This document shows, one piece after another, positions 1 to 64,000 of a stretch of DNA of 64,000 nucleotides. The position numbers were made by a program, and so were the translations under genes. Every line of letters begins with the position of its first letter. Position 1 is the first letter of the stretch. The notes beneath the pieces were generated by a model, which made no database searches, was not told the DNA's origin, and was given only the letters and a program-made list of their open reading frames with translations. This DNA is from Nostoc sp. PCC 7107 (lineage in GTDB: Bacteria > Cyanobacteriota > Cyanobacteriia > Cyanobacteriales > Nostocaceae): assembly GCF_000316625.1 (NCBI RefSeq), contig NC_019676.1:4978501-5042500 (forward strand). The letters are read 5' to 3'.

Positions 1-805
1 GAATATATTGATGTAGGGGGCTAAAATATTGCGGGATAGGTGAGGCAAAGATAGAGATGATTTTTTTGATCATCCCATCGGCGTTACCGAGAGACTGACC
101 AAACTTAGCGGCTGTTATGAAGTCGTCAAAGGTGACAATAACTTCCGCCCAAGGATAAGCAGGTGCTAGAGGAATTTCAACTTCAGTAATAATGCCGTTA
201 ATTCCCCAAGCGTGGTTAACTTTCTGCACATCGTCACCACGCAGTTCGATTACACGGGGTTCATCTTCTAAAGTTACCACGCGCAAGGCCAAAATATTGC
301 CGCGATCGCCCAGTAACCCATACTGTATCGACCCAATACCACCACTCCCACCAGCGATAAACCCGCCAATAGTTGCTGTGCGATAGGTTGAGGGTGCCAT
401 TCGTATTTCCCAGCCACTTCCCTTTGCTTTTTTATCTAAGGCGGCTAATTTCACCCCAGCTTGTACCCGCGCTACCCCTGGTTTTACCCAGAGAATTTCC
501 TGCATCTTGGTCATGTCTAAAATTACGCCACCGTGCATCGGTACGCACTGCCCATAATTTCCAGTTCCCGCACCACGTACAGTTATTGGTATACGTAACT
601 TTGCACAGGTAGCCGCTACTTTTATCACTTCCGCTTCATTTGCCGGACGCACAACAATATCTCCGACTTTGCCTGCTAACTTGGGTATAAGGACAGGGCT
701 AAAGGTGTGGTAGTCCTGAGATAATTTAGCTACTTGGTGGGGGTCGGTGATGGTTTCTATATCTGTAAAAGCAGTGTGGAGGTTATCTAAATCGATAGTT
801 GCCAT
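1..805 (-). CDS. FAD-binding oxidoreductase (GlcD-like), 3' end cut by window
   Basis: Reading the minus strand from ATG at 805 gives 268 open codons running off the left edge, so only the N-terminal part is visible. It looks like the FAD_binding_4 (PCMH/VAO) fold of glycolate-oxidase-type flavoproteins: RPANEAEVIKVAATC near residue 50, then ITVRGAGTGNYGQ, the pyrophosphate-binding loop, and TATIAGFIAGGSGGIGS further on. Such enzymes oxidise 2-hydroxy acids or related substrates; the substrate cannot be told from this part. It lies downstream of a truncated NMT1/SsuA-like lipoprotein on the same strand, separated by a repeat, so a former shared transcript is possible. No signal peptide is seen. 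The family call is good, the specific function is open. Confidence 0.8.
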   Translation of the reverse strand, partial: MATIDLDNLHTAFTDIETITDPHQVAKLSQDYHTFSPVLIPKLAGKVGDIVVRPANEAEVIKVAATCAKLRIPITVRGAGTGNYGQCVPMHGGVILDMTKMQEILWVKPGVARVQAGVKLAALDKKAKGSGWEIRMAPSTYRTATIGGFIAGGSGGIGSIQYGLLGDRGNILALRVVTLEDEPRVIELRGDDVQKVNHAWGINGIITEVEIPLAPAYPWAEVIVTFDDFITAAKFGQSLGNADGMIKKIISIFASPIPQYFSPLHQYI

Positions 806-818
806 AGTTTTTTGTTTA

Positions 819-881
819 ACGCAGAGGGGCGCTAAGGTTTACGCGGAGGTACGCTGAGAATTTTTTTGCGTTACTCTGCGT
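819..881. repeat. Dispersed CGCAGAG inverted repeat, copy 1
   Basis: The unit begins ACGCAGAG (819-826) and ends CTCTGCGT (874-881), a perfect 8-bp inverted repeat, with GCTAAGG and ACGCGGAGG modules between. Related copies lie at 5288-5362, 9364-9385 and about 18785-18830. Such elements are common between genes in Nostocales genomes. The transcript could fold into a hairpin between the truncated lipoprotein gene and the FAD oxidase gene. Confidence 0.7.
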
Positions 882-917
882 TTTATTAGTTTTCATGCCA
901 TTTACTTAAATATAAGG

Positions 918-1550
918 CTAAATTTCGGTCTGCTGGCGATATACCTCAGTTGTCGCGTAGGGTTTTGAGGTGATGTAACCTTGTTGTGCAGAAGTTTCGT
1001 CTGCTAAGAAGGGGGCGGAATTAAAGTTGTAGGGGCGTTTTTGGTCGTCGGTAAAACCATACTTAATTTTGAGAATTGGCCAATAGGTGATATTTCCTGC
1101 TGAGATGTAAATTGGTTTGCCTTTGAGGTCGGCAAGAGTTTTAGTTGCTGTGTTGGGATGGGAGATCAGACATTGCGGGTCTTTTTGAAAGATGTCCGCA
1201 ACGGTAATTTTGGGGATTTGTTGGGCAATGGCTTTAATGGCATTGATGCCATATCCCATAAAGAAATCAACTGCACCCCCTACTAACAACTGAGTGCCGC
1301 TAGGTACTTGCGGGCCGCCCATTTTAATGGTGACATCTAGACCGTGCTTTTGATCAATACCTGTGGCGATCGCTTGATAAAATCCGCCGTGTTCTGCTTG
1401 TGCATACCAGTTTGTACCAAAGCTGACTTTATCTAACTGTGAACTAGAATTTGCTGGTTGGTTACTGTTGGTGCAAGCAGCAAGCAAGCTGCTAGTTATC
1501 CAAATGGAACCATACTGAATCAACTGACGGCGACTAAAGCGATGAATCAC
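918..1550 (-). pseudogene. NMT1/SsuA-like ABC substrate-binding lipoprotein, truncated
   Basis: A 210-residue product starts at GTG 1550. It has a twin-arginine-like FSRRQ start, a hydrophobic stretch and a lipobox ending LLAAC near residue 26, so it is an exported lipoprotein. The body matches the NMT1/SsuA/THI5-like fold of periplasmic binding proteins for nitrate, sulfonates or pyrimidine precursors: VSFGTNWYAQAEHGGFYQA, then GIDQKHGLDV and LADLKGKPIYIS. Family members are about 320-340 residues. This one stops right after QQGYITSKPYA, where the second lobe should continue, and ends in an unrelated-looking tail. No partner permease or ATPase is nearby. I read it as a 3'-truncated gene; binding is unlikely without the second lobe. 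Confidence 0.7.
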
Positions 1551-1607
1551 TGTTGTTGAGGGTGGTAACGGATTCAGAAAACAAAAGAATGCAATCAGAC
1601 AGATGTT

Positions 1608-2078
1608 TTAACTGAGCCTGAGTGTACATTCTAAAATCAATTTTTGATTTACTAAAGAATAGGGTTGGATTGTTAAAGCACGTTTAAAGGCTTTAATAGC
1701 ATCCAGATACTGACCAATGGCGGCATAACATAAGCCCATACCATGTAATGCACCAAAATGCACTGGATTAATTTGGATAACCATCTGACAGTCCGCCAGA
1801 GATTCTTTATATTTACCAACGCTGTAGTACAGAAAAGCTCGACGATTCCAGGCTTCGGCAAAGTCAGGCTGTTCTTGAATCAGTTGGGTTAACAGTGACT
1901 CAGATTCAGTAGTTTTACCAGCATCCAGTAATTTTTGACTTTGGTCGATTTTTTCCAGACCATGAATTCCCTTTTGCTGAAACCAGATCCGCCACAATTT
2001 CTTAGTTGCTTTTTCCCGGACAGAAGCATTAGGGTTCTTCAAATCTTCAAGTAAGGAATTAATAGATAAAGAATCCAT
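1608..2078 (-). CDS. TPR-repeat protein
   Basis: This 156-residue protein starts MDSLSINSLL. An N-terminal segment of about 45 residues (EDLKNPNASVREKATKKLW) resembles a HEAT-like helix. At least two and a half tetratricopeptide repeats follow: LLDAGKTTESESLLTQL, AEAWNRRAFLYYSVGKYKES and HFGALHGMGLCYAAIGQYLD. There is no signal peptide or catalytic domain. TPR proteins act as protein-protein adaptors, and this resembles small cytosolic TPR proteins common in cyanobacteria. It is transcribed toward the lipoprotein fragment, 58 bp away. Partner and process are unknown. Confidence 0.8.
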   Translation of the reverse strand: MDSLSINSLLEDLKNPNASVREKATKKLWRIWFQQKGIHGLEKIDQSQKLLDAGKTTESESLLTQLIQEQPDFAEAWNRRAFLYYSVGKYKESLADCQMVIQINPVHFGALHGMGLCYAAIGQYLDAIKAFKRALTIQPYSLVNQKLILECTLRLS

Positions 2079-2472
2079 GAATTTGAGAGATTTAGAGATT
2101 AGTGTTTTTACCTTATTAATAACTTTCGCACAAAATTATCTCCTCAGTGATATTTAATGTCATCTTTAAACTTATTCCACACTAGTATGAATAAACAGCA
2201 AATTTTGTGTTAGTAATTGTATTAACCAATACTGACAAATACGAAACTCTACATAACAGAGTTGTAAACAATTAGTCATTAAAAAACCGCAGATTAAAAA
2301 CAAAAAACTTACTAAAGATAGTTGACAACTACTGAGTGACTAATAATTCATAAAAACAGTACATAAATTTATGAATAATGGTTCTTGAATCGGATAGGAT
2401 ATGGATTTTTCTCTGAAATCAAGCAAAAATCCTAAATTTAGGATTTTCAAGCCCTCATTTGACTGTGGGGCA

Positions 2473-2503
2473 AATCTAAAATCTAAAATCTAAAATCTAA
2501 AAT
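2473..2503. repeat. Heptad tandem repeat (ATCTAAA)4
   Basis: Four consecutive copies of the 7-mer ATCTAAA lie directly before the broken gene at 2507. Short tandemly repeated heptamers of this type are a known feature of heterocystous cyanobacteria. A related ATCCAAA/ATCTAAA run sits inside mnmE near 16953-16983. Confidence 0.8.
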
Positions 2504-2506
2504 TGT

Positions 2507-2738
2507 ATGGCTATGCCAAAGACAAACAGACCATCGCGCTGATTTAAGCAATACTTCCTCGATTGAGCAAATCTCCCATCCAAGTTGGGCTGACCCTGAT
2601 AAAATTGTTTCACTTGATCCCTTTGGGGCGATGGCAGCAGAATTTTTCTCTATTTATTTACAACAGGGTTACGATATCCACCCGACAATTGCCATTACTA
2701 AAGCGCATATCAATATGCCCAAAAAGAATCGACATTAG
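2507..2738 (+). pseudogene. GTP cyclohydrolase II-like gene remnant, frameshifted and truncated
   Basis: From ATG 2507 the frame reads MAMPKTNRPSR and hits TGA. One frame over it continues without a break: SNTSSIEQISHPSWADPDK, then IVSLDPFGAMAAEFF, then GYDIHPTIAITKAHINMP, ending at TAG 2736-2738. One missing base near 2540 joins the two parts. From memory, the segment resembles the N-terminal region of the GTP cyclohydrolase II-like proteins of cyanobacteria, with IVSLDP and PTIAITKAHI-type motifs, normally followed by several hundred residues that are absent here. It is therefore a 5' fragment of a dead gene. The family assignment rests on recall only. Confidence 0.55.
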
Positions 2739-3241
2739 AGATAATTTCAGAACATAGTTTAATATAAAACTTAACAGTTGTTATCTGTTGCTAACGGCAT
2801 AAGAATAATTCTATCTTGACCTAGGTTGAATATCCCGTCTATAAATAGTTGATTGTTTTAGACAAGATAGCACCCATTATAAAATCCTTTATCATCTACT
2901 ATAGCTGAGATAAGTGCGCTGATTCTGGACAAACACATTATTTCTATAAATAACAAGTTTTCTCCTCTTCCTTTTTATCTCTACAATCAATATTTCACTT
3001 GATATGGCTTGTTTTTAAGTGATAATAGCTAAGTTATGATTAAACTATAAGTTTTTAATTATTTAAAATGGATAAATATTTTAGCAAAATTAAATACAAA
3101 AAAATATATTTTAATCTAATATTGATTGTTTACATAGAATGATATATATAATATGAATAGATATTATGTGAATCAATCATAATTTTATTGAAACCATACT
3201 CAACTAATCAAACCACTAGAGCATAAATACTGACGAAAATA

Positions 3242-3646
3242 ATGTCATACCCAACTATTGGACAACTTGAGAGAGAAATTGCACAGCGTATCAGTGCTTT
3301 GTATTATGAACAACTAGGGCAGCGTCCTAGCCAAGTTGTATGTCATTTTTTTGATACAGAATTGGTGATTTCTTTAGAAAAATCGGCTTCTCCTGTTGAG
3401 GTGACACTAATATCTGGTGGGTATGAGAATTTAGCAGAACAAGTCCGCTTATTTTTAGACAAAATTATTAAACCACAGATGCAAAATTTGATTGAAGAAA
3501 TTATTGGCAAGCCAATACTTGACTTGATGACAAATACAAATTTAGCTACAGGAAGGACTGGGATAATTGTAGTTTTACGACAGTTACCAGAAGTGCGGAA
3601 TCCTGAATCTATTCCTAAAGCAAACTGGAAGAATTTAACTGAGTGA
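3242..3646 (+). CDS. DUF2294 domain protein
   Basis: This 134-residue protein starts at ATG 3242. It matches the pattern of DUF2294: an N-terminal helix IGQLEREIAQRISALYYEQLGQRPSQV, read in two parts, a central strand region and a C-terminal TGRTGIIVVLRQLPEVRNPE. There is no signal peptide, membrane segment or obvious catalytic motif. The family is widespread in cyanobacteria and Firmicutes and its function is unknown. Its 3' end overlaps the end of the converging receiver-domain gene by 32 bp, a tail-to-tail overlap that could allow antisense interference. Confidence 0.7.
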   Translation: MSYPTIGQLEREIAQRISALYYEQLGQRPSQVVCHFFDTELVISLEKSASPVEVTLISGGYENLAEQVRLFLDKIIKPQMQNLIEEIIGKPILDLMTNTNLATGRTGIIVVLRQLPEVRNPESIPKANWKNLTE

Positions 3647-4010
3647 GATGACAAGATAATAGCAACTCTAATTTCTTCAAATTATATGGTTTTGTGAGAT
3701 AGCCATTAATACCCGTTAAAAATAAGCGCTCGGAATTTTGTTCTAGATACCAAGGGATAGCTGCAATGACGGGAATTTTGGCAGTTTTTTTCTCGCGCTT
3801 GAGGTAATCAATCACTTGACCGCCACTAATATCAGAAATCATCATATCTAAGATGATTAAATCAGGTTGATGTGTTTGTGCAACTATCAAAGCCTTGATG
3901 CCTTGTTTGGCACAAATGCAAGAATAATGTAATGTTTTGAGGTGAAAGTTTAGCAGTTCTAAATTATGTATATTTTCTTCTACAACTAATATCAGTGGCT
4001 GTCCATTCAT
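3615..4010 (-). CDS. Stand-alone response-regulator receiver domain
   Basis: Using ATG at 4010 gives 131 residues, all of one CheY-like receiver domain and no output domain. The phospho-acceptor is the Asp in LIILDMM, and the conserved Lys is in GYLTKPYNLKKL. The acidic pocket is unusual: ILVVEEN replaces the normal VDDD-type pair with Glu-Glu, and the Thr/Ser switch position reads PVIAAIPW, so it may be missing. The protein could signal weakly or be a degenerate adaptor. No histidine kinase is adjacent. The gene converges on the DUF2294 gene and overlaps its last 32 bp. Confidence 0.8.
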   Translation of the reverse strand: MNGQPLILVVEENIHNLELLNFHLKTLHYSCICAKQGIKALIVAQTHQPDLIILDMMISDISGGQVIDYLKREKKTAKIPVIAAIPWYLEQNSERLFLTGINGYLTKPYNLKKLELLLSCHLTQLNSSSLL

Positions 4011-4019
4011 AAACAACAA

Positions 4020-4343
4020 GTCACCTTTAAATTAAAGACTACCTACCCGATTTCTACATTTTCAATCGAAAAACGACCTCGCTTTTAGCGAGGTAGCATT
4101 CTCTGGTAAATAATATTTGAACGGTTTACGAGGTTATCTTCACGCGGCTATTATGCGGCTGGAGATGAACTAGCTCGTACATGACTCACTAGGTTGATTG
4201 TCTATGCTGAAGTTAAGGGTAGACAATGACAAGCTAATGGCACTATCAAGCAAACATCATGATTAAAAGTGTACATTTTCGCAAGGGTTATGTGCAACTG
4301 TAGAAAGTATCAAATTTTCTAACCACTGTTATAGGATGTATTC
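4020..4343. other. Intergenic region between permease and receiver genes
   Basis: About 320 bp without a gene. It contains the minus-strand terminator hairpin at 4069-4094. The rest (4095-4343) shows no open frame I trust and should hold the 3' untranslated part of the permease transcript. Confidence 0.5.
4069..4094 (-). terminator. Rho-independent terminator of the nucleoside ABC operon
   Basis: On the minus strand ACCTCGCT, a three-base loop and AGCGAGGT form a perfect 8-bp stem (4094 to 4076), followed by CG and five T (4073-4069). It lies 250 bp beyond the last permease gene and just before the receiver gene, so it would separate the two transcription units. Confidence 0.75.
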
Positions 4344-5276
4344 TCATCCGCGATTTTCGGGAAAATAATTAACGCCCAATGCCTTTGGGGGTAAAGCTTT
4401 ACCAGCTAATCCTAGTAATGCGAACAAAGCGATCGCATAAGGTAACATAACTAGAAACTGGTAAGGAATGTTAACACCCAAAGCCTGGATACGCAACTGT
4501 AAAGCTTCTGTCGCGCCAAACAATAAACAAGCTAAAGTACTACCTATAGGATGCCATCTACCAAAAATTAAAGCAGCGATCGCAATAAATCCTCTACCTG
4601 AACTCATCCCTTCGCTGAAAAATCGAATTTGCACCAAAACTAGATACGCGCCACCTAAACTTGCTAAACAGCCACTCAGCACTACCGCACAGTAGCGCAC
4701 CATAACTATGGATATCCCAGCCGTCACCGCCGCCTGGGGATGTTCCCCCACCGCCCGCAAAGTTAAGCCAAAGCTGGTATGAAATAAAATGTATACACTA
4801 ACAGCAATTAAAATTAGCAGTAAATAGACAAGAATATCTTGCTGAAACAACAGCACTCCCAACACGGGGATATTTGCCAAACCAGGAATGATCAAAGGCT
4901 CAATTCCTGGTAATCTTTGGGTGTTAGCACCGTTAAACACCAACCGTGCGAAAAACGCAGTTAACCCAGCAGCTACCAAATTAATTGCTAACCCCGATAC
5001 TAACTGGTCAACGTGTAAAGTCACGCATAAAAAAGCGTGGAGTAAACCCACTAAACCCCCAGTTATTAAGGCGGCGAGGATACCAACCCAGACATTCCCG
5101 GTATAGAAGGTAGCTACTGCACTACTAAAAGCACCAGTCAGCAACATTCCTTCTAAGGCAATATTTAATACTCCCGACCTTTCAGAATATAATCCGCCCA
5201 AGGATGCAAAAGCTAGGGGGACACCAAGGTGTAAACTAGCGACGAGATAATCAGAGAAGAAGTTGAGGTTATTCAT
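4344..5276 (-). CDS. Nucleoside/BMP-type ABC transporter permease 2
   Basis: This 310-residue, very hydrophobic protein has about 8-9 membrane segments and the BPD_transp_2 (branched-chain amino acid/ribose/nucleoside) pattern. Near the N-terminus it reads LAFASLGGLYSERSGVLNIA followed by LEGMLLTGAF, the hallmark of the NupQ/YufQ subunit. The conserved loop is GISIVMVRYCAVVLSGCLAS followed by GRGFIAIAALIFGRW. It would pair with the other permease to form the membrane channel of a purine nucleoside importer. It is the last gene of the minus-strand cluster, 72 bp after permease 1 with a CGCAGAG repeat between, and is followed by a terminator hairpin. Confidence 0.9.
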   Translation of the reverse strand: MNNLNFFSDYLVASLHLGVPLAFASLGGLYSERSGVLNIALEGMLLTGAFSSAVATFYTGNVWVGILAALITGGLVGLLHAFLCVTLHVDQLVSGLAINLVAAGLTAFFARLVFNGANTQRLPGIEPLIIPGLANIPVLGVLLFQQDILVYLLLILIAVSVYILFHTSFGLTLRAVGEHPQAAVTAGISIVMVRYCAVVLSGCLASLGGAYLVLVQIRFFSEGMSSGRGFIAIAALIFGRWHPIGSTLACLLFGATEALQLRIQALGVNIPYQFLVMLPYAIALFALLGLAGKALPPKALGVNYFPENRG

Positions 5277-5287
5277 CGGATTTTTTA

Positions 5288-5362
5288 ACGCAGAGTATCG
5301 CTAAGGTAAACGCGGAGGAACACGGAGAAGTTTCTGCGAGACTGTGCGTTAAGTCTCTGCGT
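5288..5362. repeat. Dispersed CGCAGAG inverted repeat, copy 2
   Basis: It starts ACGCAGAG (5288-5295) and ends CTCTGCGT (5355-5362), with ACGCGGAGG inside, matching the layout of copy 1 at 819-881. Its right part overlaps the last codons of permease 1, so the repeat supplies the protein tail (DAET) and stop codon. Confidence 0.7.
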
Positions 5363-6410
5363 CACTCTGCGGTTTAATTCTTATCTGTTTTTCAAAGGCG
5401 AGACTGACAGCAATAAATAATATAGTCAAACCTTGAATAGCATAAACTACAGTAACTGGGACACCGGCGCTACGTTGCATGACGTTTGCACCACTACGCA
5501 AGGCGGCGAAAAATAATGAAGTTAGGACTACACCGCCAATATTACCGCGACTTAAGAAAGCGATCGCAATAGCATCAAAGCCATAACCAGGAGAAACTTG
5601 TTCAAATAAACGATATTTCAACCCCGTCACTTCACTAGCACCCGCTAACCCAGCGAAACCACCAGCTAACGCCATGACTAACATAATGGTGCGTTCTACC
5701 GACATTCCGGCATAACGGGCAGCAACTGGGTTTAATCCGACGGCGGTAATTTGGTATCCTAGAGGCGATATCTCTAACAAAACCCATAATATAATTGCTG
5801 CCATTAACGCTAAGATAATTCCTACATGGGCAAGACTCCCCGGTAAAATAATTGGTAACTGGGCAGACTTGGCAATTAAAGGTGAATAAGGACTAGGTGC
5901 GGCTGGTGCTTTTAAAGGATTTTGTACCAAATAGCTAACCAAATTCACCGCAACATAATTCAGCAGCAAAGTTGTAATAACTTCATTCACTCCCCGTACA
6001 GCTTTCAAATAACCTGGTATCCATCCCCAAACCGCACCAAAAATAAATCCCGCGAACAAAGTTAAGGGAATATGAATAATTGCTGGTAAGCCTTGCACAT
6101 ATAACCCAATTAAAGCACTTCCCAACGCACCCAGATAAATTTGTCCTTCGCCACCGATATTAAATTGACCAGCCTTTAACGCAACTAAGACACCTAAACT
6201 AGTGAATAATAGGGGTGTCATTTTGGTAAGGGTGTTACCAAAACCAAAGTAATTGGCAAGTGACTCTTGAAATAAGGCTGTGTATGCAGTGATAGGGTTT
6301 GCGCCTGCAAATATGATGAGAATAGCACCAACTATGAGGGCAGAGGCGATCGCAATTAGCGGTGATAAGATTGGTAATAATGCTGGGTGAATCCGATTAA
6401 TTAGTGTCAT
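5349..6410 (-). CDS. Nucleoside/BMP-type ABC transporter permease 1
   Basis: The 353-residue membrane protein has an N-terminal anchor and about nine membrane segments. The signatures TPLLFTSLGVLVALKAGQFN and IGGEGQIYLGALGSALIG are typical of the NupP/YufP permease of BMP-dependent nucleoside importers. The coupling-loop region VAARYAGMSVERTIMLVMAL precedes GYGFDAIAIAFLSRGN. Together with permease 2, the double ATPase and the BMP lipoprotein it makes a complete importer. It is separated from the ATPase gene by about 1.5 kb that carries a nuclease-like gene and a toxin fragment, which is not the usual compact order. Its 3' end is formed by a dispersed repeat. Confidence 0.9.
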   Translation of the reverse strand: MTLINRIHPALLPILSPLIAIASALIVGAILIIFAGANPITAYTALFQESLANYFGFGNTLTKMTPLLFTSLGVLVALKAGQFNIGGEGQIYLGALGSALIGLYVQGLPAIIHIPLTLFAGFIFGAVWGWIPGYLKAVRGVNEVITTLLLNYVAVNLVSYLVQNPLKAPAAPSPYSPLIAKSAQLPIILPGSLAHVGIILALMAAIILWVLLEISPLGYQITAVGLNPVAARYAGMSVERTIMLVMALAGGFAGLAGASEVTGLKYRLFEQVSPGYGFDAIAIAFLSRGNIGGVVLTSLFFAALRSGANVMQRSAGVPVTVVYAIQGLTILFIAVSLAFEKQIRIKPQSDAET

Positions 6411-6562
6411 TTATAGTAAAGATAATCATCAAATTTAATTTCTGTGAATACCATGACACCTCAAAGCAAAAATGACGAGATACTCTATTGCTTTCTGACT
6501 ATGCGGTAAGTTGGGCAGGTATATATGAGGAGGATGAAGAGATTTAGTGGCTTACCTTAAAG

Positions 6563-7591
6563 TCATTTTTGAGTTAATTTATTTAATTTTGTAATAAATT
6601 GCCCAACTTCATCTAAATTCTTAAAGAATCCTTCATGTCCAGACCAATCAAGTGTAGCACCAGGATAATTTTCCCAGGCATATTTTGATGTTGGTAATAA
6701 ACTTATTACTTCTTCTAGACTTATCCCCAAGGATTCTGCAAATCTTGTTGTGTATATACGAAATTTTAGACCTTTCTCCCCATTGCTTTCTACTGGAATT
6801 AAAGTAAATATAGTTTTATTACTTTTTTTGAAACTCAATGAACTTCTTGTTGTTGAAACAACGGTAAAATATTTATCTACTAAATTAGTATAAAGTTCAA
6901 AATATATTTTTTCTAAACCATGCCTCCTAGCAATTTCTTCAAGCTCTGCATAAGATAAATTTGGCTGTCTTTTAGAATTATTTTGTCGTTGTGTGTTCTC
7001 TTCTACCTGATTTGGTTCAATTAAAAATACTCTTGCTAATAATTCTCTACCATCTTCACTACGGAAGTACTGAAAAGTTACCGCATTAATACTAACTCCA
7101 TAACTGTCTGATAAATAATTAATAATTCTTTCAGAGCTACTATCTATTTCAGAAGCAACAATTAATATATGATGATTTGTATTTATAACTTCTGGTAATT
7201 CTGTCTTAAAATTTTTTTGAAAAGCCTTATCTAGCTCTAGATTATATTTATTTATCAAGTAACTATTTGCAATATTAGTAATATGGTCATTTGATAAATA
7301 TTTTACCCAAGAAGCATAATCTAAGGCTTGAGCAGTAACTTCTCTGGGAGTTTTGCCGCGTTTTAATTCTATAATGAAAATATCTCCTTTTTGATCTAGG
7401 CATAAAAGGTCTATAAATCCACCGTAACCTGTTTCAACTTCTTTTCCGATTACTAATAAGTTAGGTGAAATAATAGAAATATCTTGCTCTAACCAATTTT
7501 GTAGACGCTTTTCAAAATCAAGCTTAGATTTTTTTATTTCACTAAGAATACCAGTGGTAGACACATCCCAAATTTTAATATCTTGTGACAT
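6563..7591 (-). CDS. PD-(D/E)XK nuclease-like protein (NucS/DUF91-type N-domain)
   Basis: This 342-residue soluble protein has an N-terminal nuclease core resembling DUF91/NucS: an Asp in GYGGFIDLLCL (D61), then IFIIELKRGKTP with Glu75-x-Lys77, then a helix with Gln88 (VTAQALDYASWV). These are the expected PD-(D/E)XK catalytic residues. After about residue 200 a second domain follows (LSYAELEEIARRHGLEKIYF) that I cannot assign. NucS-type enzymes cut mismatched or branched DNA, and similar stand-alone proteins are often defence- or restriction-related. The gene sits inside the nucleoside transporter cluster on the same strand, is more AT-rich than the transporter genes and looks like an insertion. 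Confidence 0.7.
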   Translation of the reverse strand: MSQDIKIWDVSTTGILSEIKKSKLDFEKRLQNWLEQDISIISPNLLVIGKEVETGYGGFIDLLCLDQKGDIFIIELKRGKTPREVTAQALDYASWVKYLSNDHITNIANSYLINKYNLELDKAFQKNFKTELPEVINTNHHILIVASEIDSSSERIINYLSDSYGVSINAVTFQYFRSEDGRELLARVFLIEPNQVEENTQRQNNSKRQPNLSYAELEEIARRHGLEKIYFELYTNLVDKYFTVVSTTRSSLSFKKSNKTIFTLIPVESNGEKGLKFRIYTTRFAESLGISLEEVISLLPTSKYAWENYPGATLDWSGHEGFFKNLDEVGQFITKLNKLTQK

Positions 7592-7684
7592 AGTAGTTAA
7601 GCCTCAAGTAAATCAAGTCAAGTTAACATACTTTACCAATCGATGTCTACTTACTAGGATTCTCACTATTTCTCAATAAATGAA

Positions 7685-7879
7685 TTAGATAGAGTGTGTA
7701 GTCTGGTAATCATTAATTGATTCTATAGCCATTGAATTAGGATTTAATGGAGATAGCCCAGCCGCAATAGCATCTGCATTCACGTACTCAAAGCAGTCTA
7801 AAAAGTTCGGCAATAAACTCATTGCAACAGTTGTTTTTCCTGAACCATTTGCACCACCAATTATGTAAAGATTTGGCAT
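7685..7879 (-). pseudogene. Zeta-toxin/P-loop kinase-like fragment
   Basis: The 64-residue product begins MPNLYIIGGANGSGKTTVAM, a Walker A loop of the kind found in zeta-toxin-like small kinases, then FEYVNADAIAAGLSPLNP, which matches the start of the substrate pocket. Family members are about 190-200 residues; this one stops early after a changed tail (SINDYQTTHSI), so roughly the last two thirds are gone. Its start codon lies one base after the stop of the ABC ATPase gene. It is probably inactive. No epsilon-type antitoxin is adjacent. Confidence 0.65.
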
Positions 7880-7880
7880 T

Positions 7881-9344
7881 TTACTTTATAGTTGTCCCCC
7901 CAGCCATTAATAAACCAATTTCTTCCACTGTTGCCGTCTGTGCGTCTAAAATAGCGACGAACTCTCCTCTGTAGATTACGGCAATGCGATCGCTCATAGC
8001 CATGATTTCTTCTAACTCAGTAGAAATATACAATATTGCCGCACCGCGATCGCGTTCTGCTAACAACTGCGAATGTACCATCGCTGTCGCCCCCACATCT
8101 AAGCCTCGTGTAGGTTGCATAGCGATAATTAAGTTAGGTTCACCCGCAAGTTCTCGCGCTAAAACTACTTTTTGTTGATTTCCACCCGAAAGTTGACTAA
8201 CTTTGATATTTTCTCCTGTCGCGCGGATATCAAATGTTTGCATTGCAGCTTGGGCGTGGTTTTTAATGGCTGCTGGTTGTAATAGATAATGACGACAAAA
8301 GGGCAATTTTTGAAAAGCTTTTAAAATTAAATTTTGGGCAATGCTAAATTGCAATATTAAACCTATCTTTTGCCTATCTTCAGGGATATAAGCAATAGTT
8401 TGAGAATTATCTAAATTAATTTTACCTTGTCTAATTTTGCGTAAACCTGTGATTGAATCTGCTAATTCTCTTTGTCCATTGCCATCAACACCAGCAATTC
8501 CTAATATCTCCCCGGCGTGTAGTTGAAAAGAAACATCACGCACAGCATGAAGATTTCTATCATCTGCAACGTGTAAATTCTGCACTGATAAAATTACTTT
8601 CCCTGCTAAAGCTGGTGATTTATTAGGGTGTAAATCAACTTTATTCCCTACCATTAATTCTGCTAACTTCTGAGGTGTTGCGGCTTTAGTAGTAGTGGTG
8701 GCGATGACTTTTCCCCGGCGTAATATTGTGACTGTATCACAAAGGTTAATTACTTCTTCTAATTTGTGACTGATAAAAATAATTGTGTTACCCGCCGAGG
8801 CTAATTGACGCAAGATAAAAATTAACGATTTAACCTCTGGTGGTGTGAGGACTGCGGTTGGTTCATCGAGAATTAAAAGTTTAGCTTGGCGGTAAAGAAC
8901 TTTGAGAATTTCGATACGTTGTTGTGTTCCCACCGGTAAATCTGCTACTTTTGCTGTGGGGTCAACTTCTAAACCATAAGTTTGAGATAAAGCCGTGATT
9001 TTTTGATGTTTTTGTCGGAGATTTAAGCGCCAGCTATTTTCTAAACCCAAGATAATATTTTCAGTAACAGTCAACTGTGGTATCAGCATGAAGTGTTGGT
9101 AAATCATGCCAATACCTAGTTTTGTTGCAACATTAGGTGAGGTAATTTTAACTGGGTTATCTTGGATGTAAATTTGTCCAGCATCGGGTTGATATAAACC
9201 ACTAATAATTTTCATTAAAGTAGTCTTACCTGCACCATTCTCACCTAGAATTGCATGAATTTTACCTGAATCAACGCTAAAGCTAATGTTATCGTTAGCA
9301 ACAAATGAGCCAAAGCTTTTAGTGATGTTTTCTAAGTAAAGCAT
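7881..9344 (-). CDS. Nucleoside/BMP-type ABC transporter, double ATPase
   Basis: At 487 residues, this has two fused ABC domains, as in NupO/YufO and RbsA. Domain 1 shows GENGAGKTTLMKI (about residues 35-47), a Q-loop IGMIYQHFML, signature LPVGTQQRIEILK and Walker B LLILDEPTAVLTP. Domain 2 shows the degenerate loop GVDGNGQRELADS, signature LSGGNQQKVVLARELA and a Walker B-like region LIIAMQPTRGLDVGA. Degenerate site residues in the second domain are normal for this family. The protein powers uptake of the nucleoside or other ligand bound by the BMP lipoprotein encoded 59 bp upstream. It is co-directional with all importer genes. Confidence 0.92.
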   Translation of the reverse strand: MLYLENITKSFGSFVANDNISFSVDSGKIHAILGENGAGKTTLMKIISGLYQPDAGQIYIQDNPVKITSPNVATKLGIGMIYQHFMLIPQLTVTENIILGLENSWRLNLRQKHQKITALSQTYGLEVDPTAKVADLPVGTQQRIEILKVLYRQAKLLILDEPTAVLTPPEVKSLIFILRQLASAGNTIIFISHKLEEVINLCDTVTILRRGKVIATTTTKAATPQKLAELMVGNKVDLHPNKSPALAGKVILSVQNLHVADDRNLHAVRDVSFQLHAGEILGIAGVDGNGQRELADSITGLRKIRQGKINLDNSQTIAYIPEDRQKIGLILQFSIAQNLILKAFQKLPFCRHYLLQPAAIKNHAQAAMQTFDIRATGENIKVSQLSGGNQQKVVLARELAGEPNLIIAMQPTRGLDVGATAMVHSQLLAERDRGAAILYISTELEEIMAMSDRIAVIYRGEFVAILDAQTATVEEIGLLMAGGTTIK

Positions 9345-9363
9345 TTAATTTATGGCTTTTTAA

Positions 9364-9385
9364 ACGCAGAGTTCCGCGGAGTTAT
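9364..9385. repeat. CGCAGAG repeat fragment, copy 3
   Basis: A short partial copy: ACGCAGAG (9364-9371) followed by CCGCGGAG. It lies in the 59-bp gap between the BMP lipoprotein and the ATPase genes and lacks the second half seen in the two longer copies. Confidence 0.5.
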
Positions 9386-9403
9386 TATTGAAGGCTTATC
9401 TAA

Positions 9404-10459
9404 TTATGCTGGTGCTTTCTTGACGCAACGTGTATCTTTACCAGCTTCTTTGCAATTTTCAAACGTCAGTTTTTTATCAATAATTTCTTGTTTTACTTTC
9501 AGGGCGTTATTTTTCACTTGTTCTGGTACGACTGCGGCAAAGTTTCCTAAATTCAAGATATCTGGTCTTTCTAACCCGATGGCATATATTTGCCCTTTTA
9601 ATTGTTTTTGTTTAGCTAATTCTGCTAAGTAAGATATAGCTAAATCTAATCTTTTTACTGCACTAGTTAATACTGCTTTTGGGGCAACATCTAATTGGTC
9701 TTTTGTATTTCCAAAGGCGTAAATGCCTTTATCGCTGGCGGTTTGTAAAACTGCTGGTGAGGCGCTATCTAACCATTGATAAATCACATCTGCTCCAGCA
9801 GAAATTAAGGCGAGTGTTGCTTCTTTAGCTTTAGCGACATCATTCCAATCGCCTGTAAATGTGGAAACAATTTGAATATTTGGGTTAACTGATTTTGCAC
9901 CTAATTCAAAGCCGCGTAATTCTTCTTGGGTGGCTTGAAATTGTTGCCCAGCAATGTAAGCTAATTTATTAGATTTGGTCATATCAGCAGCAATAATCCC
10001 GCACAAATAGCTACCTTGCAAATGATCTATGCGTAAAGAAGCGATATTTTCGCCTTTCACATTCCCATTCACACCGACAAAAAATGTATTGGGAAATTGT
10101 GTTGCAACTTGTTCTACTGCTGCATCAAATTGTCCGCCGTGAGCAAAAACTAAATTGTACCCTTTGCGGGCAAAGTCTGTTAATACTTCTGTTTGGTCGG
10201 CTTGGGCGACTTGTTCTATATATGCGACTTCTGCACCCAGCTTTTGTTTAGCTAGGTTTACGCCTTCGTAACCAGACTGATTCCAGGCTTTATCGCTGAT
10301 GACTCCAGGGAGGGCGATCGCTATTTTAAACCCTTCAGCGCCACTACTGGCTGTGGGTGTCTGGGTTTGGTTACTGCTACAAGCTTTGAGTAATAAGCTG
10401 GTAGCAAAGGTAGCTGAACCATAAAAAACAAATTGACGGCGACTAATATTTAGTCTCAT
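9404..10459 (-). CDS. BMP family nucleoside-binding lipoprotein
   Basis: The 351-residue protein has an RRQFVFYG start, a hydrophobic segment and a lipobox ending LLLKAC at about residue 27, so it is an exported lipoprotein. The mature part follows the BMP/PnrA (Med) fold: FKIAIALPGVISDKAWNQSG with GYEGV, later LVFAHGGQFDAAVEQVA, FPNTFFVGVNGN, CGIIAADMTKSNKLAYIAGQ and GADVIYQWLDSASPAVLQ. Family members bind purine nucleosides and deliver them to NupOPQ-type importers. It is the first gene of the cluster and divergent from 10664, so the operon promoter should lie in 10460-10663. The exact ligand is inferred from the family only. Confidence 0.92.
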   Translation of the reverse strand: MRLNISRRQFVFYGSATFATSLLLKACSSNQTQTPTASSGAEGFKIAIALPGVISDKAWNQSGYEGVNLAKQKLGAEVAYIEQVAQADQTEVLTDFARKGYNLVFAHGGQFDAAVEQVATQFPNTFFVGVNGNVKGENIASLRIDHLQGSYLCGIIAADMTKSNKLAYIAGQQFQATQEELRGFELGAKSVNPNIQIVSTFTGDWNDVAKAKEATLALISAGADVIYQWLDSASPAVLQTASDKGIYAFGNTKDQLDVAPKAVLTSAVKRLDLAISYLAELAKQKQLKGQIYAIGLERPDILNLGNFAAVVPEQVKNNALKVKQEIIDKKLTFENCKEAGKDTRCVKKAPA

Positions 10460-10663
10460 ACACTAGCCTATTGATTAATTCATGTTCACTACTAAATTAC
10501 TCGTAATTGTTCACCTAGAGTTAGAAAAATAACCATCTTGGATTTTACGTGCGCGTGTCATATAAAAGCCATACCTGTTTGTACGTTGTGAGTCTCATCA
10601 CAGTAGCAGCCTAATTACTGAAATAAAATTAATTATTTTATATCAATAAATACACAGTAATCT

Positions 10664-11104
10664 ATGGATTTACTACAACTAATTTTAATGCTAGGTCAAT
10701 TTACCGGAATTGTAGACACACAGAAAATTCAGCCTAAAGATAACCCAGCACAGGAATTAAATAGAGTGAATCAATCTCAAATATCTACCTTCCGGGGAAA
10801 ATTGATTTATGAAGCAATTCCGCCTGTGATGTCGCTTCGCGCTTATCAAGGCGAGGAATTTTTTCTGATTACCGATACATCAAAGCAAAATAGATTAATT
10901 TTGCGTCCATCGCTTCAAGTTTCTCATACCAAATTGCAATCATTTCATCATCAACAAGTTGAGATTACCGCCAAGTATGTACAAGGTACTCGTCCAAATC
11001 TTGCTGAAACTGCTTGTCCTTTAGATGCTGATGGCCAATGTATGACTCAAGGTGAAGGTTATCAAGTTTTATCTATAGCGCTGTTAAAACCTCATGCTCA
11101 ATAG
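10664..11104 (+). CDS. Hypothetical protein
   Basis: This 146-residue protein is not recognised. The first 15 residues (MDLLQLILMLGQFTG) are hydrophobic and could be a weak signal or anchor. The rest has alternating strands (RGKLIYEAIPPVMSL, EFFLITDTSKQNRLILRP, HHQQVEITAKYVQG) that suggest a small beta-barrel or OB-like fold, and two Cys near the C-terminus (ACPLDADGQC). It is divergent from the nucleoside importer operon, with 204 bp between start codons. A periplasmic or thylakoid-lumen role is possible but unsupported. Confidence 0.6.
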   Translation: MDLLQLILMLGQFTGIVDTQKIQPKDNPAQELNRVNQSQISTFRGKLIYEAIPPVMSLRAYQGEEFFLITDTSKQNRLILRPSLQVSHTKLQSFHHQQVEITAKYVQGTRPNLAETACPLDADGQCMTQGEGYQVLSIALLKPHAQ

Positions 11105-11496
11105 GTACTTATCACAAAGTGGTGAATTAAAATCTCTAAGTATAAATTACTGATATTTAATTCTTAATATATTTGAGAGTGTTCACTCATTTTATTTCCA
11201 AATATTTAGTTAGTCGCTGATTATCAATAAAGATAAATTTACAGCACTCATAATCATCCGAAATTGATTAATTATACCTAATACCTCATTCTCTCTGATG
11301 CTGATAAGACAAGGCTTTCAAACTTATTAATCAAAATGCGATTTGAGTAAATAGTACTAGAAAACTCAAAATTAGTAACTTGGATGAATTTAATTATTTT
11401 TCCAAATGTTCAACATAGACTGTAACAATTATCATGAATTTGTTACAAATTATTTAAGAATAGTTACAAACCTCTTAACACAAGGAAATATTAATT
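11105..11496. other. Intergenic region upstream of the first NDH-2 gene
   Basis: About 390 bp with no credible gene. Its right end carries the inverted repeat and leader elements described at 11421-11489. The left part is AT-rich, without a clear hairpin terminator. Confidence 0.5.
11421..11489 (+). promoter_or_regulatory. Conserved leader of NDH-2 gene 1 with palindromic site
   Basis: TGTAACAA (11421-11428) and TTGTTACA (11440-11447) form a perfect 8-bp inverted repeat with an 11-base spacer, like a dimeric regulator site. A 19-mer starting GTTACAAATT (11442-11460) and a 16-mer CTTAACACAAGGAAAT (11474-11489, containing the ribosome binding site) recur in front of the second NDH-2 gene with the same spacing to the start codon. 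This supports a shared regulatory leader; the binding protein is unknown. Confidence 0.6.
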
Positions 11497-12864
11497 ATGC
11501 AAGCTTCACTTGAGAATCATCAACCACATGAAGTCGTAATCATTGGTGGTGGCTTTGGTGGACTATATGCAGCAAAGGCACTTGCCAAGGCGAATGTCAA
11601 TGTTACCCTTATCGATAAACGAAACTTTCATTTATTTCAGCCGCTTTTATATCAAGTTGCTACTGGGGCGCTATCACCTGCTGATATTTCTGCGCCATTG
11701 CGCTCTATCCTCAGCAAAAGCAAAAATACCAAAGTGGTGCTAGGAGAAGTAAATGATATTAATCCAGAAGCACAACAAGTTATTTTGACTGATAGAATAA
11801 TCCCTTATGATACCTTAATTGTTGCTACAGGTGCAAAGCATTCCTACTTTGGTAAAGATAACTGGAGAGAAGTTGCGCCTGGCTTGAAAACCGTTGAAGA
11901 TGCAATTGAAATGCGTCGACGGATATTCAAGGCATTTGAAGCAGCAGAACATGAAACTGATCCAGAAAAACGCCGTGCTTTGCTGACTTTTGTAATTGTG
12001 GGTGCTGGCCCAACAGGGGTAGAATTAGCAGGTGCGATCGCCGAATTAGCATATAAAACCCTGCAAGAAGACTTCCGCAACATCAACACCTCCGAAACTA
12101 AAATTTTACTATTACAAGGTGGCGATCGCATCCTCCCACACATTTCGCCAGAATTATCCCAAGAAGCAGAAAAATCCTTAACACAACTGGGTGTGATTGT
12201 TCAGAAAAAAACCAGAGTCACCAACATTGAAAATGACATCATTACCCTCAAGCAAGGTGATGAATTCAAAGAAATAGCAGCCAAAACTGTATTATGGGCA
12301 GCAGGCGTGCAAGGTTCAGCAATGGGTAAAGTCTTAACCGAAAAAACTGGTGTAGAATGCGATCGCAGCGGAAGAGTGATTGTTGAACCAGACTTAAGCA
12401 TTAAAGGACATAAAAACATTTTCGTTGTTGGAGACTTAGCCAACTTCTCCCACCAAAACGGTCAACCCCTACCTGGAGTCGCACCTGTAGCCAAACAAGA
12501 AGGCGAATACGTTGCAGCATTAATTCAAAAACGCCTGCAAGGTAAAACCCTGCGACCATTTAAATACACTGATTTTGGCAACCTAGCCATGATTGGCAAA
12601 AATTCAGCCGTTGTAGACATAGGTTTGATCAAATTGAAAGGCTTCTCTGCATGGGTATTCTGGCTATTGATTCACATCTACTTCTTAATTGAGTTTGACA
12701 GTAAAGTCTTAGTGATGATTCAGTGGGGATGGAACTACCTCACCCGCAAACGTAGCGCCAGATTGATTACCGAAAAAGAATCTTTAGCATTCGCTACATT
12801 TGAAGATAGCCATAGCAGAAATCATTACACACCAGCCAACAATAGACAGCCATTAAATGCCTAA
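11497..12864 (+). CDS. ndb: Type II NAD(P)H dehydrogenase (NDH-2), paralog 1
   Basis: At 455 residues, it has two Rossmann dinucleotide folds. The FAD site is VVIIGGGFGGLYAAKAL near residue 13 and the NAD(P)H site is FVIVGAGPTGVELAGAIAEL near residue 165. The second FAD signature is NIFVVGDLANFSH, followed by GVAPVAKQEGEYVA. A C-terminal hydrophobic stretch (FSAWVFWLLIHIYFLIEF) should seat the enzyme on the membrane. NDH-2 passes electrons from NAD(P)H to quinone without pumping protons and helps set the redox state of the plastoquinone pool. A close paralog lies at 15085-16410 on the other strand. The C-terminal tail differs between the two. Confidence 0.9.
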   Translation: MQASLENHQPHEVVIIGGGFGGLYAAKALAKANVNVTLIDKRNFHLFQPLLYQVATGALSPADISAPLRSILSKSKNTKVVLGEVNDINPEAQQVILTDRIIPYDTLIVATGAKHSYFGKDNWREVAPGLKTVEDAIEMRRRIFKAFEAAEHETDPEKRRALLTFVIVGAGPTGVELAGAIAELAYKTLQEDFRNINTSETKILLLQGGDRILPHISPELSQEAEKSLTQLGVIVQKKTRVTNIENDIITLKQGDEFKEIAAKTVLWAAGVQGSAMGKVLTEKTGVECDRSGRVIVEPDLSIKGHKNIFVVGDLANFSHQNGQPLPGVAPVAKQEGEYVAALIQKRLQGKTLRPFKYTDFGNLAMIGKNSAVVDIGLIKLKGFSAWVFWLLIHIYFLIEFDSKVLVMIQWGWNYLTRKRSARLITEKESLAFATFEDSHSRNHYTPANNRQPLNA

Positions 12865-13134
12865 TCCGTTTATCTCTGCGTAAATCCTCAAATTACTGAC
12901 TGCGATCGCTTCTTATTTAACTAGATTTAACTTTTAAAACAGATATCTATAGTTTATCGAGAAAAAACTACAATATATATAGTATTTTTCCGAAAATTTA
13001 TTCATATTATTTTGATTCAAGATTCATCATTTATCAGCCATTTTGTCAGTAGTTGTAGAGGTTGCCATTTGCTCATAAGTAGCTGGTTGCAATTAAATAT
13101 AAGATAAAGTGAGTTCAAAAACAGATGCGACTAG

Positions 13135-13620
13135 ATGCCTGCTCCATTACGAGTGACATTAACAGATTTAGAAGATTTGACACTGGCTCAGTTGCGAGAA
13201 GCGACAACCGTTCCTCAACGCACACGAGATCGCGCCCACATGATTCGATTAAATGCTCAAGGATGGAATGTACCAGCAATTGCCCAGATTTTTGAATGTC
13301 ACGAACATACGGTAAGAGCAACACTGCGGCGATGGCAGAGCTTGGGATTGGGGGGATTGTGGGAAAGAGCAGGACGAGGAGCAAAGCGTAAATGGCTGGA
13401 AGCGGACTTAGCATACTTAGAGCATTGTTTAGAGGTAGAACCCCGTACCTATAACAGTTTGCAGTTATCACAAAAGTTGGCTCAACAGAGAAATGTACAG
13501 CTCAGTCCAGACCGTCTGCGACGTTTGCTCAAAAAAAAGGCTGGAGATGGAAACGCACGCGTCATAGCCATAAAGGGAAACAAGATCCAGACAAACGAGA
13601 ACTTAAACAAGCAGACCTAG
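13135..13620 (+). CDS. IS630 transposase, N-terminal frame (OrfA)
   Basis: The 161-residue frame carries a helix-turn-helix DNA-binding region (IRLNAQGWNVPAIAQIFECH with EHTVRATLRRW), a GLGGLWERAGRGAKRKW linker and a second helix-turn-helix (LSQKLAQQRNVQLSPDRLRR), as in IS630 transposases that bind the terminal repeats. The natural reading frame leaves at a run of eight A (13531-13538). CTC AAA AAA AAG contains the slippery heptamer A_AAA_AAG at 13533-13539. A -1 slip there gives KKGWRWKRTR and continues through OrfB. The residues after about 143 of this frame are therefore the terminated, non-shifted product. Confidence 0.85.
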   Translation: MPAPLRVTLTDLEDLTLAQLREATTVPQRTRDRAHMIRLNAQGWNVPAIAQIFECHEHTVRATLRRWQSLGLGGLWERAGRGAKRKWLEADLAYLEHCLEVEPRTYNSLQLSQKLAQQRNVQLSPDRLRRLLKKKAGDGNARVIAIKGNKIQTNENLNKQT

Positions 13621-13625
13621 ATATC

Positions 13626-14195
13626 TTGAAGCAAGCGGCAGCAGATGGTTATGTTGAACTGAAATACCTTGACGAATCTGGATGTTGTCGTTGGAGTCCT
13701 GTCAGCTATAGTTACAGCCGTATTGGTAGCCAAAAACTCATGCCACAAGTAGGTAGTCGTGGTGGTCGTATTAGCATTTTGGGTTTATGGGAACCTCAAA
13801 CCAGTTTTGAGTATGCCTTAGTTCAAGGTGGGTTCAAAACACCGCGTTACATTGAAGTGATGGATTTGGTTGCAGCTAAAGCACAACAAACTTTAGATGA
13901 AACTGGTCAAATCACTGTGGTTGTTCAAGACAATGGCTCCTTGCATCGGAGTAACAAAGCAAAACAACGATGGCAACAATGGCAAGAACAAGGACTATAC
14001 TTGTTTTTCTTACCACCCTATTGTTCTCAAATGAATCGAATTGAGGAGGAGTGGCATCAATTGAAGACTCATGAAATTGCTGGACAGATGTTTGATAATA
14101 ATTATGATTTAGCGATGGCTATTATTGATGGCATTGAAGCCAGAAGCCTTAAGGATGGATATGCTCTTGAGCGTTTTATATTTAATTGCGCCTAG
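13626..14195 (+). CDS. IS630 transposase, catalytic frame (OrfB)
   Basis: This frame holds the DDE catalytic core. The first Asp is in KYLDESGCC (D16 of this frame), the second in VVVQDNGSLHRS (D102) and the Glu in QMNRIEEEWHQLK (about E140). Joined to OrfA through the -1 slip at 13533-13539 the transposase would be about 353 residues, the normal size for the family. The ATG at 13626 is probably not an independent start; the open frame extends upstream to the slip site. The stop lies inside the right terminal repeat. No internal stop or deletion is seen, so the element may still be active. Confidence 0.88.
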   Translation: MKQAAADGYVELKYLDESGCCRWSPVSYSYSRIGSQKLMPQVGSRGGRISILGLWEPQTSFEYALVQGGFKTPRYIEVMDLVAAKAQQTLDETGQITVVVQDNGSLHRSNKAKQRWQQWQEQGLYLFFLPPYCSQMNRIEEEWHQLKTHEIAGQMFDNNYDLAMAIIDGIEARSLKDGYALERFIFNCA

Positions 14196-14260
14196 CTACT
14201 TATCAGTCAAAATCGCTACGATGTCATTAGTAACGATTGATCAAATTCCAGTATTTGCAG

Positions 14261-14527
14261 ATGGCTAACCAAGAAACTCCACTCATCGGTGAAGCGTTAA
14301 TTAAAGAAGTCTGTCGGCGAATTCGAGTAGCCCGTAGCTATTGGGATGCTCATAACAACGCTGCTTGTCGGGGTGAGCGTGAACGAGCATTAGCTCTTTA
14401 CAACAAACTGACTAAAGATGAAAAAGAGCAAATTCCCCAAGTGTTACGTGTGTGGCTGCGTTATCGGAGTGAAAAATACTTTGGTACACACAGAACACCA
14501 CCCAAGTCAAAACGGAAATCCCGATAG
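14261..14527 (+). CDS. Conserved small basic protein of unknown function
   Basis: ATG at 14261 gives an 88-residue protein starting MANQETPLIGEALIKEVCRR; the upstream TTG at 14237 is less likely. It is helical and basic, with IRVARSYWDAHNNAACRGER, then ALALYNKLTKDEKEQIP, VLRVWLRYRSEKYFG and a Lys/Arg-rich tail (TPPKSKRKSR). I recall proteins of this kind in heterocystous cyanobacteria, but no function is known to me. The basic tail suggests nucleic acid contact, which is only an inference. It lies just right of the IS630 element. Confidence 0.65.
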   Translation: MANQETPLIGEALIKEVCRRIRVARSYWDAHNNAACRGERERALALYNKLTKDEKEQIPQVLRVWLRYRSEKYFGTHRTPPKSKRKSR

Positions 14528-14597
14528 TCTTGGCTGGTATATAGACGTATTTTGATTGAGCAATATTGCTGCTCTACAAAACTGCTGAGAAGAATTT

Positions 14598-14936
14598 ATG
14601 AATAATTTAGTGAAAATCAAAGCAGCGTTACTATTTGTAATTCTGACAACAAATTTAGGAATTTATTCTTCTGTACAGGCTGATACCAACCGGAAGATAG
14701 GCCAAAACCAACAGTACATAAAAAAACAATCAACTTCTCAAGAACTCTGGCAAAGATTTAGACAACGACAAGATGAAATTAGACTACAACAACAACATCG
14801 AATCGAACAATTTAGTGTCGAAAATCAACTCAGACAACAACAATTTGAGCCATTAGTAATAGATAGACTTAGACAACAACAAAGACAAGAGTTGGAGACA
14901 TTTAGATTACAACAAAAACTGAGGAACCCACAGTAA
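14598..14936 (+). CDS. Small secreted Gln/Arg-rich protein
   Basis: This 112-residue protein has a clear signal peptide (VKIKAALLFVILTTNLGIYS with SVQA before the likely cleavage). The mature part is a highly charged helix full of Gln and Arg in repeating patterns such as ELWQRFRQRQDEIRLQQQHR and RLRQQQRQELETFRLQQ, so it probably forms a coiled coil in the periplasm. No domain is recognised. It stands alone between the basic small gene and the second NDH-2 gene. Low-complexity composition makes homology calls unreliable. Confidence 0.6.
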   Translation: MNNLVKIKAALLFVILTTNLGIYSSVQADTNRKIGQNQQYIKKQSTSQELWQRFRQRQDEIRLQQQHRIEQFSVENQLRQQQFEPLVIDRLRQQQRQELETFRLQQKLRNPQ

Positions 14937-15084
14937 GATACTAAAGCTGCAAAACAAATAGGCGCGAGAGCGTATCTATAAGTTTGTACTTAGTAGATAT
15001 TTGCATTAGCAAAATGACCCTGATTATGGTTGCAAAAATGCCTTGTTTGCAGCTTGAAGTTTTAATGTTAGAAATTAGCTACAG

Positions 15085-16410
15085 CTAATGACTACCACTG
15101 CTGACAGGTTTTGCTTCAACAAATGCTTCTCGACCTGTGATTAATCTAGAGCGACGATTCCGAGTAATATAATTCCACGCCCACTGAAATACTACTAGTA
15201 ATTTGGTGTCAAACTCGATTAAGAAGTAGATGTGAACTAATAGCCAAAATGCCCAAGCTAGGAAACCTTGGAGTTTGATAAAGCCTAAATCGACAACAGC
15301 TAAATTTTGCCCAATCATTGCCAAACTACCTACATCGTTGTAATGGAATTGTGGCAAAGTATGACCTTTAAGGCGTTTTTTAATAAGTTTAGCTACGTAC
15401 TCTCCTTGTTGTTTAGCTACGGGTGCAACACCCGCTAAGGGTTTACCAGTTTGATGAGAAAAATTGCCTAAATCCCCAACTACAAAAATGTTTTTATAGT
15501 CCCTAACAGTCAAGTCTGGTTCGACAATTACGCGTCCGGCGTGGTCGCAATCTACACCTGTGCGTTCTGCTAAGATTTGCCCCATTGGAGAAGCTTTGAC
15601 ACCTGCGGCCCACAATATGGTTTTTGTGGCAATTTCTTTAACTTCACCGCCTTGCTTGAAAGTAACTGTGTCATTTTCAATGTTTGTCACCCTGGTGTTT
15701 GTGTGGATAACTGCACCCAACTTCTGCAAAGATTGTGCAGCTACTTCCGATAATTCTGGGGCAATGTGTGGGAGAATGCGATCGCCCCCTTGCAATAATA
15801 AAATTCTGGTTTCTGAGGTGTCGATGCTGCGAAAATCTTCTTTGAGAGTTTTGTATGCTAATTCAGCGATCGCACCTGCCAATTCTACCCCTGTAGGGCC
15901 ACCACCCACAAGCACAAAAGTCAACCAAGCACGACGTTTTTCGGGATCAGTTTCTTTTTCTGCGGCTTCAAATGCACCAAATATCCGCCGACGCATTTCT
16001 ATCGCATCTTCCACAGTTTTTAAGCCAGGCGCAACATCTTCCCAGTGATCTTTGCCAAAATAAGAATGATTAGCGCCTGTAGCCACCACTAATGTGTCGT
16101 AGGGTATTACTTGATCACCCATCATCACTTTTTGGGCTTTGGGGTCAATATCGCTGACTTCTCCCAACAATACTTGGGTATTTTTGCTTTTGCTGAATAC
16201 GACTCGCAATGGTGAGGAAATGTCCCCAGGTGATAAAGTACCTGTGGCAACTTGATATAAAAGTGGCTGGAATAAATGAAAGTTACGTTTATCAATCAGA
16301 GTAACATTGACATTAGCTTTACCAAGATGTTTGGCTGTATATAATCCACCAAAGCCACCACCAATAATTACTACCTGATGTGGTTTATTTTTATCACCTG
16401 AGACTTCCAT
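15085..16410 (-). CDS. ndb: Type II NAD(P)H dehydrogenase (NDH-2), paralog 2
   Basis: The frame is open to 16497, but ATG 16410 (MEVSGDKNKPHQVVIIGGGF) is chosen because it lies at the end of a leader nearly identical to that of paralog 1, giving 441 residues. It has the FAD loop IIGGGFGGLYTAKHLGK, the NAD(P)H loop LVGGGPTGVELAGAIAEL, the second FAD motif NIFVVGDLGNFSH and the hydrophobic C-terminal anchor (FLAWAFWLLVHIYFLIEF). Long blocks match paralog 1 at 11497 almost residue for residue, so this is a duplication that has kept its promoter region. It oxidises NAD(P)H with quinone at the membrane. Confidence 0.9.
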   Translation of the reverse strand: MEVSGDKNKPHQVVIIGGGFGGLYTAKHLGKANVNVTLIDKRNFHLFQPLLYQVATGTLSPGDISSPLRVVFSKSKNTQVLLGEVSDIDPKAQKVMMGDQVIPYDTLVVATGANHSYFGKDHWEDVAPGLKTVEDAIEMRRRIFGAFEAAEKETDPEKRRAWLTFVLVGGGPTGVELAGAIAELAYKTLKEDFRSIDTSETRILLLQGGDRILPHIAPELSEVAAQSLQKLGAVIHTNTRVTNIENDTVTFKQGGEVKEIATKTILWAAGVKASPMGQILAERTGVDCDHAGRVIVEPDLTVRDYKNIFVVGDLGNFSHQTGKPLAGVAPVAKQQGEYVAKLIKKRLKGHTLPQFHYNDVGSLAMIGQNLAVVDLGFIKLQGFLAWAFWLLVHIYFLIEFDTKLLVVFQWAWNYITRNRRSRLITGREAFVEAKPVSSGSH

Positions 16411-16464
16411 AAAAACATTTCCTTGTGTTAAGAAAAGTAACAACGTTCTTAACAAATATGTAAC
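16411..16464 (-). promoter_or_regulatory. Conserved leader of NDH-2 gene 2
   Basis: On the minus strand a 19-mer starting GTTACATATT (16464-16446) and CTTAACACAAGGAAAT (16432-16417) match the leader of NDH-2 paralog 1. The 19-mer differs at three positions and the 16-mer at none. The distance from 19-mer to start codon is 35 bases here and 36 there. The GTTACA core resembles half of an HLR1/RpaB-type site, but the second half does not fit well. Confidence 0.55.
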
Positions 16465-16641
16465 AGCATTATCATCAGGTTGCCGTTTATTTATCACAAT
16501 TTAAAAAACACAAAAAGTAGTCAAAGTTATAAAATTAATCCCGATGCTGACAAAATTTTTTGTTAGTAGTACTTTACCCAAAGCCCTCCTAAATTAAGTT
16601 ATAAGCATTTATCAGCAGTATAAAGTGCAGCGTGAATAAGC

Positions 16642-18036
16642 TTATTTACCAATACAAAATCGACTAAAAATTCTATCTAAAACTGACTCTGTAACTTCTT
16701 CACCAGTAATTTCTCCTAATGCTTGAATTGCACCGCGTAAATCAATTGTCCAAAAATCAAGGGGTAATTGTTGAGAAATTGTAGCTTGTACTTGTTCTAA
16801 GGAGATTTTAGCTTGAGTTAAAGCGGCTGCTTGTCTTTGATTAATTGCTAAATCCATATCAGCCGCTTGAATTTTTTCTAGTTTGACTTTTGCTAAAATG
16901 GCTGTTTCTAAATCATTTATACCTTGATTTTGAGAGGCGGCAGTGAGGATTTTAGATTTTGGATTTTGGATTTTTGATTGGAGGTCTTTGCTTGTAGTTT
17001 CATCAACTAAATCAACTTTGTTAATGACTAAAATTAAGGGACGGTGTTGTACTTGGGTGTAAATTTCTTGGTCGCCTTCAGTCCAACCTGCGCCAGCATC
17101 GATGGTAAACAAAACTAAATCGGCAGCATTAGCAGCACGACGCGATCGCTCTACGCCAATTTTTTCTACTTGGTCTGCGGTTTCTCGAATGCCTGCGGTG
17201 TCTAGTACTTGTACAGGAATGCCGCCCACAACTAATTGCGATTCCACCACATCGCGGGTTGTGCCTGGTAAATCTGTCACAATGGCGCGATCGCTCCGGC
17301 TCCAAGCGTTCAACAAGCTCGACTTACCCACATTCGGACGACCGACAATTGCCACTTTTAAGCCTGTACGCAACAGTTCACCTTGATCTTTAGTAGCTAA
17401 TAAGTGGGTAATTTCGGCAGTAATCTTGTCAATTTCTGATATGATACTCCTATCATCAAGCGGGGGTAAATCTTCCTCAAAATCGATTCTGGCTTCAATT
17501 TCAGCCAAAATATCCAAACAGTTAGCGCGTAACTGGCGGATGGGATGAGCTAATTTTCCTTGTAAACCAGCTAAAGCAGTTTGGGCGGCTTGAGGAGATT
17601 TCGCCCCGACTAAATCAGCAATACTTTCAGCTTGGGTTAAATCTAGTCTGCCATTTAAAAATGCTCGGAGTGTAAATTCTCCTGGCTGTGCTAGTCTTGC
17701 GCCATTTTCTAGACATAATTGCAAAACTTGTTGTACAGCAATAATCCCACCATGACAATGAAATTCCACCACATCTTCACGAGTGTAGGAACGAGGCGCT
17801 TGCATAATCAACAGTAAGGCTTCATCTATCAGTTGTTGCGTCTGGGGGTGGCGAATATAACCGTAGAGAATGCGGTGACTTTCCCAAGCTTGCTTTCCTG
17901 GTGCGTGAAATAACGTTTGGGCGATCGCCATTGCCTGGGAACCAGACATGCGTACAATACTGACACTACCTTGTTGGGGGACAACAGCAGTAGCGATCGC
18001 GGTGATGGTTCCAGTGGTGGCAAAAATTTCTGACAT
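16642..18036 (-). CDS. mnmE: tRNA modification GTPase MnmE (TrmE)
   Basis: At 464 residues, this is the usual length. The N-terminal tetrahydrofolate-binding domain starts [20 protein letters not shown]; the central G domain has [14 protein letters not shown] (G1), DLPGTTRD (G2), DTAGIRET (G3) and NKVDL (G4); and the protein ends in FCIGK, the conserved C-terminal Cys motif. With MnmG it installs the (carboxymethyl)aminomethyl group on U34 of several tRNAs. Between G4 and the next motif lies [11 protein letters not shown], encoded by an ATCCAAA/ATCTAAA heptad repeat (about 16953-16983), an in-frame repeat insertion in a surface loop. The start matches family usage. Confidence 0.95.
16953..16983. 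repeat. Heptad repeat inside mnmE
   Basis: On the minus strand the bases read as ATCCAAA/ATCTAAA-type heptads in tandem, the same family as at 2473-2503. It is translated as [10 protein letters not shown] without breaking the frame. Confidence 0.7.
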
Positions 18037-18070
18037 TGTTTATTTATCTCACGCAAAGGTCTTTTTAGAG

Positions 18071-18733
18071 TTAATTTTTGCGTGCCAAGGTTAAACCATC
18101 GGCAATGGGGATTAAACTGAGGGTGACGCGGAAGTCTTGATGTAATTTTTGATTGAAAGCGCGGATTTTTTTGGTGCGATTGTCTTGTACTTGAGGATCT
18201 GCAACTCTACCCGACCATAAAACATTATCAATAGCAATTAATCCACCCGGACGTATTAGTTGCAGCGATCGCTCGTAATAACCATCATAGTTGCTTTTGT
18301 CGGCATCGATGAACGCAAAATCAAAAGTTTCGGCTTCACCACTGGCTAACAAACGGTCTAAAGTTTCCAGTGCTGGGGCGATATGTAGGTCTATTTTCTC
18401 GGCGACTCCGGCTTGTTGCCAATAACGACGAGCGATCGCGGTAAACTCTTCACTAATATCACAAGCTACGACTTTGCCTGTTTTTGGCAATGCTAACGCC
18501 ACAACTAAAGTACTATAGCCCGTAAATACGCCAATTTCTAAAGTTTTCTGCGCTCCAATTAACTGTACCAGCAAAGACATCAACTGCCCTTGTTCTGGTG
18601 CAATTTGCATTCTCCCCATTGGATGTTGGGCGGTTTCTTGGCGTAGTTGCGTTAATATTTCCGCTTCCCGCACCGATACAGATAGTAAATATTCATATAA
18701 ATTTTCTTCCAAACCCAACGTTTGAGTAGTCAT
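18071..18733 (-). CDS. Class I SAM-dependent O-methyltransferase
   Basis: ATG 18733 (MTTQTLGLEENLYEYLL) gives 220 residues, the normal size for caffeoyl-CoA-type O-methyltransferases (Methyltransf_3); the frame also extends nine codons upstream. SAM motif I is TLEIGVFTGYSTLVVALAL; VVACDISEEFTAIARRYW holds the acidic ribose-binding residue; FAFIDADKSNYDGYYE is the metal-binding DADK motif; GGLIAIDNVLWSGRV follows with the Asp-Asn pair. These enzymes methylate catechol-like hydroxyls using a divalent metal. The natural substrate is unknown. It lies 34 bp upstream of mnmE on the same strand. Confidence 0.9.
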   Translation of the reverse strand: MTTQTLGLEENLYEYLLSVSVREAEILTQLRQETAQHPMGRMQIAPEQGQLMSLLVQLIGAQKTLEIGVFTGYSTLVVALALPKTGKVVACDISEEFTAIARRYWQQAGVAEKIDLHIAPALETLDRLLASGEAETFDFAFIDADKSNYDGYYERSLQLIRPGGLIAIDNVLWSGRVADPQVQDNRTKKIRAFNQKLHQDFRVTLSLIPIADGLTLARKN

Positions 18734-19256
18734 CAAGATAAAAGGCGCTGTAATTGGCAATACATAGTAATTTTAAATCACTCTGCAAATAATCTCTCAT
18801 TCTCTCTGCGTTCTCTGTGTCTCTGCGGTTCGTTCTCAATATTTTACTGAATATATTTCCCCCTCCAGATTGAGTTACCAGAAAATCTGGTTCCATCTTC
18901 AGAGTGATTAATCCTCCAAAATTAATAGCTAACTTAAAAACAGATAAAGAGACCTAAATTCTTTATCACTAGTAAAGTTGTGTACTTTGTTTTTTGTGGT
19001 CAGATTAAGAGCGTATTTAGGCTGTGAGGAGAATTAATCTCAGTTGAATATATTTGGCTAATATCCAGGGTAAAAATGCACCAGCTTACGATATGTAAGT
19101 GAAAGCAAAATCTATCAGTAAACCTTGGCTTGATTTTTCGATCCAAGGTTTATCTATAGGCATTTTTCAACGCAGAAATACAACAATATATTATCATTAT
19201 CCTGACTCCCTTGGAAGGAAATCAATCATCCCGAAATTAGACAACGCCACAAATTT
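18734..19256. other. Intergenic region with repeat fragment and hairpin
   Basis: No credible gene. About 18785-18830 contains CTCTGCG modules of the dispersed CGCAGAG family. A hairpin with arms TAAACCTTGG (19119-19128) and CCAAGGTTTA (19143-19152) follows the HD/TIGR03985 genes on the minus strand and may end their transcript, although no strong T run follows it. Confidence 0.5.
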
Positions 19257-19829
19257 TTAACTTTCATTGCAGAGTTCTTGAATGACGCGTGAAAATTCCT
19301 CAGTCAAAAAGTCTGAACCAGTTGCAAGATAAACTTGTTGTAACTCTTGGTAAAACCAAATAGTTCCTTCTCTACCAGCTTTAAACTCTTGCCAAACGCT
19401 GCCACCATATTGGCGTAAGTCGGCTAATAATGACCTAGCATTATGCAGTTTATCAGCTAAAGAGACTAACCTAATTGAAGGTGAAGCAGAACGCAGATTT
19501 TCTAAATACCTTTGCTTGCGTTCTTCCCACGGTGGTTTGGGGTATGTGTCAGATTCTGTGCAACCATCGACTATTGCAACAACTGTCTCACCGAAACGCT
19601 GGCGGATTTCTTCACGGGTGGATTTTCCCCCTTGATCTTCTATGCTATCGTGTAATAAAGCTGCGATCGCCTCTGCTTCACTTCCGCCAGCTTCTAAAAC
19701 AAGTGCGGCGACACTCAGTAAATGACTGATATAAGGAACACCGCTAATTTTGCGGGTTTGATTAGCATGAAGACGAGTTGCATACACTAATGCTGATTCA
19801 AATTTAGCTGTTAATTGTACTGTATTCAT
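19257..19829 (-). CDS. HD-domain phosphohydrolase (RelA/SpoT hydrolase-like)
   Basis: ATG 19829 gives 190 residues; a TTG at 19835 would overlap the upstream stop by 4 bp. It has the HD pattern of the ppGpp hydrolase domain: ATRLHANQTRKISGVPYISH with the first His, then AIAALLHDSIEDQGG, the HDxxED motif, and later LVSLADKLHNARSLLADL with the distal Asp. A single such domain of this size resembles small alarmone hydrolases (MESH1-like). It follows the TIGR03985 CRISPR-linked gene with almost no gap, so both are probably one transcript. A nucleotide second messenger is a plausible substrate, but which one is unknown. Confidence 0.8.
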   Translation of the reverse strand: MNTVQLTAKFESALVYATRLHANQTRKISGVPYISHLLSVAALVLEAGGSEAEAIAALLHDSIEDQGGKSTREEIRQRFGETVVAIVDGCTESDTYPKPPWEERKQRYLENLRSASPSIRLVSLADKLHNARSLLADLRQYGGSVWQEFKAGREGTIWFYQELQQVYLATGSDFLTEEFSRVIQELCNES

Positions 19830-19831
19830 AA

Positions 19832-21190
19832 TCAATCTTGATGATAAAGCTGAAATTCTTGAGCGACATCAGCCGCAATACTTTGTCTAAGTTCATCAGG
19901 AAAGATAACTTCACATTTCGGTCGCCAAGCACGTAAACGCATCATCACGTTATTATCTCGATTTTTGGCATCTTGATATCTAATAAATACTTGGTAATAA
20001 GCATCTTCTGATGAACGATTAGCAAGAACTTTTAATAAAGCTTGTTGTTGTGTCGATTCTGTTAGTTTTTGTTTGATTAATTTCTGTACTTGCTCATAAG
20101 AAATTTCTTGAAATGTTTCATGACGTTCGGTACCTTTAACATAGCGATCGCCAAAATCTCTATCAAACCGCAGCAACATCAATTGTGCAGGTAAATAAAA
20201 ATCAAACCCCCAAGCTTTCGACATTTCTAAAGCTACATAATCAGGTGTGGGTAAAGTATGTCTTTGATAATCTTGTTGTAAATTTACTGGAATTTTGGCA
20301 TTATCCCAGGTTAAAGGCTGTATTTTTTGAATATGATCAAGGCGAAAGTTATACCATTGATTCTGAATATCAGGACTTTCACCATAAGCACATAAATATA
20401 CTGCTCTTTGAATATAGTAAATACAGACTGGATAAACAATGCAATTAACTTTATTTCCTACTTTGGCACTTTTGTAAGTTAGTTGAATTGGTGCGACTAA
20501 AGTTTTTGTCCATAATTCTCTTAATTGATGTTGCCAATCATCAACAGCATCTAAGTTACTGCGGGGTGTAATATAATCTAACTTGAGAAAAAATCTTTGG
20601 ACTCCGTTAATTTTTTGCGAGTGATTTTCGGCAAATCCTACCAAATCTTCGTGCAGAAAATTCAATTCATAATTATCGTCAGATTTTGCCGCAATTGGAC
20701 GCGCCGGAAATTCAATAACACGATAATATTTATCATTTCGATAAATCAGCCAATGCAAATTAACTAAAACTTGTAAATCACCATGCAAAGAACGACGAGT
20801 TACAGCAAACAATCTTTGTTGCAAGATTTCATCTAATTTAGATTCTGTTATCCCAGTATGAGCAATTAATAATTCTTGCCATTGGTCAGTAAAAATTCCA
20901 GTATTTTCATTAAATAACCATTGGGCTGTTGTTTTTGCACAAGCACAACGAGAGTCATGTAAATGCGGAATTTCTTCGCCTTTAGTATGAGTGGGGCTAA
21001 AAAAAGCATCTCGCCATTCTGTATAAGTAAAGCCATCATCCAACATTAAACATTCTTGATGACCACCGTAAATTGAACGCAACCACACCCACAACCGAAT
21101 TGTCCGCAACAGTTTTTGCTTGAGTGAACCCCGTGCTAACCATTGCAGCAAATCAACTTGTGGTAAATCTTGAAATACAAATTCAGACAC
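19832..21190 (-). CDS. TIGR03985-type CRISPR-associated WYL-domain protein
   Basis: At 452 residues, its length and sequence fit the TIGR03985 family known from cyanobacterial CRISPR loci (recalled, not searched). The N-terminal third (LLQWLARGSLKQKLLRTIRL) is helical and has a Cys pair CACAK near residue 85. The central part reads ITPRSNLDAVDDWQHQLREL. A WYL-like ligand-binding segment follows: YPVCIYYIQRAVYLCAYGES, then QWYNFRLDHIQKIQPLTW. WYL proteins often regulate phage-defence operons in response to nucleic acid or nucleotide ligands. The gene is divergent from the type III operon across a 101-bp gap with a palindrome, so it may be its regulator. Confidence 0.75.
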   Translation of the reverse strand: MSEFVFQDLPQVDLLQWLARGSLKQKLLRTIRLWVWLRSIYGGHQECLMLDDGFTYTEWRDAFFSPTHTKGEEIPHLHDSRCACAKTTAQWLFNENTGIFTDQWQELLIAHTGITESKLDEILQQRLFAVTRRSLHGDLQVLVNLHWLIYRNDKYYRVIEFPARPIAAKSDDNYELNFLHEDLVGFAENHSQKINGVQRFFLKLDYITPRSNLDAVDDWQHQLRELWTKTLVAPIQLTYKSAKVGNKVNCIVYPVCIYYIQRAVYLCAYGESPDIQNQWYNFRLDHIQKIQPLTWDNAKIPVNLQQDYQRHTLPTPDYVALEMSKAWGFDFYLPAQLMLLRFDRDFGDRYVKGTERHETFQEISYEQVQKLIKQKLTESTQQQALLKVLANRSSEDAYYQVFIRYQDAKNRDNNVMMRLRAWRPKCEVIFPDELRQSIAADVAQEFQLYHQD

Positions 21191-21232
21191 TAAGTTAATT
21201 TCAACAAATAACTTTCTTTAAGATACAGCCTT

Positions 21233-21265
21233 TTGGAAGATAACTTTTCCAACGGCGTGTATGAT
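21233..21265. promoter_or_regulatory. Palindrome and -10-like box between TIGR03985 and the CRISPR operon
   Basis: TTGGAA (21233-21238) and TTCCAA (21247-21252) form a perfect inverted repeat with 8 bases between. TATGAT (21260-21265) looks like a -10 box for the rightward csx3 operon, so the palindrome would cover the -35 region. This is an inference from position and symmetry. Confidence 0.4.
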
Positions 21266-21291
21266 GTATCCAGCAAATCAAAGCAACGGCA

Positions 21292-21597
21292 ATGTCTACC
21301 TATAAAATTGAAATTAAAGAAGATTTATTACGAGTTAGTTTTGGCGAACCCGCCCAAAATGATCAGATTGTACGTGATGCAGCCGCCAGATTAGAAGAGA
21401 TGTCTGCATCAGGAGAATTAGCCGGAGGACAGCTACTCAAAATTAACGGGCCGATTTCTATTCCTGTAGCATTTGTTCTAGCACATAAACTCGCTCATAT
21501 ATATGGTGCTGTTGCTTTTTACGATCCGAAGTTAGGTAAATATGTCATTTGTATCACACACAATCCTTCGTATAAACTAGGAGACTTAATTGATTGA
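21292..21597 (+). CDS. csx3: Csx3 (Crn3) cyclic-oligoadenylate ring nuclease
   Basis: The 101-residue protein matches stand-alone Csx3: LLRVSFGEPAQNDQIVRDAA, GGQLLKINGPISIPVA, then LAHKLAHIYGAVAFYDPKLG and a C-terminal YVICITHNPSYKLGDLI. Csx3 belongs to the CARF-related ring nucleases that cut cyclic tetra-adenylate and so switch off type III CRISPR signalling. The conserved His/Asp pair expected at the active site is present (His65 and Asp78 by my count). It is the first gene of the operon, followed 44 bp later by a larger Csx3 fusion. Together they make the off-switch of the system. Confidence 0.92.
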   Translation: MSTYKIEIKEDLLRVSFGEPAQNDQIVRDAAARLEEMSASGELAGGQLLKINGPISIPVAFVLAHKLAHIYGAVAFYDPKLGKYVICITHNPSYKLGDLID

Positions 21598-21641
21598 TAT
21601 TTGATTGATCAAGGAGATGAGTGTAGCTACTAAAAACTTAT

Positions 21642-22571
21642 ATGACAACCTATCACATTAATTTAGAAGGCGACGTTTTAAAAGTCAGATTTGGCAAACC
21701 CGGTAATGGCGATCAAGTAGTGCGGGATGCAGCAGTACGTTTAGATGAGATGGTGGTATCAGGTGAACTTTCTGGAGGCAAACTGCTAAAGATTGATGGA
21801 CCTGCATCTGTAGCCGTGAGTTATTTGATAGCACATAAGATATCTCAACTGTATGGTGCGATCGCAATTTTCGACCCCAAAATTGGCAAACAAGGATATA
21901 AAACTTATATAGTTGCGGCTACCCATACACCTGCTTACAAATTGGGTGAACTTGTTGAAACAGATGAACCACAAAAGATTAAATCTGCTATCAAAGTTGT
22001 ACTTTGTGGCCCTCCACAGTCAGGTAAATCATGTCTGCGTGAAGGTTTAAAGCAAGCAATCAGCAATATTAAAGGCGCACCTTATCCTTATGTAATTACC
22101 GCTTGTCCAGATGGTGAAGGTGCGTGGTTTTCTGATGCGGCGCGGCGCGATTTAGATTTAGCCAAACGATTGAAAGATGAGTATAAAGCCAAATTCACCC
22201 CAGAATTTGCACAAAAAGCGGCTGGGTGGGTAAGGAGTGCCAATACACCACTAAATATTATTGATGTGGGTGGACAAATTACTGAAGAAAATCGGCTGAT
22301 TATGCGTGAAGCGACTCATGCGGTAATTTTAGCAGGCGATCGGGCTAAGGAAGAAGTTCCGCGATGGGAAGAGTTTTGTCGAGATTTGAATATACATATC
22401 ATTGCTAATCTTGATAGTGATTTTTACGGTACAGAAGATCACATTGTTACGCGATCGCCTTTACTAACTGGCAGTGTTCATTCCCTCAAACGGGGAGAGG
22501 ATGTTTCTAGCCGTCCGATGGTGCAGGCTTTGGCGCGGGTTTTGGCGGGGTTGTGTGGTAGTTCGCTTTAA
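21642..22571 (+). CDS. csx3: Csx3-AAA fusion ring nuclease
   Basis: Of 309 residues, the first ~105 are a Csx3 domain (VLKVRFGKPGNGDQVVRDAA, GGKLLKIDGPASVAVS, AHKISQLYGAIAIFDPKIG), clearly related to the neighbour encoded upstream. The rest is a P-loop domain with Walker A LCGPPQSGKSCLREGL (about 122-136) and a Walker B-like LNIIDVGGQITEENRLI. Csx3-AAA fusions are a known variant of Crn3 ring nucleases; the P-loop part's job is unresolved. Compared with the short Csx3, one His of AHKLAH is Gln here while the first His is kept. The Cas10 gene starts 22 bp after this stop. Confidence 0.9.
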   Translation: MTTYHINLEGDVLKVRFGKPGNGDQVVRDAAVRLDEMVVSGELSGGKLLKIDGPASVAVSYLIAHKISQLYGAIAIFDPKIGKQGYKTYIVAATHTPAYKLGELVETDEPQKIKSAIKVVLCGPPQSGKSCLREGLKQAISNIKGAPYPYVITACPDGEGAWFSDAARRDLDLAKRLKDEYKAKFTPEFAQKAAGWVRSANTPLNIIDVGGQITEENRLIMREATHAVILAGDRAKEEVPRWEEFCRDLNIHIIANLDSDFYGTEDHIVTRSPLLTGSVHSLKRGEDVSSRPMVQALARVLAGLCGSSL

Positions 22572-22593
22572 AGTTGTAGTGAGAAAAGTTTTT

Positions 22594-24888
22594 ATGGTGA
22601 CAAGTTCTCAAGTTGCATTACAGGTTATTCAACAGGCGATCGCAGCCTTAGCTAAATGGGCAGATTTAGCTCATCCTTCTCTAGATCATGAATATAAAGA
22701 AGTTACTAGAGCTAAGACAATATTAGGTTGGAAAGAAGACACAAAAGTTGAAATATTACGCCTGTTATTTGACAGCATTAAGTTACCTGATGGACAAGGA
22801 CAAGAGCCCGGAAAACAACATTATCATCAATTAGTAGCAATTGAAAAGGGAAATCAAGGATATCCTAAAATTCCTTATCCATTGCCTTATAAACCTAACG
22901 AAGAACAGCAGAAAATTTTCAAACAACAAATCCACAATGAAATATTAAATGCGCTCCCAAATAACTGGGAAAATCTATCCTATTTACTGGCGATTTTAGA
23001 AAGATTTGGCTCATGTCTAAGTTTTAGTGCATTCGATGTTTGTTTAGTAGACATGGCAAGGTCTACAGCAGCAGTGGCAGCCGCTTTAGTTAGTCATGAA
23101 AATGTTGATAATATTAGCTTAATTGCTGGTGATATTTCCGGGATTCAAAAGTTTATTTACACTATTTCTTCTGATGGCGCACTTAAATCATTAAGGGCAA
23201 GAAGTTTTTATTTAGAGTTAGTCATACAAGAAGTAGTACAGCAATTGCTTGAAGACTTAAAACTGCCAAAGACTAACATAATTTACGCTAGCGGTGGTAA
23301 TTTTTACTTAATTGCATCTAGTAATTTACAAGATGTAAAAGAATCTATTAACAAAGTGAGTCAAAAATTTAATAGATGGTTACTAAATACATTTAAAGGC
23401 AAGCTCTTTTTAGCCATTGATTGTATATCGATACCAACTAAAGATTTAGAAGATAACCATTTTGCACATTATTGGACTAAACTCACTAAAGATTTGGCTA
23501 ATCAAAAAGCTCGTAAATTCAATAAAGAAATTAATTTCTTTATTCAAGAAACTAGAAGTCATGAACCTTGCCGAGTTTGTCATCGAGATGATCTACCTAG
23601 TTTACAACCATTAATTCACCTAAATCCAGATTCTTCTCCGGCCTGCTGGGTGTGTCGTACTATGTTTGAGTTAGGTAATAATTTATTTGATGTTAATATT
23701 TTATTACGTTCTAAGAGAGCAAATATTAAAGAACATGTAGGTAGAGTTTATATTCCTGGTTATTACTACTACTTTTTCACAAACTGGGAACAAGCAGTAA
23801 AATTAGCTCGAAATAATGAAACAGTTTTTCTTGTTAACGATTGGGATTTAAATCACTATAAACAAGACAAGACATTACTTTTATCATTAGGAAATTATGC
23901 TAAAGAAAGCGAAGTAGAGGTAGGAAGATTTATTCGTGCTGAAGAAATGGCAAAAGTTGCAGAAAAATCAGGTGCAATTCCTAGAGTTGGCTATCTGCGT
24001 ATGGATGTAGATCGACTAGGAAGACTTTTTGCAGAGGGTTTCGATGAAAAGAATCGGACATTACCAAGAATTGCCGGACTGTCTCGCCAAATGAGCTATT
24101 TCTTTAAAGTTTATCTCAACAGCTTGGCAGACAATCGTGATGATAATTTTATCAAGCATTGCCAAAGTAAAAATACTGAGGTTTTAAATAATGCTAAATA
24201 TCTGACAGATAGGACTCGAAAAAATTTACTATTTATTTATGCCGCAGGTGATGATTTATTTATTAGCGGCGCTTGGAATGAACTTGTAGAATTTACCTTT
24301 GATATTTACCAGTGTTTCCGCGCTTATACAGGTAACAATCCAGATATTACAATATCAGGAGGTATCAGTATTAATGATATAAAATATCCTCTTTATCAAG
24401 CTGCTGCTGATTCAGAAAAATCTGAAAAAGGTGCTAAAGAAAATGGTAAAGATAGTTTTGGATTATTTAATCAAATTTTTAAATGGGATGAATGGCTGGG
24501 AACTGCAAAAATTACCAGTTTTGATCAAGAAAACCAAAAATACATAAATCCAGAAACTAAGCCAGATATGTTGGGTATCTTACCATTTGTAGAGAGATTA
24601 GAACAGCAAAATATTGGTGTTAATCATTCCCGGAATTTTGTACGTAACCTGCTCATAACTGCACAAATACAAGAACGGGCATTGGAGAAATTTCAAGATG
24701 ATCAAAAATCACAGGAGGCTTTAGATACTCGCTATTATTTACATCTCCCAAAAATTGCTTATACTTTAGCAAGATTACCCAAAGAAGTATTAAAAGATGA
24801 TGCGTTTCGGAAGTCACTAAAAAATCCGTATAATGCACCATACTTTCGGGCGATCGCAACTTGGATTGAATTCTTAAATCGCTCATAA
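22594..24888 (+). CDS. cas10: Cas10 (Csm1-like), type III-A large subunit
   Basis: The frame is open from 22474, but the extra 40 codons overlap csx3-AAA; ATG 22594 (MVTSSQVALQ) gives 765 residues. The first palm region has AGDISGIQKFIYTI (179-192) and YASGGNFYLIAS. A Cys4 zinc site is formed by CRVC (326-329) and CWVC (351-354). The second palm has YLRMDVDRLGRLFAEG and the cyclase motif as YAAGDDLF (AGDD at 551-554, usually GGDD). The expected N-terminal HD nuclease is degenerate: LVDMARSTAAVAAAL stands where a YDHxxxTAA motif is usual. Cyclic oligoadenylate synthesis looks possible; DNA cutting by an HD site does not. Confidence 0.93.
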   Translation: MVTSSQVALQVIQQAIAALAKWADLAHPSLDHEYKEVTRAKTILGWKEDTKVEILRLLFDSIKLPDGQGQEPGKQHYHQLVAIEKGNQGYPKIPYPLPYKPNEEQQKIFKQQIHNEILNALPNNWENLSYLLAILERFGSCLSFSAFDVCLVDMARSTAAVAAALVSHENVDNISLIAGDISGIQKFIYTISSDGALKSLRARSFYLELVIQEVVQQLLEDLKLPKTNIIYASGGNFYLIASSNLQDVKESINKVSQKFNRWLLNTFKGKLFLAIDCISIPTKDLEDNHFAHYWTKLTKDLANQKARKFNKEINFFIQETRSHEPCRVCHRDDLPSLQPLIHLNPDSSPACWVCRTMFELGNNLFDVNILLRSKRANIKEHVGRVYIPGYYYYFFTNWEQAVKLARNNETVFLVNDWDLNHYKQDKTLLLSLGNYAKESEVEVGRFIRAEEMAKVAEKSGAIPRVGYLRMDVDRLGRLFAEGFDEKNRTLPRIAGLSRQMSYFFKVYLNSLADNRDDNFIKHCQSKNTEVLNNAKYLTDRTRKNLLFIYAAGDDLFISGAWNELVEFTFDIYQCFRAYTGNNPDITISGGISINDIKYPLYQAAADSEKSEKGAKENGKDSFGLFNQIFKWDEWLGTAKITSFDQENQKYINPETKPDMLGILPFVERLEQQNIGVNHSRNFVRNLLITAQIQERALEKFQDDQKSQEALDTRYYLHLPKIAYTLARLPKEVLKDDAFRKSLKNPYNAPYFRAIATWIEFLNRS

Positions 24889-24892
24889 CTAT

Positions 24893-25369
24893 ATGACAGA
24901 ACCAATTAAACCAAAAATATCTTCTCCAACGGTAAACCCCAGACAATCAACTCCTCAAGGCAATATCAATAAAACACAGAATATTGTCGAAGAAATTGTT
25001 AACACTATCAATGATTTGAAGGGTTTACAAGCATACGAAATCCGAAAATTAGTTAAACACGCTGAGGAGTTTGGGCCTTATCTCAAACAACAACGATTAG
25101 AAACGAACCAAATCCGCAAATTTTTAGATGCTGTAACTCGCCTAAAAGCTGACTTATCTGAAACAGGCGAATTTGCCAAAATTGAAACTGAAATAGTTCT
25201 GCTAAAACCCAAATTGGCATACGCCGCAGCTAGACAAAGAGCAGCAAAACCATTAGGTGAGGTCATGTCAGCCGCTATTGATAAAGTTAATAGCAAGGAA
25301 GATTTTGAACGGTTAGTTCAATTAATTGAATCAATTATCGCTTATCACAAAGCTGAAGGTGGAAAATAA
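24893..25369 (+). CDS. csm2: Csm2 (Cas11), type III-A small subunit
   Basis: The 158-residue helical protein has a disordered, Pro/Ser/Thr-rich first 30 residues and then the Csm2 pattern: LQAYEIRKLVKHAEEFGPYL, TNQIRKFLDAVTRLKADL and IVLLKPKLAYAAARQ. Csm2 lines the minor filament of the Csm complex and stabilises crRNA-target pairing. It starts 4 bp after cas10 and 2 bp before csm3, a tight order typical of a type III-A operon. Confidence 0.9.
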   Translation: MTEPIKPKISSPTVNPRQSTPQGNINKTQNIVEEIVNTINDLKGLQAYEIRKLVKHAEEFGPYLKQQRLETNQIRKFLDAVTRLKADLSETGEFAKIETEIVLLKPKLAYAAARQRAAKPLGEVMSAAIDKVNSKEDFERLVQLIESIIAYHKAEGGK

Positions 25370-25371
25370 TT

Positions 25372-26352
25372 ATGCCCATATCATACGAGCAAAAACCCCT
25401 ACTTGGTAAATTAACCCTCACCAGTCAACTATCTGCTGAAACCGGATTGCATATTGGTGGTGGTGGCGAAAATTTAGATATCGGTGGACTGGATAAACCT
25501 GTAATTCGTGACCCTTTAACAAAGTATCCTTACTTACCTGGTTCATCTATTAAAGGCAAACTACGTTCCACTTTAGAAAGGTTATTAAATAAACCTCTAA
25601 ATCGCACAGGAGGAAGCGGTACTTGGCGCTATGAAAGTGATGATTTAGCGAATGGATTTACTGAAGTTGAAGCAGGAAGATTTATTGCCTATGAAGGCGC
25701 TAATACCTGTCAAATTAGCCGCGTGTTTGGTTCTACTGGCGGATCAAAATTTTGGATGCCAATTGTAACTGCTAGAACAGAAGGATTATATGAAGAAAAT
25801 AAAAATAATCCTACTTCTACAATACAAAATCAACATTGTATTAGAATTAATCGCGGACGTAATGCACCGGCTCGCTTAATTATTCGAGACAGTCATTTAG
25901 TACCAGAATCAGCAGAAAAGCTAAAGCAAGTTGACACTGGTTTATATATGACTGAGTGGAAATTTGAAAACGGTATTGACCGAGTAACAGCAGCAGCAAA
26001 TCCCAGACAGTTAGAACGTGTACCTGCTGGGTCAAAATTCCAGTTTGAATTAGTTTATACAGTAGAAAATGCCGAGCAAGCTATTGAAGACTTACAAAAT
26101 ATAGCGATCGCTCTCGCTATTCTAGAAGATGATGCACTTGGCGGACATGGTTCTAGAGGTTACGGCAAAGTCAGATTTCAGCACTTCAATTTTTCCTATC
26201 GTAGCTTGGCGCAATACCGTCAAATTACCAACACTCCTGGCGGCTCATCAGGTTTACAAACATTAGAAACCATCGCCAACACACAAGCACTTTTAGATAA
26301 CTTCGGAAGGTTACGCGAGTATATCGAACAACGGTTATTGCCAGGAAATTGA
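25372..26352 (+). CDS. csm3: Csm3 (Cas7), target-RNA cleaving backbone subunit
   Basis: At 326 residues, it is longer than compact Csm3 proteins (about 220) but of the same RAMP type. ETGLHIGGGGENLDIGGLDK is followed by PVIRDP; the Asp in GGLDKPVI (D41) aligns with the catalytic Asp that cuts target RNA at 6-nt steps. Then come PYLPGSSIKGKLRSTLERL, the crRNA thumb region, and a C-terminal glycine-rich loop LGGHGSRGYGKVRF. The extra length includes an insertion around residues 75-140. RNA-cleaving capacity therefore looks intact even though the Cas10 HD site is lost. Confidence 0.92.
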   Translation: MPISYEQKPLLGKLTLTSQLSAETGLHIGGGGENLDIGGLDKPVIRDPLTKYPYLPGSSIKGKLRSTLERLLNKPLNRTGGSGTWRYESDDLANGFTEVEAGRFIAYEGANTCQISRVFGSTGGSKFWMPIVTARTEGLYEENKNNPTSTIQNQHCIRINRGRNAPARLIIRDSHLVPESAEKLKQVDTGLYMTEWKFENGIDRVTAAANPRQLERVPAGSKFQFELVYTVENAEQAIEDLQNIAIALAILEDDALGGHGSRGYGKVRFQHFNFSYRSLAQYRQITNTPGGSSGLQTLETIANTQALLDNFGRLREYIEQRLLPGN

Positions 26353-26354
26353 TC

Positions 26355-27371
26355 ATGAGTGTCTGGAAATTAGTTAAACTCAACTTTGGGCGTAGTCCCG
26401 CGCACTTTGGGGAAGTGGGAATTGGCATGGAAGAAACAAGCGATCGCGTCCGTTCCGATGCTTTGTTTAGCGCCTGGGTAAGCGTCTATGCACGACTGTT
26501 TGGTAAAAAAACAATTGAAGAATTATTACGCCAATTTCCTCATAAAGACCAACCCCAACTAATACCTCCTTTCCGCATCAGTTCAACATTTATTTACCGA
26601 GAAATTGGGAAAGATATAATTTATTATCTTCCCCGTCCTTTGAAATTCCCTAACAAATATCCTCAGAATGATCTGGCTTTTTTCAAAGATTACAAAAAAC
26701 TTAACTACTTGCCTTTACAGGTATGGCAAAGATGGTATCAGGGAACAGGATTTAATGAAAATGCTGATGTTGACAAATTAATTACTCATAACAATGAGTA
26801 CAACAAAGCCTTTAAAAAAGATAAAGTTCCAAAAATTGCAGTAGATAGAGTCACTAGAGCCACCAATCTTTACCATACTGGTTTTGTTCAATTTGAGTGG
26901 GAGAAAAATCCAGCAGGTTTATACTTTTTGTTGCACTTATCTCCAGAAGGCGAGAAATTAGCAGATAAGCTACAAGCCGCTTTGCACTTTTTAGGAGAAG
27001 AAGGACTTGGGGGAGAACGTTCTAGTGGTGCGGGAAGATTTCAAGCAGAGTGGTTAGAATTACCAAAAGATTGGCAAGATGTAGTGAATTTCTCAGAGGG
27101 AAACCATCACACCATTATGAGTCTATTTTGGGATTCACCCATAACAACTGACTTTTTAGATAACGCCAGCTATGACATTCAAGAACGAGGTGGTTGGATT
27201 GCCGAAAGTCAACTCCGGCGTAAAATGGTGAGAATGTTTAGCGAAGGTTCTGTATTTTTAGCGCCACCACAAGGAAAGCTGGTAGATGTTACACCCAAAG
27301 GTTTCAATAAACATCGTATTTACCGTAGTGGTATTAGCTTAAGTCTGCCCATCAAAGCACAGGATAAATAA
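26355..27371 (+). CDS. csm4: Csm4 (Cas5), crRNA 5'-end cap subunit
   Basis: ATG 26355 (MSVWKLVKLNFGRSPAHFGE), just after the csm3 stop, gives 338 residues; a TTG two codons upstream overlaps that stop. The N-terminal RAMP strand, ETSDRVRSDALFSAWVSVYA and the C-terminal glycine-rich loop LGGERSSGAGRFQAEW fit Csm4, which binds the 8-nt crRNA handle and docks Cas10. Position between csm3 and csm5 agrees. The C-terminal part (GWIAESQLRRKMVRMFSEGS) resembles the second RAMP-like half seen in long Csm4 proteins. Confidence 0.88.
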   Translation: MSVWKLVKLNFGRSPAHFGEVGIGMEETSDRVRSDALFSAWVSVYARLFGKKTIEELLRQFPHKDQPQLIPPFRISSTFIYREIGKDIIYYLPRPLKFPNKYPQNDLAFFKDYKKLNYLPLQVWQRWYQGTGFNENADVDKLITHNNEYNKAFKKDKVPKIAVDRVTRATNLYHTGFVQFEWEKNPAGLYFLLHLSPEGEKLADKLQAALHFLGEEGLGGERSSGAGRFQAEWLELPKDWQDVVNFSEGNHHTIMSLFWDSPITTDFLDNASYDIQERGGWIAESQLRRKMVRMFSEGSVFLAPPQGKLVDVTPKGFNKHRIYRSGISLSLPIKAQDK

Positions 27372-27375
27372 TATT

Positions 27376-28659
27376 ATGGTGGTTTCTCCCGAATTTGCTC
27401 TCAAGAAACCTGATTTTTATCAATCAAAAAAGATACAGTTGACCAGTCCAATTTTACATATAGGCTCATCGGTATCTAGATTGAATCCATTTGAATATGT
27501 GCAGACAGATAGAAAAGTCTATCTACCCAATCAAGAAGCATTAGCAAAGGGTTTATTAGCGCGAGGTGGACGATTTTTAAATGATTACATTCAAGCAATT
27601 GAAGAACGTCAAGATATCACCCAACTATTAAAACAAGCTTTTGGTTCCGAGTGGTGGAAAGCTACAGACACAAATGAGTGTCCAATTTTTCCTAAAGAAT
27701 CTATCAGTCAAAAGTTGACATCAGAGAAAATTACAGATTTACGTCCCATGATTCGCAATGGTATGGGGCAATTATTTATCCCTGGTTCTTCAATTAAAGG
27801 AGCAATTAGAACTGCGATCGCATATCATTTATTGAAATACTCAGACCGCTATCAAGTACCTTCCGCAAAGCGAGTAAGCGAAATTGAGAAAAACTTGAGA
27901 GAAAAATTAGGGCAACTTAACCAATATCAGCATAAATTTCTTGATGATGACCTATTTATGAATAGTTTATTTTCAGAATTTAGTCTTACATATCAAGAGA
28001 GAAACTTTCCAGGTAAAGGACCAAATACAGATTTTTTAAGAGCGCTCAAAGTGACAGATTCAGAACCATTCTTAGAAGGAAAAATTACAACTAAGAAAGG
28101 TCAAGAAATTCCTGTTAATATACCTGTGGTAGCTGAGGTAATTGTTTCTAGCAGATTTCCCGATTACTTAGCTAAATATAAAGCCTCTATCTATGCTGAA
28201 ATGGTGCGAAATGTTCAGACTGAATTCACCGTGACATTAGATACAGAAATGGTTTCATGGTTTCAACATAAACAAGGAATGAAGTTACCCTTTAGTAACT
28301 TGGATGAACTCTTGCAAATATGCCAGGAATTTACCCAAGAACAATGGGATTATGAACATGATTACTGGCAAGAACTTAAAAACAATCCTAGAGCATCAGG
28401 TAAAAATTTAGATTTCAATTACATCCGTGAATTTTATGAGCCAGAAAAATCTCCCTATAGTTTGAGATTGGGGTGGGGTAGTGGAATGAATGGAACTACT
28501 GTTGGTTTGTGTCTTGATGATGAATTACGAGAAGACATCCGCGATACCTGTGGTTTAAAAGCGCCTGGTTTTGAAGCACCAAAATCTAGGCGAACTGTAA
28601 TGAGTTCTAATGGTGAGATCAAATTTGTACCAGGATGGGTTAAATGCAGAGTACTATAG
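27376..28659 (+). CDS. csm5: Csm5 (Cas7-like), crRNA 3' side subunit
   Basis: The 427-residue RAMP protein starts 4 bp after csm4. Early motif IQLTSPILHIGSSVSRLNPF, then RNGMGQLFIPGSSIKGAIRT, the typical Csm5 RAMP motif, and a C-terminal SLRLGWGSGMNGTTVGL glycine-rich loop. Csm5 caps the 3' side of the Csm filament and is needed for crRNA maturation. It is the last core subunit before an AAA/TOPRIM gene pair that is not a standard part of the operon; 57 bp separate them. Confidence 0.9.
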   Translation: MVVSPEFALKKPDFYQSKKIQLTSPILHIGSSVSRLNPFEYVQTDRKVYLPNQEALAKGLLARGGRFLNDYIQAIEERQDITQLLKQAFGSEWWKATDTNECPIFPKESISQKLTSEKITDLRPMIRNGMGQLFIPGSSIKGAIRTAIAYHLLKYSDRYQVPSAKRVSEIEKNLREKLGQLNQYQHKFLDDDLFMNSLFSEFSLTYQERNFPGKGPNTDFLRALKVTDSEPFLEGKITTKKGQEIPVNIPVVAEVIVSSRFPDYLAKYKASIYAEMVRNVQTEFTVTLDTEMVSWFQHKQGMKLPFSNLDELLQICQEFTQEQWDYEHDYWQELKNNPRASGKNLDFNYIREFYEPEKSPYSLRLGWGSGMNGTTVGLCLDDELREDIRDTCGLKAPGFEAPKSRRTVMSSNGEIKFVPGWVKCRVL

Positions 28660-28716
28660 CTGTATAAAAATATTAAATTACACTATCAACATAAATACTA
28701 GTTTAGGATATCTTAA

Positions 28717-30093
28717 ATGCCAAATTACTTAAAAAGAATCGAAGCTATTGGTATTCACAAGCGTTTTGATATTACTCACGATTTTTCACCAGGAGTGAAT
28801 ATCCTACATGGTGTAAATGGTTCTGGAAAAACCACGTTAATTCACATTATCACCAATATTTTAAATGGAGATTATGAACGTTTCTTATATATCGATTTTT
28901 TTCGTATCAGAATTTGGTACGACGATGATAATTTTATAACTCTTTTAAAAGAGAATAGTAATGATGGAGAAACACAAGCTATCAATGTATTTGTTAATCA
29001 AGATCGACGAGGCATTAAGATTAATAAACAAATTAATGAATTTGTCGAGGAATCAAAACTTGAATTAACAAAAAGGTATGCTCAACAAAAAGTCATATTA
29101 GGAGTTGCTTATTTCCCAGCTTTTAGAATGATGATAGAAGCTTGGCAATCCTCAGAAGAAAATATTAGCATAGATCAAGATAAAACTACTAAGTTTGCTA
29201 GGAAAATATTTGGAGAATTTACACCAAAAATAAATTATCCATCTCCCAAAGATATTGAGCAAAGTTTAATATATGAGATTCAAGAAATTAAAAATAAACT
29301 ATCAGTACTTGATCGACAAGTAATGGCACAAGTATCTATAGAGTTTATTTCTGATTCAATCAAAAATAATTTCCAGCATAACTTAGAAAAACCTGAGATA
29401 ATATTTTCTAAAATTAAATCTTTATTTCAGAAAATTCAAAGCTATCCAATCTCCGAAGAATCTTATATGTCTTCAAATGAAATTTATATAAATATTAGAA
29501 ATCTTTTAGATTTACATAGAGAAAACGAAGATAGACAACTCACATTATTTTTAAGCATTTATTATGATTCTCTTGAGAAAATAGCTACTAAATTAAAAGA
29601 AGAGTATTTTAATATTGACAAGTTTTTATCGGCAGTTAATAGTTTCTTAGAAAGTAAAAAACTAACAATATTTAGAGGCATACAAAAAGAAGATAATACA
29701 TTAATCAAAATCATATTTGATGATGGTTCTATATTGAATGGTCTGGGTCTGGATACTTTATCGTCAGGTGAACGTCAAATAGTGACGATTCTGTATGCAG
29801 CTACATATATGAGTGACGAAAAATTAATCATGATTGATGAGCCAGAAATCTCACTGCATATTGACTGGCAAAGAAATTTACTTAAAAAAATGTCTGAGCA
29901 ATTACATGAAAGACAAGTTATTGCCTGTACTCATTCACCAATGATTCCTACAGACTATGATGATTATTTAAGAGAAATAGGAATAACAACAACTGATCAG
30001 AATTTATGGGGATTAGATGAAGAAGATGATGATAATGATAACAATGACTTTGATGAATATGATTTTATAGTTGATGATCAGGAGATATCATAA
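28717..30093 (+). CDS. AAA (ABC-like) ATPase, AriA/OLD-type, inside the CRISPR operon
   Basis: The 458-residue protein has a single ABC/SMC-like ATPase head split by a long helical insertion: Walker A ILHGVNGSGKTTLIHI (29-44), a coiled middle (about 100-330), signature LSSGERQ (348-354), Walker B KLIMIDEPE with D374/E375, and a His switch in ACTHSPMIPTD. The tail is strikingly acidic (DEEDDDNDNNDFDEYDF). This layout is that of AAA_15/AAA_21 defence ATPases such as AriA of PARIS and OLD. Its stop overlaps the start of a DUF4435/TOPRIM gene (TAATG). The pair is more AT-rich than the csm genes, suggesting separate origin. Confidence 0.85.
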   Translation: MPNYLKRIEAIGIHKRFDITHDFSPGVNILHGVNGSGKTTLIHIITNILNGDYERFLYIDFFRIRIWYDDDNFITLLKENSNDGETQAINVFVNQDRRGIKINKQINEFVEESKLELTKRYAQQKVILGVAYFPAFRMMIEAWQSSEENISIDQDKTTKFARKIFGEFTPKINYPSPKDIEQSLIYEIQEIKNKLSVLDRQVMAQVSIEFISDSIKNNFQHNLEKPEIIFSKIKSLFQKIQSYPISEESYMSSNEIYINIRNLLDLHRENEDRQLTLFLSIYYDSLEKIATKLKEEYFNIDKFLSAVNSFLESKKLTIFRGIQKEDNTLIKIIFDDGSILNGLGLDTLSSGERQIVTILYAATYMSDEKLIMIDEPEISLHIDWQRNLLKKMSEQLHERQVIACTHSPMIPTDYDDYLREIGITTTDQNLWGLDEEDDDNDNNDFDEYDFIVDDQEIS

Positions 30094-31184
30094 TGAATGA
30101 GTGGGGTTTTAAGATTGATGAATATCAACGTGCAATTGGAACATTCAGTAACAGAAAACGTTTAATAGTTGAAGGCAAATCAGATAAATATTTATTTAAA
30201 ATATTGTTGGACGAATTTTCTCTGGCAACACATCAATTCCAGAAAGAAAGAAAAAACAGTATTGACAAAGTTGATATTGATGACGTTGAGACACTGATTA
30301 AAAGTGATGATTCACTCAAATTATTTATTGTTGATGCTGCTGGTAATCGTCAAAAAATTGAACGCATTCATAAAAATGTTAAAAATCTACCGAAATACAC
30401 TAATTTAGTATTTTTCGTTGATCGGGAGTTTGACAATTTTACTATTTCTTTTGAAGAAGAGATTAAAGATGAAATGAGTAGTCATAAAGTTGATGGCGCA
30501 CTTATTTGGTCTAGAGGTCATTCAATTGAAAACTATTTATTTGACTCCACTATTCTTCATCAGCCTTTAAGAATATTATCTGATGGAAAGTTATTCGATG
30601 ATGCTATTAAAATATTTGAAGATAATTTTTATTTAACGATTCGTCTCGCTAGTGCCGTTAGTATAGCATTTAAAGAATGTGAAAAAATACAAGCTTTGGA
30701 AAAAATAATTGACTGGGAATTAATTGATATTGACACTTCAAATGTTAATTTACGAATTGTTGATTGGAGAGAAAAAATGTATAAAAGAGGTGAGCAAGAT
30801 CAGAGAGGAAGAACAATTAGAAAATTCTCTAATGAAGAAATTGAACAAATAATAAATAGTTACCAAATGTGGTATCAAAAAATTGAAAATGATAATGTAG
30901 ATGAAAGTATCCTTCGATGGATATGTCACGGTCATATTGGATTTCAAGTAATTTTGGAAGTATATTGTAGCTGCGTTCACTATTGCGTTCTAAATAGAGA
31001 AATAAACAACGAATTAAATAAAACAAAAGATATAAATAAAGTTTATAGAGAAGCAAATCACAAAATTCACAAAAGTGGAAAAGATGATATATGGGAGCAA
31101 TTTGCTAATTGGTGGGCGCATAAAGCCGTGAGAAATGAGTGTCTTTATCCATTAGAAGTTTTAGAAAAGTTAGGGATAATCTAA
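30093..31184 (+). CDS. DUF4435/TOPRIM protein, AriB-like
   Basis: The 363-residue protein follows the DUF4435 pattern: RLIVEGKSDKYLFKILL with Glu27, then TNLVFFVDREFDNF with Asp110 and Asp114, then the family hallmark LIWSRGHSIENYLFD (138-152). Glu plus DxxxD is the TOPRIM metal site, implying a nuclease. In PARIS (AriA ATPase plus AriB DUF4435) the nuclease is held by the ATPase and released by an anti-restriction protein, then attacks host tRNA. Here the start codon overlaps the ATPase stop, so the two are translated together. Whether this is PARIS-like or a CRISPR effector cannot be decided from sequence. Confidence 0.82.
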   Translation: MNEWGFKIDEYQRAIGTFSNRKRLIVEGKSDKYLFKILLDEFSLATHQFQKERKNSIDKVDIDDVETLIKSDDSLKLFIVDAAGNRQKIERIHKNVKNLPKYTNLVFFVDREFDNFTISFEEEIKDEMSSHKVDGALIWSRGHSIENYLFDSTILHQPLRILSDGKLFDDAIKIFEDNFYLTIRLASAVSIAFKECEKIQALEKIIDWELIDIDTSNVNLRIVDWREKMYKRGEQDQRGRTIRKFSNEEIEQIINSYQMWYQKIENDNVDESILRWICHGHIGFQVILEVYCSCVHYCVLNREINNELNKTKDINKVYREANHKIHKSGKDDIWEQFANWWAHKAVRNECLYPLEVLEKLGII

Positions 31185-31228
31185 AGATTAATAACTTAGA
31201 AGTGTTGATAAAACTTTAACTAAAATAA

Positions 31229-31990
31229 ATGCTAATTCATTCAACTTGGACATTAAGCGTATCCGATCTGACAGTTTTACCTCGTTCCTATAGCTTAGAA
31301 CTGGTTAAACAACTACATAAACAACTAGGTTTAGAAATAGGAGTTGAGACAATTGCCTCTACTTCTTACTCAGGAATAATCGGTTTTTATTCCACATCCA
31401 AAGATTTTTTGACGTTCCATCCAGAGGAATTTTATAAGTTATCACTGTCTGGACTACAGGAAGTTACAGCCAAAGCAATTTCTCATCTCAATCTCTCAGA
31501 ATATTTAGAATTTCTCGGAGCAAAATTTAAGATCATCAACCGTGAAGATGAAATCACCAGTTATGAAGAACTGTACACAAATTTAGTAGCAAATGAACCA
31601 GAACACATTAGACGGTTTGACTTGCAGTTTATCACTCCTACTGCTTTTGCTCAAGGTGGAGCAAACCTACCTTTACCTTTACCTACACTCATGTTTCGCA
31701 GTTGGTTAGAACGCTGGAATAATTTTGCACCTGTATATTTAGGAGGTGATGAATTAATTGCTTATCTTAATAACGCTGTTGTACTTAAAAGTCACAAGAT
31801 TCACACTCGAACGTACCAATTACATAAAGGGTTTGTGAATGGATTTGTTGGTGATGTAACTTTACAAATTTTTAACCGTGCTGATCCATTACTGGCGAAT
31901 GTGGCTAACTTATTAGTGCAATATTCGCGTTTTGCAGGTACGGGTATGAAGACACGCTTGGGTATGGGACAGACAATTCTAAATGACTAA
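31229..31990 (+). CDS. cas6: Cas6 pre-crRNA processing endoribonuclease
   Basis: This 253-residue double-RAMP protein ends in the Cas6 glycine-rich motif FAGTGMKTRLGMGQT. A central LQFITPTAFAQGGANLPLPL and LMFRSWLERWNNFAP are typical of the Cas6 form found with cyanobacterial type III systems. Cas6 cuts the CRISPR transcript inside each repeat to make crRNAs with an 8-nt 5' handle. It lies after the AAA/TOPRIM pair, 44 bp downstream, so the pair is embedded in the operon rather than attached at its end. A catalytic His is likely among several in the sequence; I could not place it. Confidence 0.9.
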   Translation: MLIHSTWTLSVSDLTVLPRSYSLELVKQLHKQLGLEIGVETIASTSYSGIIGFYSTSKDFLTFHPEEFYKLSLSGLQEVTAKAISHLNLSEYLEFLGAKFKIINREDEITSYEELYTNLVANEPEHIRRFDLQFITPTAFAQGGANLPLPLPTLMFRSWLERWNNFAPVYLGGDELIAYLNNAVVLKSHKIHTRTYQLHKGFVNGFVGDVTLQIFNRADPLLANVANLLVQYSRFAGTGMKTRLGMGQTILND

Positions 31991-32012
31991 CAATTTAGGA
32001 AATTAAAATATC

Positions 32013-32924
32013 ATGGAAACAATGATAATGACTGTAGGGACTTCACTTCTTACTAATCGTGATGAAAATTTAGATAATAAACGTCCTTGGGTTGGACATC
32101 AAATAATAGGTGATCGTCAAATAGCTCTTCAGTGGATGACTGAAATAGAACCAGAATTTATTAGTGCTGAAACTAATACAATATGGCGACTTAATCCTGG
32201 CTTTAATGATGAAATTTTATTGTTGCATTCAGATACTCCATCTGGCTTAGAATGTGCTGAAGTTGTTCAGGAATATCTACAAACTGTTTTGGGTCAAAAA
32301 AATGTATGTCTATATTCAATTCCAGGAATTAATTATGATTTAGATGAATCAGGATCAGCATTAGAACAGATGGCGATATTTCTCAGAAAATTGATTTCAG
32401 AAGCAAAGGGAAATGTCACTTTAGCAGCAACCGGTGGTTTTAAAGCCCAAACAATGATTATGGCACTGGTAGGTAATGCTTTTAAAGTTCCTGTATGCTA
32501 TGTTCATGAACAGTATAAAGCACTTATTTACTTACCGTATTTATCTGATACTGCCGAACCTCAAGTATTAGTAAAACGTGCCAACCTACCTGAATCTGGC
32601 CTAGATAGATCAAAAATTATCAAAGTTCAAGACGAATCATACGGGCATCATAGACCAAAGGTATGGAAAAAAGTAGAAAAAATGCTGCAAAATATTATTT
32701 GGGTTGAGTATGTAAGATTTGACCAGAATGCTTTTTCTGCTCCTAAAAATGGAGTAAAAGCAGCTACACGAAAAACCCCTGATGGTCGTCATATATTTTG
32801 GATTCACTTACATGAAAGTGAACAAAAACATATTGCTGTTTCTGTGGAGACTACAGGTTATACGCCAGAACACTTGGAGCAAGCAACAAAGGAACTACGC
32901 GAACGCTTAGGTAGTTTAGTTTAA
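32013..32924 (+). CDS. CARF-domain CRISPR-associated protein (Cas_APE2256/TIGR02619-like)
   Basis: The 303-residue protein has an N-terminal CARF fold: the first strand-loop is METMIMTVGTSLLTN and the ligand-binding motif AATGGFKAQTMIMALVGNAF (138-157) is followed by PVCYVHEQYKALIYLPYL. The C-terminal ~110 residues (from about 200, HHRPKVWKKVEKML) form a small mixed domain I do not recognise. No helical HEPN Rx4-6H motif or clear PD-(D/E)XK site stands out; RKTPDGRH at about 253-260 fits the spacing but sits in a Pro/Gly turn. CARF proteins bind cyclic oligoadenylate. It ends the operon. Confidence 0.8.
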   Translation: METMIMTVGTSLLTNRDENLDNKRPWVGHQIIGDRQIALQWMTEIEPEFISAETNTIWRLNPGFNDEILLLHSDTPSGLECAEVVQEYLQTVLGQKNVCLYSIPGINYDLDESGSALEQMAIFLRKLISEAKGNVTLAATGGFKAQTMIMALVGNAFKVPVCYVHEQYKALIYLPYLSDTAEPQVLVKRANLPESGLDRSKIIKVQDESYGHHRPKVWKKVEKMLQNIIWVEYVRFDQNAFSAPKNGVKAATRKTPDGRHIFWIHLHESEQKHIAVSVETTGYTPEHLEQATKELRERLGSLV

Positions 32925-33279
32925 CAACTACATTTCGATCGCACTTCTAATTCCCATCAAAACCCAACAGCGATCGCACCTCTCAATTTCCCCTCAAACC
33001 CAAACAATGAGTATCTTACAGCGATGCCACGAGCAGCTACAACTACGAAGCGTCAGCCGAAAGCCAAGTCTGCGTCTACTTCTTCAGTTCCTACGTTGTT
33101 CATGTGTCGCCACACATTGTGAATGTGTGGCCTTGCATTGTGAATGTATTAAGTCACATTGTTAATGCGTGGCCTTGCATTGTAAATGTATTAAGTTAAA
33201 TTTTTGATGTGTTGTCTTACATTAGTTTTGTTTGTTGGGTTTCGCTATTGCTCCACCCAACTTACTTGACTTTAACCTA
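32925..33279. other. Intergenic region after the CRISPR operon
   Basis: No standard gene and no CRISPR array. It starts with two HIP1-containing stretches, then a 32-codon open frame from ATG 33024 (MPRAATTTKRQPKAKSASTS), which looks like the basic start of a protein cut short, and then the 42-bp tandem repeat at 33113-33196. The converging phosphodiesterase gene ends at 33280. Confidence 0.5.
33113..33196. repeat. Two 42-bp tandem repeats with CATT/AATG symmetry
   Basis: The units 33113-33154 and 33155-33196 are nearly identical. Both read CACATTGT, AATG, GTGGCCTTGCATTGT and AATGTATTAAGT in order. Each unit holds two CATTGT-x-AATG half-repeats, so the array is four imperfect palindromic modules. 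There are no spacers, so it is not a CRISPR array. Confidence 0.85.
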
Positions 33280-35499
33280 TCACCTATCACCTCTTCCCTT
33301 GATATTCAAAGCTCGTCCCTGAACTGTAGGTGCAGAGGGAACATTTAGTAAACTGTTGATAGTTGGAGCAATATCGATATTGCGAATTCTGCCGATATTA
33401 CCACGACGCTGAATGTCAGGGCCAGCAGCATAAAAAATGGCACTGAGACTTGGTATTGTGGGATCATAACCATGCGCCCCATAGAAATTTGGTACAGAAA
33501 ATACAGCGTTATCGGTGTCTCCCAAACGAGTGATAATGGGGCTTTGTACACCGTCAAAGTTGTATCCCTCGCGCATAATTGCAAACACATCACCAGTATC
33601 TTGACCTACAAATTCGCTTGTACCCAAACCAAATTTTGGATCATTGACATTGCTGGGTAATGGGCGGGGGTAGATTAAGTCAAAAACTGCTTGTTGTCTT
33701 CCACGCAAGTAATTAGGATTGTTATCGACTAATTCTCGTAACGCTGTGATTATTTGCTGTTGCAAGGTAATATATTCAGCGCGACTAACAACACCGTTGG
33801 GTTCACGTCCTTGCAGATTAATATAAATGTTGGCGGCTGGCCCTGATGTAATGGCACGGACTTTAGTTAAGTCAAAGCCGCGATTTCTGAGGTAGTTATT
33901 TAAGTTAACTGCTGTGTGGAAGGGGGCAAAGCCGTGATCGGAAACAACTAAAATATTACTGTTGGGTGTACCTTGGCGATTTGTCCCCACTGCGTTGATG
34001 ATGCGCTGAACGGCATTATTAGCGGCTTGATAACCAGCTTGTACGTAAGTTTTATATCGCGCTACTTTGGTTTTATCTTGTCTAGCGCCAATAGATAATG
34101 GATTTGTTGGATCACTAGGCTGACGGGAATCAGTTAATAAAAACTGGTGTTCTGAGCCATCTGGTTGTTCAATATAAACCATGACTAAATCTGCATTAGG
34201 ATTTTGGTTAATGGCTCTCAATGCCAGTCTAGTTTGATAATCAACAAACAGTTGCACTTGGTCTTCATAAATTGCTTCTAGTTCGCTGTCGGGGAAAGTG
34301 GTAAATCCTGGGCTGAGGCGTTCTGGAATGCGGAAATCGGCTTGGGGAGACCAAAAGCCAACGTTACTAAGGACATCATCGACAGTAGTTTGCACGGCGG
34401 GATTGCGGGGGATGGCATTGGCAGAATAACGTGCAATGCGAACGTTACTTAAGTCTGGGGCGAGATTGCTGACGTAAAACGCCGTACCTGCTTGATTAGA
34501 ACTGCCTTCGAGATAAAATAAACTAGATTTGCGATCGCTCGCTTTCACATAAGCCGGGCCAGTTGCAGGTAAACTAAAAGTACCTGTGGGAATGCCGATT
34601 TGAGCATCAAAAAATACTAATGTGTCATAATTGGTGCGGCGATCGCTAGTTGTATCTAGTGCGGCAACTTGAATATCATAATTGACACCACCAACAGTAA
34701 ACTGATCATTTAAACTTGCTTGCAAAATGGGGCTGTAAGAAATTCTGCCTGCGTTATTCAGTTGCGTTACTATCGGACTAGCCGCAGAACTAAAATTAGC
34801 AGCAGTTAAACTAAAACCTCTCGCACCTACCCCCGCAAACGCCCCAAAGGGAACGGTGTAAGATACAGTTCTTGTGCTGGCTGGTTGAATAATTGGGCTA
34901 TTAGTCAAACCTGGGACGCGGACATCAACTCCATCTGCACCGGGAAAGGTAGCCGCTACTACTTGCTTACCATTGCGCTGAAGCCCAACCCAAATAGGTT
35001 CAGATGTTGGTTGTACACTGGCGCTAGGGCCGATTGTCGAATAACCGCCAATGGGTGCGCCAAAACCACTAATGTTAGAGTTAAAAGGACTGGCAACCAA
35101 ATGAAATGTATTAGTGTTAATATCATTGCGAGCCGCCGTCGAACCTGTACCAATGGCTACGTGACAAGCCGCAGTTAAAGATGCACTGCAAGTAATATTT
35201 CTTTCAGCATAAACACCTTGTCTTTTGAGTAATCCCAATCCTTGGCGGCGATTTAATACACCATCTTTGAGATACTGCTCAACAAAATCTGGTGTGGCAC
35301 CATCGAGAGAAATTAAAATTACTTTGGGGCTGGGTGTATTGGCTACTGGTTGAGCCGCGATAGAATAATGCACAGTTAAGCTAACGAAAAAAGTCACCAG
35401 CACCACAGCAGATAAGCGCAAAAATAATTTATGTCTGAAAGTTTGCTGTAGCCACTGCCATGTTTGATTTATGCCATAAAATTTTAAATACTTGCTCAC
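33280..35499 (-). CDS. Alkaline phosphatase superfamily phosphodiesterase, membrane-anchored
   Basis: At 739 residues, it has an N-terminal membrane segment (LFLRLSAVVLVTFFVSLTVH) that exports or anchors it. The type I phosphodiesterase/nucleotide pyrophosphatase fold is shown by VILISLDGATPDFVEQYL (first metal Asp), NITCSASLTAACHVAIGTGS with the Thr/Ser nucleophile region, VMVYIEQPDGSEHQFL, LVVSDHGFAPFHTAVN (Asp-His metal pair) and FYGAHGYDPTIPSLSAIF with the last His. A long insertion (about 130-350) separates the catalytic blocks. It probably hydrolyses phosphodiesters or phosphonates in the periplasm; substrate unknown. It stands alone and converges on the CRISPR operon. Confidence 0.85.
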   Translation of the reverse strand: MSKYLKFYGINQTWQWLQQTFRHKLFLRLSAVVLVTFFVSLTVHYSIAAQPVANTPSPKVILISLDGATPDFVEQYLKDGVLNRRQGLGLLKRQGVYAERNITCSASLTAACHVAIGTGSTAARNDINTNTFHLVASPFNSNISGFGAPIGGYSTIGPSASVQPTSEPIWVGLQRNGKQVVAATFPGADGVDVRVPGLTNSPIIQPASTRTVSYTVPFGAFAGVGARGFSLTAANFSSAASPIVTQLNNAGRISYSPILQASLNDQFTVGGVNYDIQVAALDTTSDRRTNYDTLVFFDAQIGIPTGTFSLPATGPAYVKASDRKSSLFYLEGSSNQAGTAFYVSNLAPDLSNVRIARYSANAIPRNPAVQTTVDDVLSNVGFWSPQADFRIPERLSPGFTTFPDSELEAIYEDQVQLFVDYQTRLALRAINQNPNADLVMVYIEQPDGSEHQFLLTDSRQPSDPTNPLSIGARQDKTKVARYKTYVQAGYQAANNAVQRIINAVGTNRQGTPNSNILVVSDHGFAPFHTAVNLNNYLRNRGFDLTKVRAITSGPAANIYINLQGREPNGVVSRAEYITLQQQIITALRELVDNNPNYLRGRQQAVFDLIYPRPLPSNVNDPKFGLGTSEFVGQDTGDVFAIMREGYNFDGVQSPIITRLGDTDNAVFSVPNFYGAHGYDPTIPSLSAIFYAAGPDIQRRGNIGRIRNIDIAPTINSLLNVPSAPTVQGRALNIKGRGDR

Positions 35500-35746
35500 T
35501 TGTCCTCCGTTAGTCTACGACCGTCACTTGTATGGGATGATTGCAGATCAAATTTATTGACAGTAAGTTAACGGAAGAATATGAAAATCTTAAGCCGAGA
35601 ATTCTAGAGGAATCTGGTTTGATTTCCGAGTTTACTGGTGTAGTTAGAGAATGTAACAATTTTAATTTGCATGATGGGGATTTTCCTGTCTCTTTTAATT
35701 CTGAATTCTTCTTTATTTCTTGGTGTTGTCAGCAGTGATGTGAGCA

Positions 35747-38152
35747 ATGTTCAAAGACAATAGTCAGCAAATCTTAACCGATAATGCACAGACAACGATC
35801 GCACAATTGCCAGCGCCGAACCATTGGGGAGAAAATAGCAATGGAATGCGCTCTAACTTGGGCGATCGCATTTTAGAAGCCACAGCTACAGCGGTAAATG
35901 CTTTACTCACCATTGATAACTTTGATGAAGCGGTAAAGACGGCTTTGCAAGTGATGGGAGAAAGTTTAGATTGCGATCGCTTGAGTGTGATTGAACATTT
36001 TCACATACCATCGTCTACTCTACCAGGTTGGCGATCACTGTATGAGTGGAATGCAACGAATATAATTGCTCAAATCTCCCATCCCACCACAGCCCAAGGA
36101 ACCTACGCTGGAATTGAAGAATGGTATCAACGGCTGTACCAAGGTGAAAGTATTAGCTGTTTGCTCGCAGAAATGCCAGAACCGTTTCGCAGTGGACAAG
36201 CCGCAATCGGTGTAAAAGCACTGTTCGCTGTGCCGATTTTTGTCGAAGAACTATTTTGGGGAGTTTTGAGTTTTGATCACTGTCGTCAAGCCAAACACCC
36301 CAGCACCGCCGAATTAACATTGTTGAAAACCGCCGCCGCTTGTATTGGTAGTGCAATTCAGCGTCAACGCATCCGCCAAACCGAACAAAAACGGACGGAA
36401 GAATTAGCAAGAGTTAACCAAGAGTTACAACAACGAGATCGCCTCTTGTCTGTAGTTGCTCAAGTTACCAAAAATCTCCTAGACACGGAAGATATTGATT
36501 TAGCAATTCCTCAAGCTTTACAAGCGATCGGCACAGTCGCTAACATTAGTCGAGTGCAAGTTATCCTCGAACGCCAAAACCCAACCACCCAAACATTACA
36601 ACACTGCATCACCTACGAATGGGTAGCGGAAGGTATCTCTGCCCAAATTGATCATCCGACAATGGCAGTCATTGAGAATGATGATGCCGAATTTTTGCTG
36701 AGAGAACTATATGTAGGTCGTTCTATGTGGTATATAGTTGATAAATTGCCCCATCCCATCAAAGAGCAATTTCAATCACTGAACATCAAATCATCTGGCG
36801 GCGTACCCTTATTCATCGAAGGACGCTACATCGGTTGTGTGGCTTTTGATGATTGTGTCACGCCGCGCCATTGGAGTCAGCAAGAAATGGATGTCCTCAC
36901 TACTGCGGCTGAGGGAATTGGAGCCGCACTGCATCGCAAACAATTAGTTGCACATCTCATTCAAGAACGCGCCAGTACTGTAGAAAAACGAGTCACAGAA
37001 TTAGTCAGAGCCAATGAATCACTGCGTGGCTGTGTAAATCGCCTGGCAGATGAACCAGATTTAGAAACCTTCTGGGAACATATTTTACTAGAAGCCTCCG
37101 CCCAAGCTCAATCTTATGCCGCCGCTTTGTTTTTGTATGACGCATCAACCAACACTAGTTTGATGAAACGCTATGTTAGGGAAGGTAAGGTGATTCCTAT
37201 CCACACAGATCCCGAATTTGCTCAATTTCGCCTGCCAATTTCGGCAAATATTTTTTCTTATTGGCAAGAGGCGCTATTTAAAGGCGAGGTAATTTTTTTT
37301 AATATTGAGGATAACAAGAAACTGCTCGGCGCAAGAATTAAATGGCATCGCGCTCAAGGACATCGTGCTATTGTACGTGTACCTTTAATTTTAGGCGATC
37401 GCCCTTTGGGATTCATTGGTTTGTGTTTTCGAGAACCCAAGACTAGCTTACCGCCAAATATTGAATTGATTATCGCCCTAGCACAGCAAGCCACCTTAGC
37501 CATCCATTTAACTCATCTTGCTGAACAAAGTCGTCAAGCCGCAATTTTAGAAGAACGCAACCGGATGGCACGAGAAATTCATGATACCTTAGCGCAAGCC
37601 TTCACTGGTGTTATCGTCCAATTGGGTGCAGCCTCCCGCATCATTCCCCAAGATTTACCAGAAGTGCAAGAACACATCACCCAAGCCAGAGAATTAGCGC
37701 GAGAAGGTTTAGCCGAAGCGAGGCGTTCGGTAAATGCCCTACGTCCCCAAATTTTAGAAACGCAGAATTTACCCACAGCCTTTCATCACCTTGTAACGCA
37801 GATGTCTGCGGTGATTCATACTCAGATTATCTGCAAAGTGATTGGGGAAATTTATCCCTTGACAGTCGATATCGAAAACAACTTGTTACGCATTGGCCAA
37901 GAAGCATTGACAAACGCCATTAAACACGCTTCTGCCAGTGAGATTGTGATTGAATTGGTGTATGAACCGACGCAATTTATCTTACGGGTGAAAGACAATG
38001 GCCAGGGATTTGCACCAGAGAGTTTAGCTGTTGTCAAAGGTTTTGGCTTGATGGGAATCAAAGAAAGAAGCGATCGCATCAAAGCCCAATTAACCATTAA
38101 AAGTTTGCCACAACCAGGCACAGAAATTACCATCCTGATTCATCGAGACTAA
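35747..38152 (+). CDS. Multi-GAF sensor histidine kinase (NarX/LiaS-type)
   Basis: The 801-residue cytosolic kinase has three GAF-like modules (about 35-205, 230-400 and 430-600), each starting from a region such as NFDEAVKTALQVMGESLDCD or EDIDLAIPQALQAIGTVANI. A HisKA_3 dimerisation helix follows, with the phospho-acceptor in RNRMAREIHDTLAQAFTG (His612), and a HATPase_c domain with EEALTNAIKHASASEIVIEL (N-box) and FGLMGIKERSDRI (G-box). No membrane segment or bilin Cys was spotted. The NarL-type regulator gene starts 4 bp after its stop, so the two form a two-component system. The signal is unknown. Confidence 0.9.
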   Translation: MFKDNSQQILTDNAQTTIAQLPAPNHWGENSNGMRSNLGDRILEATATAVNALLTIDNFDEAVKTALQVMGESLDCDRLSVIEHFHIPSSTLPGWRSLYEWNATNIIAQISHPTTAQGTYAGIEEWYQRLYQGESISCLLAEMPEPFRSGQAAIGVKALFAVPIFVEELFWGVLSFDHCRQAKHPSTAELTLLKTAAACIGSAIQRQRIRQTEQKRTEELARVNQELQQRDRLLSVVAQVTKNLLDTEDIDLAIPQALQAIGTVANISRVQVILERQNPTTQTLQHCITYEWVAEGISAQIDHPTMAVIENDDAEFLLRELYVGRSMWYIVDKLPHPIKEQFQSLNIKSSGGVPLFIEGRYIGCVAFDDCVTPRHWSQQEMDVLTTAAEGIGAALHRKQLVAHLIQERASTVEKRVTELVRANESLRGCVNRLADEPDLETFWEHILLEASAQAQSYAAALFLYDASTNTSLMKRYVREGKVIPIHTDPEFAQFRLPISANIFSYWQEALFKGEVIFFNIEDNKKLLGARIKWHRAQGHRAIVRVPLILGDRPLGFIGLCFREPKTSLPPNIELIIALAQQATLAIHLTHLAEQSRQAAILEERNRMAREIHDTLAQAFTGVIVQLGAASRIIPQDLPEVQEHITQARELAREGLAEARRSVNALRPQILETQNLPTAFHHLVTQMSAVIHTQIICKVIGEIYPLTVDIENNLLRIGQEALTNAIKHASASEIVIELVYEPTQFILRVKDNGQGFAPESLAVVKGFGLMGIKERSDRIKAQLTIKSLPQPGTEITILIHRD

Positions 38153-38155
38153 ATC

Positions 38156-38785
38156 ATGACTGATAACCACCCCATCCGCATCTTGATTGTTGACGATCAT
38201 CCCGTCGTCCGCCAAGGTTTAGCCGCCATGATTGACCGCGAAGCAGATATGACAGTTGTCGGACAAGTTTGTAATGGATATCAAGCAGTAGAGATATTTC
38301 GCCAACTGCAACCTGATGTCACCTTAATGGATTTGCGAATGCCAGAAATGGACGGCGTTACAGCCATTACCGCTATATGTAGAGAAGCCTACGCCAACAT
38401 TATTGTCCTCACCACCTACGACGGCGACGAAGATATTTATCGTGGGTTGAAAGCCGGGGCGAAGGGTTATTTACTCAAAGATGCAGAACCAGATGAATTA
38501 CTTTTAGCAATTCGCATCGTCAACACCGGACAAAAATACATTCCTACTTCCGTCGGCGCTAAATTAGCCGAACGAGTAGGGATATTGCAACTCAGCAGTC
38601 GAGAACTAGAAGTTATTCGGCTGATGTCCACAGGTAAAACCAACCAAGAAATTGCGGCGGTATTGCAGATTTCCGAAGGAACTGTGAAATATCACGTCAA
38701 TCATATTCTCAGCAAATTAGGCGTAAGCGATCGCATTCAAGCAGTCATCACCGCTCTCAAGCGTGGAATCGTCACTTTGCAATAA
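38156..38785 (+). CDS. NarL/FixJ-family response regulator
   Basis: The 209-residue protein has an N-terminal receiver with acidic pair IVDDHPVVRQGL, the phospho-Asp in VTLMDLRMPEMDG (D59) and Lys in GAKGYLLKDAEPDEL. A LuxR-type helix-turn-helix follows (LSSRELEVIRLMSTGKTNQE and ISEGTVKYHVNHILSKLGVS). It is a DNA-binding transcription factor activated by the kinase encoded immediately upstream. It ends 285 bp before the next gene, with no clear terminator. Confidence 0.93.
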   Translation: MTDNHPIRILIVDDHPVVRQGLAAMIDREADMTVVGQVCNGYQAVEIFRQLQPDVTLMDLRMPEMDGVTAITAICREAYANIIVLTTYDGDEDIYRGLKAGAKGYLLKDAEPDELLLAIRIVNTGQKYIPTSVGAKLAERVGILQLSSRELEVIRLMSTGKTNQEIAAVLQISEGTVKYHVNHILSKLGVSDRIQAVITALKRGIVTLQ

Positions 38786-39070
38786 ATGAATTTGTATCAT
38801 TCTATTCGTGAAATGGAATGACTACACAATTTTCTTCATTTTATACTTCACACTTTTTCCACTAGCCAAAAGTTAAGGTCATATCCCTATCTCTTAGTTA
38901 GTCATCAACTCACCTTGTGGTCTATGTAAAACTTCAACTTTGGACTAGGGACAAATGTTAACTGATTTTATAAAGTAAACCATAGATGTTGAGAGCCATT
39001 CCGAGAGTGATGTTCGGGGTTTTGCTGTTAAGTTCTATACCGAAGAAGAGAATTAAGACATAGTAATACC

Positions 39071-39517
39071 ATGTCAAAACAAAAACTGAGCCGGATTTTG
39101 CTTTCAGTTGTAATTGTGAATACAGCAGTGGTTTCTGTAGCTGTTGATTGGAATGCCACCCATATCTTCAATCCCACTTGGGTACCTCATGCCCGATTCC
39201 ATGATGTAGTGATGTTGTGGCTACTTAGTAGTTTATCGGTAGTTGCCCTCTGGTTACTGTGGAGGCGATCGCTAGAACCCGATATCAGTGTGACTGTTGC
39301 AACTTTAGTTCCTGTACTTTTCTGGACACCTTTTTTCTTCGCAACCTTACTAGTTCCCGGTACTAGCTTAAGTGCATTACCTGATGAACCCCTACCCTTA
39401 ATTGTTGGCATACCAATTTATCCCAACGTTGTCGTTGCTACTATTAACGAAATCTTAGCAGCAATCAGTTATTGGCTTTACCGCAGTAGCCCCAAGACAT
39501 CTACAAAAATTATCTAG
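39071..39517 (+). CDS. Four-helix membrane protein of unknown function
   Basis: The 148-residue protein has about four membrane segments: an N-terminal one (ILLSVVIVNTAVVSVAVDW), one after VPHARFHDVVMLWLLSSLSV, one at LVPVLFWTPFFFATLLVPG and one at VVVATINEILAAISYWLY. The conserved-looking HIFNPTWVPHARFH between helices 1 and 2 recalls the DUF6640-type proteins, but I am not sure. No catalytic motif is seen. It precedes the nickel transporter gene by 223 bp. Confidence 0.6.
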   Translation: MSKQKLSRILLSVVIVNTAVVSVAVDWNATHIFNPTWVPHARFHDVVMLWLLSSLSVVALWLLWRRSLEPDISVTVATLVPVLFWTPFFFATLLVPGTSLSALPDEPLPLIVGIPIYPNVVVATINEILAAISYWLYRSSPKTSTKII

Positions 39518-39740
39518 CTGGCTCAGAGTATATGTCTTAAATAGTTGTACAAAATTAAATTTATTAGTAGAGGTAGGGAACAGGAAAATAAGATATGTAA
39601 TTAAGTCTGTGTGAGTACTTACTTGGGTTTAGGGACTGACAATTAAACACATATCCCATTATCCACGTACAAAGAAGATAAGGGAGATAAAAGTTTTGTT
39701 GAGTAAACGAATTGAATAATTTATTTTTTGGAGTACCTTT

Positions 39741-40487
39741 GTGCTATTTGGATTACTGATTCTGTATTTAGAGAAACCAGTACTGGCTCATATTGGACAT
39801 GGCGAATTTTATACCAAAATTTTGATTCACCAACAGCTAACTCCAAGTTTGATCATCACGGGATTGGGTATAGCCTTTCTATTTGGAGCCGGACACGCCC
39901 TTTCACCAGGACATGGCAAAACAATGGTAGCTGCTTATCTTGTTGGTTCACAGGGAACACCAAAACAGGCGCTAGTATTGGGACTTGTCACCACCATCAC
40001 TCATACACTAGGAGTTTTTATCTTGGGACTTGTGGCTTTGGTGGCTGCACAGTATATCTTGCCAGAAACACTATATCCAATTCTCGGTTTGCTCAGTGGT
40101 TTAACTGTATGCGGAGTTGGTTTTTGGCTCTTAGATAAACGCCTGACTACTCATGAACACACACATAAGCATCATCACCATCATCCACCAACCAAATCCC
40201 TAATTGCATTAGGAATTGCTGGGGGTATTGTACCTTGTCCCTCGGCACTGGTTTTATTATTTAGTGCGATCGCTTTGCATCAAGCTGCTTATGGTGTAGT
40301 GTTAGTTAGTGCATTTAGCCTCGGATTAGCATCGGTGTTGGTGGCGATCGGGTTGATTGTTGTTTATGCTCATCAATGGATAGATCATTTACCCAACAGT
40401 GCTAAACTGCTGCAAAACTTATCGATGGTGGGTGCTGTTGGCGTAATTGTCATAGGTGCAGCATTAACCGCAATTTCTGTGATTTAG
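39741..40487 (+). CDS. NicO/RcnA-family nickel-cobalt transporter
   Basis: GTG 39741, preceded by TTTTTGGAG about 7 bp upstream, gives 248 residues with six membrane segments. The family motif GAGHALSPGHGKTMVAAYLV lies in the first third, and a His-rich cytosolic loop (HEHTHKHHHHHPPTK) follows helix 3, as in RcnA-type nickel/cobalt exporters. A second signature, IAGGIVPCPSALVLLFSAIA, follows the loop. It could export excess nickel or cobalt, or feed nickel to hydrogenase or urease. An InrS-like nickel sensor is encoded at 63076, far away but in the same window. No metal box was found in its promoter. Confidence 0.88.
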   Translation: MLFGLLILYLEKPVLAHIGHGEFYTKILIHQQLTPSLIITGLGIAFLFGAGHALSPGHGKTMVAAYLVGSQGTPKQALVLGLVTTITHTLGVFILGLVALVAAQYILPETLYPILGLLSGLTVCGVGFWLLDKRLTTHEHTHKHHHHHPPTKSLIALGIAGGIVPCPSALVLLFSAIALHQAAYGVVLVSAFSLGLASVLVAIGLIVVYAHQWIDHLPNSAKLLQNLSMVGAVGVIVIGAALTAISVI

Positions 40488-40578
40488 GGCAGTCAAAGCT
40501 TGGCACTACGTTTGCAATATGGCGGGGGCAGAATTTTTGGCAGTGATTTTGCCGCTTGAGGATTACAAATTACAAATT

Positions 40579-41148
40579 ATGAAAGAACCATGTCAATACC
40601 CATCTCCTGGTGTAATTGCGATCGCTCGTCGTGTTAAACCAGGGTTAGAAGAAGCTTTTGAAGAAGCAACCAAAGGCGTGATTCTAGCAGCCAGCACCTT
40701 TCCCGGCTATATGGGGAGTGATGTTTTATATCCGCTAACTAAAAAAGGCGAGTGGCAGTTAATTTTGCGGTTTGACACAGCTAAACATTTACACGAATGG
40801 GAAGAATCTGTGATTTGTCAAGGTTGGATTGCCCGCGCCGAAGCTCTCACAGTTGATGGAGCCAAAGTTATGCGTGTCAACAGCCTAGAAGCTTGGTTTG
40901 CTCTCCCAGAAATCCCCAATGCCTTACCGCCACCCAAATGGAAAACTGCGATCGTCAGTGCAATTGGTCTTTATCCCGTGATTTTGATTCTGCCGAATCT
41001 TCTCAGACCCATTACCAGTGTCCTGCCTGTATGGATAGCTAGTCTGGTGAATATTAGCATCATGATGCCCTTGATGACTTGGGTGATTATGCCCCAGGTA
41101 ACACGTTTATTTAAAGCTTGGCTTTATCCCTCTAAGAGTAAGAAGTAA
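40579..41148 (+). CDS. Antibiotic-biosynthesis-monooxygenase (ABM)-domain membrane protein
   Basis: The frame is open from 40519; ATG 40579 (MKEPCQYPSPGVIAIARRVK) is preferred because homology-like sequence begins there, giving 189 residues. The N-terminal ~95 residues look like an ABM ferredoxin-like barrel (PGLEEAFEEATKGVILAAST, then LILRFDTAKHLHEWEES). Two membrane segments follow: VSAIGLYPVILILPNLLRP and LVNISIMMPLMTWVIMPQVT. This ABM plus two-helix layout is common in cyanobacteria. Function unknown. It lies 42 bp before the alkene reductase gene and may share its transcript. Confidence 0.7.
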   Translation: MKEPCQYPSPGVIAIARRVKPGLEEAFEEATKGVILAASTFPGYMGSDVLYPLTKKGEWQLILRFDTAKHLHEWEESVICQGWIARAEALTVDGAKVMRVNSLEAWFALPEIPNALPPPKWKTAIVSAIGLYPVILILPNLLRPITSVLPVWIASLVNISIMMPLMTWVIMPQVTRLFKAWLYPSKSKK

Positions 41149-41190
41149 TACTCATTCCTTCTACAACCAATCACAAAAAACACAGAACAA

Positions 41191-42294
41191 ATGACCAACA
41201 ATCCAGATTTATTCTCACCCATCCAGCTTGGTGACTACACTTTACCCAACCGAATTGTTATGGCTCCGATGACACGCAATCGGGCTGGAGAGGGCAATGC
41301 ACCAACGCCACTGAATGCTACATATTACGCTCAACGTGCCACGGCTGGGTTGATTGTCACCGAAGGTTCGCAAGTATCATCCCAAGGTTTGGGTTATCCC
41401 GCTACACCAGGAATTCACTCTCCAGCACAGATTACAGGCTGGCAAGAAGTGACAAAAGCAGTACATAGTGCAGGTGGCAGAATCTTTTTGCAACTATGGC
41501 ATACAGGACGCATTTCTCACCCTTCCTTACAAGCAGATGGCGCATTACCTGTAGCGCCTTCAGCGATCGCACCTGCTGGTAATGCCATGACTTACACTGG
41601 TGATCAACCTTTTGTTACTCCTCGCCCATTGGATTTAGATGAGATTCCCAGCGTGATTGACCAATTCCGTCAAGGCGCGAAAAATGCCCTAGAAGCTGGT
41701 TTTGATGGTGTGGAAATTCACGGAGCCTTTGGGTATCTAATTGATCAGTTTTTACAAGATGGTGCTAATCAACGCAGCGATCGCTATGGTGGTTCTATTG
41801 AAAATCGGGCGCGGTTTCTGTTGGAAGTCACAGAAGCAGTATGTAGCGTTTGGGGTTCGGCGCGGGTAGGTGTGAAACTATCACCCAGCAACACATTTAA
41901 CAATATCCATGATTCTGATCCGAAATCTACCTTCAGCTATGCGATCGCTGCCCTCAAGCACTTTAACTTAGGATATCTGCACTTAATGGAACCCACGCCA
42001 GCCGATATTCGCCACGGTGGTAAACCAATTCCGGTTGCAGAATTTCGCCCTTTATATCCTGGCGTGTTGATTGCTAATGGTGGTTACGATAAACAAACAG
42101 GTAATGCAGCGATCTCCAATGGCATTGCAGACTTAATTTCCTTTGGTGCATTATTTCTCGCCAATCCTGACTTACCCAAACGTTTCCAGTTAGATGCAGC
42201 TCTAAATACAGGCGATCGCCATACCTACTATGGTGGTGATGAAAAAGGTTACACAGACTATCCTTTTTTACCTTCTTATACCAATTCTTTATGA
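41191..42294 (+). CDS. Old yellow enzyme family alkene reductase
   Basis: At 367 residues, a full-length TIM-barrel flavoprotein. The FMN site region reads LPNRIVMAPMTRNRAGEGNA near residue 18, the substrate-binding His/Asn region QVSSQGLGYPATPGIHSPAQ, then IFLQLWHTGRISHPSL, and the catalytic barrel motif FDGVEIHGAFGYLIDQFLQD followed by SDRYGGSIENRARFLLE. These enzymes reduce activated C=C bonds with NAD(P)H (NemA/XenB type). It is stand-alone apart from the ABM gene upstream and converges with an MFS gene across a hairpin. Confidence 0.93.
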   Translation: MTNNPDLFSPIQLGDYTLPNRIVMAPMTRNRAGEGNAPTPLNATYYAQRATAGLIVTEGSQVSSQGLGYPATPGIHSPAQITGWQEVTKAVHSAGGRIFLQLWHTGRISHPSLQADGALPVAPSAIAPAGNAMTYTGDQPFVTPRPLDLDEIPSVIDQFRQGAKNALEAGFDGVEIHGAFGYLIDQFLQDGANQRSDRYGGSIENRARFLLEVTEAVCSVWGSARVGVKLSPSNTFNNIHDSDPKSTFSYAIAALKHFNLGYLHLMEPTPADIRHGGKPIPVAEFRPLYPGVLIANGGYDKQTGNAAISNGIADLISFGALFLANPDLPKRFQLDAALNTGDRHTYYGGDEKGYTDYPFLPSYTNSL

Positions 42295-42304
42295 AGTTGG
42301 TATT

Positions 42305-42335
42305 AGTGCTGAGTAAGAAGAAAGTACTCAGCACT
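42305..42335. terminator. Hairpin between converging genes
   Basis: AGTGCTGAGTA (42305-42315) and TACTCAGCACT (42325-42335) form a perfect 11-bp stem with a 9-base loop between the alkene reductase (+) and MFS (-) stop codons. No strong T run follows on either strand. The arms belong to the AGTGCTGAGT dispersed repeat family, also seen inside mfd. Confidence 0.5.
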
Positions 42336-42344
42336 ATAAAAACC

Positions 42345-43586
42345 CTAATTAGCTTGACTAATACTAGAACCAGAAAAGCTACGTTTGAGCATAAACACAG
42401 CTAACACAATTCCTAAAATTGCCAGTGCTGTAGTTGGATAAAAGAAAACAGTGTAACTGCCGAAAATATCTCGAATTCTGCCAGCTAACAAAGTTCCACC
42501 TAATGCCCCTGCACCGTAAGCTGTGAAAACTAGACCGTAATTTTTGGCATAGTCAGCGGAGGAGAACAAAATTAAGGTGGTGGTTGGAGCGATCGCTAAC
42601 CAGCCACCAAAAGAAAAGTAAAATAGGGAAAACGCTATTAAATAAGTAGCGACAGTTCCTTGGCCAGCTTTTAGCATCATCAGCGACGCAATTAATACTA
42701 AAGTAAAAGAAAAAATTGCTGCTAACTTCGGACTAAAACGGTCAGTAAACCAGCCAAAAAATATCCTGCCAAAAGCATTAAATACTGCAAATAAAGAAAC
42801 TGTACTTGCGGCTGTAGTTGCATCTAGTTTAATGATTTCTTGAGCTAAAGGGCTAGAAATACCAATTGCTGCCAATCCTGAGAATGTGCCGATTGTATAA
42901 CAAATCCACAAACCGTAAAATGCTGGTGTTTGCAAGATCTCATAATTGGTGAGTGATGTACTTCCCTGAACTGCAACATTGGGATTCCATCCGGCTGGTT
43001 TCCAATCTTGGGGGGGTGGTTGCAACACAGTGGCGATCGCTAAAATAATCAGTGTAAAAGCAACACCTAAAATTACAAAAGTTTGTCGCACTCCGTAAGC
43101 ATCAATCAATGATTTCGCCAAAGGTGCAGTAATTAACGGCGACAGTCCAAAACCAATCACAGTTAAACCAACTGCAATACCTTTTTTATCAGGAAACCAC
43201 TTAGCGATCACAGCTAACGGTACACCATAAACTATACCTACACCCGCACCAGCGATCGCACCATAAGTCACAGTTAATAATTGTAAATTGCCATCTAGAC
43301 TAGACAATATATAACCAAGTCCCATAATTACACCACCAACTGCGGTGATCCTCCGAGTCCCGAAGCGGTTGATATAAAAGCCAGTAATTGGCATCAATAT
43401 CGCAAACACAATTAATAAAACCGTAAATGGCAACAAACTTTCTGTTGCGTTAATATTCAGTAATTTCTCTAAAGGTTTTCTAAAAATACTCCATGAATAA
43501 ACAGTGCCAAGGCAAAGTAAAACAGTTGCTCCAAGCGGAATCAGCAACCATCTGCCTTTTTCTACAGGCATACCAAAAAGCTGCAT
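42345..43586 (-). CDS. MFS transporter, OFA (oxalate/formate antiporter-like) family
   Basis: The 413-residue protein has 12 membrane segments. The pattern LIPLGATVLLCLGTVYSWSI near the N-terminus, then GTRRITAVGGVIMGLGYILS, IAGAGVGIVYGVPLAVIAKW, FPDKKGIAVGLTVIGFGLSP and, in the second half, GWFTDRFSPKLAAIF, is that of the OFA subfamily, which moves oxalate, formate or other monocarboxylates. The substrate cannot be told here. It is monocistronic and divergent from the CDF transporter gene at 43809. Confidence 0.88.
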   Translation of the reverse strand: MQLFGMPVEKGRWLLIPLGATVLLCLGTVYSWSIFRKPLEKLLNINATESLLPFTVLLIVFAILMPITGFYINRFGTRRITAVGGVIMGLGYILSSLDGNLQLLTVTYGAIAGAGVGIVYGVPLAVIAKWFPDKKGIAVGLTVIGFGLSPLITAPLAKSLIDAYGVRQTFVILGVAFTLIILAIATVLQPPPQDWKPAGWNPNVAVQGSTSLTNYEILQTPAFYGLWICYTIGTFSGLAAIGISSPLAQEIIKLDATTAASTVSLFAVFNAFGRIFFGWFTDRFSPKLAAIFSFTLVLIASLMMLKAGQGTVATYLIAFSLFYFSFGGWLAIAPTTTLILFSSADYAKNYGLVFTAYGAGALGGTLLAGRIRDIFGSYTVFFYPTTALAILGIVLAVFMLKRSFSGSSISQAN

Positions 43587-43808
43587 ATATTACATCTATC
43601 CTGTAAAATTATTTTTTCCACAGTATCTCACCTTTTGGGCGGGAAAATAATTTGACCCCATGCTTTTCCCACAATCTTCTAGTCTTTCTTTTGACTTTTG
43701 CCTTGTCTTACCAGCCTGGTGTTTAAAAAAACCTAAAAGTCTGAAGATAGATAAAACTAAAGGCTAAATTTGTTACAGTTACGTAGAAATTACAGTTGAG
43801 TAGTTTGA

Positions 43809-44720
43809 ATGAGTAGCCCAACAGCCCGTTCCTACGCTTTTTTATCAATTGCAGCCGCAGTCGTGACTATTGGTTTAAAGTTTGGGGCTTACCTATTAAC
43901 AGGTTCCGTCGGGCTACTGTCTGATGCCATTGAATCATGTGTAAATTTATTAGCTGCACTAGTGGCATTATGGGCATTAACTTATGCAGCCAAACCAGCC
44001 GATGCCGAACATACCTTTGGGCATTCTAAAGCCGAGTATTTTTCGAGTGGAGCTGAAGGTGCATTGATTATCGTGGCGGCTATTAGTATTGCAGTAGAAG
44101 CTTGGGGAAGGTTACAGCATCCAGAACCACTGACTCAACTGGGATTAGGGCTAGTGTTGTCATTCTTAGCCACAGCAGTCAACGGTGTGGTAGCTGTTGT
44201 CTTACTCAAAGCCGGAAAACGCTTACGTTCCATCACCTTGCGAGCAGATGCTCATCACTTATTAACTGATGTCTGGACTTCAGGTGGTGTAATAATAGGA
44301 ATTCTTTTGGTGCAGGTAACAGGTTGGTTAGTACTTGACCCCATCATTGCCCTATTGGTAGCAGTCAATATTGTGTGGGCTGGATTTCGTTTGCTGCGGG
44401 AAACCTTTTCTGGGCTACTAGACACCGCTTTACCAAAAGAAGAACTAGATATGATCCGGCAGATATTTAGTGAGTACGAACATCAAAATATCCAGTTCCA
44501 TGCCATACGCTCTCGATTAGCGGGGACACGTCGCTTTATTTCCTTTCACGTTTTAGTACCAGGCGCTTGGACAGTAAGCCAAGGACATAAGTTATGTGAA
44601 GAGATTGAGTTGAAAATTATTCAAGCCCTGCCAGGAAGCAGCATCATCACACACCTCGAACCTGTAGAAGACCCGGCATCTTGGAATGATTTGGAATTGG
44701 AGCGTCCAATTAACCAGTAG
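43809..44720 (+). CDS. Cation diffusion facilitator (CDF) metal transporter
   Basis: The 303-residue protein has six membrane segments. The site A metal motif is in GLLSDAIESCVNLLAALVAL (SDAxxS) and the partner in LRADAHHLLTDVWTSGGVI (HxxxD). A cytosolic domain from about 215 (YEHQNIQFHAIRSRLAGTRR) has the ferredoxin-like CDF fold. CDF proteins export zinc, iron, manganese or similar divalent ions in exchange for protons. The HxxxD pair favours zinc/iron types over DxxxD manganese types. No obvious metal regulator adjoins it. Confidence 0.9.
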   Translation: MSSPTARSYAFLSIAAAVVTIGLKFGAYLLTGSVGLLSDAIESCVNLLAALVALWALTYAAKPADAEHTFGHSKAEYFSSGAEGALIIVAAISIAVEAWGRLQHPEPLTQLGLGLVLSFLATAVNGVVAVVLLKAGKRLRSITLRADAHHLLTDVWTSGGVIIGILLVQVTGWLVLDPIIALLVAVNIVWAGFRLLRETFSGLLDTALPKEELDMIRQIFSEYEHQNIQFHAIRSRLAGTRRFISFHVLVPGAWTVSQGHKLCEEIELKIIQALPGSSIITHLEPVEDPASWNDLELERPINQ

Positions 44721-44864
44721 TCCAAAAAATAGGTAATCAATTAATAATGTAATAACCGTAAAATAAGGTGCATGGACATTGCGATCGCCATTTAATCTTG
44801 GTTGAGGAATTTTGGCAGAAGTTAACAGTAAAACATCTGCCATGCTTGAGTGACTTTCGTCCGT

Positions 44865-45686
44865 TTAACTCTGGAGGAATGCCAGTAAATCGCTATTAAA
44901 CTTGTCTCGATGGGTACTAAACAATCCGTGGTCTGCGCCTGGATAGACTTTGAGAATCGAATCTTTGACAATCTGTGCAGAAAGTAAAGATGAGTTAGCT
45001 AACGGCACAATTTGGTCATCGTCGCCATGAATGATCAGTGTTGGCACATCAAACTTTTTCAGATCTTCAGTGAAATCAGTTTCAGAGAAGGCCTTGATGC
45101 AGTCGATCGCACCTTTGAGACCAACCTGCATACTCCATAGCCAGAACTGTTCTCGTACACCTGGGGAAACCTTGTTAGTCGGACGGTTTGCACCATAGAA
45201 TGATTCACTCAGGTCTTTGTAGAACTGAGAGCGATCGCTCGCTACACCTGCGCGGATGTTGTCAAAGACTTCCAGTGGTAGTCCACCTGGATTCCCTTCA
45301 GTTTTGAGCATCAGTGGAGGTACTGCGCTCACTAACACAGCTTTGGCCACGCGATTTGTCCCGTGGCGACCAATATAACGGGCAACTTCACCACCGCCAG
45401 TAGAATGACCAACTAAGACAACATCTTTTAAGTCCAGGGTCTGAATCAGTGTCGCCAGATCATCTGCATAGGTATCCATCTCATTGCCGTTCCAAGGTTG
45501 GCTGGATCGGCCATGGCCACGACGATCATGGGCGATCGCCCGATAACCATGATCTGCCAGAAAAACCAATTGCTCGTCCCAAGCATCAGCATTCAGAGGC
45601 CAACCGTGACTGAAAACCACAGGTTGTCCAGTACCCCAATCTTTGTAATATGTCTGCGTGCCGTCTTGAGTTGTGATTATACTCAT
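44865..45686 (-). CDS. Alpha/beta hydrolase (non-heme chloroperoxidase/esterase type)
   Basis: The 273-residue protein has the catalytic triad of this group: nucleophile Ser95 in [17 protein letters not shown], acid Asp in [13 protein letters not shown] and His in [13 protein letters not shown] (about 253). [17 protein letters not shown] and [15 protein letters not shown] are hallmark loops of the cofactor-free haloperoxidase/arylesterase group. The normal role is usually ester hydrolysis; perhydrolysis is a side activity. It is monocistronic, with 409 bp before the next gene. Confidence 0.92.
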
Positions 45687-46095
45687 CCTTTAGGCTCCTT
45701 GCTTCTCCATCGGAATACAAAATTTGCCCCGACAAAGTAACAATTATTTCATCATTTGCGTTCATCCTCTTCTATCGGCGGTTAATTCTTGTTTCCGTAG
45801 CTCACTAAGTCAGGAATCTCTATAAGTGGGTGAGTCTCGGTGTACTTTCATTTGCCTTCCAATTAGTTTTTGAAGCTATTGAATAATTCTCATTCAGCTT
45901 TTATCTGGCAAATATTGCTAATAATTTAGATAAGTAACTTTCTGTAAAACAGTAACAATTGTTGCTAATAAAACTAGTAGTTGGCGATAGGATTTTTGGA
46001 TTATCCTTGACAAATCTTTAACAGCTTGGCTAAAACTAAAACCAAATAATTAGATTTTAACCTTTGAGAAAACTTGATAGTGCTGACAACAAAAA
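45687..46095. other. Intergenic region
   Basis: About 410 bp between divergent genes (hydrolase minus, small protein plus). AT-rich toward the right end; no hairpin, repeat or open frame I would support. Confidence 0.5.
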
Positions 46096-46416
46096 ATGAC
46101 GAATTTGAATGATTTCCAAAAACTAATCGCCATTGCAAATGAACATGGAATTACTTGCCATGCTGCGCCCGAAGAGTGTTTAATTGCATCCTTACCGGGA
46201 GAAGATGATTTTTTATTAGCTTTTACTTGGTCTGGTGCAGTACAGGGAGAGACAGCAGAGCATGGACTAATAGCAATTAGCGTACAAGATATTACTAAAG
46301 AAATAACTGTCGCTGCTTGGCAGATTCCTACTTATTTATTTAGCAATGTGTTAAGACAGGCACAGATGCTTGTGACTGCCCATAAAGATTTCATGCTAGA
46401 TAAAAATAATACATAG
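46096..46416 (+). CDS. Hypothetical protein
   Basis: The 106-residue soluble protein is not recognised. It alternates helices and strands (LNDFQKLIAIANEHGITCHA, FLLAFTWSGAVQGE, HGLIAISVQDITKEITVAAW, FSNVLRQAQMLVTAHKDF). No signal peptide or membrane segment is present. It precedes the fasciclin gene by 128 bp on the same strand; the two may or may not be co-transcribed. Plain codon use and a clear ATG support a real gene. Confidence 0.6.
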   Translation: MTNLNDFQKLIAIANEHGITCHAAPEECLIASLPGEDDFLLAFTWSGAVQGETAEHGLIAISVQDITKEITVAAWQIPTYLFSNVLRQAQMLVTAHKDFMLDKNNT

Positions 46417-46544
46417 CTAAAAAACTATACATAGCATTCTGGTTACTGAAGATTCTTTTAATTAGGTATGTATCTAAAGGTAGATACTATCTAATGGCAA
46501 AAAGCTTACCGTTGTAACGAAATGTGAAGGGATAAATCAAAAAT

Positions 46545-46946
46545 ATGGCAGACATTGTTGATACTGCTGTGAATGCTGGTTCTTTTAATACTCTAGTTGC
46601 TGCGGTTAAAGCTGCTGGTCTAGTAGATACTCTCAAAGGAACTGGCCCATTTACTGTTTTTGCACCGACTGATGAAGCATTTGCAAAGCTTCCAGAAGGT
46701 ACAGTAGATTCATTGCTCAAGGATATTCCAAAGCTCAAGAAAATCCTGACTTATCATGTAGTTTCAGGTAAAGTGTTGGCAGCCGATGTAGTGAAGCTGA
46801 AGTCAGCTACCACTGTTGAAGGTTCTGACGTAAAAATCGATGCTTCAAATGGTGTCAAAATTAATGATGCCAATGTTGCTACACCAGATGTTGCTGCTGA
46901 TAATGGTGTTATTCACGTCATTGATACAGTGTTAATTCCTGCATAA
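46545..46946 (+). CDS. Single-domain fasciclin (FAS1) protein
   Basis: The 133-residue protein is one FAS1 domain: [20 protein letters not shown], then [20 protein letters not shown] (H1-like motif), [39 protein letters not shown] and the closing [14 protein letters not shown] (H2-like). No signal peptide is visible, so it may be cytosolic or exported by another route, as in many cyanobacterial FAS1 proteins. FAS1 domains mediate adhesion or protein contacts. A strong terminator follows 25 bp after the stop. Confidence 0.93.
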
Positions 46947-46971
46947 GCAAAAGCTTGATAGGAGACATACT

Positions 46972-47008
46972 CCTACACTGTATGCAGTAGCATACAGTGT
47001 AGGTTTTT
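46972..47008 (+). terminator. Rho-independent terminator of the fasciclin gene
   Basis: CCTACACTGTATGC (46972-46985), a four-base AGTA loop and GCATACAGTGTAGG (46990-47003) form a perfect 14-bp stem followed by five T (47004-47008). Confidence 0.93.
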
Positions 47009-47186
47009 CAGTAAATACAGCTATTGCTTGGGAGATTAACTGAGCTTTAAGGGCATTAGTACATTTGATTATTGAGTTTGTTTGGTGTAAAAAGAAACTA
47101 TGCGACAGGCGATCGCAAAATTGCAAGCAAAGTTGATACTTGATTTCAAAATCTATACATATAGTAGTAGCGATCGCACGACATTC

Positions 47187-47441
47187 CTAAAACTGAGACA
47201 GCAGCCTATTCTCTGGATCTAACTCTTGGGTTTTGCCTGCACGAAATTCGGCGATCGCCTCAGATGCTAGTTTGGCAAGTAAATCTGGAGACTTGGCAAA
47301 AGCTTGATCCCAACGGCGTTCATCTTCTAGTTCTTCTAAAATCATAGATGCGATTCCTACGGACAGCTTCGCTAACGCATCTTGCTCATCCGCAGGTAAG
47401 GTTTTCAATCGGGATATTGCGTATTCTAGTAGCTCACTCAT
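47187..47441 (-). CDS. Small antitoxin-like protein, copy 1
   Basis: The 84-residue protein (MSELLEYAISRLKTLPADEQ, then EELEDERRWDQAFAKSPDLL and LASEAIAEFRAGKTQ) resembles small cyanobacterial proteins usually found as the antitoxin partner of RelE/ParE-like toxins. It differs from the degenerate neighbour copy by a nine-residue insertion (KLSVGIASM) encoded by a GACAGCTTCGCTAACGC-type repeat. No toxin gene is adjacent, so it may be an orphan. The region 47059-47460 recurs at about 47570-47890, so the locus has been duplicated. Confidence 0.65.
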   Translation of the reverse strand: MSELLEYAISRLKTLPADEQDALAKLSVGIASMILEELEDERRWDQAFAKSPDLLAKLASEAIAEFRAGKTQELDPENRLLSQF

Positions 47442-47637
47442 AGCTGTCTATCCTTAGAAAAGTCTTACTATCAATTATCAGCGATCGCTCACAGGAAGTT
47501 TACAAGCTTGTTCCTTCAGTTCTTGCAAAGACATACGAAATCACTCTAACAGAGCTTGGATCTCAATTTTAGTACATTTGATTATTGGGTTTGTTAGTGT
47601 AAAAACTAACTAGAGAGCAGGCGATCGCGCTACATTC

Positions 47638-47871
47638 CTAAAACTGAGACAGCAGCCTAGTATTTAGATCTAACTCTTGGGTTGTACCTGCACGGAATAC
47701 AGTCATCTCTTCAGATGCAAGTTTAGCGAGTAAGTCTGGAGACTTGGCAAAAGCTTCATCCCAACGCCGTTAATCTTCTAGTTCTTCTATAAGATTAACG
47801 GCGATCGCATCTTGCTCATCAGCAGGTAAAGTTTTCAATCGAGATCTAGCGTATTCTAGTAGCTCAGTCAT
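47638..47871 (-). pseudogene. Small antitoxin-like protein, copy 2, nonsense-mutated
   Basis: From ATG 47871 the frame reads MTELLEYARSRLKTLPADEQ, continues DAIAVNLIEELED, meets TAA at codon 34, and then goes on RRWDEAFAKSPDLLAKLASE to a matching end (LLSQF) and stop at 47638. Apart from the TAA and the missing nine-residue insert it parallels copy 1 throughout. It is a single-nonsense pseudogene produced by the local duplication; flanking bases on both sides are also shared. Confidence 0.8.
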
Positions 47872-47951
47872 AGCTGTTTATCTTTAAAAAAGTCCAAGTA
47901 TTAATTATCTATAATTGCTCAGTTACTTACTTTGGAAACAACAAAGCTATT

Positions 47952-48758
47952 TTATTTTTTTTGCTTTTTCTTATATGTTTTCCATTTTTCACATGTCATT
48001 TTACCGTTGTAAGAAAGTAATTTTCCCTTTTCCCAATCTTCAATATCGTAACCACGCCCAATTAGTAAGCTTTTCTGCTCTGGAGTAATCTTTAAATTTT
48101 CAGGTAATAGACTAGCGAATAGAAGAGGTTCTTCTTCATGTAGATATTTGATTTCAAAATACTTCTTACTAAGCTTAAGAACATTCTTTTTAAATTTAGG
48201 GCTATGTTTGTAGTAGCTAATTAAGCTGTCGTATGTGCATATAATAATATCATTATTACAAAGACTAGCTAATCTATCCCTCATACCCTGATTTACAGAT
48301 TTTTGCTCACTTCTACCAATCACTAACAAGTATTTAAAGAAAATAGGATTATACCGAAGAGGTATGGGTAAAATAAGGGGATTTAATCTTCTTAAAACTT
48401 CATTTTTATTTTTATCTATAAATTCTTGCCAAGAATGAATTTGTGACATTGCTTCAGTCATATCTGAAGTAGGAATAATCTTATTTTTGTCATCTCGGAA
48501 GAGTTTTTTATTTGGATGTTCTAGCTCGACTAAAACAATATGCCAAAAATCTGAAGACTTTGTTAAAAAAACAAAATCAGTCACTAAAGATGTGTCTAAA
48601 GGAAATTTAGATATAATTGAACTGAAATGAACATGATGGTTCAGAAGAAATGGTGTGTAAAATAATTCAGTATTTTTCTCCAGAAAATCTTGGCAGTTTT
48701 GCTCTGTCACGTCATCTCGGTTCAATAGTTCCTGAAATTCGATAGCTATATCAGACAT
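47952..48758 (-). CDS. Shedu/DUF4263-like PD-(D/E)XK nuclease
   Basis: The 268-residue protein resembles the SduA C-terminal domain (DUF4263): an N-terminal helical part with CQDFLEKNTELFYTPFLLNH, then TDFVFLTKSSDFWHIVLVEL and EHPNKKLFRDDKNKI, then MTEAMSQIHSWQEFIDKNK, where the Gln-x-x-x-Trp helix is typical. The catalytic motif reads Glu-Leu-Glu where Glu-x-Lys is usual, so activity may be altered. A C-terminal ~60-residue piece (PENLKITPEQKSLLIGRGYD) is separate. Shedu is a single-gene anti-phage nuclease. The gene is AT-rich and lies among toxin-antitoxin-type genes. Confidence 0.65.
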   Translation of the reverse strand: MSDIAIEFQELLNRDDVTEQNCQDFLEKNTELFYTPFLLNHHVHFSSIISKFPLDTSLVTDFVFLTKSSDFWHIVLVELEHPNKKLFRDDKNKIIPTSDMTEAMSQIHSWQEFIDKNKNEVLRRLNPLILPIPLRYNPIFFKYLLVIGRSEQKSVNQGMRDRLASLCNNDIIICTYDSLISYYKHSPKFKKNVLKLSKKYFEIKYLHEEEPLLFASLLPENLKITPEQKSLLIGRGYDIEDWEKGKLLSYNGKMTCEKWKTYKKKQKK

Positions 48759-48865
48759 TGGAAATTAACACTATATAAACTTTTCTAAGATTACTCTAAG
48801 TTAAACTGATTAAAAATTAACAAATCCAAATTTTATAAATATTTTTTAATATTCATTCAAGTTTT

Positions 48866-49429
48866 TTATTCTAATAGACAACCGAATAAATCACCTACTG
48901 TCAGCTGTAACTCACTTGCAAAAGATGGAACAGGAAGTAACTGCTCTGCTTGATCAAATAACTCTGGTGGCTGGTTTGAGAAATAAACAAATACTAATCT
49001 TTCGCTCGGATCAATCAACCAACCCATTTGAGTTCCATGCTTCAAAGAATGTAATATTTTAGCAATGACCTTACTCTGGCTTTGCTCAGGAGAAAGGATT
49101 TCAATTATCCAATCGGGTGCTAATGCAAAAACATTTGCCACACCTCCGTTCTCATTTCGAGGAATTCTCTCCCACAGGAACACAGATATATCTGGAACGA
49201 TCGCACGTCCAGCAAAAATGCAGCGCAATTCTGGAAATGCGCGGGCAATTTTCTGCGGTTTTGTGACTCCATTGATGGTAATAATTAGTTCACCTTGAAT
49301 TGTGCTGTGTTCACCCTGTGGCATAGGTTTATGAATAATCTGACCATCAATGTATTCACTGGCAGGTTTAGTTTCTGGTAGCTTGAGAAACTCCTCTAAT
49401 GTCAAATTTTTGGATGGTGTCTGTACCAT
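48866..49429 (-). CDS. Uma2-family (DUF820) putative endonuclease
   Basis: The 187-residue protein begins LTLEEFLKLPETKPASEYID, the usual opening of cyanobacterial Uma2 proteins. The PD-(D/E)XK-like core is RAIVPDISVFLWERI (Asp), APDWIIEILSPEQSQSKVIA (Glu) and MGWLIDPSERLVFVYF. Uma2 proteins are extremely numerous in cyanobacteria and have no settled function; some lie in transposon or defence contexts. It is transcribed alone between the Shedu-like gene and the VapBC-like pair. Confidence 0.85.
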   Translation of the reverse strand: MVQTPSKNLTLEEFLKLPETKPASEYIDGQIIHKPMPQGEHSTIQGELIITINGVTKPQKIARAFPELRCIFAGRAIVPDISVFLWERIPRNENGGVANVFALAPDWIIEILSPEQSQSKVIAKILHSLKHGTQMGWLIDPSERLVFVYFSNQPPELFDQAEQLLPVPSFASELQLTVGDLFGCLLE

Positions 49430-49475
49430 TGGTAACTACCTTGAAGATGCCAGATAAGTTTCACTTAATCGTTAA

Positions 49476-49856
49476 CTAACGTGTGTAAGGTTGTGCCATA
49501 ACAAGACCAGGAATAACACGGTAATGTTTGACATTGAATGTACAAAGTGTTGCTCCTCGCCCAACAGCACAAGCACCAATTAAAGCATCTAACAATCCTA
49601 AACTATCTGACAAATGGTAAGCTGTGAAGTCTGACAAGGCTCGATTTAAATCAGCCTCCGTCGGCCAGATTGTAGTTAGGGGTGCAACCAATTTTAAAGT
49701 ATGACGCAGCTTTTGCTTGTTTTGAGCATCTTGGATTAATTCCATAACCACAAAACCAGGTACACTAGGTAACTCTGGTAGGCTGGCAAACCAAGCAATC
49801 GCCGGAGCATGACCGCGTTGAATATCAATCAAAATGTCCGTATCTAGCAAATACAT
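49476..49856 (-). CDS. vapC: PIN-domain ribonuclease toxin (VapC-like)
   Basis: The 126-residue protein has the PIN fold: YLLDTDILIDIQRGHAPAI with the first acidic residues, VMELIQDAQNKQKLRH with Glu, and LSDSLGLLDALIGACAVG with the third acidic residue, then GATLCTFNVKHYRVIPGL. VapC toxins cut RNA, often tRNA or rRNA, when freed from the antitoxin. The antitoxin gene lies 9 bp upstream and is co-directional, the normal order. Confidence 0.9.
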   Translation of the reverse strand: MYLLDTDILIDIQRGHAPAIAWFASLPELPSVPGFVVMELIQDAQNKQKLRHTLKLVAPLTTIWPTEADLNRALSDFTAYHLSDSLGLLDALIGACAVGRGATLCTFNVKHYRVIPGLVMAQPYTR

Positions 49857-49865
49857 CTAATTAAC

Positions 49866-50126
49866 CTATGCTTGCTCACGGGTTTCAGCTTTGTGACGCA
49901 GCTGACGAGCGTAGGCTTGACTATCTGTAATATCAGGTCGTGAATTGATAATACCTTCGCTTTGCCAATAGGCTACAAGTTCCGCCCCTGTCTTGGGTGG
50001 ATTTGTAATAGCTTGTCTGGAACTCAGAACACGAAGAATGTATTCAGAAAGAGTCAATTTAAGCTCAGAAGCTTCATGAGAAAGCTGTTTTTCTAGTTCT
50101 GGTGACAAATCAAGATAAATGCTCAC
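49866..50126 (-). CDS. vapB: VapB-like antitoxin (ribbon-helix-helix)
   Basis: GTG 50126, preceded by AGGAGA 7 bp away, gives 86 residues. The N-terminal IYLDLSPELEKQLSHEASEL followed by LTLSEYILRVL matches a ribbon-helix-helix DNA-binding domain, and the C-terminal half (QAYARQLRHKAETREQA) should wrap the toxin. It likely neutralises the PIN toxin encoded next and represses the operon. The promoter must lie within the 51 bp to the mfd stop or inside mfd's 3' end. Confidence 0.75.
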   Translation of the reverse strand: MSIYLDLSPELEKQLSHEASELKLTLSEYILRVLSSRQAITNPPKTGAELVAYWQSEGIINSRPDITDSQAYARQLRHKAETREQA

Positions 50127-50177
50127 TTTGGTTCTCCTGTTTAGTTTTGACTCTAACTTATTGATAGAAATTGGATT

Positions 50178-53100
50178 TCAAACAACAACCGCTTCGGCGA
50201 TCGCACCTTGCATTCTCCCCATTGCATCAATCAAGCTTTGCAGTTGTTGGTCGGCTTTCATCACAGCTAAACCGCGGACTGTGACTTTACCAGGAGAGTA
50301 AACAAAGCGGGTTTTGAGATGTTCTGGTAAGTTGGCTGCAAGTAAATTCCACGCAGGTTCTTCCATTGGGGTTTCTAAAATTACGTGTTGTTTGTTTTCT
50401 GGTTTAATCCGGCTAAATCCTAATTTTTTCGCCAATTGTTTTAGTTCCATGACGCGTAACAGTTGATTGGCGGGGACGGGTAAAGTACCATAGCGATCGC
50501 TCCATTCGGCTGCAATCTGCGTTAGTTCTTCTTGGGATTTCGCCGCCGCTACCGCACGATACGCACTCATCTTTTGATCAATATCGGGAATATAATCAGC
50601 GGGGACAAATGCGGTAAGGTTGAGGTCAATTTGTGTATCGTCAACTTGGGGAATTTCTTGACCGCGAATTTCTCGAATCGCTTCTTCTAACATTTCCATA
50701 TACAAATCAAAACCGATCGCATCCATTTGACCGGATTGTTCTGCACCTAGCAAGTTACCCACGCCGCGGATTTCCATATCGCGCATTGCCAATTGATACC
50801 CGGAACCGAGTTGAGTAAATTCTTGTATTGCCCGTAATCTCTGCCGTGCAGCATCAGATAAGGTGCGCTGCTTGGGATAGAATAACCAAGCATGAGCTTG
50901 AATACCTGCCCGGCCGACACGACCGCGTAATTGGTATAGTTGCGATAAGCCAAAACGGTGTGCGTCTTCAATTAAGATGGTGTTAACGCGGGGAATATCT
51001 AACCCAGATTCAATAATTGTCGTACATACCAAGATGTCTGCGTCACCATTACTAAAGGTGAGCATGGTTGATTCTAACTCGCTTTCGTCCATTTGCCCGT
51101 GAGCGATCGCAAATCTCGCGCCTGGTACCATCTCCCGGAGATTGGCTGTAATCTCTTCTATGCCATCAACCCGTGGAACTACGTAAAACACCTGTCCCCC
51201 TCGATCTAATTCTTGGCGAATGGCGCTGCGGACACTTTCAGGATTTCTGGGGGAAAGATGGGTTTTAATTGGTCGTCTGGTGGGGGGTGGTGTAGTAATC
51301 AAACTCATTTCCCGAATCCCAGATAAAGACATATACAAGGTACGGGGAATGGGTGTGGCGGAAAGAGTCAGCACGTCAACCTGAGTTTTCAAGGATTTAA
51401 TTTTCTCTTTTTGGTTCACCCCAAACCGTTGTTCTTCGTCTATGACCAACAGTCCTAAATCTTTGAAACTGACACTTTTACCTAAAAGTTGGTGTGTCCC
51501 CACGACGATATCTAACTCACCCGTTGCCAAGCGTTTTTGTATAGTACGTCGTTCTTCAGCACTGCGGAAGCGGTTGAGTAAGCCGACATTTACAGGATAG
51601 GGGGCAAAGCGTTCTTTGAGGGTGTGGTAATGTTGCTGGGTAAGAATAGTTGTCGGCGCTAAGAGTGCGACTTGTTTACCAGAAGTCACAGCTTTAAAAA
51701 TGGCGCGGATTGCAACTTCGGTTTTACCAAAACCAACGTCACCACAAACTAAACGATCCATTGGGCGATCTCTTTCCATATCCCGTTTCACATCTTGGAC
51801 GGCTTTTAGCTGGTCGGTTGTGGGTTGGTAGGGGAAAGAATCTTCCATTTCCTCTTGCCAAGGCATATCGTGAGGATAGGCGTAACCTTGTTGTTGCGAT
51901 CGCGCCGCATATAATTTCAGCAAGTCTACCGCTAATTTCTTGATAGCTTTGCGGACACGGTTCTTGGTATTGTCCCAAGCCTTCCCGGTCATTTTGTGCA
52001 GTTCTGGGGCTTTATCTCCTGTGGTGCGGAACCTTGACAAAGAACCAACTTGATCAGCCGCCACCCTCAACAAACCATCGGCGTACTGTACAACTATGTA
52101 GTCACGGGTTTCATCGTTAAATGTCAAACTTTCCAGCTTGACAAATTTACCAATTCCGTGGCTTCTGTGAACGACATAATCTCCCGGACGCAGTTTATTC
52201 GGGTCAACTTGCTTAGAAGCAGCCTTACGGCGTTTGCGGATATATCCTGGTGTGGCGAGGGAGTGCTGACCGTAAAATTCGCGGTCGGTGATAATTACTA
52301 GGCGGTATGTCGGGAGAATAAATCCTTCCAGTTCCGCCAAACCCGAATATTTTAGGGCGACCGGGGTATGGTTGATTTGTAGCTTTTCAATTGCTTGGTA
52401 GTCGCGCGGGTTGGGGATAAACTGCGCCGGACAGTCGTGTTCTTGGAGTAAAGAGACAGAACGGGAAGGTTGGGCAGAAATTAACCAGATAGAGAAATTG
52501 CGATCGCGTTCTTGACGTAGTGTTTCCGCCAGTTTACCAAATTGGTGCGGTGTGACGGGTACAGACCGACTCGCTAAATTAATCCCGTTGTTTTCTTCGG
52601 CGATTTCTGATAAATAAACAGTGAGAAATTGGGTAAGTTCTGCCAGACAATCATCAAACGACCGATGGATTTTCGGCAATTGCACAGCACCCAAATCTAA
52701 TTCCCCAGTCCCCAGCGACCATTGTTCCTCAGCATTTTCCACCCAGCGATCGCTATGGGCGTGGCACTGTTCTGGTTCGTCAATAGCAATTAAAGTATTT
52801 TCAGGTAGATAATCCAGCACTGAGGCAGGTTTTTCAAAAGCCAACCCTAAAAATCTGCGACTCCCTTCTAGAATTGCTGACTCTTGATGATCAAGTGACG
52901 ATTCAGTATTTAACTCAGCACTCAGCATTCGGAACTCAGCACTATCTTTCAGTGCATCTAAAATGATCGGCGTAAAGCTAGTGGGAGTCAGCACGATCTG
53001 AGCAATTTTGTCAAGGGCAGAACGCTGAGTTGTGGGGTCAAATTCTCTGATTTGCTCGATTTCGTCGCCAAACCATTCCAAGCGTACTGGCAATTCTGAA

Positions 53101-53684
53101 GATACTGGAAAAATATCAACAATATCACCGCGCCGACTCCATTGTCCTTCTGTTTCTACCAGAGGTACTCGTTCGTAACCCAAGGTAGTAATTTTGGTAC
53201 TGAAAGCATTTAAGTCAAATTCCATCCCCTTCTTTAAGGTGAGGCTAAGGGGTGAAAAAGCCTCTGGTGGCGGTAAATGCGGCTGTAACGCCCCCGTAGT
53301 AGCAACCACCGCTATTATTTTATTTTGACCATTGACTGAACCTTGACTCTTCACCAAATCCGCCAAAACCTGCATTTGTCCCCAAGTCATTTCCGTTTCG
53401 GGGTCAAAAGGTTCGTAAGGGGATGCTTCCGAAGTGGGGTAAAAATGGACTGTTTGCCATCCCATCGCCTCTAATTGAGCGTAAGCGCGTCCGGCTTCCT
53501 CTAGGGTGGCACAGACTACAAATAAATTTTTGCCTGAATTTTGCGCTAATGCCGATGCTACAAGACCCTTGGGTAGACGGGAAATTCCATTTAAGCGTAA
53601 ATCTTTTTGCCGATTGAGTTTGGAAAGCAGTTCTGTGGTGAGAGGCGATCGCGCTAAGGCACGCACAATAGAAGAAAATGCCAT
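50178..53684 (-). CDS. mfd: Transcription-repair coupling factor Mfd
   Basis: The 1168-residue, full-length Mfd has the UvrB-like N-terminal module ([20 protein letters not shown]), the RNA-polymerase-interacting domain ([20 protein letters not shown]), the translocase with Walker [24 protein letters not shown]-type Walker [33 protein letters not shown], and the second RecA half ([18 protein letters not shown]). It removes stalled polymerase at lesions and recruits UvrA. Residues about 240-268 contain an extra segment ([19 protein letters not shown]) encoded by an ACTCAGCACT-type dispersed repeat. It is monocistronic, divergent from the gene at 54001. Confidence 0.97.
52905..52952. repeat. 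ACTCAGCACT dispersed repeat inside mfd
   Basis: ACTCAGCACTCAGCATT and AACTCAGCACT lie in tandem within the coding sequence and are translated in frame. The same motif forms the hairpin arms at 42305-42335. Confidence 0.6.
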
Positions 53685-54000
53685 AAGTTCTACTAGAGGT
53701 GGAAATCTTCGGTGATAAGAAAATTTATAGGTAGTTTATGTTCACCATTTTAAAAGTGTTAACGCCTTACTTATTATTTCTATGGAAGAATGATGATGGA
53801 AATTATAAATATATAAATTTAAGAAGTTAAACTACTACTTTGTGCATAGTCAACTGAAGTATGAAGTGTAAAGTCTAAATTTCATCCCTGAATCTTTAGC
53901 CTTTTTTGGTCAAAGCACATATCTCAGCACTTTAAATAACGTTTAATACTAGATACTAGGGGTTAAGCATAGTTCGCTCCCCATAGCGGCAAATCCAAAC
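53685..54000. other. Divergent intergenic region mfd / CBS protein
   Basis: About 315 bp with the two outward promoters. AT-rich; no repeat, hairpin or open frame worth listing. Confidence 0.5.
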
Positions 54001-55329
54001 ATGTCCTCCATTACTTCTGAAATTTTAATCATTTTGGTACTAATCATTGCCAACGGCATCTTCTCCATGTCTGAGATGGCGATTGTCTCAGCGCGGAAGG
54101 TCAGGCTTCAGCAGCTTGCCAATCAAGGAGATCCCAAAGCCAGGGCGGCATTAAAACTAGCAGAGTCTCCCAATAATTTTTTATCTACCGTTCAAGTCGG
54201 AATTTCTCTTATCGGTATCCTGACTGGTGCTTTTGGGGGAGCTACAATTGCTAGTCGTCTGGCTGTATATGTAAAACTTATCCCCGTTTTAGCTCCCTAT
54301 AGCGAACCAGTATCATTTGGGATAGTCGTTTTAATTATTACGTATCTATCTCTGATTATCGGAGAATTAGTACCGAAGCGGTTGGCATTAAACAACCCAG
54401 AAAAAATTGCAGCGTTTGTGGCGATCCCAATGCGGGCGTTAGCGGCTCTAGCATCCCCAGCGGTGCATTTGTTGAGTGCTTCTACAGAATTGGTGTTGCG
54501 GATTTTAGGCATTACACCTTCTGATGAGCCACAAGTCACGGAAGAAGAAATTAAAATCCTAATTGAGCAAGGTACAGAAGCGGGAACCTTTGAAGAAGCA
54601 GAACAGGATATGGTAGAGCGAGTTTTTCGTTTAGGAGATCGCCCTGTCAGTTCTTTTATGACACCCCGCCCTGATATCATTTGGCTAGACTTAGAAGACA
54701 CTGCCGAAGAAAACCGCCAAAAAATGACTGAAAATGGTTATTCTCGGTATCCAGTTTGTCAAGGAGGACTTGACAATGTACTGGGGATCATTCCTGTAAC
54801 CGACTTACTCGCCCGGAGTTTTCGGAATGAATCTCTCGATTTAACAGTGGGATTGCGTCAACCTGTGTTTGTCCCAGAAAGCACTCGTGGCTTGAAGGTT
54901 TTGGAGTTATTCAAGCAAACTATCACCCACATGGCAATTGTCGTGGATGAGTACGGCGTGATTCAAGGATTAGTCACCCTCAACGACATCATGAGCGAAA
55001 TTGTCGGGGATGTTCCCGCCGGGCCGGGAGAAGACGAACCCCAAGCAGTACAACGAGAAGATGGTTCATGGCTACTGGATGGGATGTTACCAGTAGATCA
55101 ATTTTTTGAACTGTTTGAAATGGAAGAATGGGAATCTGACGAACGCGGTAGCTATCAAACCTTGGGTGGCTTTGTGATTACTCATTTAGGCCGCATACCC
55201 TCCGCCGCCGATCATTTTGAATGGGAAGGAATGCGGGTTGAGGTGATGGATATGGACGGTAATCGCGTAGATAAGGTGTTAGTTGTGCCAATGGGGAGTC
55301 AAACACTGGCGAAGAAAGAAGCAGAATAA
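54001..55329 (+). CDS. CNNM/CorC-family membrane protein (hemolysin-like)
   Basis: The 442-residue protein has an N-terminal DUF21 (CNNM) domain with about four membrane segments (ILIILVLIIANGIFSMSEMA; LSTVQVGISLIGILTGAFGG; VSFGIVVLIITYLSLIIGEL with VPKRLALNNP). A pair of CBS domains follows (MTPRPDIIWLDLEDTAEENR; MAIVVDEYGVIQGLVTLNDI) and a CorC_HlyC domain at the C-terminus (DGMLPVDQFFELFEMEEWES). This family takes part in magnesium or cobalt efflux and ATP/Mg sensing; the hemolysin name is historical. It converges with the RTX gene across a hairpin. Confidence 0.92.
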   Translation: MSSITSEILIILVLIIANGIFSMSEMAIVSARKVRLQQLANQGDPKARAALKLAESPNNFLSTVQVGISLIGILTGAFGGATIASRLAVYVKLIPVLAPYSEPVSFGIVVLIITYLSLIIGELVPKRLALNNPEKIAAFVAIPMRALAALASPAVHLLSASTELVLRILGITPSDEPQVTEEEIKILIEQGTEAGTFEEAEQDMVERVFRLGDRPVSSFMTPRPDIIWLDLEDTAEENRQKMTENGYSRYPVCQGGLDNVLGIIPVTDLLARSFRNESLDLTVGLRQPVFVPESTRGLKVLELFKQTITHMAIVVDEYGVIQGLVTLNDIMSEIVGDVPAGPGEDEPQAVQREDGSWLLDGMLPVDQFFELFEMEEWESDERGSYQTLGGFVITHLGRIPSAADHFEWEGMRVEVMDMDGNRVDKVLVVPMGSQTLAKKEAE

Positions 55330-55364
55330 AGTCTAAAATCGGAAATTTTAGTGTTCATGCCTCA

Positions 55365-55400
55365 TTTGAAACCTTGTGATTTGCACCACAAGGTTTCAAA
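55365..55400. terminator. Bidirectional hairpin between converging genes
   Basis: TTTGAAACCTTGTG (55365-55378) and CACAAGGTTTCAAA (55387-55400) form a perfect 14-bp stem with an 8-base loop, 36 bp after the CNNM stop and 25 bp beyond the RTX stop. There is no T run on either side, so termination efficiency is uncertain. Confidence 0.6.
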
Positions 55401-55425
55401 GCTTAATGATCCAAATTTCTAGGGA

Positions 55426-58194
55426 TTAGGATACATAACTAAAGTAACTGGCTGTCAAGTTTAGTCCTGAAACTCCTTGTGCGATCGCAATCAATTCATC
55501 AGTAGAGTTGAAAGTTCCATTACCATTACTATCAAGGTAAATAGATGTTCCTGTTATACCAGCGATCGGTGATGTTCCTAGCAAGTAAGAACTCGCTGTA
55601 CCTCTGAGTTGGATTCTATCTTCAGCAATGCTGAAGTCCGTAATCAAAGCATAATCATTTAGACCAGCGTTGGTGTTATTACCATCGTTGTAAAAAACAG
55701 CACTAGCATTACCCAGGATAAATAAATCGTTATTGTTGCCACCAGTGAGACTGTCTCTTGTTGATCTACCAAACTCACTACCAACACCATTCAGGGTATC
55801 GTTACCATCACCACCCAAAATTATATCGTTACCACCGCCACCAATTAAGGTATCATTTCCAGTCCCACCATTAAGGGTATTACTACCACTATTACCTGTG
55901 ATAGTGTTGGCTAAACTGTTTCCTGTACCATTGATGGCTGACGTACCAGTTAAGGTCAAATTTTCCAGATTCGCCCCCAGAGTGTACGTGATGGATGATT
56001 GGACTGTATCTGTACCTTCGTTGAGGTTTTCAGTTACGACATCGCCAGCGCTATTGACTACATAGTTATCATTACCTGTGCCACCAATTAACGTATCACT
56101 TCCAGTTCCGCCATTCAGACTGTCGTTACCAGCACCACCATTGAGAATATTGTTACCGCTATTACCTGCGATCGTATTATTTAAGCTATTTCCTGTACCA
56201 TTGATGGCTGACGTACCTGTTAAGGTCAGATTTTCCAGATTCGCACCCAGAGTATAGCTAATTGAAGAACGTACAGTATCTATTTCTGTCGCTAATGTCG
56301 AGGTTTCAATCACCACATCTCCCAAACTATCCACTACATAGATGTCGTTACCTGAACCACCGTTGAGTACATCGTTTCCTGTACCACCATCAAGGGTGTC
56401 ATTACCTGCACCAGCCTCAATTGTGTCATTACCTGCACCGCCTCTAACATTGTTATCGGCCGGAGTCGCAGAAGTAAAGCGAATAGTATCGTTACCACTG
56501 CCAGCTGTGACATTCAAGAAAAACTCAAAGCCTTGATAAGTGTCGCCACCAGAAACCAGGGTTGCTAAGGTACTACCATTGATAATCAAGGTTCTACCTG
56601 TGGTATCTGCGGAGAAATCGGCATCCACAAGGGTATCAACCCCTGCTCCACCATCGACTGTATCTGCTCCGGCTCCTTGAGTAATAATGTCATTCCCCGC
56701 GCCGCCGCTAATCACATCATTACCAGCACCACCATTGAGAATATCGTTAAATACTCCACCAATGAGTTCATCATTACCACTACCAGTGGTGATGTTAAAC
56801 TGCTCAATATTGCTGTAGAAGGTGCGATTACCTGAGGTGATATAGGAATTCCCCAATCTGCTGACGTTGGTTGACACACTGGAGTAGTCAATTACTAAAG
56901 TATCAATCCCAATTCCGCCATCTACTTCGTCTGCGGTTCCTAATCCCGCACCCAGGATGTCGTCTCCTGCTCCACCATTAAGTTGATTATTTTCCTGAAT
57001 TGTCGTGGCTTGACGAATGTTGTCATTACCACTACCAGCAGTGATGTTGCGTAGAAACTCCAAACCTTGATAAGTGTTGCCACCAGAAACGATTGTGGCG
57101 AGGGTGCTACCTGTGATAGTTAAGGTTCTGCCTGTGGTATCTGCGGAGAAATCAGCATCTACAAGAGTATCAATTCCTGTACCACCATCGACCGTATCTG
57201 CTCCGGCTCCTTTGGTGATGATGTCGTCACCTGCACCACCGTTGAGTACATCATTCCCACCACCACCACTAATCACATCATTCCCAGCACCTCCATTGAG
57301 AATATCGTTAAATACTCCACCAATGAGTTCATCATTACCACTACCAGTGGTGATGTTAAACTGCTCAATATTGCTGTAGAAGGTGCGATTACCTGAGGTG
57401 ATATAGGAATTACCCAATCTGCTGACGTTGGTTGACACACTGGAGTAATCAATGACTAAAGTATCAATCCCAATTCCGCCATCTACTTCGTCTGCGGTTC
57501 CTAATCCCGCACCCAGGATGTCGTCTCCTGCTCCACCATTAAGTTGATTATTTTCCTGAATTGTCGTGGCTTGACGAATGTTGTCATTACCACTACCAGC
57601 AGTGATGTTGCGTAGAAACTCCAAACCTTGATAAGTGTTGCCACCAGAAACGATTGTGGCGAGGGTGCTACCTGTGATAGTTAAGGTTCTGCCTGTGGTA
57701 TCTGCGGAGAAATCAGCATCTACAAGAGTATCAATTCCTGTACCACCATCGACCGTATCTGCTCCGGCTCCTTTGGTGATGATGTCGTCACCTGCACCAC
57801 CGTTGAGTACATCATTCCCACCACCACCACTAATCACATCATTCCCAGCACCTCCATTGAGAATATCGTTAAATACTCCACCAATGAGTTCATCATTACC
57901 ACTACCAGTGGTGATGTTAAACTGCTCAATGTTGCTGTAGAAGGTGCGATTACCTGAGGTGATATAGGAATTACCCAATCTGCTGACGTTGGTTGACACA
58001 CTGGAGTAATCAATGACTAAAGTATCAATCCCAATTCCGCCATCTACTTCGTCTGCGGTTCCTAATCCCGCATCTAGGATGTCATCTCCGGCTCCACCGT
58101 TGAGTTGATCGTTGCCTCCAAGTCCTCTAATAGTATCGTTGTCTGGAGTTCCTGGAAGTATATTATTACCATTGTCACCTGTAATAATTGCCAT
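55426..58194 (-). CDS. RTX (hemolysin-type calcium-binding) repeat protein
   Basis: The 922-residue protein has no N-terminal signal peptide and is full of GGxGxDxLxGG nonapeptides (GGNDQLNGGAGDDILDAGLG, NDVISGGGGNDVLNGGAGDD), which bind calcium outside the cell. Its front two thirds consist of near-identical 187-residue units encoded by 561-bp repeats (listed separately). Then come two copies of the SSI-TYTLGANLENLTLTGTS module and a non-repetitive C-terminus with DYALITDFSIAEDRIQLRG, the usual end of cyanobacterial RTX proteins, likely holding the type I secretion signal. It is probably a secreted surface-layer or matrix protein. No HlyB/HlyD genes are nearby. Confidence 0.92.
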   Translation of the reverse strand: MAIITGDNGNNILPGTPDNDTIRGLGGNDQLNGGAGDDILDAGLGTADEVDGGIGIDTLVIDYSSVSTNVSRLGNSYITSGNRTFYSNIEQFNITTGSGNDELIGGVFNDILNGGAGNDVISGGGGNDVLNGGAGDDIITKGAGADTVDGGTGIDTLVDADFSADTTGRTLTITGSTLATIVSGGNTYQGLEFLRNITAGSGNDNIRQATTIQENNQLNGGAGDDILGAGLGTADEVDGGIGIDTLVIDYSSVSTNVSRLGNSYITSGNRTFYSNIEQFNITTGSGNDELIGGVFNDILNGGAGNDVISGGGGNDVLNGGAGDDIITKGAGADTVDGGTGIDTLVDADFSADTTGRTLTITGSTLATIVSGGNTYQGLEFLRNITAGSGNDNIRQATTIQENNQLNGGAGDDILGAGLGTADEVDGGIGIDTLVIDYSSVSTNVSRLGNSYITSGNRTFYSNIEQFNITTGSGNDELIGGVFNDILNGGAGNDVISGGAGNDIITQGAGADTVDGGAGVDTLVDADFSADTTGRTLIINGSTLATLVSGGDTYQGFEFFLNVTAGSGNDTIRFTSATPADNNVRGGAGNDTIEAGAGNDTLDGGTGNDVLNGGSGNDIYVVDSLGDVVIETSTLATEIDTVRSSISYTLGANLENLTLTGTSAINGTGNSLNNTIAGNSGNNILNGGAGNDSLNGGTGSDTLIGGTGNDNYVVNSAGDVVTENLNEGTDTVQSSITYTLGANLENLTLTGTSAINGTGNSLANTITGNSGSNTLNGGTGNDTLIGGGGNDIILGGDGNDTLNGVGSEFGRSTRDSLTGGNNNDLFILGNASAVFYNDGNNTNAGLNDYALITDFSIAEDRIQLRGTASSYLLGTSPIAGITGTSIYLDSNGNGTFNSTDELIAIAQGVSGLNLTASYFSYVS
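56420..58102. repeat. 561-bp internal tandem repeats of the RTX gene
   Basis: Blocks 56981-57541 and 57542-58102 are almost identical at the DNA level (unit 561 bp, 187 codons), differing at a few positions such as about 57364/57925. A third, more diverged and shorter unit lies at about 56420-56980. Unit boundaries are placed at the AGTTGATTATTTTCC motif. Confidence 0.9.
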
Positions 58195-58749
58195 AAATCT
58201 ACGCAGCCTCAGAAGTATATTAAAAAAAGTTTGACAGCACCGATCTTTTTTCTTGTGTCAAGCAATCAACTAATTAATTTAATTTTTGATGTCTAAATTA
58301 ATGAGCTTTTTAAACATGAGACATTAAGCCTAATTTAGCTCTTACTTATGCTAAATTAAGCATTTATCTGCTTGACAAAAAACGTTTTGACGCTTGAGTA
58401 TCTTATCCTTAATATCGGAAAATTTTCAAGTACTTTTGATGGTGTTGTTAATACATCGCTCAGAGAAAAATCAATGTTTTATTTTATAAAAAAAGAAAAA
58501 ATAAATTTAATGTAGTTGCTTTCCAGTGTGTCAGTCACAATAAATAAGGAATTAAGAACTTCTGAAAAAAGATTTAAAATGTAGTGTGCGTCATTTTCTG
58601 ACATGATTATGTTTTTTTAAACTGACGCACTCTACTAGGCGGAATTTTAGGATAATTTAGTTTTTGGTGTTACTTTAACGCCAGTAGAAGAGGATGGACG
58701 CAGATAAACTCAGATAATTAGCACTTCAGCAAATTAGGAAACGCCATAT
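58195..58749. other. Intergenic region upstream of the RTX gene
   Basis: About 555 AT-rich bp without a credible gene. It should contain the RTX promoter (near 58200-58500). AGTGTGCGTCA (about 58582) and TGACGCACT (about 58622) can pair over a long T-rich loop, a possible terminator-like structure for the aldo/keto reductase side. Confidence 0.45.
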
Positions 58750-59931
58750 CTATTGTTGCGACAAGCGTTTCACTTCCTCTCCGCCCAACATTTCATGTGC
58801 TTTTGCCAAAATATGCGGAATTTTATCGGCGTGTGGACTTCGGCTAAGACATTGGCGTAAATCTATTTCGTTGAGTTTATCTGCTTTGTTACCAGGAAAC
58901 CAATGACTAGCGTTACCCATGAGGTTGTAACGGGTTTTAGCGTAGTCTACTAAATCGTAGGCATTAGCTAAATTCCATAGCCACAAAATCATGGGGATAT
59001 TTATCTCACCTGGGGTATTTTGCCAGGTTGGTAAGTTGATATGCCAAGTTTTTACCCAATCTTCCCCTAAAATGGCGATCGCTTCCTCTTCTAATCTCGC
59101 CAAAATTGGGGGTAAAATTTCGGAAGATTCATCCAATAACTCTAATGTCTTTAGGTGTTCATCAAAATCTTGGGGTTTAGCTGCGCCTAAACTCAGGGTA
59201 TGCACCTGAGAATGACTCAGACAAAACAAATCATTAAACACCATTGGACTCAAGGGCGCACACAGATTCACTAATTTTTGTGGTGCTTTATAAAGCTGTC
59301 CGCCTTTATCAGAAGGACTAATAATAAATACTCCCATATCAAGTTTATTAGCGGCTGCAATTGCTGGCCAATTAGTTTGATTAATGTAATACCAATGCAG
59401 ATTTACATAATCAAATTGATTGGTATTAATTGCCTGCACAATTAAATCTGTAGCGCCGTGAGTAGAAAAGCCAATAAATCTTACTTTTCCTTCAGCTTGC
59501 AATTGCTTTGCTACGTCTAAACAACCACCAGGACGGATGCTATATTCCAGTGATTCACTATGATTAATACCATGCAAACTAAACAAGTCAACATAATCTA
59601 ACTGGAGATTACGTAACGATTTTTCAAATGTCTGCCGGAATTCTTTGGCATCAGCAACAGGTGAAACTTTAGTTTGGACAATTAATTTTTTACGGGGAAA
59701 CTTTGGTAGTATTTTGCCCAATTGCATTTCCGAACTACCATAACCACGCGCAGTTTCAATGTGATTAATTCCGACTTCAACTGCTTTGTGAATAGTAGCT
59801 TCGAGATTTTTTTGGTTATCTGTGGGAATTTCTGGCCAAGAAACATCTTGCCATTTGAATTGATATCTCATGCCGCCGCAAGAAAACACCGGCATCTGTA
59901 ATTCTGTGCGTCCAAATCGTCTGTATAGCAT
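58750..59931 (-). CDS. Aldo/keto reductase with C-terminal ferredoxin-like extension
   Basis: ATG 59931 (MLYRRFGRTELQMPVFSCGG) is preferred to the frame start nine codons upstream and gives 393 residues. The AKR barrel shows INHIETARGYGSSEMQLGKI (Asp/Tyr site; the usual DTA reads ETA here), KLIVQTKVSPVADAKEF, LDYVDLFSLHGINH and VRFIGFSTHGATDLI. The ~100-residue C-terminal part is typical of the larger YghZ/MJ1681-like AKRs, but I see no Cys4 iron-sulfur motif. The substrate is unknown. It is monocistronic. Confidence 0.88.
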   Translation of the reverse strand: MLYRRFGRTELQMPVFSCGGMRYQFKWQDVSWPEIPTDNQKNLEATIHKAVEVGINHIETARGYGSSEMQLGKILPKFPRKKLIVQTKVSPVADAKEFRQTFEKSLRNLQLDYVDLFSLHGINHSESLEYSIRPGGCLDVAKQLQAEGKVRFIGFSTHGATDLIVQAINTNQFDYVNLHWYYINQTNWPAIAAANKLDMGVFIISPSDKGGQLYKAPQKLVNLCAPLSPMVFNDLFCLSHSQVHTLSLGAAKPQDFDEHLKTLELLDESSEILPPILARLEEEAIAILGEDWVKTWHINLPTWQNTPGEINIPMILWLWNLANAYDLVDYAKTRYNLMGNASHWFPGNKADKLNEIDLRQCLSRSPHADKIPHILAKAHEMLGGEEVKRLSQQ

Positions 59932-60315
59932 TAGTGGATTGTGGATTTTTGGTATCAAGTCTCAATCAGGCGATCGCTATATATATATTTTTTCAAGTCC
60001 TGACACTGGTAACATCCATAGAGCCATAACATTAGTCAGGTGTTTGGTTGTCAAATAGCGAAGTTTTTCAGTCCCAAAAGACTAATTACCATATCCTGCC
60101 CAGTATTCGCAAGTAACTTCAGCAATTATTCTCAAGAATTTAGACTAACAAATCCTCAAGAGTTGTTAGTCTAAATCTTAAATAACCAACTATTTCAGCA
60201 ATTGCTTGTTGTTGACCAACAGTAGTTTTAAACTATATAATTATGGTATTTGCACCCAGTTTATATCTCATCTTTATCTATGCACTGTTACTACAGTGGC
60301 AATCACAGTAATTGA
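59932..60315. other. Intergenic region with hairpin
   Basis: About 385 bp with no gene. A hairpin with arms TTTAGACTAACAA (60139-60151) and TTGTTAGTCTAAA (60163-60175) has a perfect 13-bp stem; it lies downstream of the small secreted-protein gene (minus strand) and may end its transcript, though no strong T run follows. Confidence 0.55.
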
Positions 60316-60549
60316 TTAATACCTGACATAGCTACCAGGAACCCAACGCCGGCCGCGCGGTGTTCTTTCCCAGTGTGCGGGAACCCATCTCTGGCGAACA
60401 ACTTTGCGGACAACAACAGGTTTACGTACAACAACAGTTCGGTGGTTATCACGTTTAATAATAACCGGCGCGGCTGATGCTTGAGTTTGCACAGCAAATA
60501 TTGAAAGTGGTAGAGCTAGTAAGGTTCCAGCAAGGATGCGTTTCATCAT
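60316..60549 (-). CDS. Small secreted basic protein
   Basis: ATG 60549, 8 bp after GGAG, gives 77 residues (a TTG two codons upstream is the longer option). A signal peptide (MMKRILAGTLLALPLSIFAV, then QTQASA) precedes a very basic mature part of Val/Arg/Lys repeats (VVVRKPVVVRKVVRQRWVP) ending in WERTPRGRRWVPGSYVRY. The WVPAHW/WVPGSYV motif resembles small cyanobacterial and proteobacterial exported proteins of YXWGXW type. Function unknown; surface or periplasmic polyanion binding is only a guess. Confidence 0.75.
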   Translation of the reverse strand: MMKRILAGTLLALPLSIFAVQTQASAAPVIIKRDNHRTVVVRKPVVVRKVVRQRWVPAHWERTPRGRRWVPGSYVRY

Positions 60550-60555
60550 GTTCAA

Positions 60556-60934
60556 ATCTCCTGGAGTTTCTCATTGCTAAGTTAGTGACAGCTTTCTTTA
60601 AGAATTTGTCAATTAAACCCGTTACCTAACCAGAGAAAATACTTTTAGCAACAGCGTTTCCTTTTACGGAATTTCACTAGTGAGACAAGTATTTACACTA
60701 ATAAATCAGGTATCGATTATTTTTAAATCCTCAATAAGATTGCTGGTTAACTTTCATTTTCAGTTTAGAAAACTCCGCAGAAATAAGGACGTGAAGAAAG
60801 TAGTGATTATGAGATGACTAAAGTCATAAACTATTTGGAAATTACTTTCATGTACTTGGGAATTGCCATAAAACTCAAAAAAAATGAGGATAAGCCTCAG
60901 CATACCCCCATTTTCAAAGATCAGAAATTAGCAC
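60556..60934. other. Intergenic region
   Basis: About 380 bp between the small secreted-protein gene and the HtrA gene, both on the minus strand. No repeat or credible open frame. Likely holds the promoter of the small gene on its left side. Confidence 0.45.
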
Positions 60935-62158
60935 TTACGAAGTAGCATTTTGCAACTCAGCAGTGCGGACTGATAGCTGTTGTGTCTGACTACCTCGTTG
61001 GACTTTTACCTGTAAGGATTGACCAAGGTTGGTGTTTTCCACAAAGTTCTGCAACTGTTCTGCATTAGTAATGGCTTGGCCATCTATTTGCAGGATGACA
61101 TCACCACGGCGAATACCTGCTTTAGCTGCGGGGGAATTTGGGACAACTCGCATCACTAAAACCCCGCTCACTTCTGGAATTTCAAATGTAGAGTTGGGGT
61201 CGCTGTTATTTTGTTTAGCTAATTCGGGTGTTAATGTGACCATTTGCACACCTAAATAGGGGTGAGCAACTTTACCATCTCGTTCCAGTTGTGTGGCGAT
61301 CGCTTTTGCTTTATCAATGGGAATGGCAAAGCCAATACCCATCGCATCAGCACGAATGGCGGTGTTAATCCCAATCACTTCACCACGGTCATTTAACAGC
61401 GGCCCGCCAGAGTTACCGGGGTTAATGGCTGCGTCAGTTTGAATAAAGTCTAGGCGTTTGTCAGAAATTCCCACTTGGGCGCTAGAACGCTTGAGGGTGC
61501 TGACAATACCTAAAGTCACAGTATTATCAAAGCCTAAAGGATTACCAACTGCGATCGCCCAGTCTCCCACTTGTACAGCATTAGAAGAACCTAATGGTGC
61601 AACGGGTAAATCCTTACCAGCGTTAATTTTCACAACGGCTAGATCTGTCACTTCGTCAATGCCTTGAACTTTGCCTTCAAAAGTGCGACCATCCTTGAGG
61701 CGAACTGTCACCTTATCCGCTTTATCAACAACGTGGGCATTAGTTAAAACCAACCCACTTTTATCAATGATGAACCCAGAACCAAGACCGCGCATCTGTT
61801 CTGGTGGTAATTGTTGAGAATAACCATCACCAAAAAACTGCCGGAAAAATGGGTCTTCCATAAACGGATCAGCCCGACGGCGAGTAATTGTACGTTCTGT
61901 GTCAATTCTCACCACTGCTGACCCGACACGATTCACTGCTGCGGTGACAAAACTACTATTACCGATAGCAGCAGTGACGGTTGATTGGCGTTGAGCAATT
62001 AATTCTGGTGCATCACCAACTTTTGCTGAACTGGGTGCAGGTTCCGCTTGGGAAGGTAACACCCGTAGAGTGCTAACTGTGAGCAAAACTCCCAAAAATA
62101 TGGCGAAAATATGGGTACTAAGTCTACGTAGAGAACGGGTTATTTTGGACAATCGCAT
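60935..62158 (-). CDS. HtrA/Deg-family serine protease with PDZ domain
   Basis: ATG 62158 ([10 protein letters not shown]) gives 407 residues; GTG 62164 is the longer option. An N-terminal membrane segment ([20 protein letters not shown]) exports it. The trypsin-like domain has the triad His142 ([10 protein letters not shown]), Asp172 (VTDLAVVKI) and Ser250 ([11 protein letters not shown]). One PDZ domain follows ([20 protein letters not shown]). Cyanobacteria carry HhoA, HhoB and HtrA of this type; which one this is cannot be told by eye. It degrades misfolded periplasmic or lumenal proteins under heat or light stress. Confidence 0.93.
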
Positions 62159-62540
62159 AATCACAACCTAAATTTTAGAAGCCGAATTTTTGCTTAGTCG
62201 TGACAAATCTATCTAAAGTTATTTTTACAGCTAGGATGAAATTCCTGCGTACTAACTTTGGTTCACTGCTTTAGATACTCAATACTGGAACTAAAGCATG
62301 GTAAGTACTACCTGTAATTTAAATTAATTGAAAATTTCCTTTGATAGCTATTACGGACATTTACCCTGAGCCGGTTCGGGTATCACCCGTTTGCATGGCA
62401 TAGGTGTAAACTATTTTCCGCTGGGTATGGAAGTTTATCGACTCTGGCGACGGTCAATACTGGTTGATACAGCCAAAGTTGAGGACAAACAGGCATGGCT
62501 GTTAGCATATTCTCAAGAACTAGCTCAAAACAATAGGCGT
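62159..62540. other. Intergenic region upstream of HtrA and HicB
   Basis: About 380 bp with divergent promoters. From 62391 the plus strand stays open in the hicB frame (50 codons, MHGIGVNYFPLGMEVYRLWR and onward), without resemblance to HicB; it may be leader sequence or part of an older gene. Confidence 0.45.
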
Positions 62541-62744
62541 ATGAAAATTAGAGCAATCATTCATCCAGCGGCAGAAGGTGGTTATTGGGCAGAGGTTCCA
62601 GCACTTCCCGGTTGCGTGACTGAAGGTGACACAATGGAAGAAGTGATGGCTAATTTGCAAGATGCTATTCAAGGCTGGCTCGACGTTGCTAACAGTCGTA
62701 ATGTAGTTGAGTCAACCGATCAAGTGGTTGAAATTGCTGTATGA
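62541..62744 (+). CDS. hicB: HicB-like antitoxin
   Basis: ATG 62541 gives 67 residues matching the partial RNase H fold of short HicB proteins: MKIRAIIHPAAEGGYWAEVP, ALPGCVTEGDTMEEVMANLQ and DAIQGWLDVANSRN. HicB blocks the HicA mRNA interferase; the short type usually lacks its own DNA-binding domain, and none is seen here. Its stop overlaps the hicA start (ATGA), the tight coupling typical of these pairs. Because hicA carries a nonsense codon, the antitoxin is probably orphaned. An in-frame upstream extension to 62391 is not HicB-like. Confidence 0.8.
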   Translation: MKIRAIIHPAAEGGYWAEVPALPGCVTEGDTMEEVMANLQDAIQGWLDVANSRNVVESTDQVVEIAV

Positions 62745-62950
62745 AATCTATATCCGGCAAGCAGTTGTGTAAGATTGTAGAGCAAAAAGGCTAGGTTTTG
62801 CGAAGAATTACGGGTAGTCATCACATCTACGAAAACCTCGTAGGGGATCAAATTCTTTCTATTCCTGTTCACCGCAATCAAGATATGAAAATAGGAACTT
62901 TGAAAGCTTTGATGAAAATAGCTGAACTATCGGAAGACGATTTACTCTGA
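62741..62950 (+). pseudogene. hicA: HicA toxin, interrupted by an in-frame UAG
   Basis: From ATG 62741 the frame reads MKSISGKQLCKIVEQKG, then TAG at 62792-62794, then VLRRITGSHHIYENLVGDQI and on to a normal end (ELSEDDLL) at 62950. The stop stands where HicA proteins usually have Trp (GW followed by a xxRxxGSHH-like motif), so a TGG to TAG change explains it. The catalytic His in GSHHIYEN is intact downstream. Without readthrough no active toxin is made. Confidence 0.85.
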
Positions 62951-63075
62951 TGATGATTTTATATCCCGCATTTATGCAACGCCGGATATTGCAGCGATCG
63001 CCCCTTATATTAAATAGAAATAACACCCATTCCCCCTCTAGGCTAGGATCTTAGTACTGCCAGTGTTTTAATACC

Positions 63076-63462
63076 ATGAATGGATCAAACCAATTAACGC
63101 CAGAATCCTTGCCCATCTCTGAGTCAGCCGAAAACTTTCACACTCACGATACAGATCATATTCATGGGCGTGGAGAGTCTGGTCATGTTCATGTGCATAG
63201 TGAAGAGTCTTTACGGAAAATTGTGAATCGCCTGTCACGGATAGAAGGACATATTCGCGGTATTAAAACAATGGTGCAACAAAGTAGTCCTTGCCCTGAT
63301 GTATTATTGCAGATTGCCGCAGTCCGGGGCGCATTAGATCGGGTTGCTAGAATCGTGCTAGATGAACATTTAACTGAGTGTGTCGCCAGAGCCGCCAAGG
63401 AAGGCAATATAGATGTGGAAATTGAACAATTAAAGGCAGCTTTAGATCGTTTTATGCCCTAA
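63076..63462 (+). CDS. CsoR/RcnR-family metal sensor, InrS-like
   Basis: The 128-residue protein is a four-helix metal-sensing repressor. A His-rich N-terminus (HTHDTDHIHGRGESGHVHVH) precedes SLRKIVNRLSRIEGHIRGIK, then SSPCPDVLLQIAAVRGALDR with the first Cys, and VLDEHLTECVARA with His and the second Cys, the Cys-His-Cys set of this family. The His-rich tail and overall look match InrS, the nickel sensor of cyanobacteria that represses a nickel exporter until nickel binds. No exporter is adjacent here; a NicO transporter is encoded at 39741. Confidence 0.88.
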   Translation: MNGSNQLTPESLPISESAENFHTHDTDHIHGRGESGHVHVHSEESLRKIVNRLSRIEGHIRGIKTMVQQSSPCPDVLLQIAAVRGALDRVARIVLDEHLTECVARAAKEGNIDVEIEQLKAALDRFMP

Positions 63463-64000
63463 TCAAGCTGATTTAAAAGTAACTTTAGAACAATTGATCT
63501 CTGGATATTCGCCAAGAAGTTTACAGACGTGATGAGAGTGCGTCTGTTTGAATATAACTAAAGGTTAAGGGAGGTAAATACACATTTTCAAATTCAAAAC
63601 AGGCTAACTACCTGAGTGGAATTATGAATTTGTTACAAATCTCAATAGGTTATGACCAATGGTTATCAAAGGGTACAAGCCTCGATATTTATCTGTGAAG
63701 TTAATCTAAAATTCACAATCCCAATGAAAGTATCCGCAGTGCTGTAAATAACCAGCATAACTTCGGTTATTTTTAAGAAATGATTAATATATGCTGTTGT
63801 GAAAGTTTTCGTGGTGTAGGTTAGCGCTTAGATTTTGCAATAGTTTATACTCCCAGTCTGCCCGATAAACTTTTTGGGTGTTTAGTTATAGACGGATTTC
63901 AGCAGCTTTAAATAAGGCTGACTCACTATTTATTACATAACTAAATTTGCAGTATGAACTATGATGGTCTGTCTAAATGATGCTTGAATGCAGTTCCTAT
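63463..64000. other. Intergenic region at the right edge
   Basis: About 540 bp with no gene I can support. ATGAATTTGTTACAAAT at 63624-63640 repeats exactly the 17 bases at 11434-11450 upstream of the first NDH-2 gene. An ATG at about 63977 opens a frame to the edge but is too short to judge. Confidence 0.5.

What the first reader, a model, noticed from the sequence alone, without database searches (positions are those of the whole stretch)
28717..31184. AriA/AriB-like ATPase-TOPRIM pair embedded inside a type III-A CRISPR operon
Seen: between csm5 and cas6, on the same strand and with no promoter-sized gap, lie an AAA ATPase (Walker A, LSSGERQ, Walker B) and a DUF4435/TOPRIM protein (Glu27, DxxxD, SRGHSIENYLF), coupled by a TAATG overlap. 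Known: the same gene order and families make the PARIS abortive-infection system, whose TOPRIM nuclease attacks host tRNA after release from the ATPase. The operon has no Csm6/Can-type effector that I can identify, so this pair may be the effector arm, a backup triggered when CRISPR is inhibited, or a passenger. A merged CRISPR-PARIS unit would be a new type of layered defence.
Basis: partly seen in the sequence, partly recalled or inferred. Interest (0 to 1): 0.82.

Follow-up and report, generated by a model that had tools for sequence, protein, structure and literature searches.

The report
PARIS suicide module inside CRISPR operon
A two-gene self-sacrifice system against viruses (PARIS) sits inside a cyanobacterial CRISPR operon, and related cyanobacteria carry the same pair in exactly the same slot, which suggests a built-in second layer of defence.

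Summary
Between csm5 and cas6 lie a true AriA (PDB AriA, E=8e-68) and a true AriB (profile to PDB AriB, E=3e-54), coupled by TAATG, catalytic motifs intact. It is not a one-off: ten loci, in the window's order and in Pseudanabaena-like cyanobacteria, carry an intact pair in this exact slot; Calothrix keeps a deletion scar and one AriA is cut by a contig end. Of 80 csm5 loci examined, 63 have 70 nt or less there. Slot-borne AriABs form their own clade (98/99) apart from free-standing cyanobacterial PARIS, unless a long-branch Herpetosiphon copy is included. Their tree shares 5 of 7 splits with the Csm tree, so they mostly travel with the operon, with frequent loss or gain and at least one slot exchange. 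AriAB adds a layer and does not replace the effector arm. Best reading: a CRISPR-resident PARIS lineage acting as an autonomous abortive tRNase backup. Trigger, transcript and guarding are untested.

The parts
28717..30093 (+). ariA: ABC/AAA_15 ATPase sensor of PARIS, 458 aa; Walker A GVNGSGKTT, signature LSSGERQ, Walker B IDEPEISLH, switch His CTHSP, acidic C-terminal tail
   Evidence: phmmer to PDB AriA 8v45 E=8e-68; PADLOC AriA 5.4e-29; motifs intact
30093..31184 (+). ariB: TOPRIM tRNase-type effector of PARIS, 363 aa; E27, D110/E112, RGHSIENY
   Evidence: phmmer to PDB AriB 8ux9 E=2e-22; profile of 18 sequences to AriB residues 2-304 of 316, E=3e-54; PADLOC AriB 1e-14
27376..28659 (+). csm5, left edge of the slot
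   Evidence: TIGR01899 1.6e-23
31229..31990 (+). cas6, right edge of the slot
   Evidence: Pfam CRISPR_Cas6 1.7e-18; PADLOC Cas6_IIIa 2.9e-24
32013..32924 (+). CARF protein (CARF7 group, CARF-RelE-like, 303 aa): the operon's own putative cOA-responsive protein
   Evidence: PADLOC CARF7 1.4e-163, CARF_RelE 3.7e-62; CARF part (residues 50-177) matches PDB 8phb E=7e-8
22594..24888 (+). cas10/csm1 (764 aa if read from ATG 22594), cyclase palm motif AGDD, no HD domain detected
   Evidence: TIGR02578 1.6e-163; Palm2 and Csm1_B but no HD hit; motif
24893..25369 (+). csm2
   Evidence: Pfam Csm2_III-A 1.5e-35
25372..26352 (+). csm3
   Evidence: TIGR02582 1.2e-64
26349..27371 (+). csm4
   Evidence: TIGR01903 5.1e-102
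21292..21597 (+). csx3 (Crn3-type ring nuclease family)
   Evidence: PADLOC Csx3 1e-25; Pfam Cas_csx3 5.6e-6; TIGR02579 1.3e-5, below its cut-off
21642..22571 (+). csx3-AAA fusion
   Evidence: PADLOC Csx3-AAA 3.3e-124; no Pfam or NCBIfam hit
19832..21190 (-). WYL-domain regulator, TIGR03985 CRISPR-associated, divergent
   Evidence: TIGR03985 4.4e-94

Best explanation
The pair is a bona fide PARIS system of a cyanobacterial lineage that resides in the csm5-cas6 slot of type III-A operons. Shown by sequence: AriA and AriB homology along most of each protein, intact catalytic motifs, same-strand embedding without an evident terminator, recurrence at one slot, purifying selection. Inferred: it is transcribed with the csm genes, so that AriA-AriB complexes are present whenever the Csm complex is. 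Inferred from E. coli PARIS: AriA holds AriB inactive, AriA binds a phage protein (in E. coli an anti-restriction DNA mimic), AriB is freed as a dimer and cleaves host tRNAs, stopping translation and phage growth. The Csm complex with its CARF protein would be the first, sequence-specific layer and PARIS the sequence-independent second layer, of most use when a phage blocks or outruns the first. That the trigger is an anti-CRISPR is a guess.
For: AriA and AriB homology; catalytic residues intact in 10 of 10 slot copies. Same slot and orientation in 8 of 80 csm5 loci intact, plus a scar in G030 and an AriA start cut by the contig end in G139, plus two Pseudanabaena-like loci. All 7 of 7 AriB hits among 217 genomes of the window's family lie in this slot, one being the scar. 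The 10 slot copies form one clade, 98/99, without the Herpetosiphon row. AriAB and Csm trees share 5 of 7 splits, reached by 1 of 20000 relabelings, and AriAB data do not reject the Csm topology, p-AU 0.084. dN/dS 0.28 (ariA) and 0.18 (ariB) beside 0.18 (csm5) and 0.20 (cas6) in the pair G020/G142. CARF proteins present in 9 of 10 carriers. PARIS mechanism: passages of PMC9122126 and PMC12409363.
Against: Carriers are scattered over the 82-locus Csm tree (10 changes; 55-62 of 500 shuffles as low), and the loci whose Csm proteins are nearest to the window's have an empty slot, so the csm operon clearly works without the pair. G163 and G166 have 94% identical Csm/Cas6 proteins but 43-47% identical AriA/AriB, so slot content can be swapped; the Csm data reject the AriAB topology. 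With Herpetosiphon included the slot copies are not one clade (AU p 0.039). In the pair L185/L187 ariA and ariB (0.22) are held four times more loosely than csm5 (0.06). No transcript, trigger or tRNA-cleavage data. No structure model was obtained.
Confidence: 0.62

Rival explanations
1. Passenger: a defence cassette that uses a permissive intergenic slot for shared transcription and moves between csm loci through the conserved csm5 and cas6 flanks, without any functional link to CRISPR.
For: 70 of 80 csm5 loci show no AriAB sequence in the slot. The slot also holds Ser/Thr kinase-TPR genes (G086, G239) and a GIY-YIG gene (G293). Sharp identity drop over the slot in G163 vs G166. Slot G+C about 8-13 points below csm3-5 in 8 of 8 loci. 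A deletion scar in Calothrix.
Against: 10 of the 13 gene-bearing slots among the 80 hold AriAB sequence, and the 10 intact copies (8 of these and two Pseudanabaena-like) fall in one clade. In the window's family this AriB was found nowhere else. AriAB topology largely follows Csm. Low G+C is also seen in free-standing copies, 12 of 13 by 6 points or more, so it does not show recent arrival.
Confidence: 0.28
2. Effector arm: AriAB is switched on by cyclic oligoadenylate made by Cas10.
For: Position inside the operon; cyclase motif present in all 10 carriers (GGDD in 9, AGDD in the window), and PMC11229360 (passages) reports AGDD in loci with known effectors; no HD domain detected in the window Cas10.
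Against: No CARF or SAVED domain hit in AriA or AriB in Pfam or among the PADLOC rows shown (for AriA the best 25 of 81 PADLOC rows were shown). CARF proteins are already present in 9 of 10 carriers. Free-standing relatives with the same motifs occur outside csm loci.
Confidence: 0.06
3. Addiction or toxin-antitoxin module that stabilises the CRISPR locus.
For: Two-gene order with a nuclease and its holder; repeated gain and loss of the slot content.
Against: In E. coli PARIS deletion of either gene was non-toxic (PMC9122126, passages). Clean empty slots are common and a deletion scar exists.
Confidence: 0.04

Closest known systems
PARIS (AriA-AriB) of E. coli P4-like satellites
   Same: Gene order, AriA ABC ATPase and AriB TOPRIM homologous along nearly their full length, catalytic residues, two separate genes
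   Different: Sits inside a type III-A CRISPR operon and not in a mobile-element hotspot; window AriB not recognised by Pfam DUF4435; trigger unknown
Type III-A CRISPR (Csm) operon of cyanobacteria with Csx3, WYL and CARF accessory genes
   Same: cas10-csm2-3-4-5-cas6 order, Csx3/Csx3-AAA, WYL regulator, CARF gene
   Different: Carries a two-gene abortive-type system without a cOA-sensing domain between csm5 and cas6
Free-standing cyanobacterial PARIS (Okeania, Microcystis, Microcoleaceae)
   Same: Same AriA and AriB families; against the window pair 25-31% (AriB) and 35-39% (AriA) identity in the main tblastn pieces
   Different: Separate clades, no csm genes beside them in the stretches fetched, shorter and less acidic AriA tails
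CARF-RelE effectors (Cami1, whose PDB entries I take by recall to be 8phb/8phj; SyCsm6 of Synechocystis, PMC9676260 passages)
   Same: The window's own CARF gene belongs to this neighbourhood
   Different: It is the gene after cas6, not the AriAB pair

Membership tests
PARIS (AriA-AriB) | AriA: ABC-type ATPase homologous to solved AriA with Walker A, signature and Walker B | tested here: met
   E=8e-68 over residues 5-422; motifs
PARIS (AriA-AriB) | AriB: TOPRIM protein homologous to solved AriB with catalytic Glu and DxE | tested here: met
   E=2e-22 alone, E=3e-54 as profile over residues 2-304 of 316; E27, D110, E112; the E26A mutant of E. coli AriB is inactive (PMC12409363, passages)
PARIS (AriA-AriB) | Adjacent ariA-ariB, same strand | tested here: met
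   TAATG overlap
PARIS (AriA-AriB) | AriA sequesters AriB; a phage trigger frees it; tRNA is cleaved | not testable with these tools
   Needs experiment
Detection rule of Rousset 2022 (AAA_15 or AAA_21 plus Pfam DUF4435); a search threshold, not a biological definition | DUF4435 score of at least 27 | tested here: not met
   No DUF4435 hit for the window AriB; 1 of 16 members of alignment A1 matches. This may be why such loci were overlooked.
Type III-A CRISPR operon | Cas10/Csm1 and Csm2-Csm5 | tested here: met
Autonomous CRISPR locus (operon with its own array; common, not a defining feature of III-A) | CRISPR array beside the operon | tested here: not met
   No array among the direct repeats of the window; arrays lie by a distant cas1 locus of the same genome, so guides would act in trans
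cOA-activated type III effector | CARF or SAVED sensor domain in the pair | tested here: not met
   none among the hits shown for AriA or AriB

The most novel reading that the evidence does not exclude
A fused two-layer immune unit: a PARIS lineage specialised to guard the type III-A Csm complex. AriA, co-expressed with Csm, would sense phage proteins that disable the Csm complex or its cyclic-nucleotide signal and then free AriB to stop translation, turning a CRISPR-blocking phage into its own alarm.
Probability: 0.27. Interest if true: 0.86.

Novelty: new variant of a known kind. Interest (0 to 1): 0.62.

Why it matters
PARIS is known as a second line behind restriction and BREX. A PARIS lineage that lives in a CRISPR operon, keeps one slot across distant cyanobacteria and shares most of its tree with Csm would extend guard-type immunity to CRISPR and gives a direct test: do type III anti-CRISPRs trigger it? 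It also marks the csm5-cas6 gap as an accessory slot where further effectors (kinase-TPR, GIY-YIG) can be sought. The window AriB escapes the Pfam DUF4435 rule, so similar cases may be missed elsewhere.

Tried and rejected
Chance single insertion: rejected by recurrence at the slot. Missing effector filled by AriAB: rejected, a CARF gene is present. Pseudogene in G020 (search output counted one TAG): rejected, the TAG is the normal end of ariA. Recent transfer argued from low G+C: not used, since free-standing copies are also low, 12 of 13. Viral source: the viral-contig scan gave one distant relative, 25%. A scan of viral contigs for the CARF gene found no relative. PADLOC 'ATPase-Toprim_I-B' is, by recall, a retron subtype name, so it was not taken as a CRISPR link. 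Paper searches for the combination listed no paper that by its title or abstract start reports PARIS in a type III locus; some lists were capped (25 of 29, 20 of 29, 10 of 549), and only that open library is covered. Passages of the type III survey show no PARIS or Toprim in its text, and of the 2025 classification no PARIS, Toprim or DUF4435; neither was read whole. Strict claim of one origin for the slot copies: weakened by Herpetosiphon. Strict claim of pure horizontal exchange: weakened by congruence with Csm.

Full report
Observation. They lie 57 nt after csm5 and 44 nt before cas6, on the csm strand. The promoter and terminator scan lists no terminator in either gap and no excess of either signal over the region. 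The operon reads csx3, csx3-AAA, cas10, csm2, csm3, csm4, csm5, ariA, ariB, cas6, CARF, with a divergent WYL regulator. I read the window's Cas10 from the ATG at 22594 and not from the longer GTG start; it has Palm2 and Csm1_B but no detected HD domain, and carries AGDD where 9 of the other 9 carriers have GGDD. A survey of type III systems reports AGDD among variants in loci with known effectors (PMC11229360, passages).

Identity. AriA matches the solved E. coli AriA at 8e-68. AriB matches solved AriB at 2e-22, and a profile of 18 sequences covers AriB residues 2-304 of 316 at 3e-54. Walker A, signature, Walker B, switch His, the TOPRIM Glu and the DRE motif are intact in 10 of 10 slot copies. 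The window AriB has no Pfam DUF4435 hit; 1 of 16 members of alignment A1 has. The original PARIS detection rule (PMC9122126, passages) would therefore miss it, but DUF4435 is a threshold and not a biological definition. One slot AriB (G282) has no PADLOC hit at 1e-5 either, though its AriA does.

The operon is not without a putative effector. The gene after cas6 (32013-32924) is a CARF7 protein, CARF-RelE-like by PADLOC; its CARF part matches an APE2256-family CARF structure, 8phb, at 7e-8. Its C-terminal domain was not confirmed by structure. Two Csx3-type genes lie upstream. Among the 10 carriers, 9 encode CARF proteins in or next to the operon (window and G142 CARF7; G020, G163, G166, G115 CARF-HEPN, G115 also CARF7; G378 CARF-RelE; L185 CARF-HEPN and CARF-PDDEXK; L187 CARF-HEPN and a partial CARF-RelE); none was found for G282 in the stretch fetched. 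AriAB is thus an addition.

Recurrence. AriB was sought in 60 relatives (4 hits), 217 genomes of the family (7), 388 of the order (19) and 386 of the phylum (6); the sets overlap and give 22 distinct genomes. Of these, 10 have it between csm5 and cas6 (one is the scar) and 12 show no csm5 or cas6 match beside it in the stretches fetched (6.9-19.9 kb). G734's contig has the same length and gene layout as L185, so the two are taken as one. Within the family 7 of 7 are in the slot.

Slot census. Csm5 was found in 57 of 217 and 57 of 388 genomes, 91 distinct. I examined 80 loci; 11 genomes with only weak or fragmentary matches were left out (G024, G066, G137, G194, G197, G264, G268, G370, G421, G454, G513). 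Of 80: 8 have intact AriAB, 1 a scar (Calothrix, G030: AriA 1-43 fused to AriB 239-362), 1 an AriA start cut by the contig end (G139), 2 a kinase-TPR gene, 1 a GIY-YIG gene, 4 a gap of 105-466 nt without a recognised gene, and 63 a gap of 70 nt or less. In all 10 intact carriers the pair has the operon's orientation.

Evolution. A tree of 27 AriA+AriB pairs places the 10 slot copies in one group of 11 with a Herpetosiphon copy on a long branch (98/98); holding the ten together then costs 7.4 log units (p-AU 0.039). Without that row the ten are one clade (98/99). The Herpetosiphon pair follows a phage integrase gene (Pfam) and precedes genes that read as phage-like. On the Csm3-4-5+Cas6 tree of 82 loci, carriers (12 with G030 and G139) need 10 changes, no better than many shuffles (55-62 of 500), so presence is lost or gained often. 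The loci nearest to the window in Csm sequence (up to 86%) have an empty slot. Among the 10 carriers the AriAB data do not reject the Csm topology (p-AU 0.084) while Csm data strongly reject the AriAB topology; 5 of 7 splits are shared, reached by 1 of 20000 relabelings. The clear exception is G163 against G166: csm5 91-98% identical in DNA, cas6 and beyond 96-100% after its first block, a dip to 79-86% in the csm4 region, and the slot at about 50-70%; AriA 43% and AriB 47% in protein. This points to an exchange at the slot. Residence with frequent loss and occasional replacement explains this best.

Selection and composition. For G020 against G142, dN/dS is 0.28 (ariA), 0.18 (ariB), 0.18 (csm5), 0.20 (cas6); for L185 against L187, 0.22, 0.22 and 0.06 for csm5. 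The genes are kept by selection, in the second pair more loosely than csm5. Slot G+C is about 8-13 points below csm3-5 in 8 of 8 loci, but free-standing AriAB is also low in 12 of 13. Slot AriAs have tails of 42-57 residues with 11-28 acidic ones, against 17-48 with 4-12 in 17 others; rows are related, so this is a lead only.

Mechanism. From E. coli: AriA hexamers hold three AriB; phage proteins such as Ocr free AriB, which dimerises and cuts tRNAs (PMC12409363, passages; PMC9122126, passages). I infer the same chemistry here. Guarding of Csm is the boldest reading and is untested. A plain passenger in a permissive slot is the main rival, and the two predict different triggers.

Noticed in passing
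L137 (G086) 6797-7996 and L150 (G239) 6712-7995, minus strand: The csm5-cas6 slot of two genomes holds a Ser/Thr kinase-TPR gene in place of AriAB; such kinases may be another accessory of type III-A operons.
   Followed up: partly
L163 (G293) 7500-7877, minus strand: A GIY-YIG nuclease gene with a small downstream ORF occupies the same slot; its sister locus G378 has AriAB there.
   Followed up: partly
L034 (Calothrix sp. NIES-3974) 9174-9596: Deletion scar: the first 43 codons of ariA are fused in frame to the last third of ariB, leaving a 151-codon open frame between csm5 and cas6.
   Followed up: yes
L201 7597-10945 (Herpetosiphon geysericola): AriAB directly after a tyrosine integrase (Pfam) and before genes that read as phage-like: PARIS in a probable Chloroflexota prophage, G+C 24% in a 53% region.
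   Followed up: partly
window 33096-33221: A 21-nt tandem repeat (five overlapping 42-nt copies at 21-nt spacing) just past the end of the CRISPR operon; it does not look like a CRISPR array.
   Followed up: no
window 55795-58149: Long array of 27-nt-spaced repeats and 561-nt larger repeats, perhaps a repeat-rich calcium-binding (RTX-type) protein gene; not tested.
   Followed up: no
G000 contig 1 3296000-3315900 (L213): Two cas1 matches, one in a 683-aa frame, with CRISPR repeat families of about 32 copies (in two blocks) and 27 copies and a second cas6-like match; these arrays would have to guide the array-less III-A operon in trans.
   Followed up: partly
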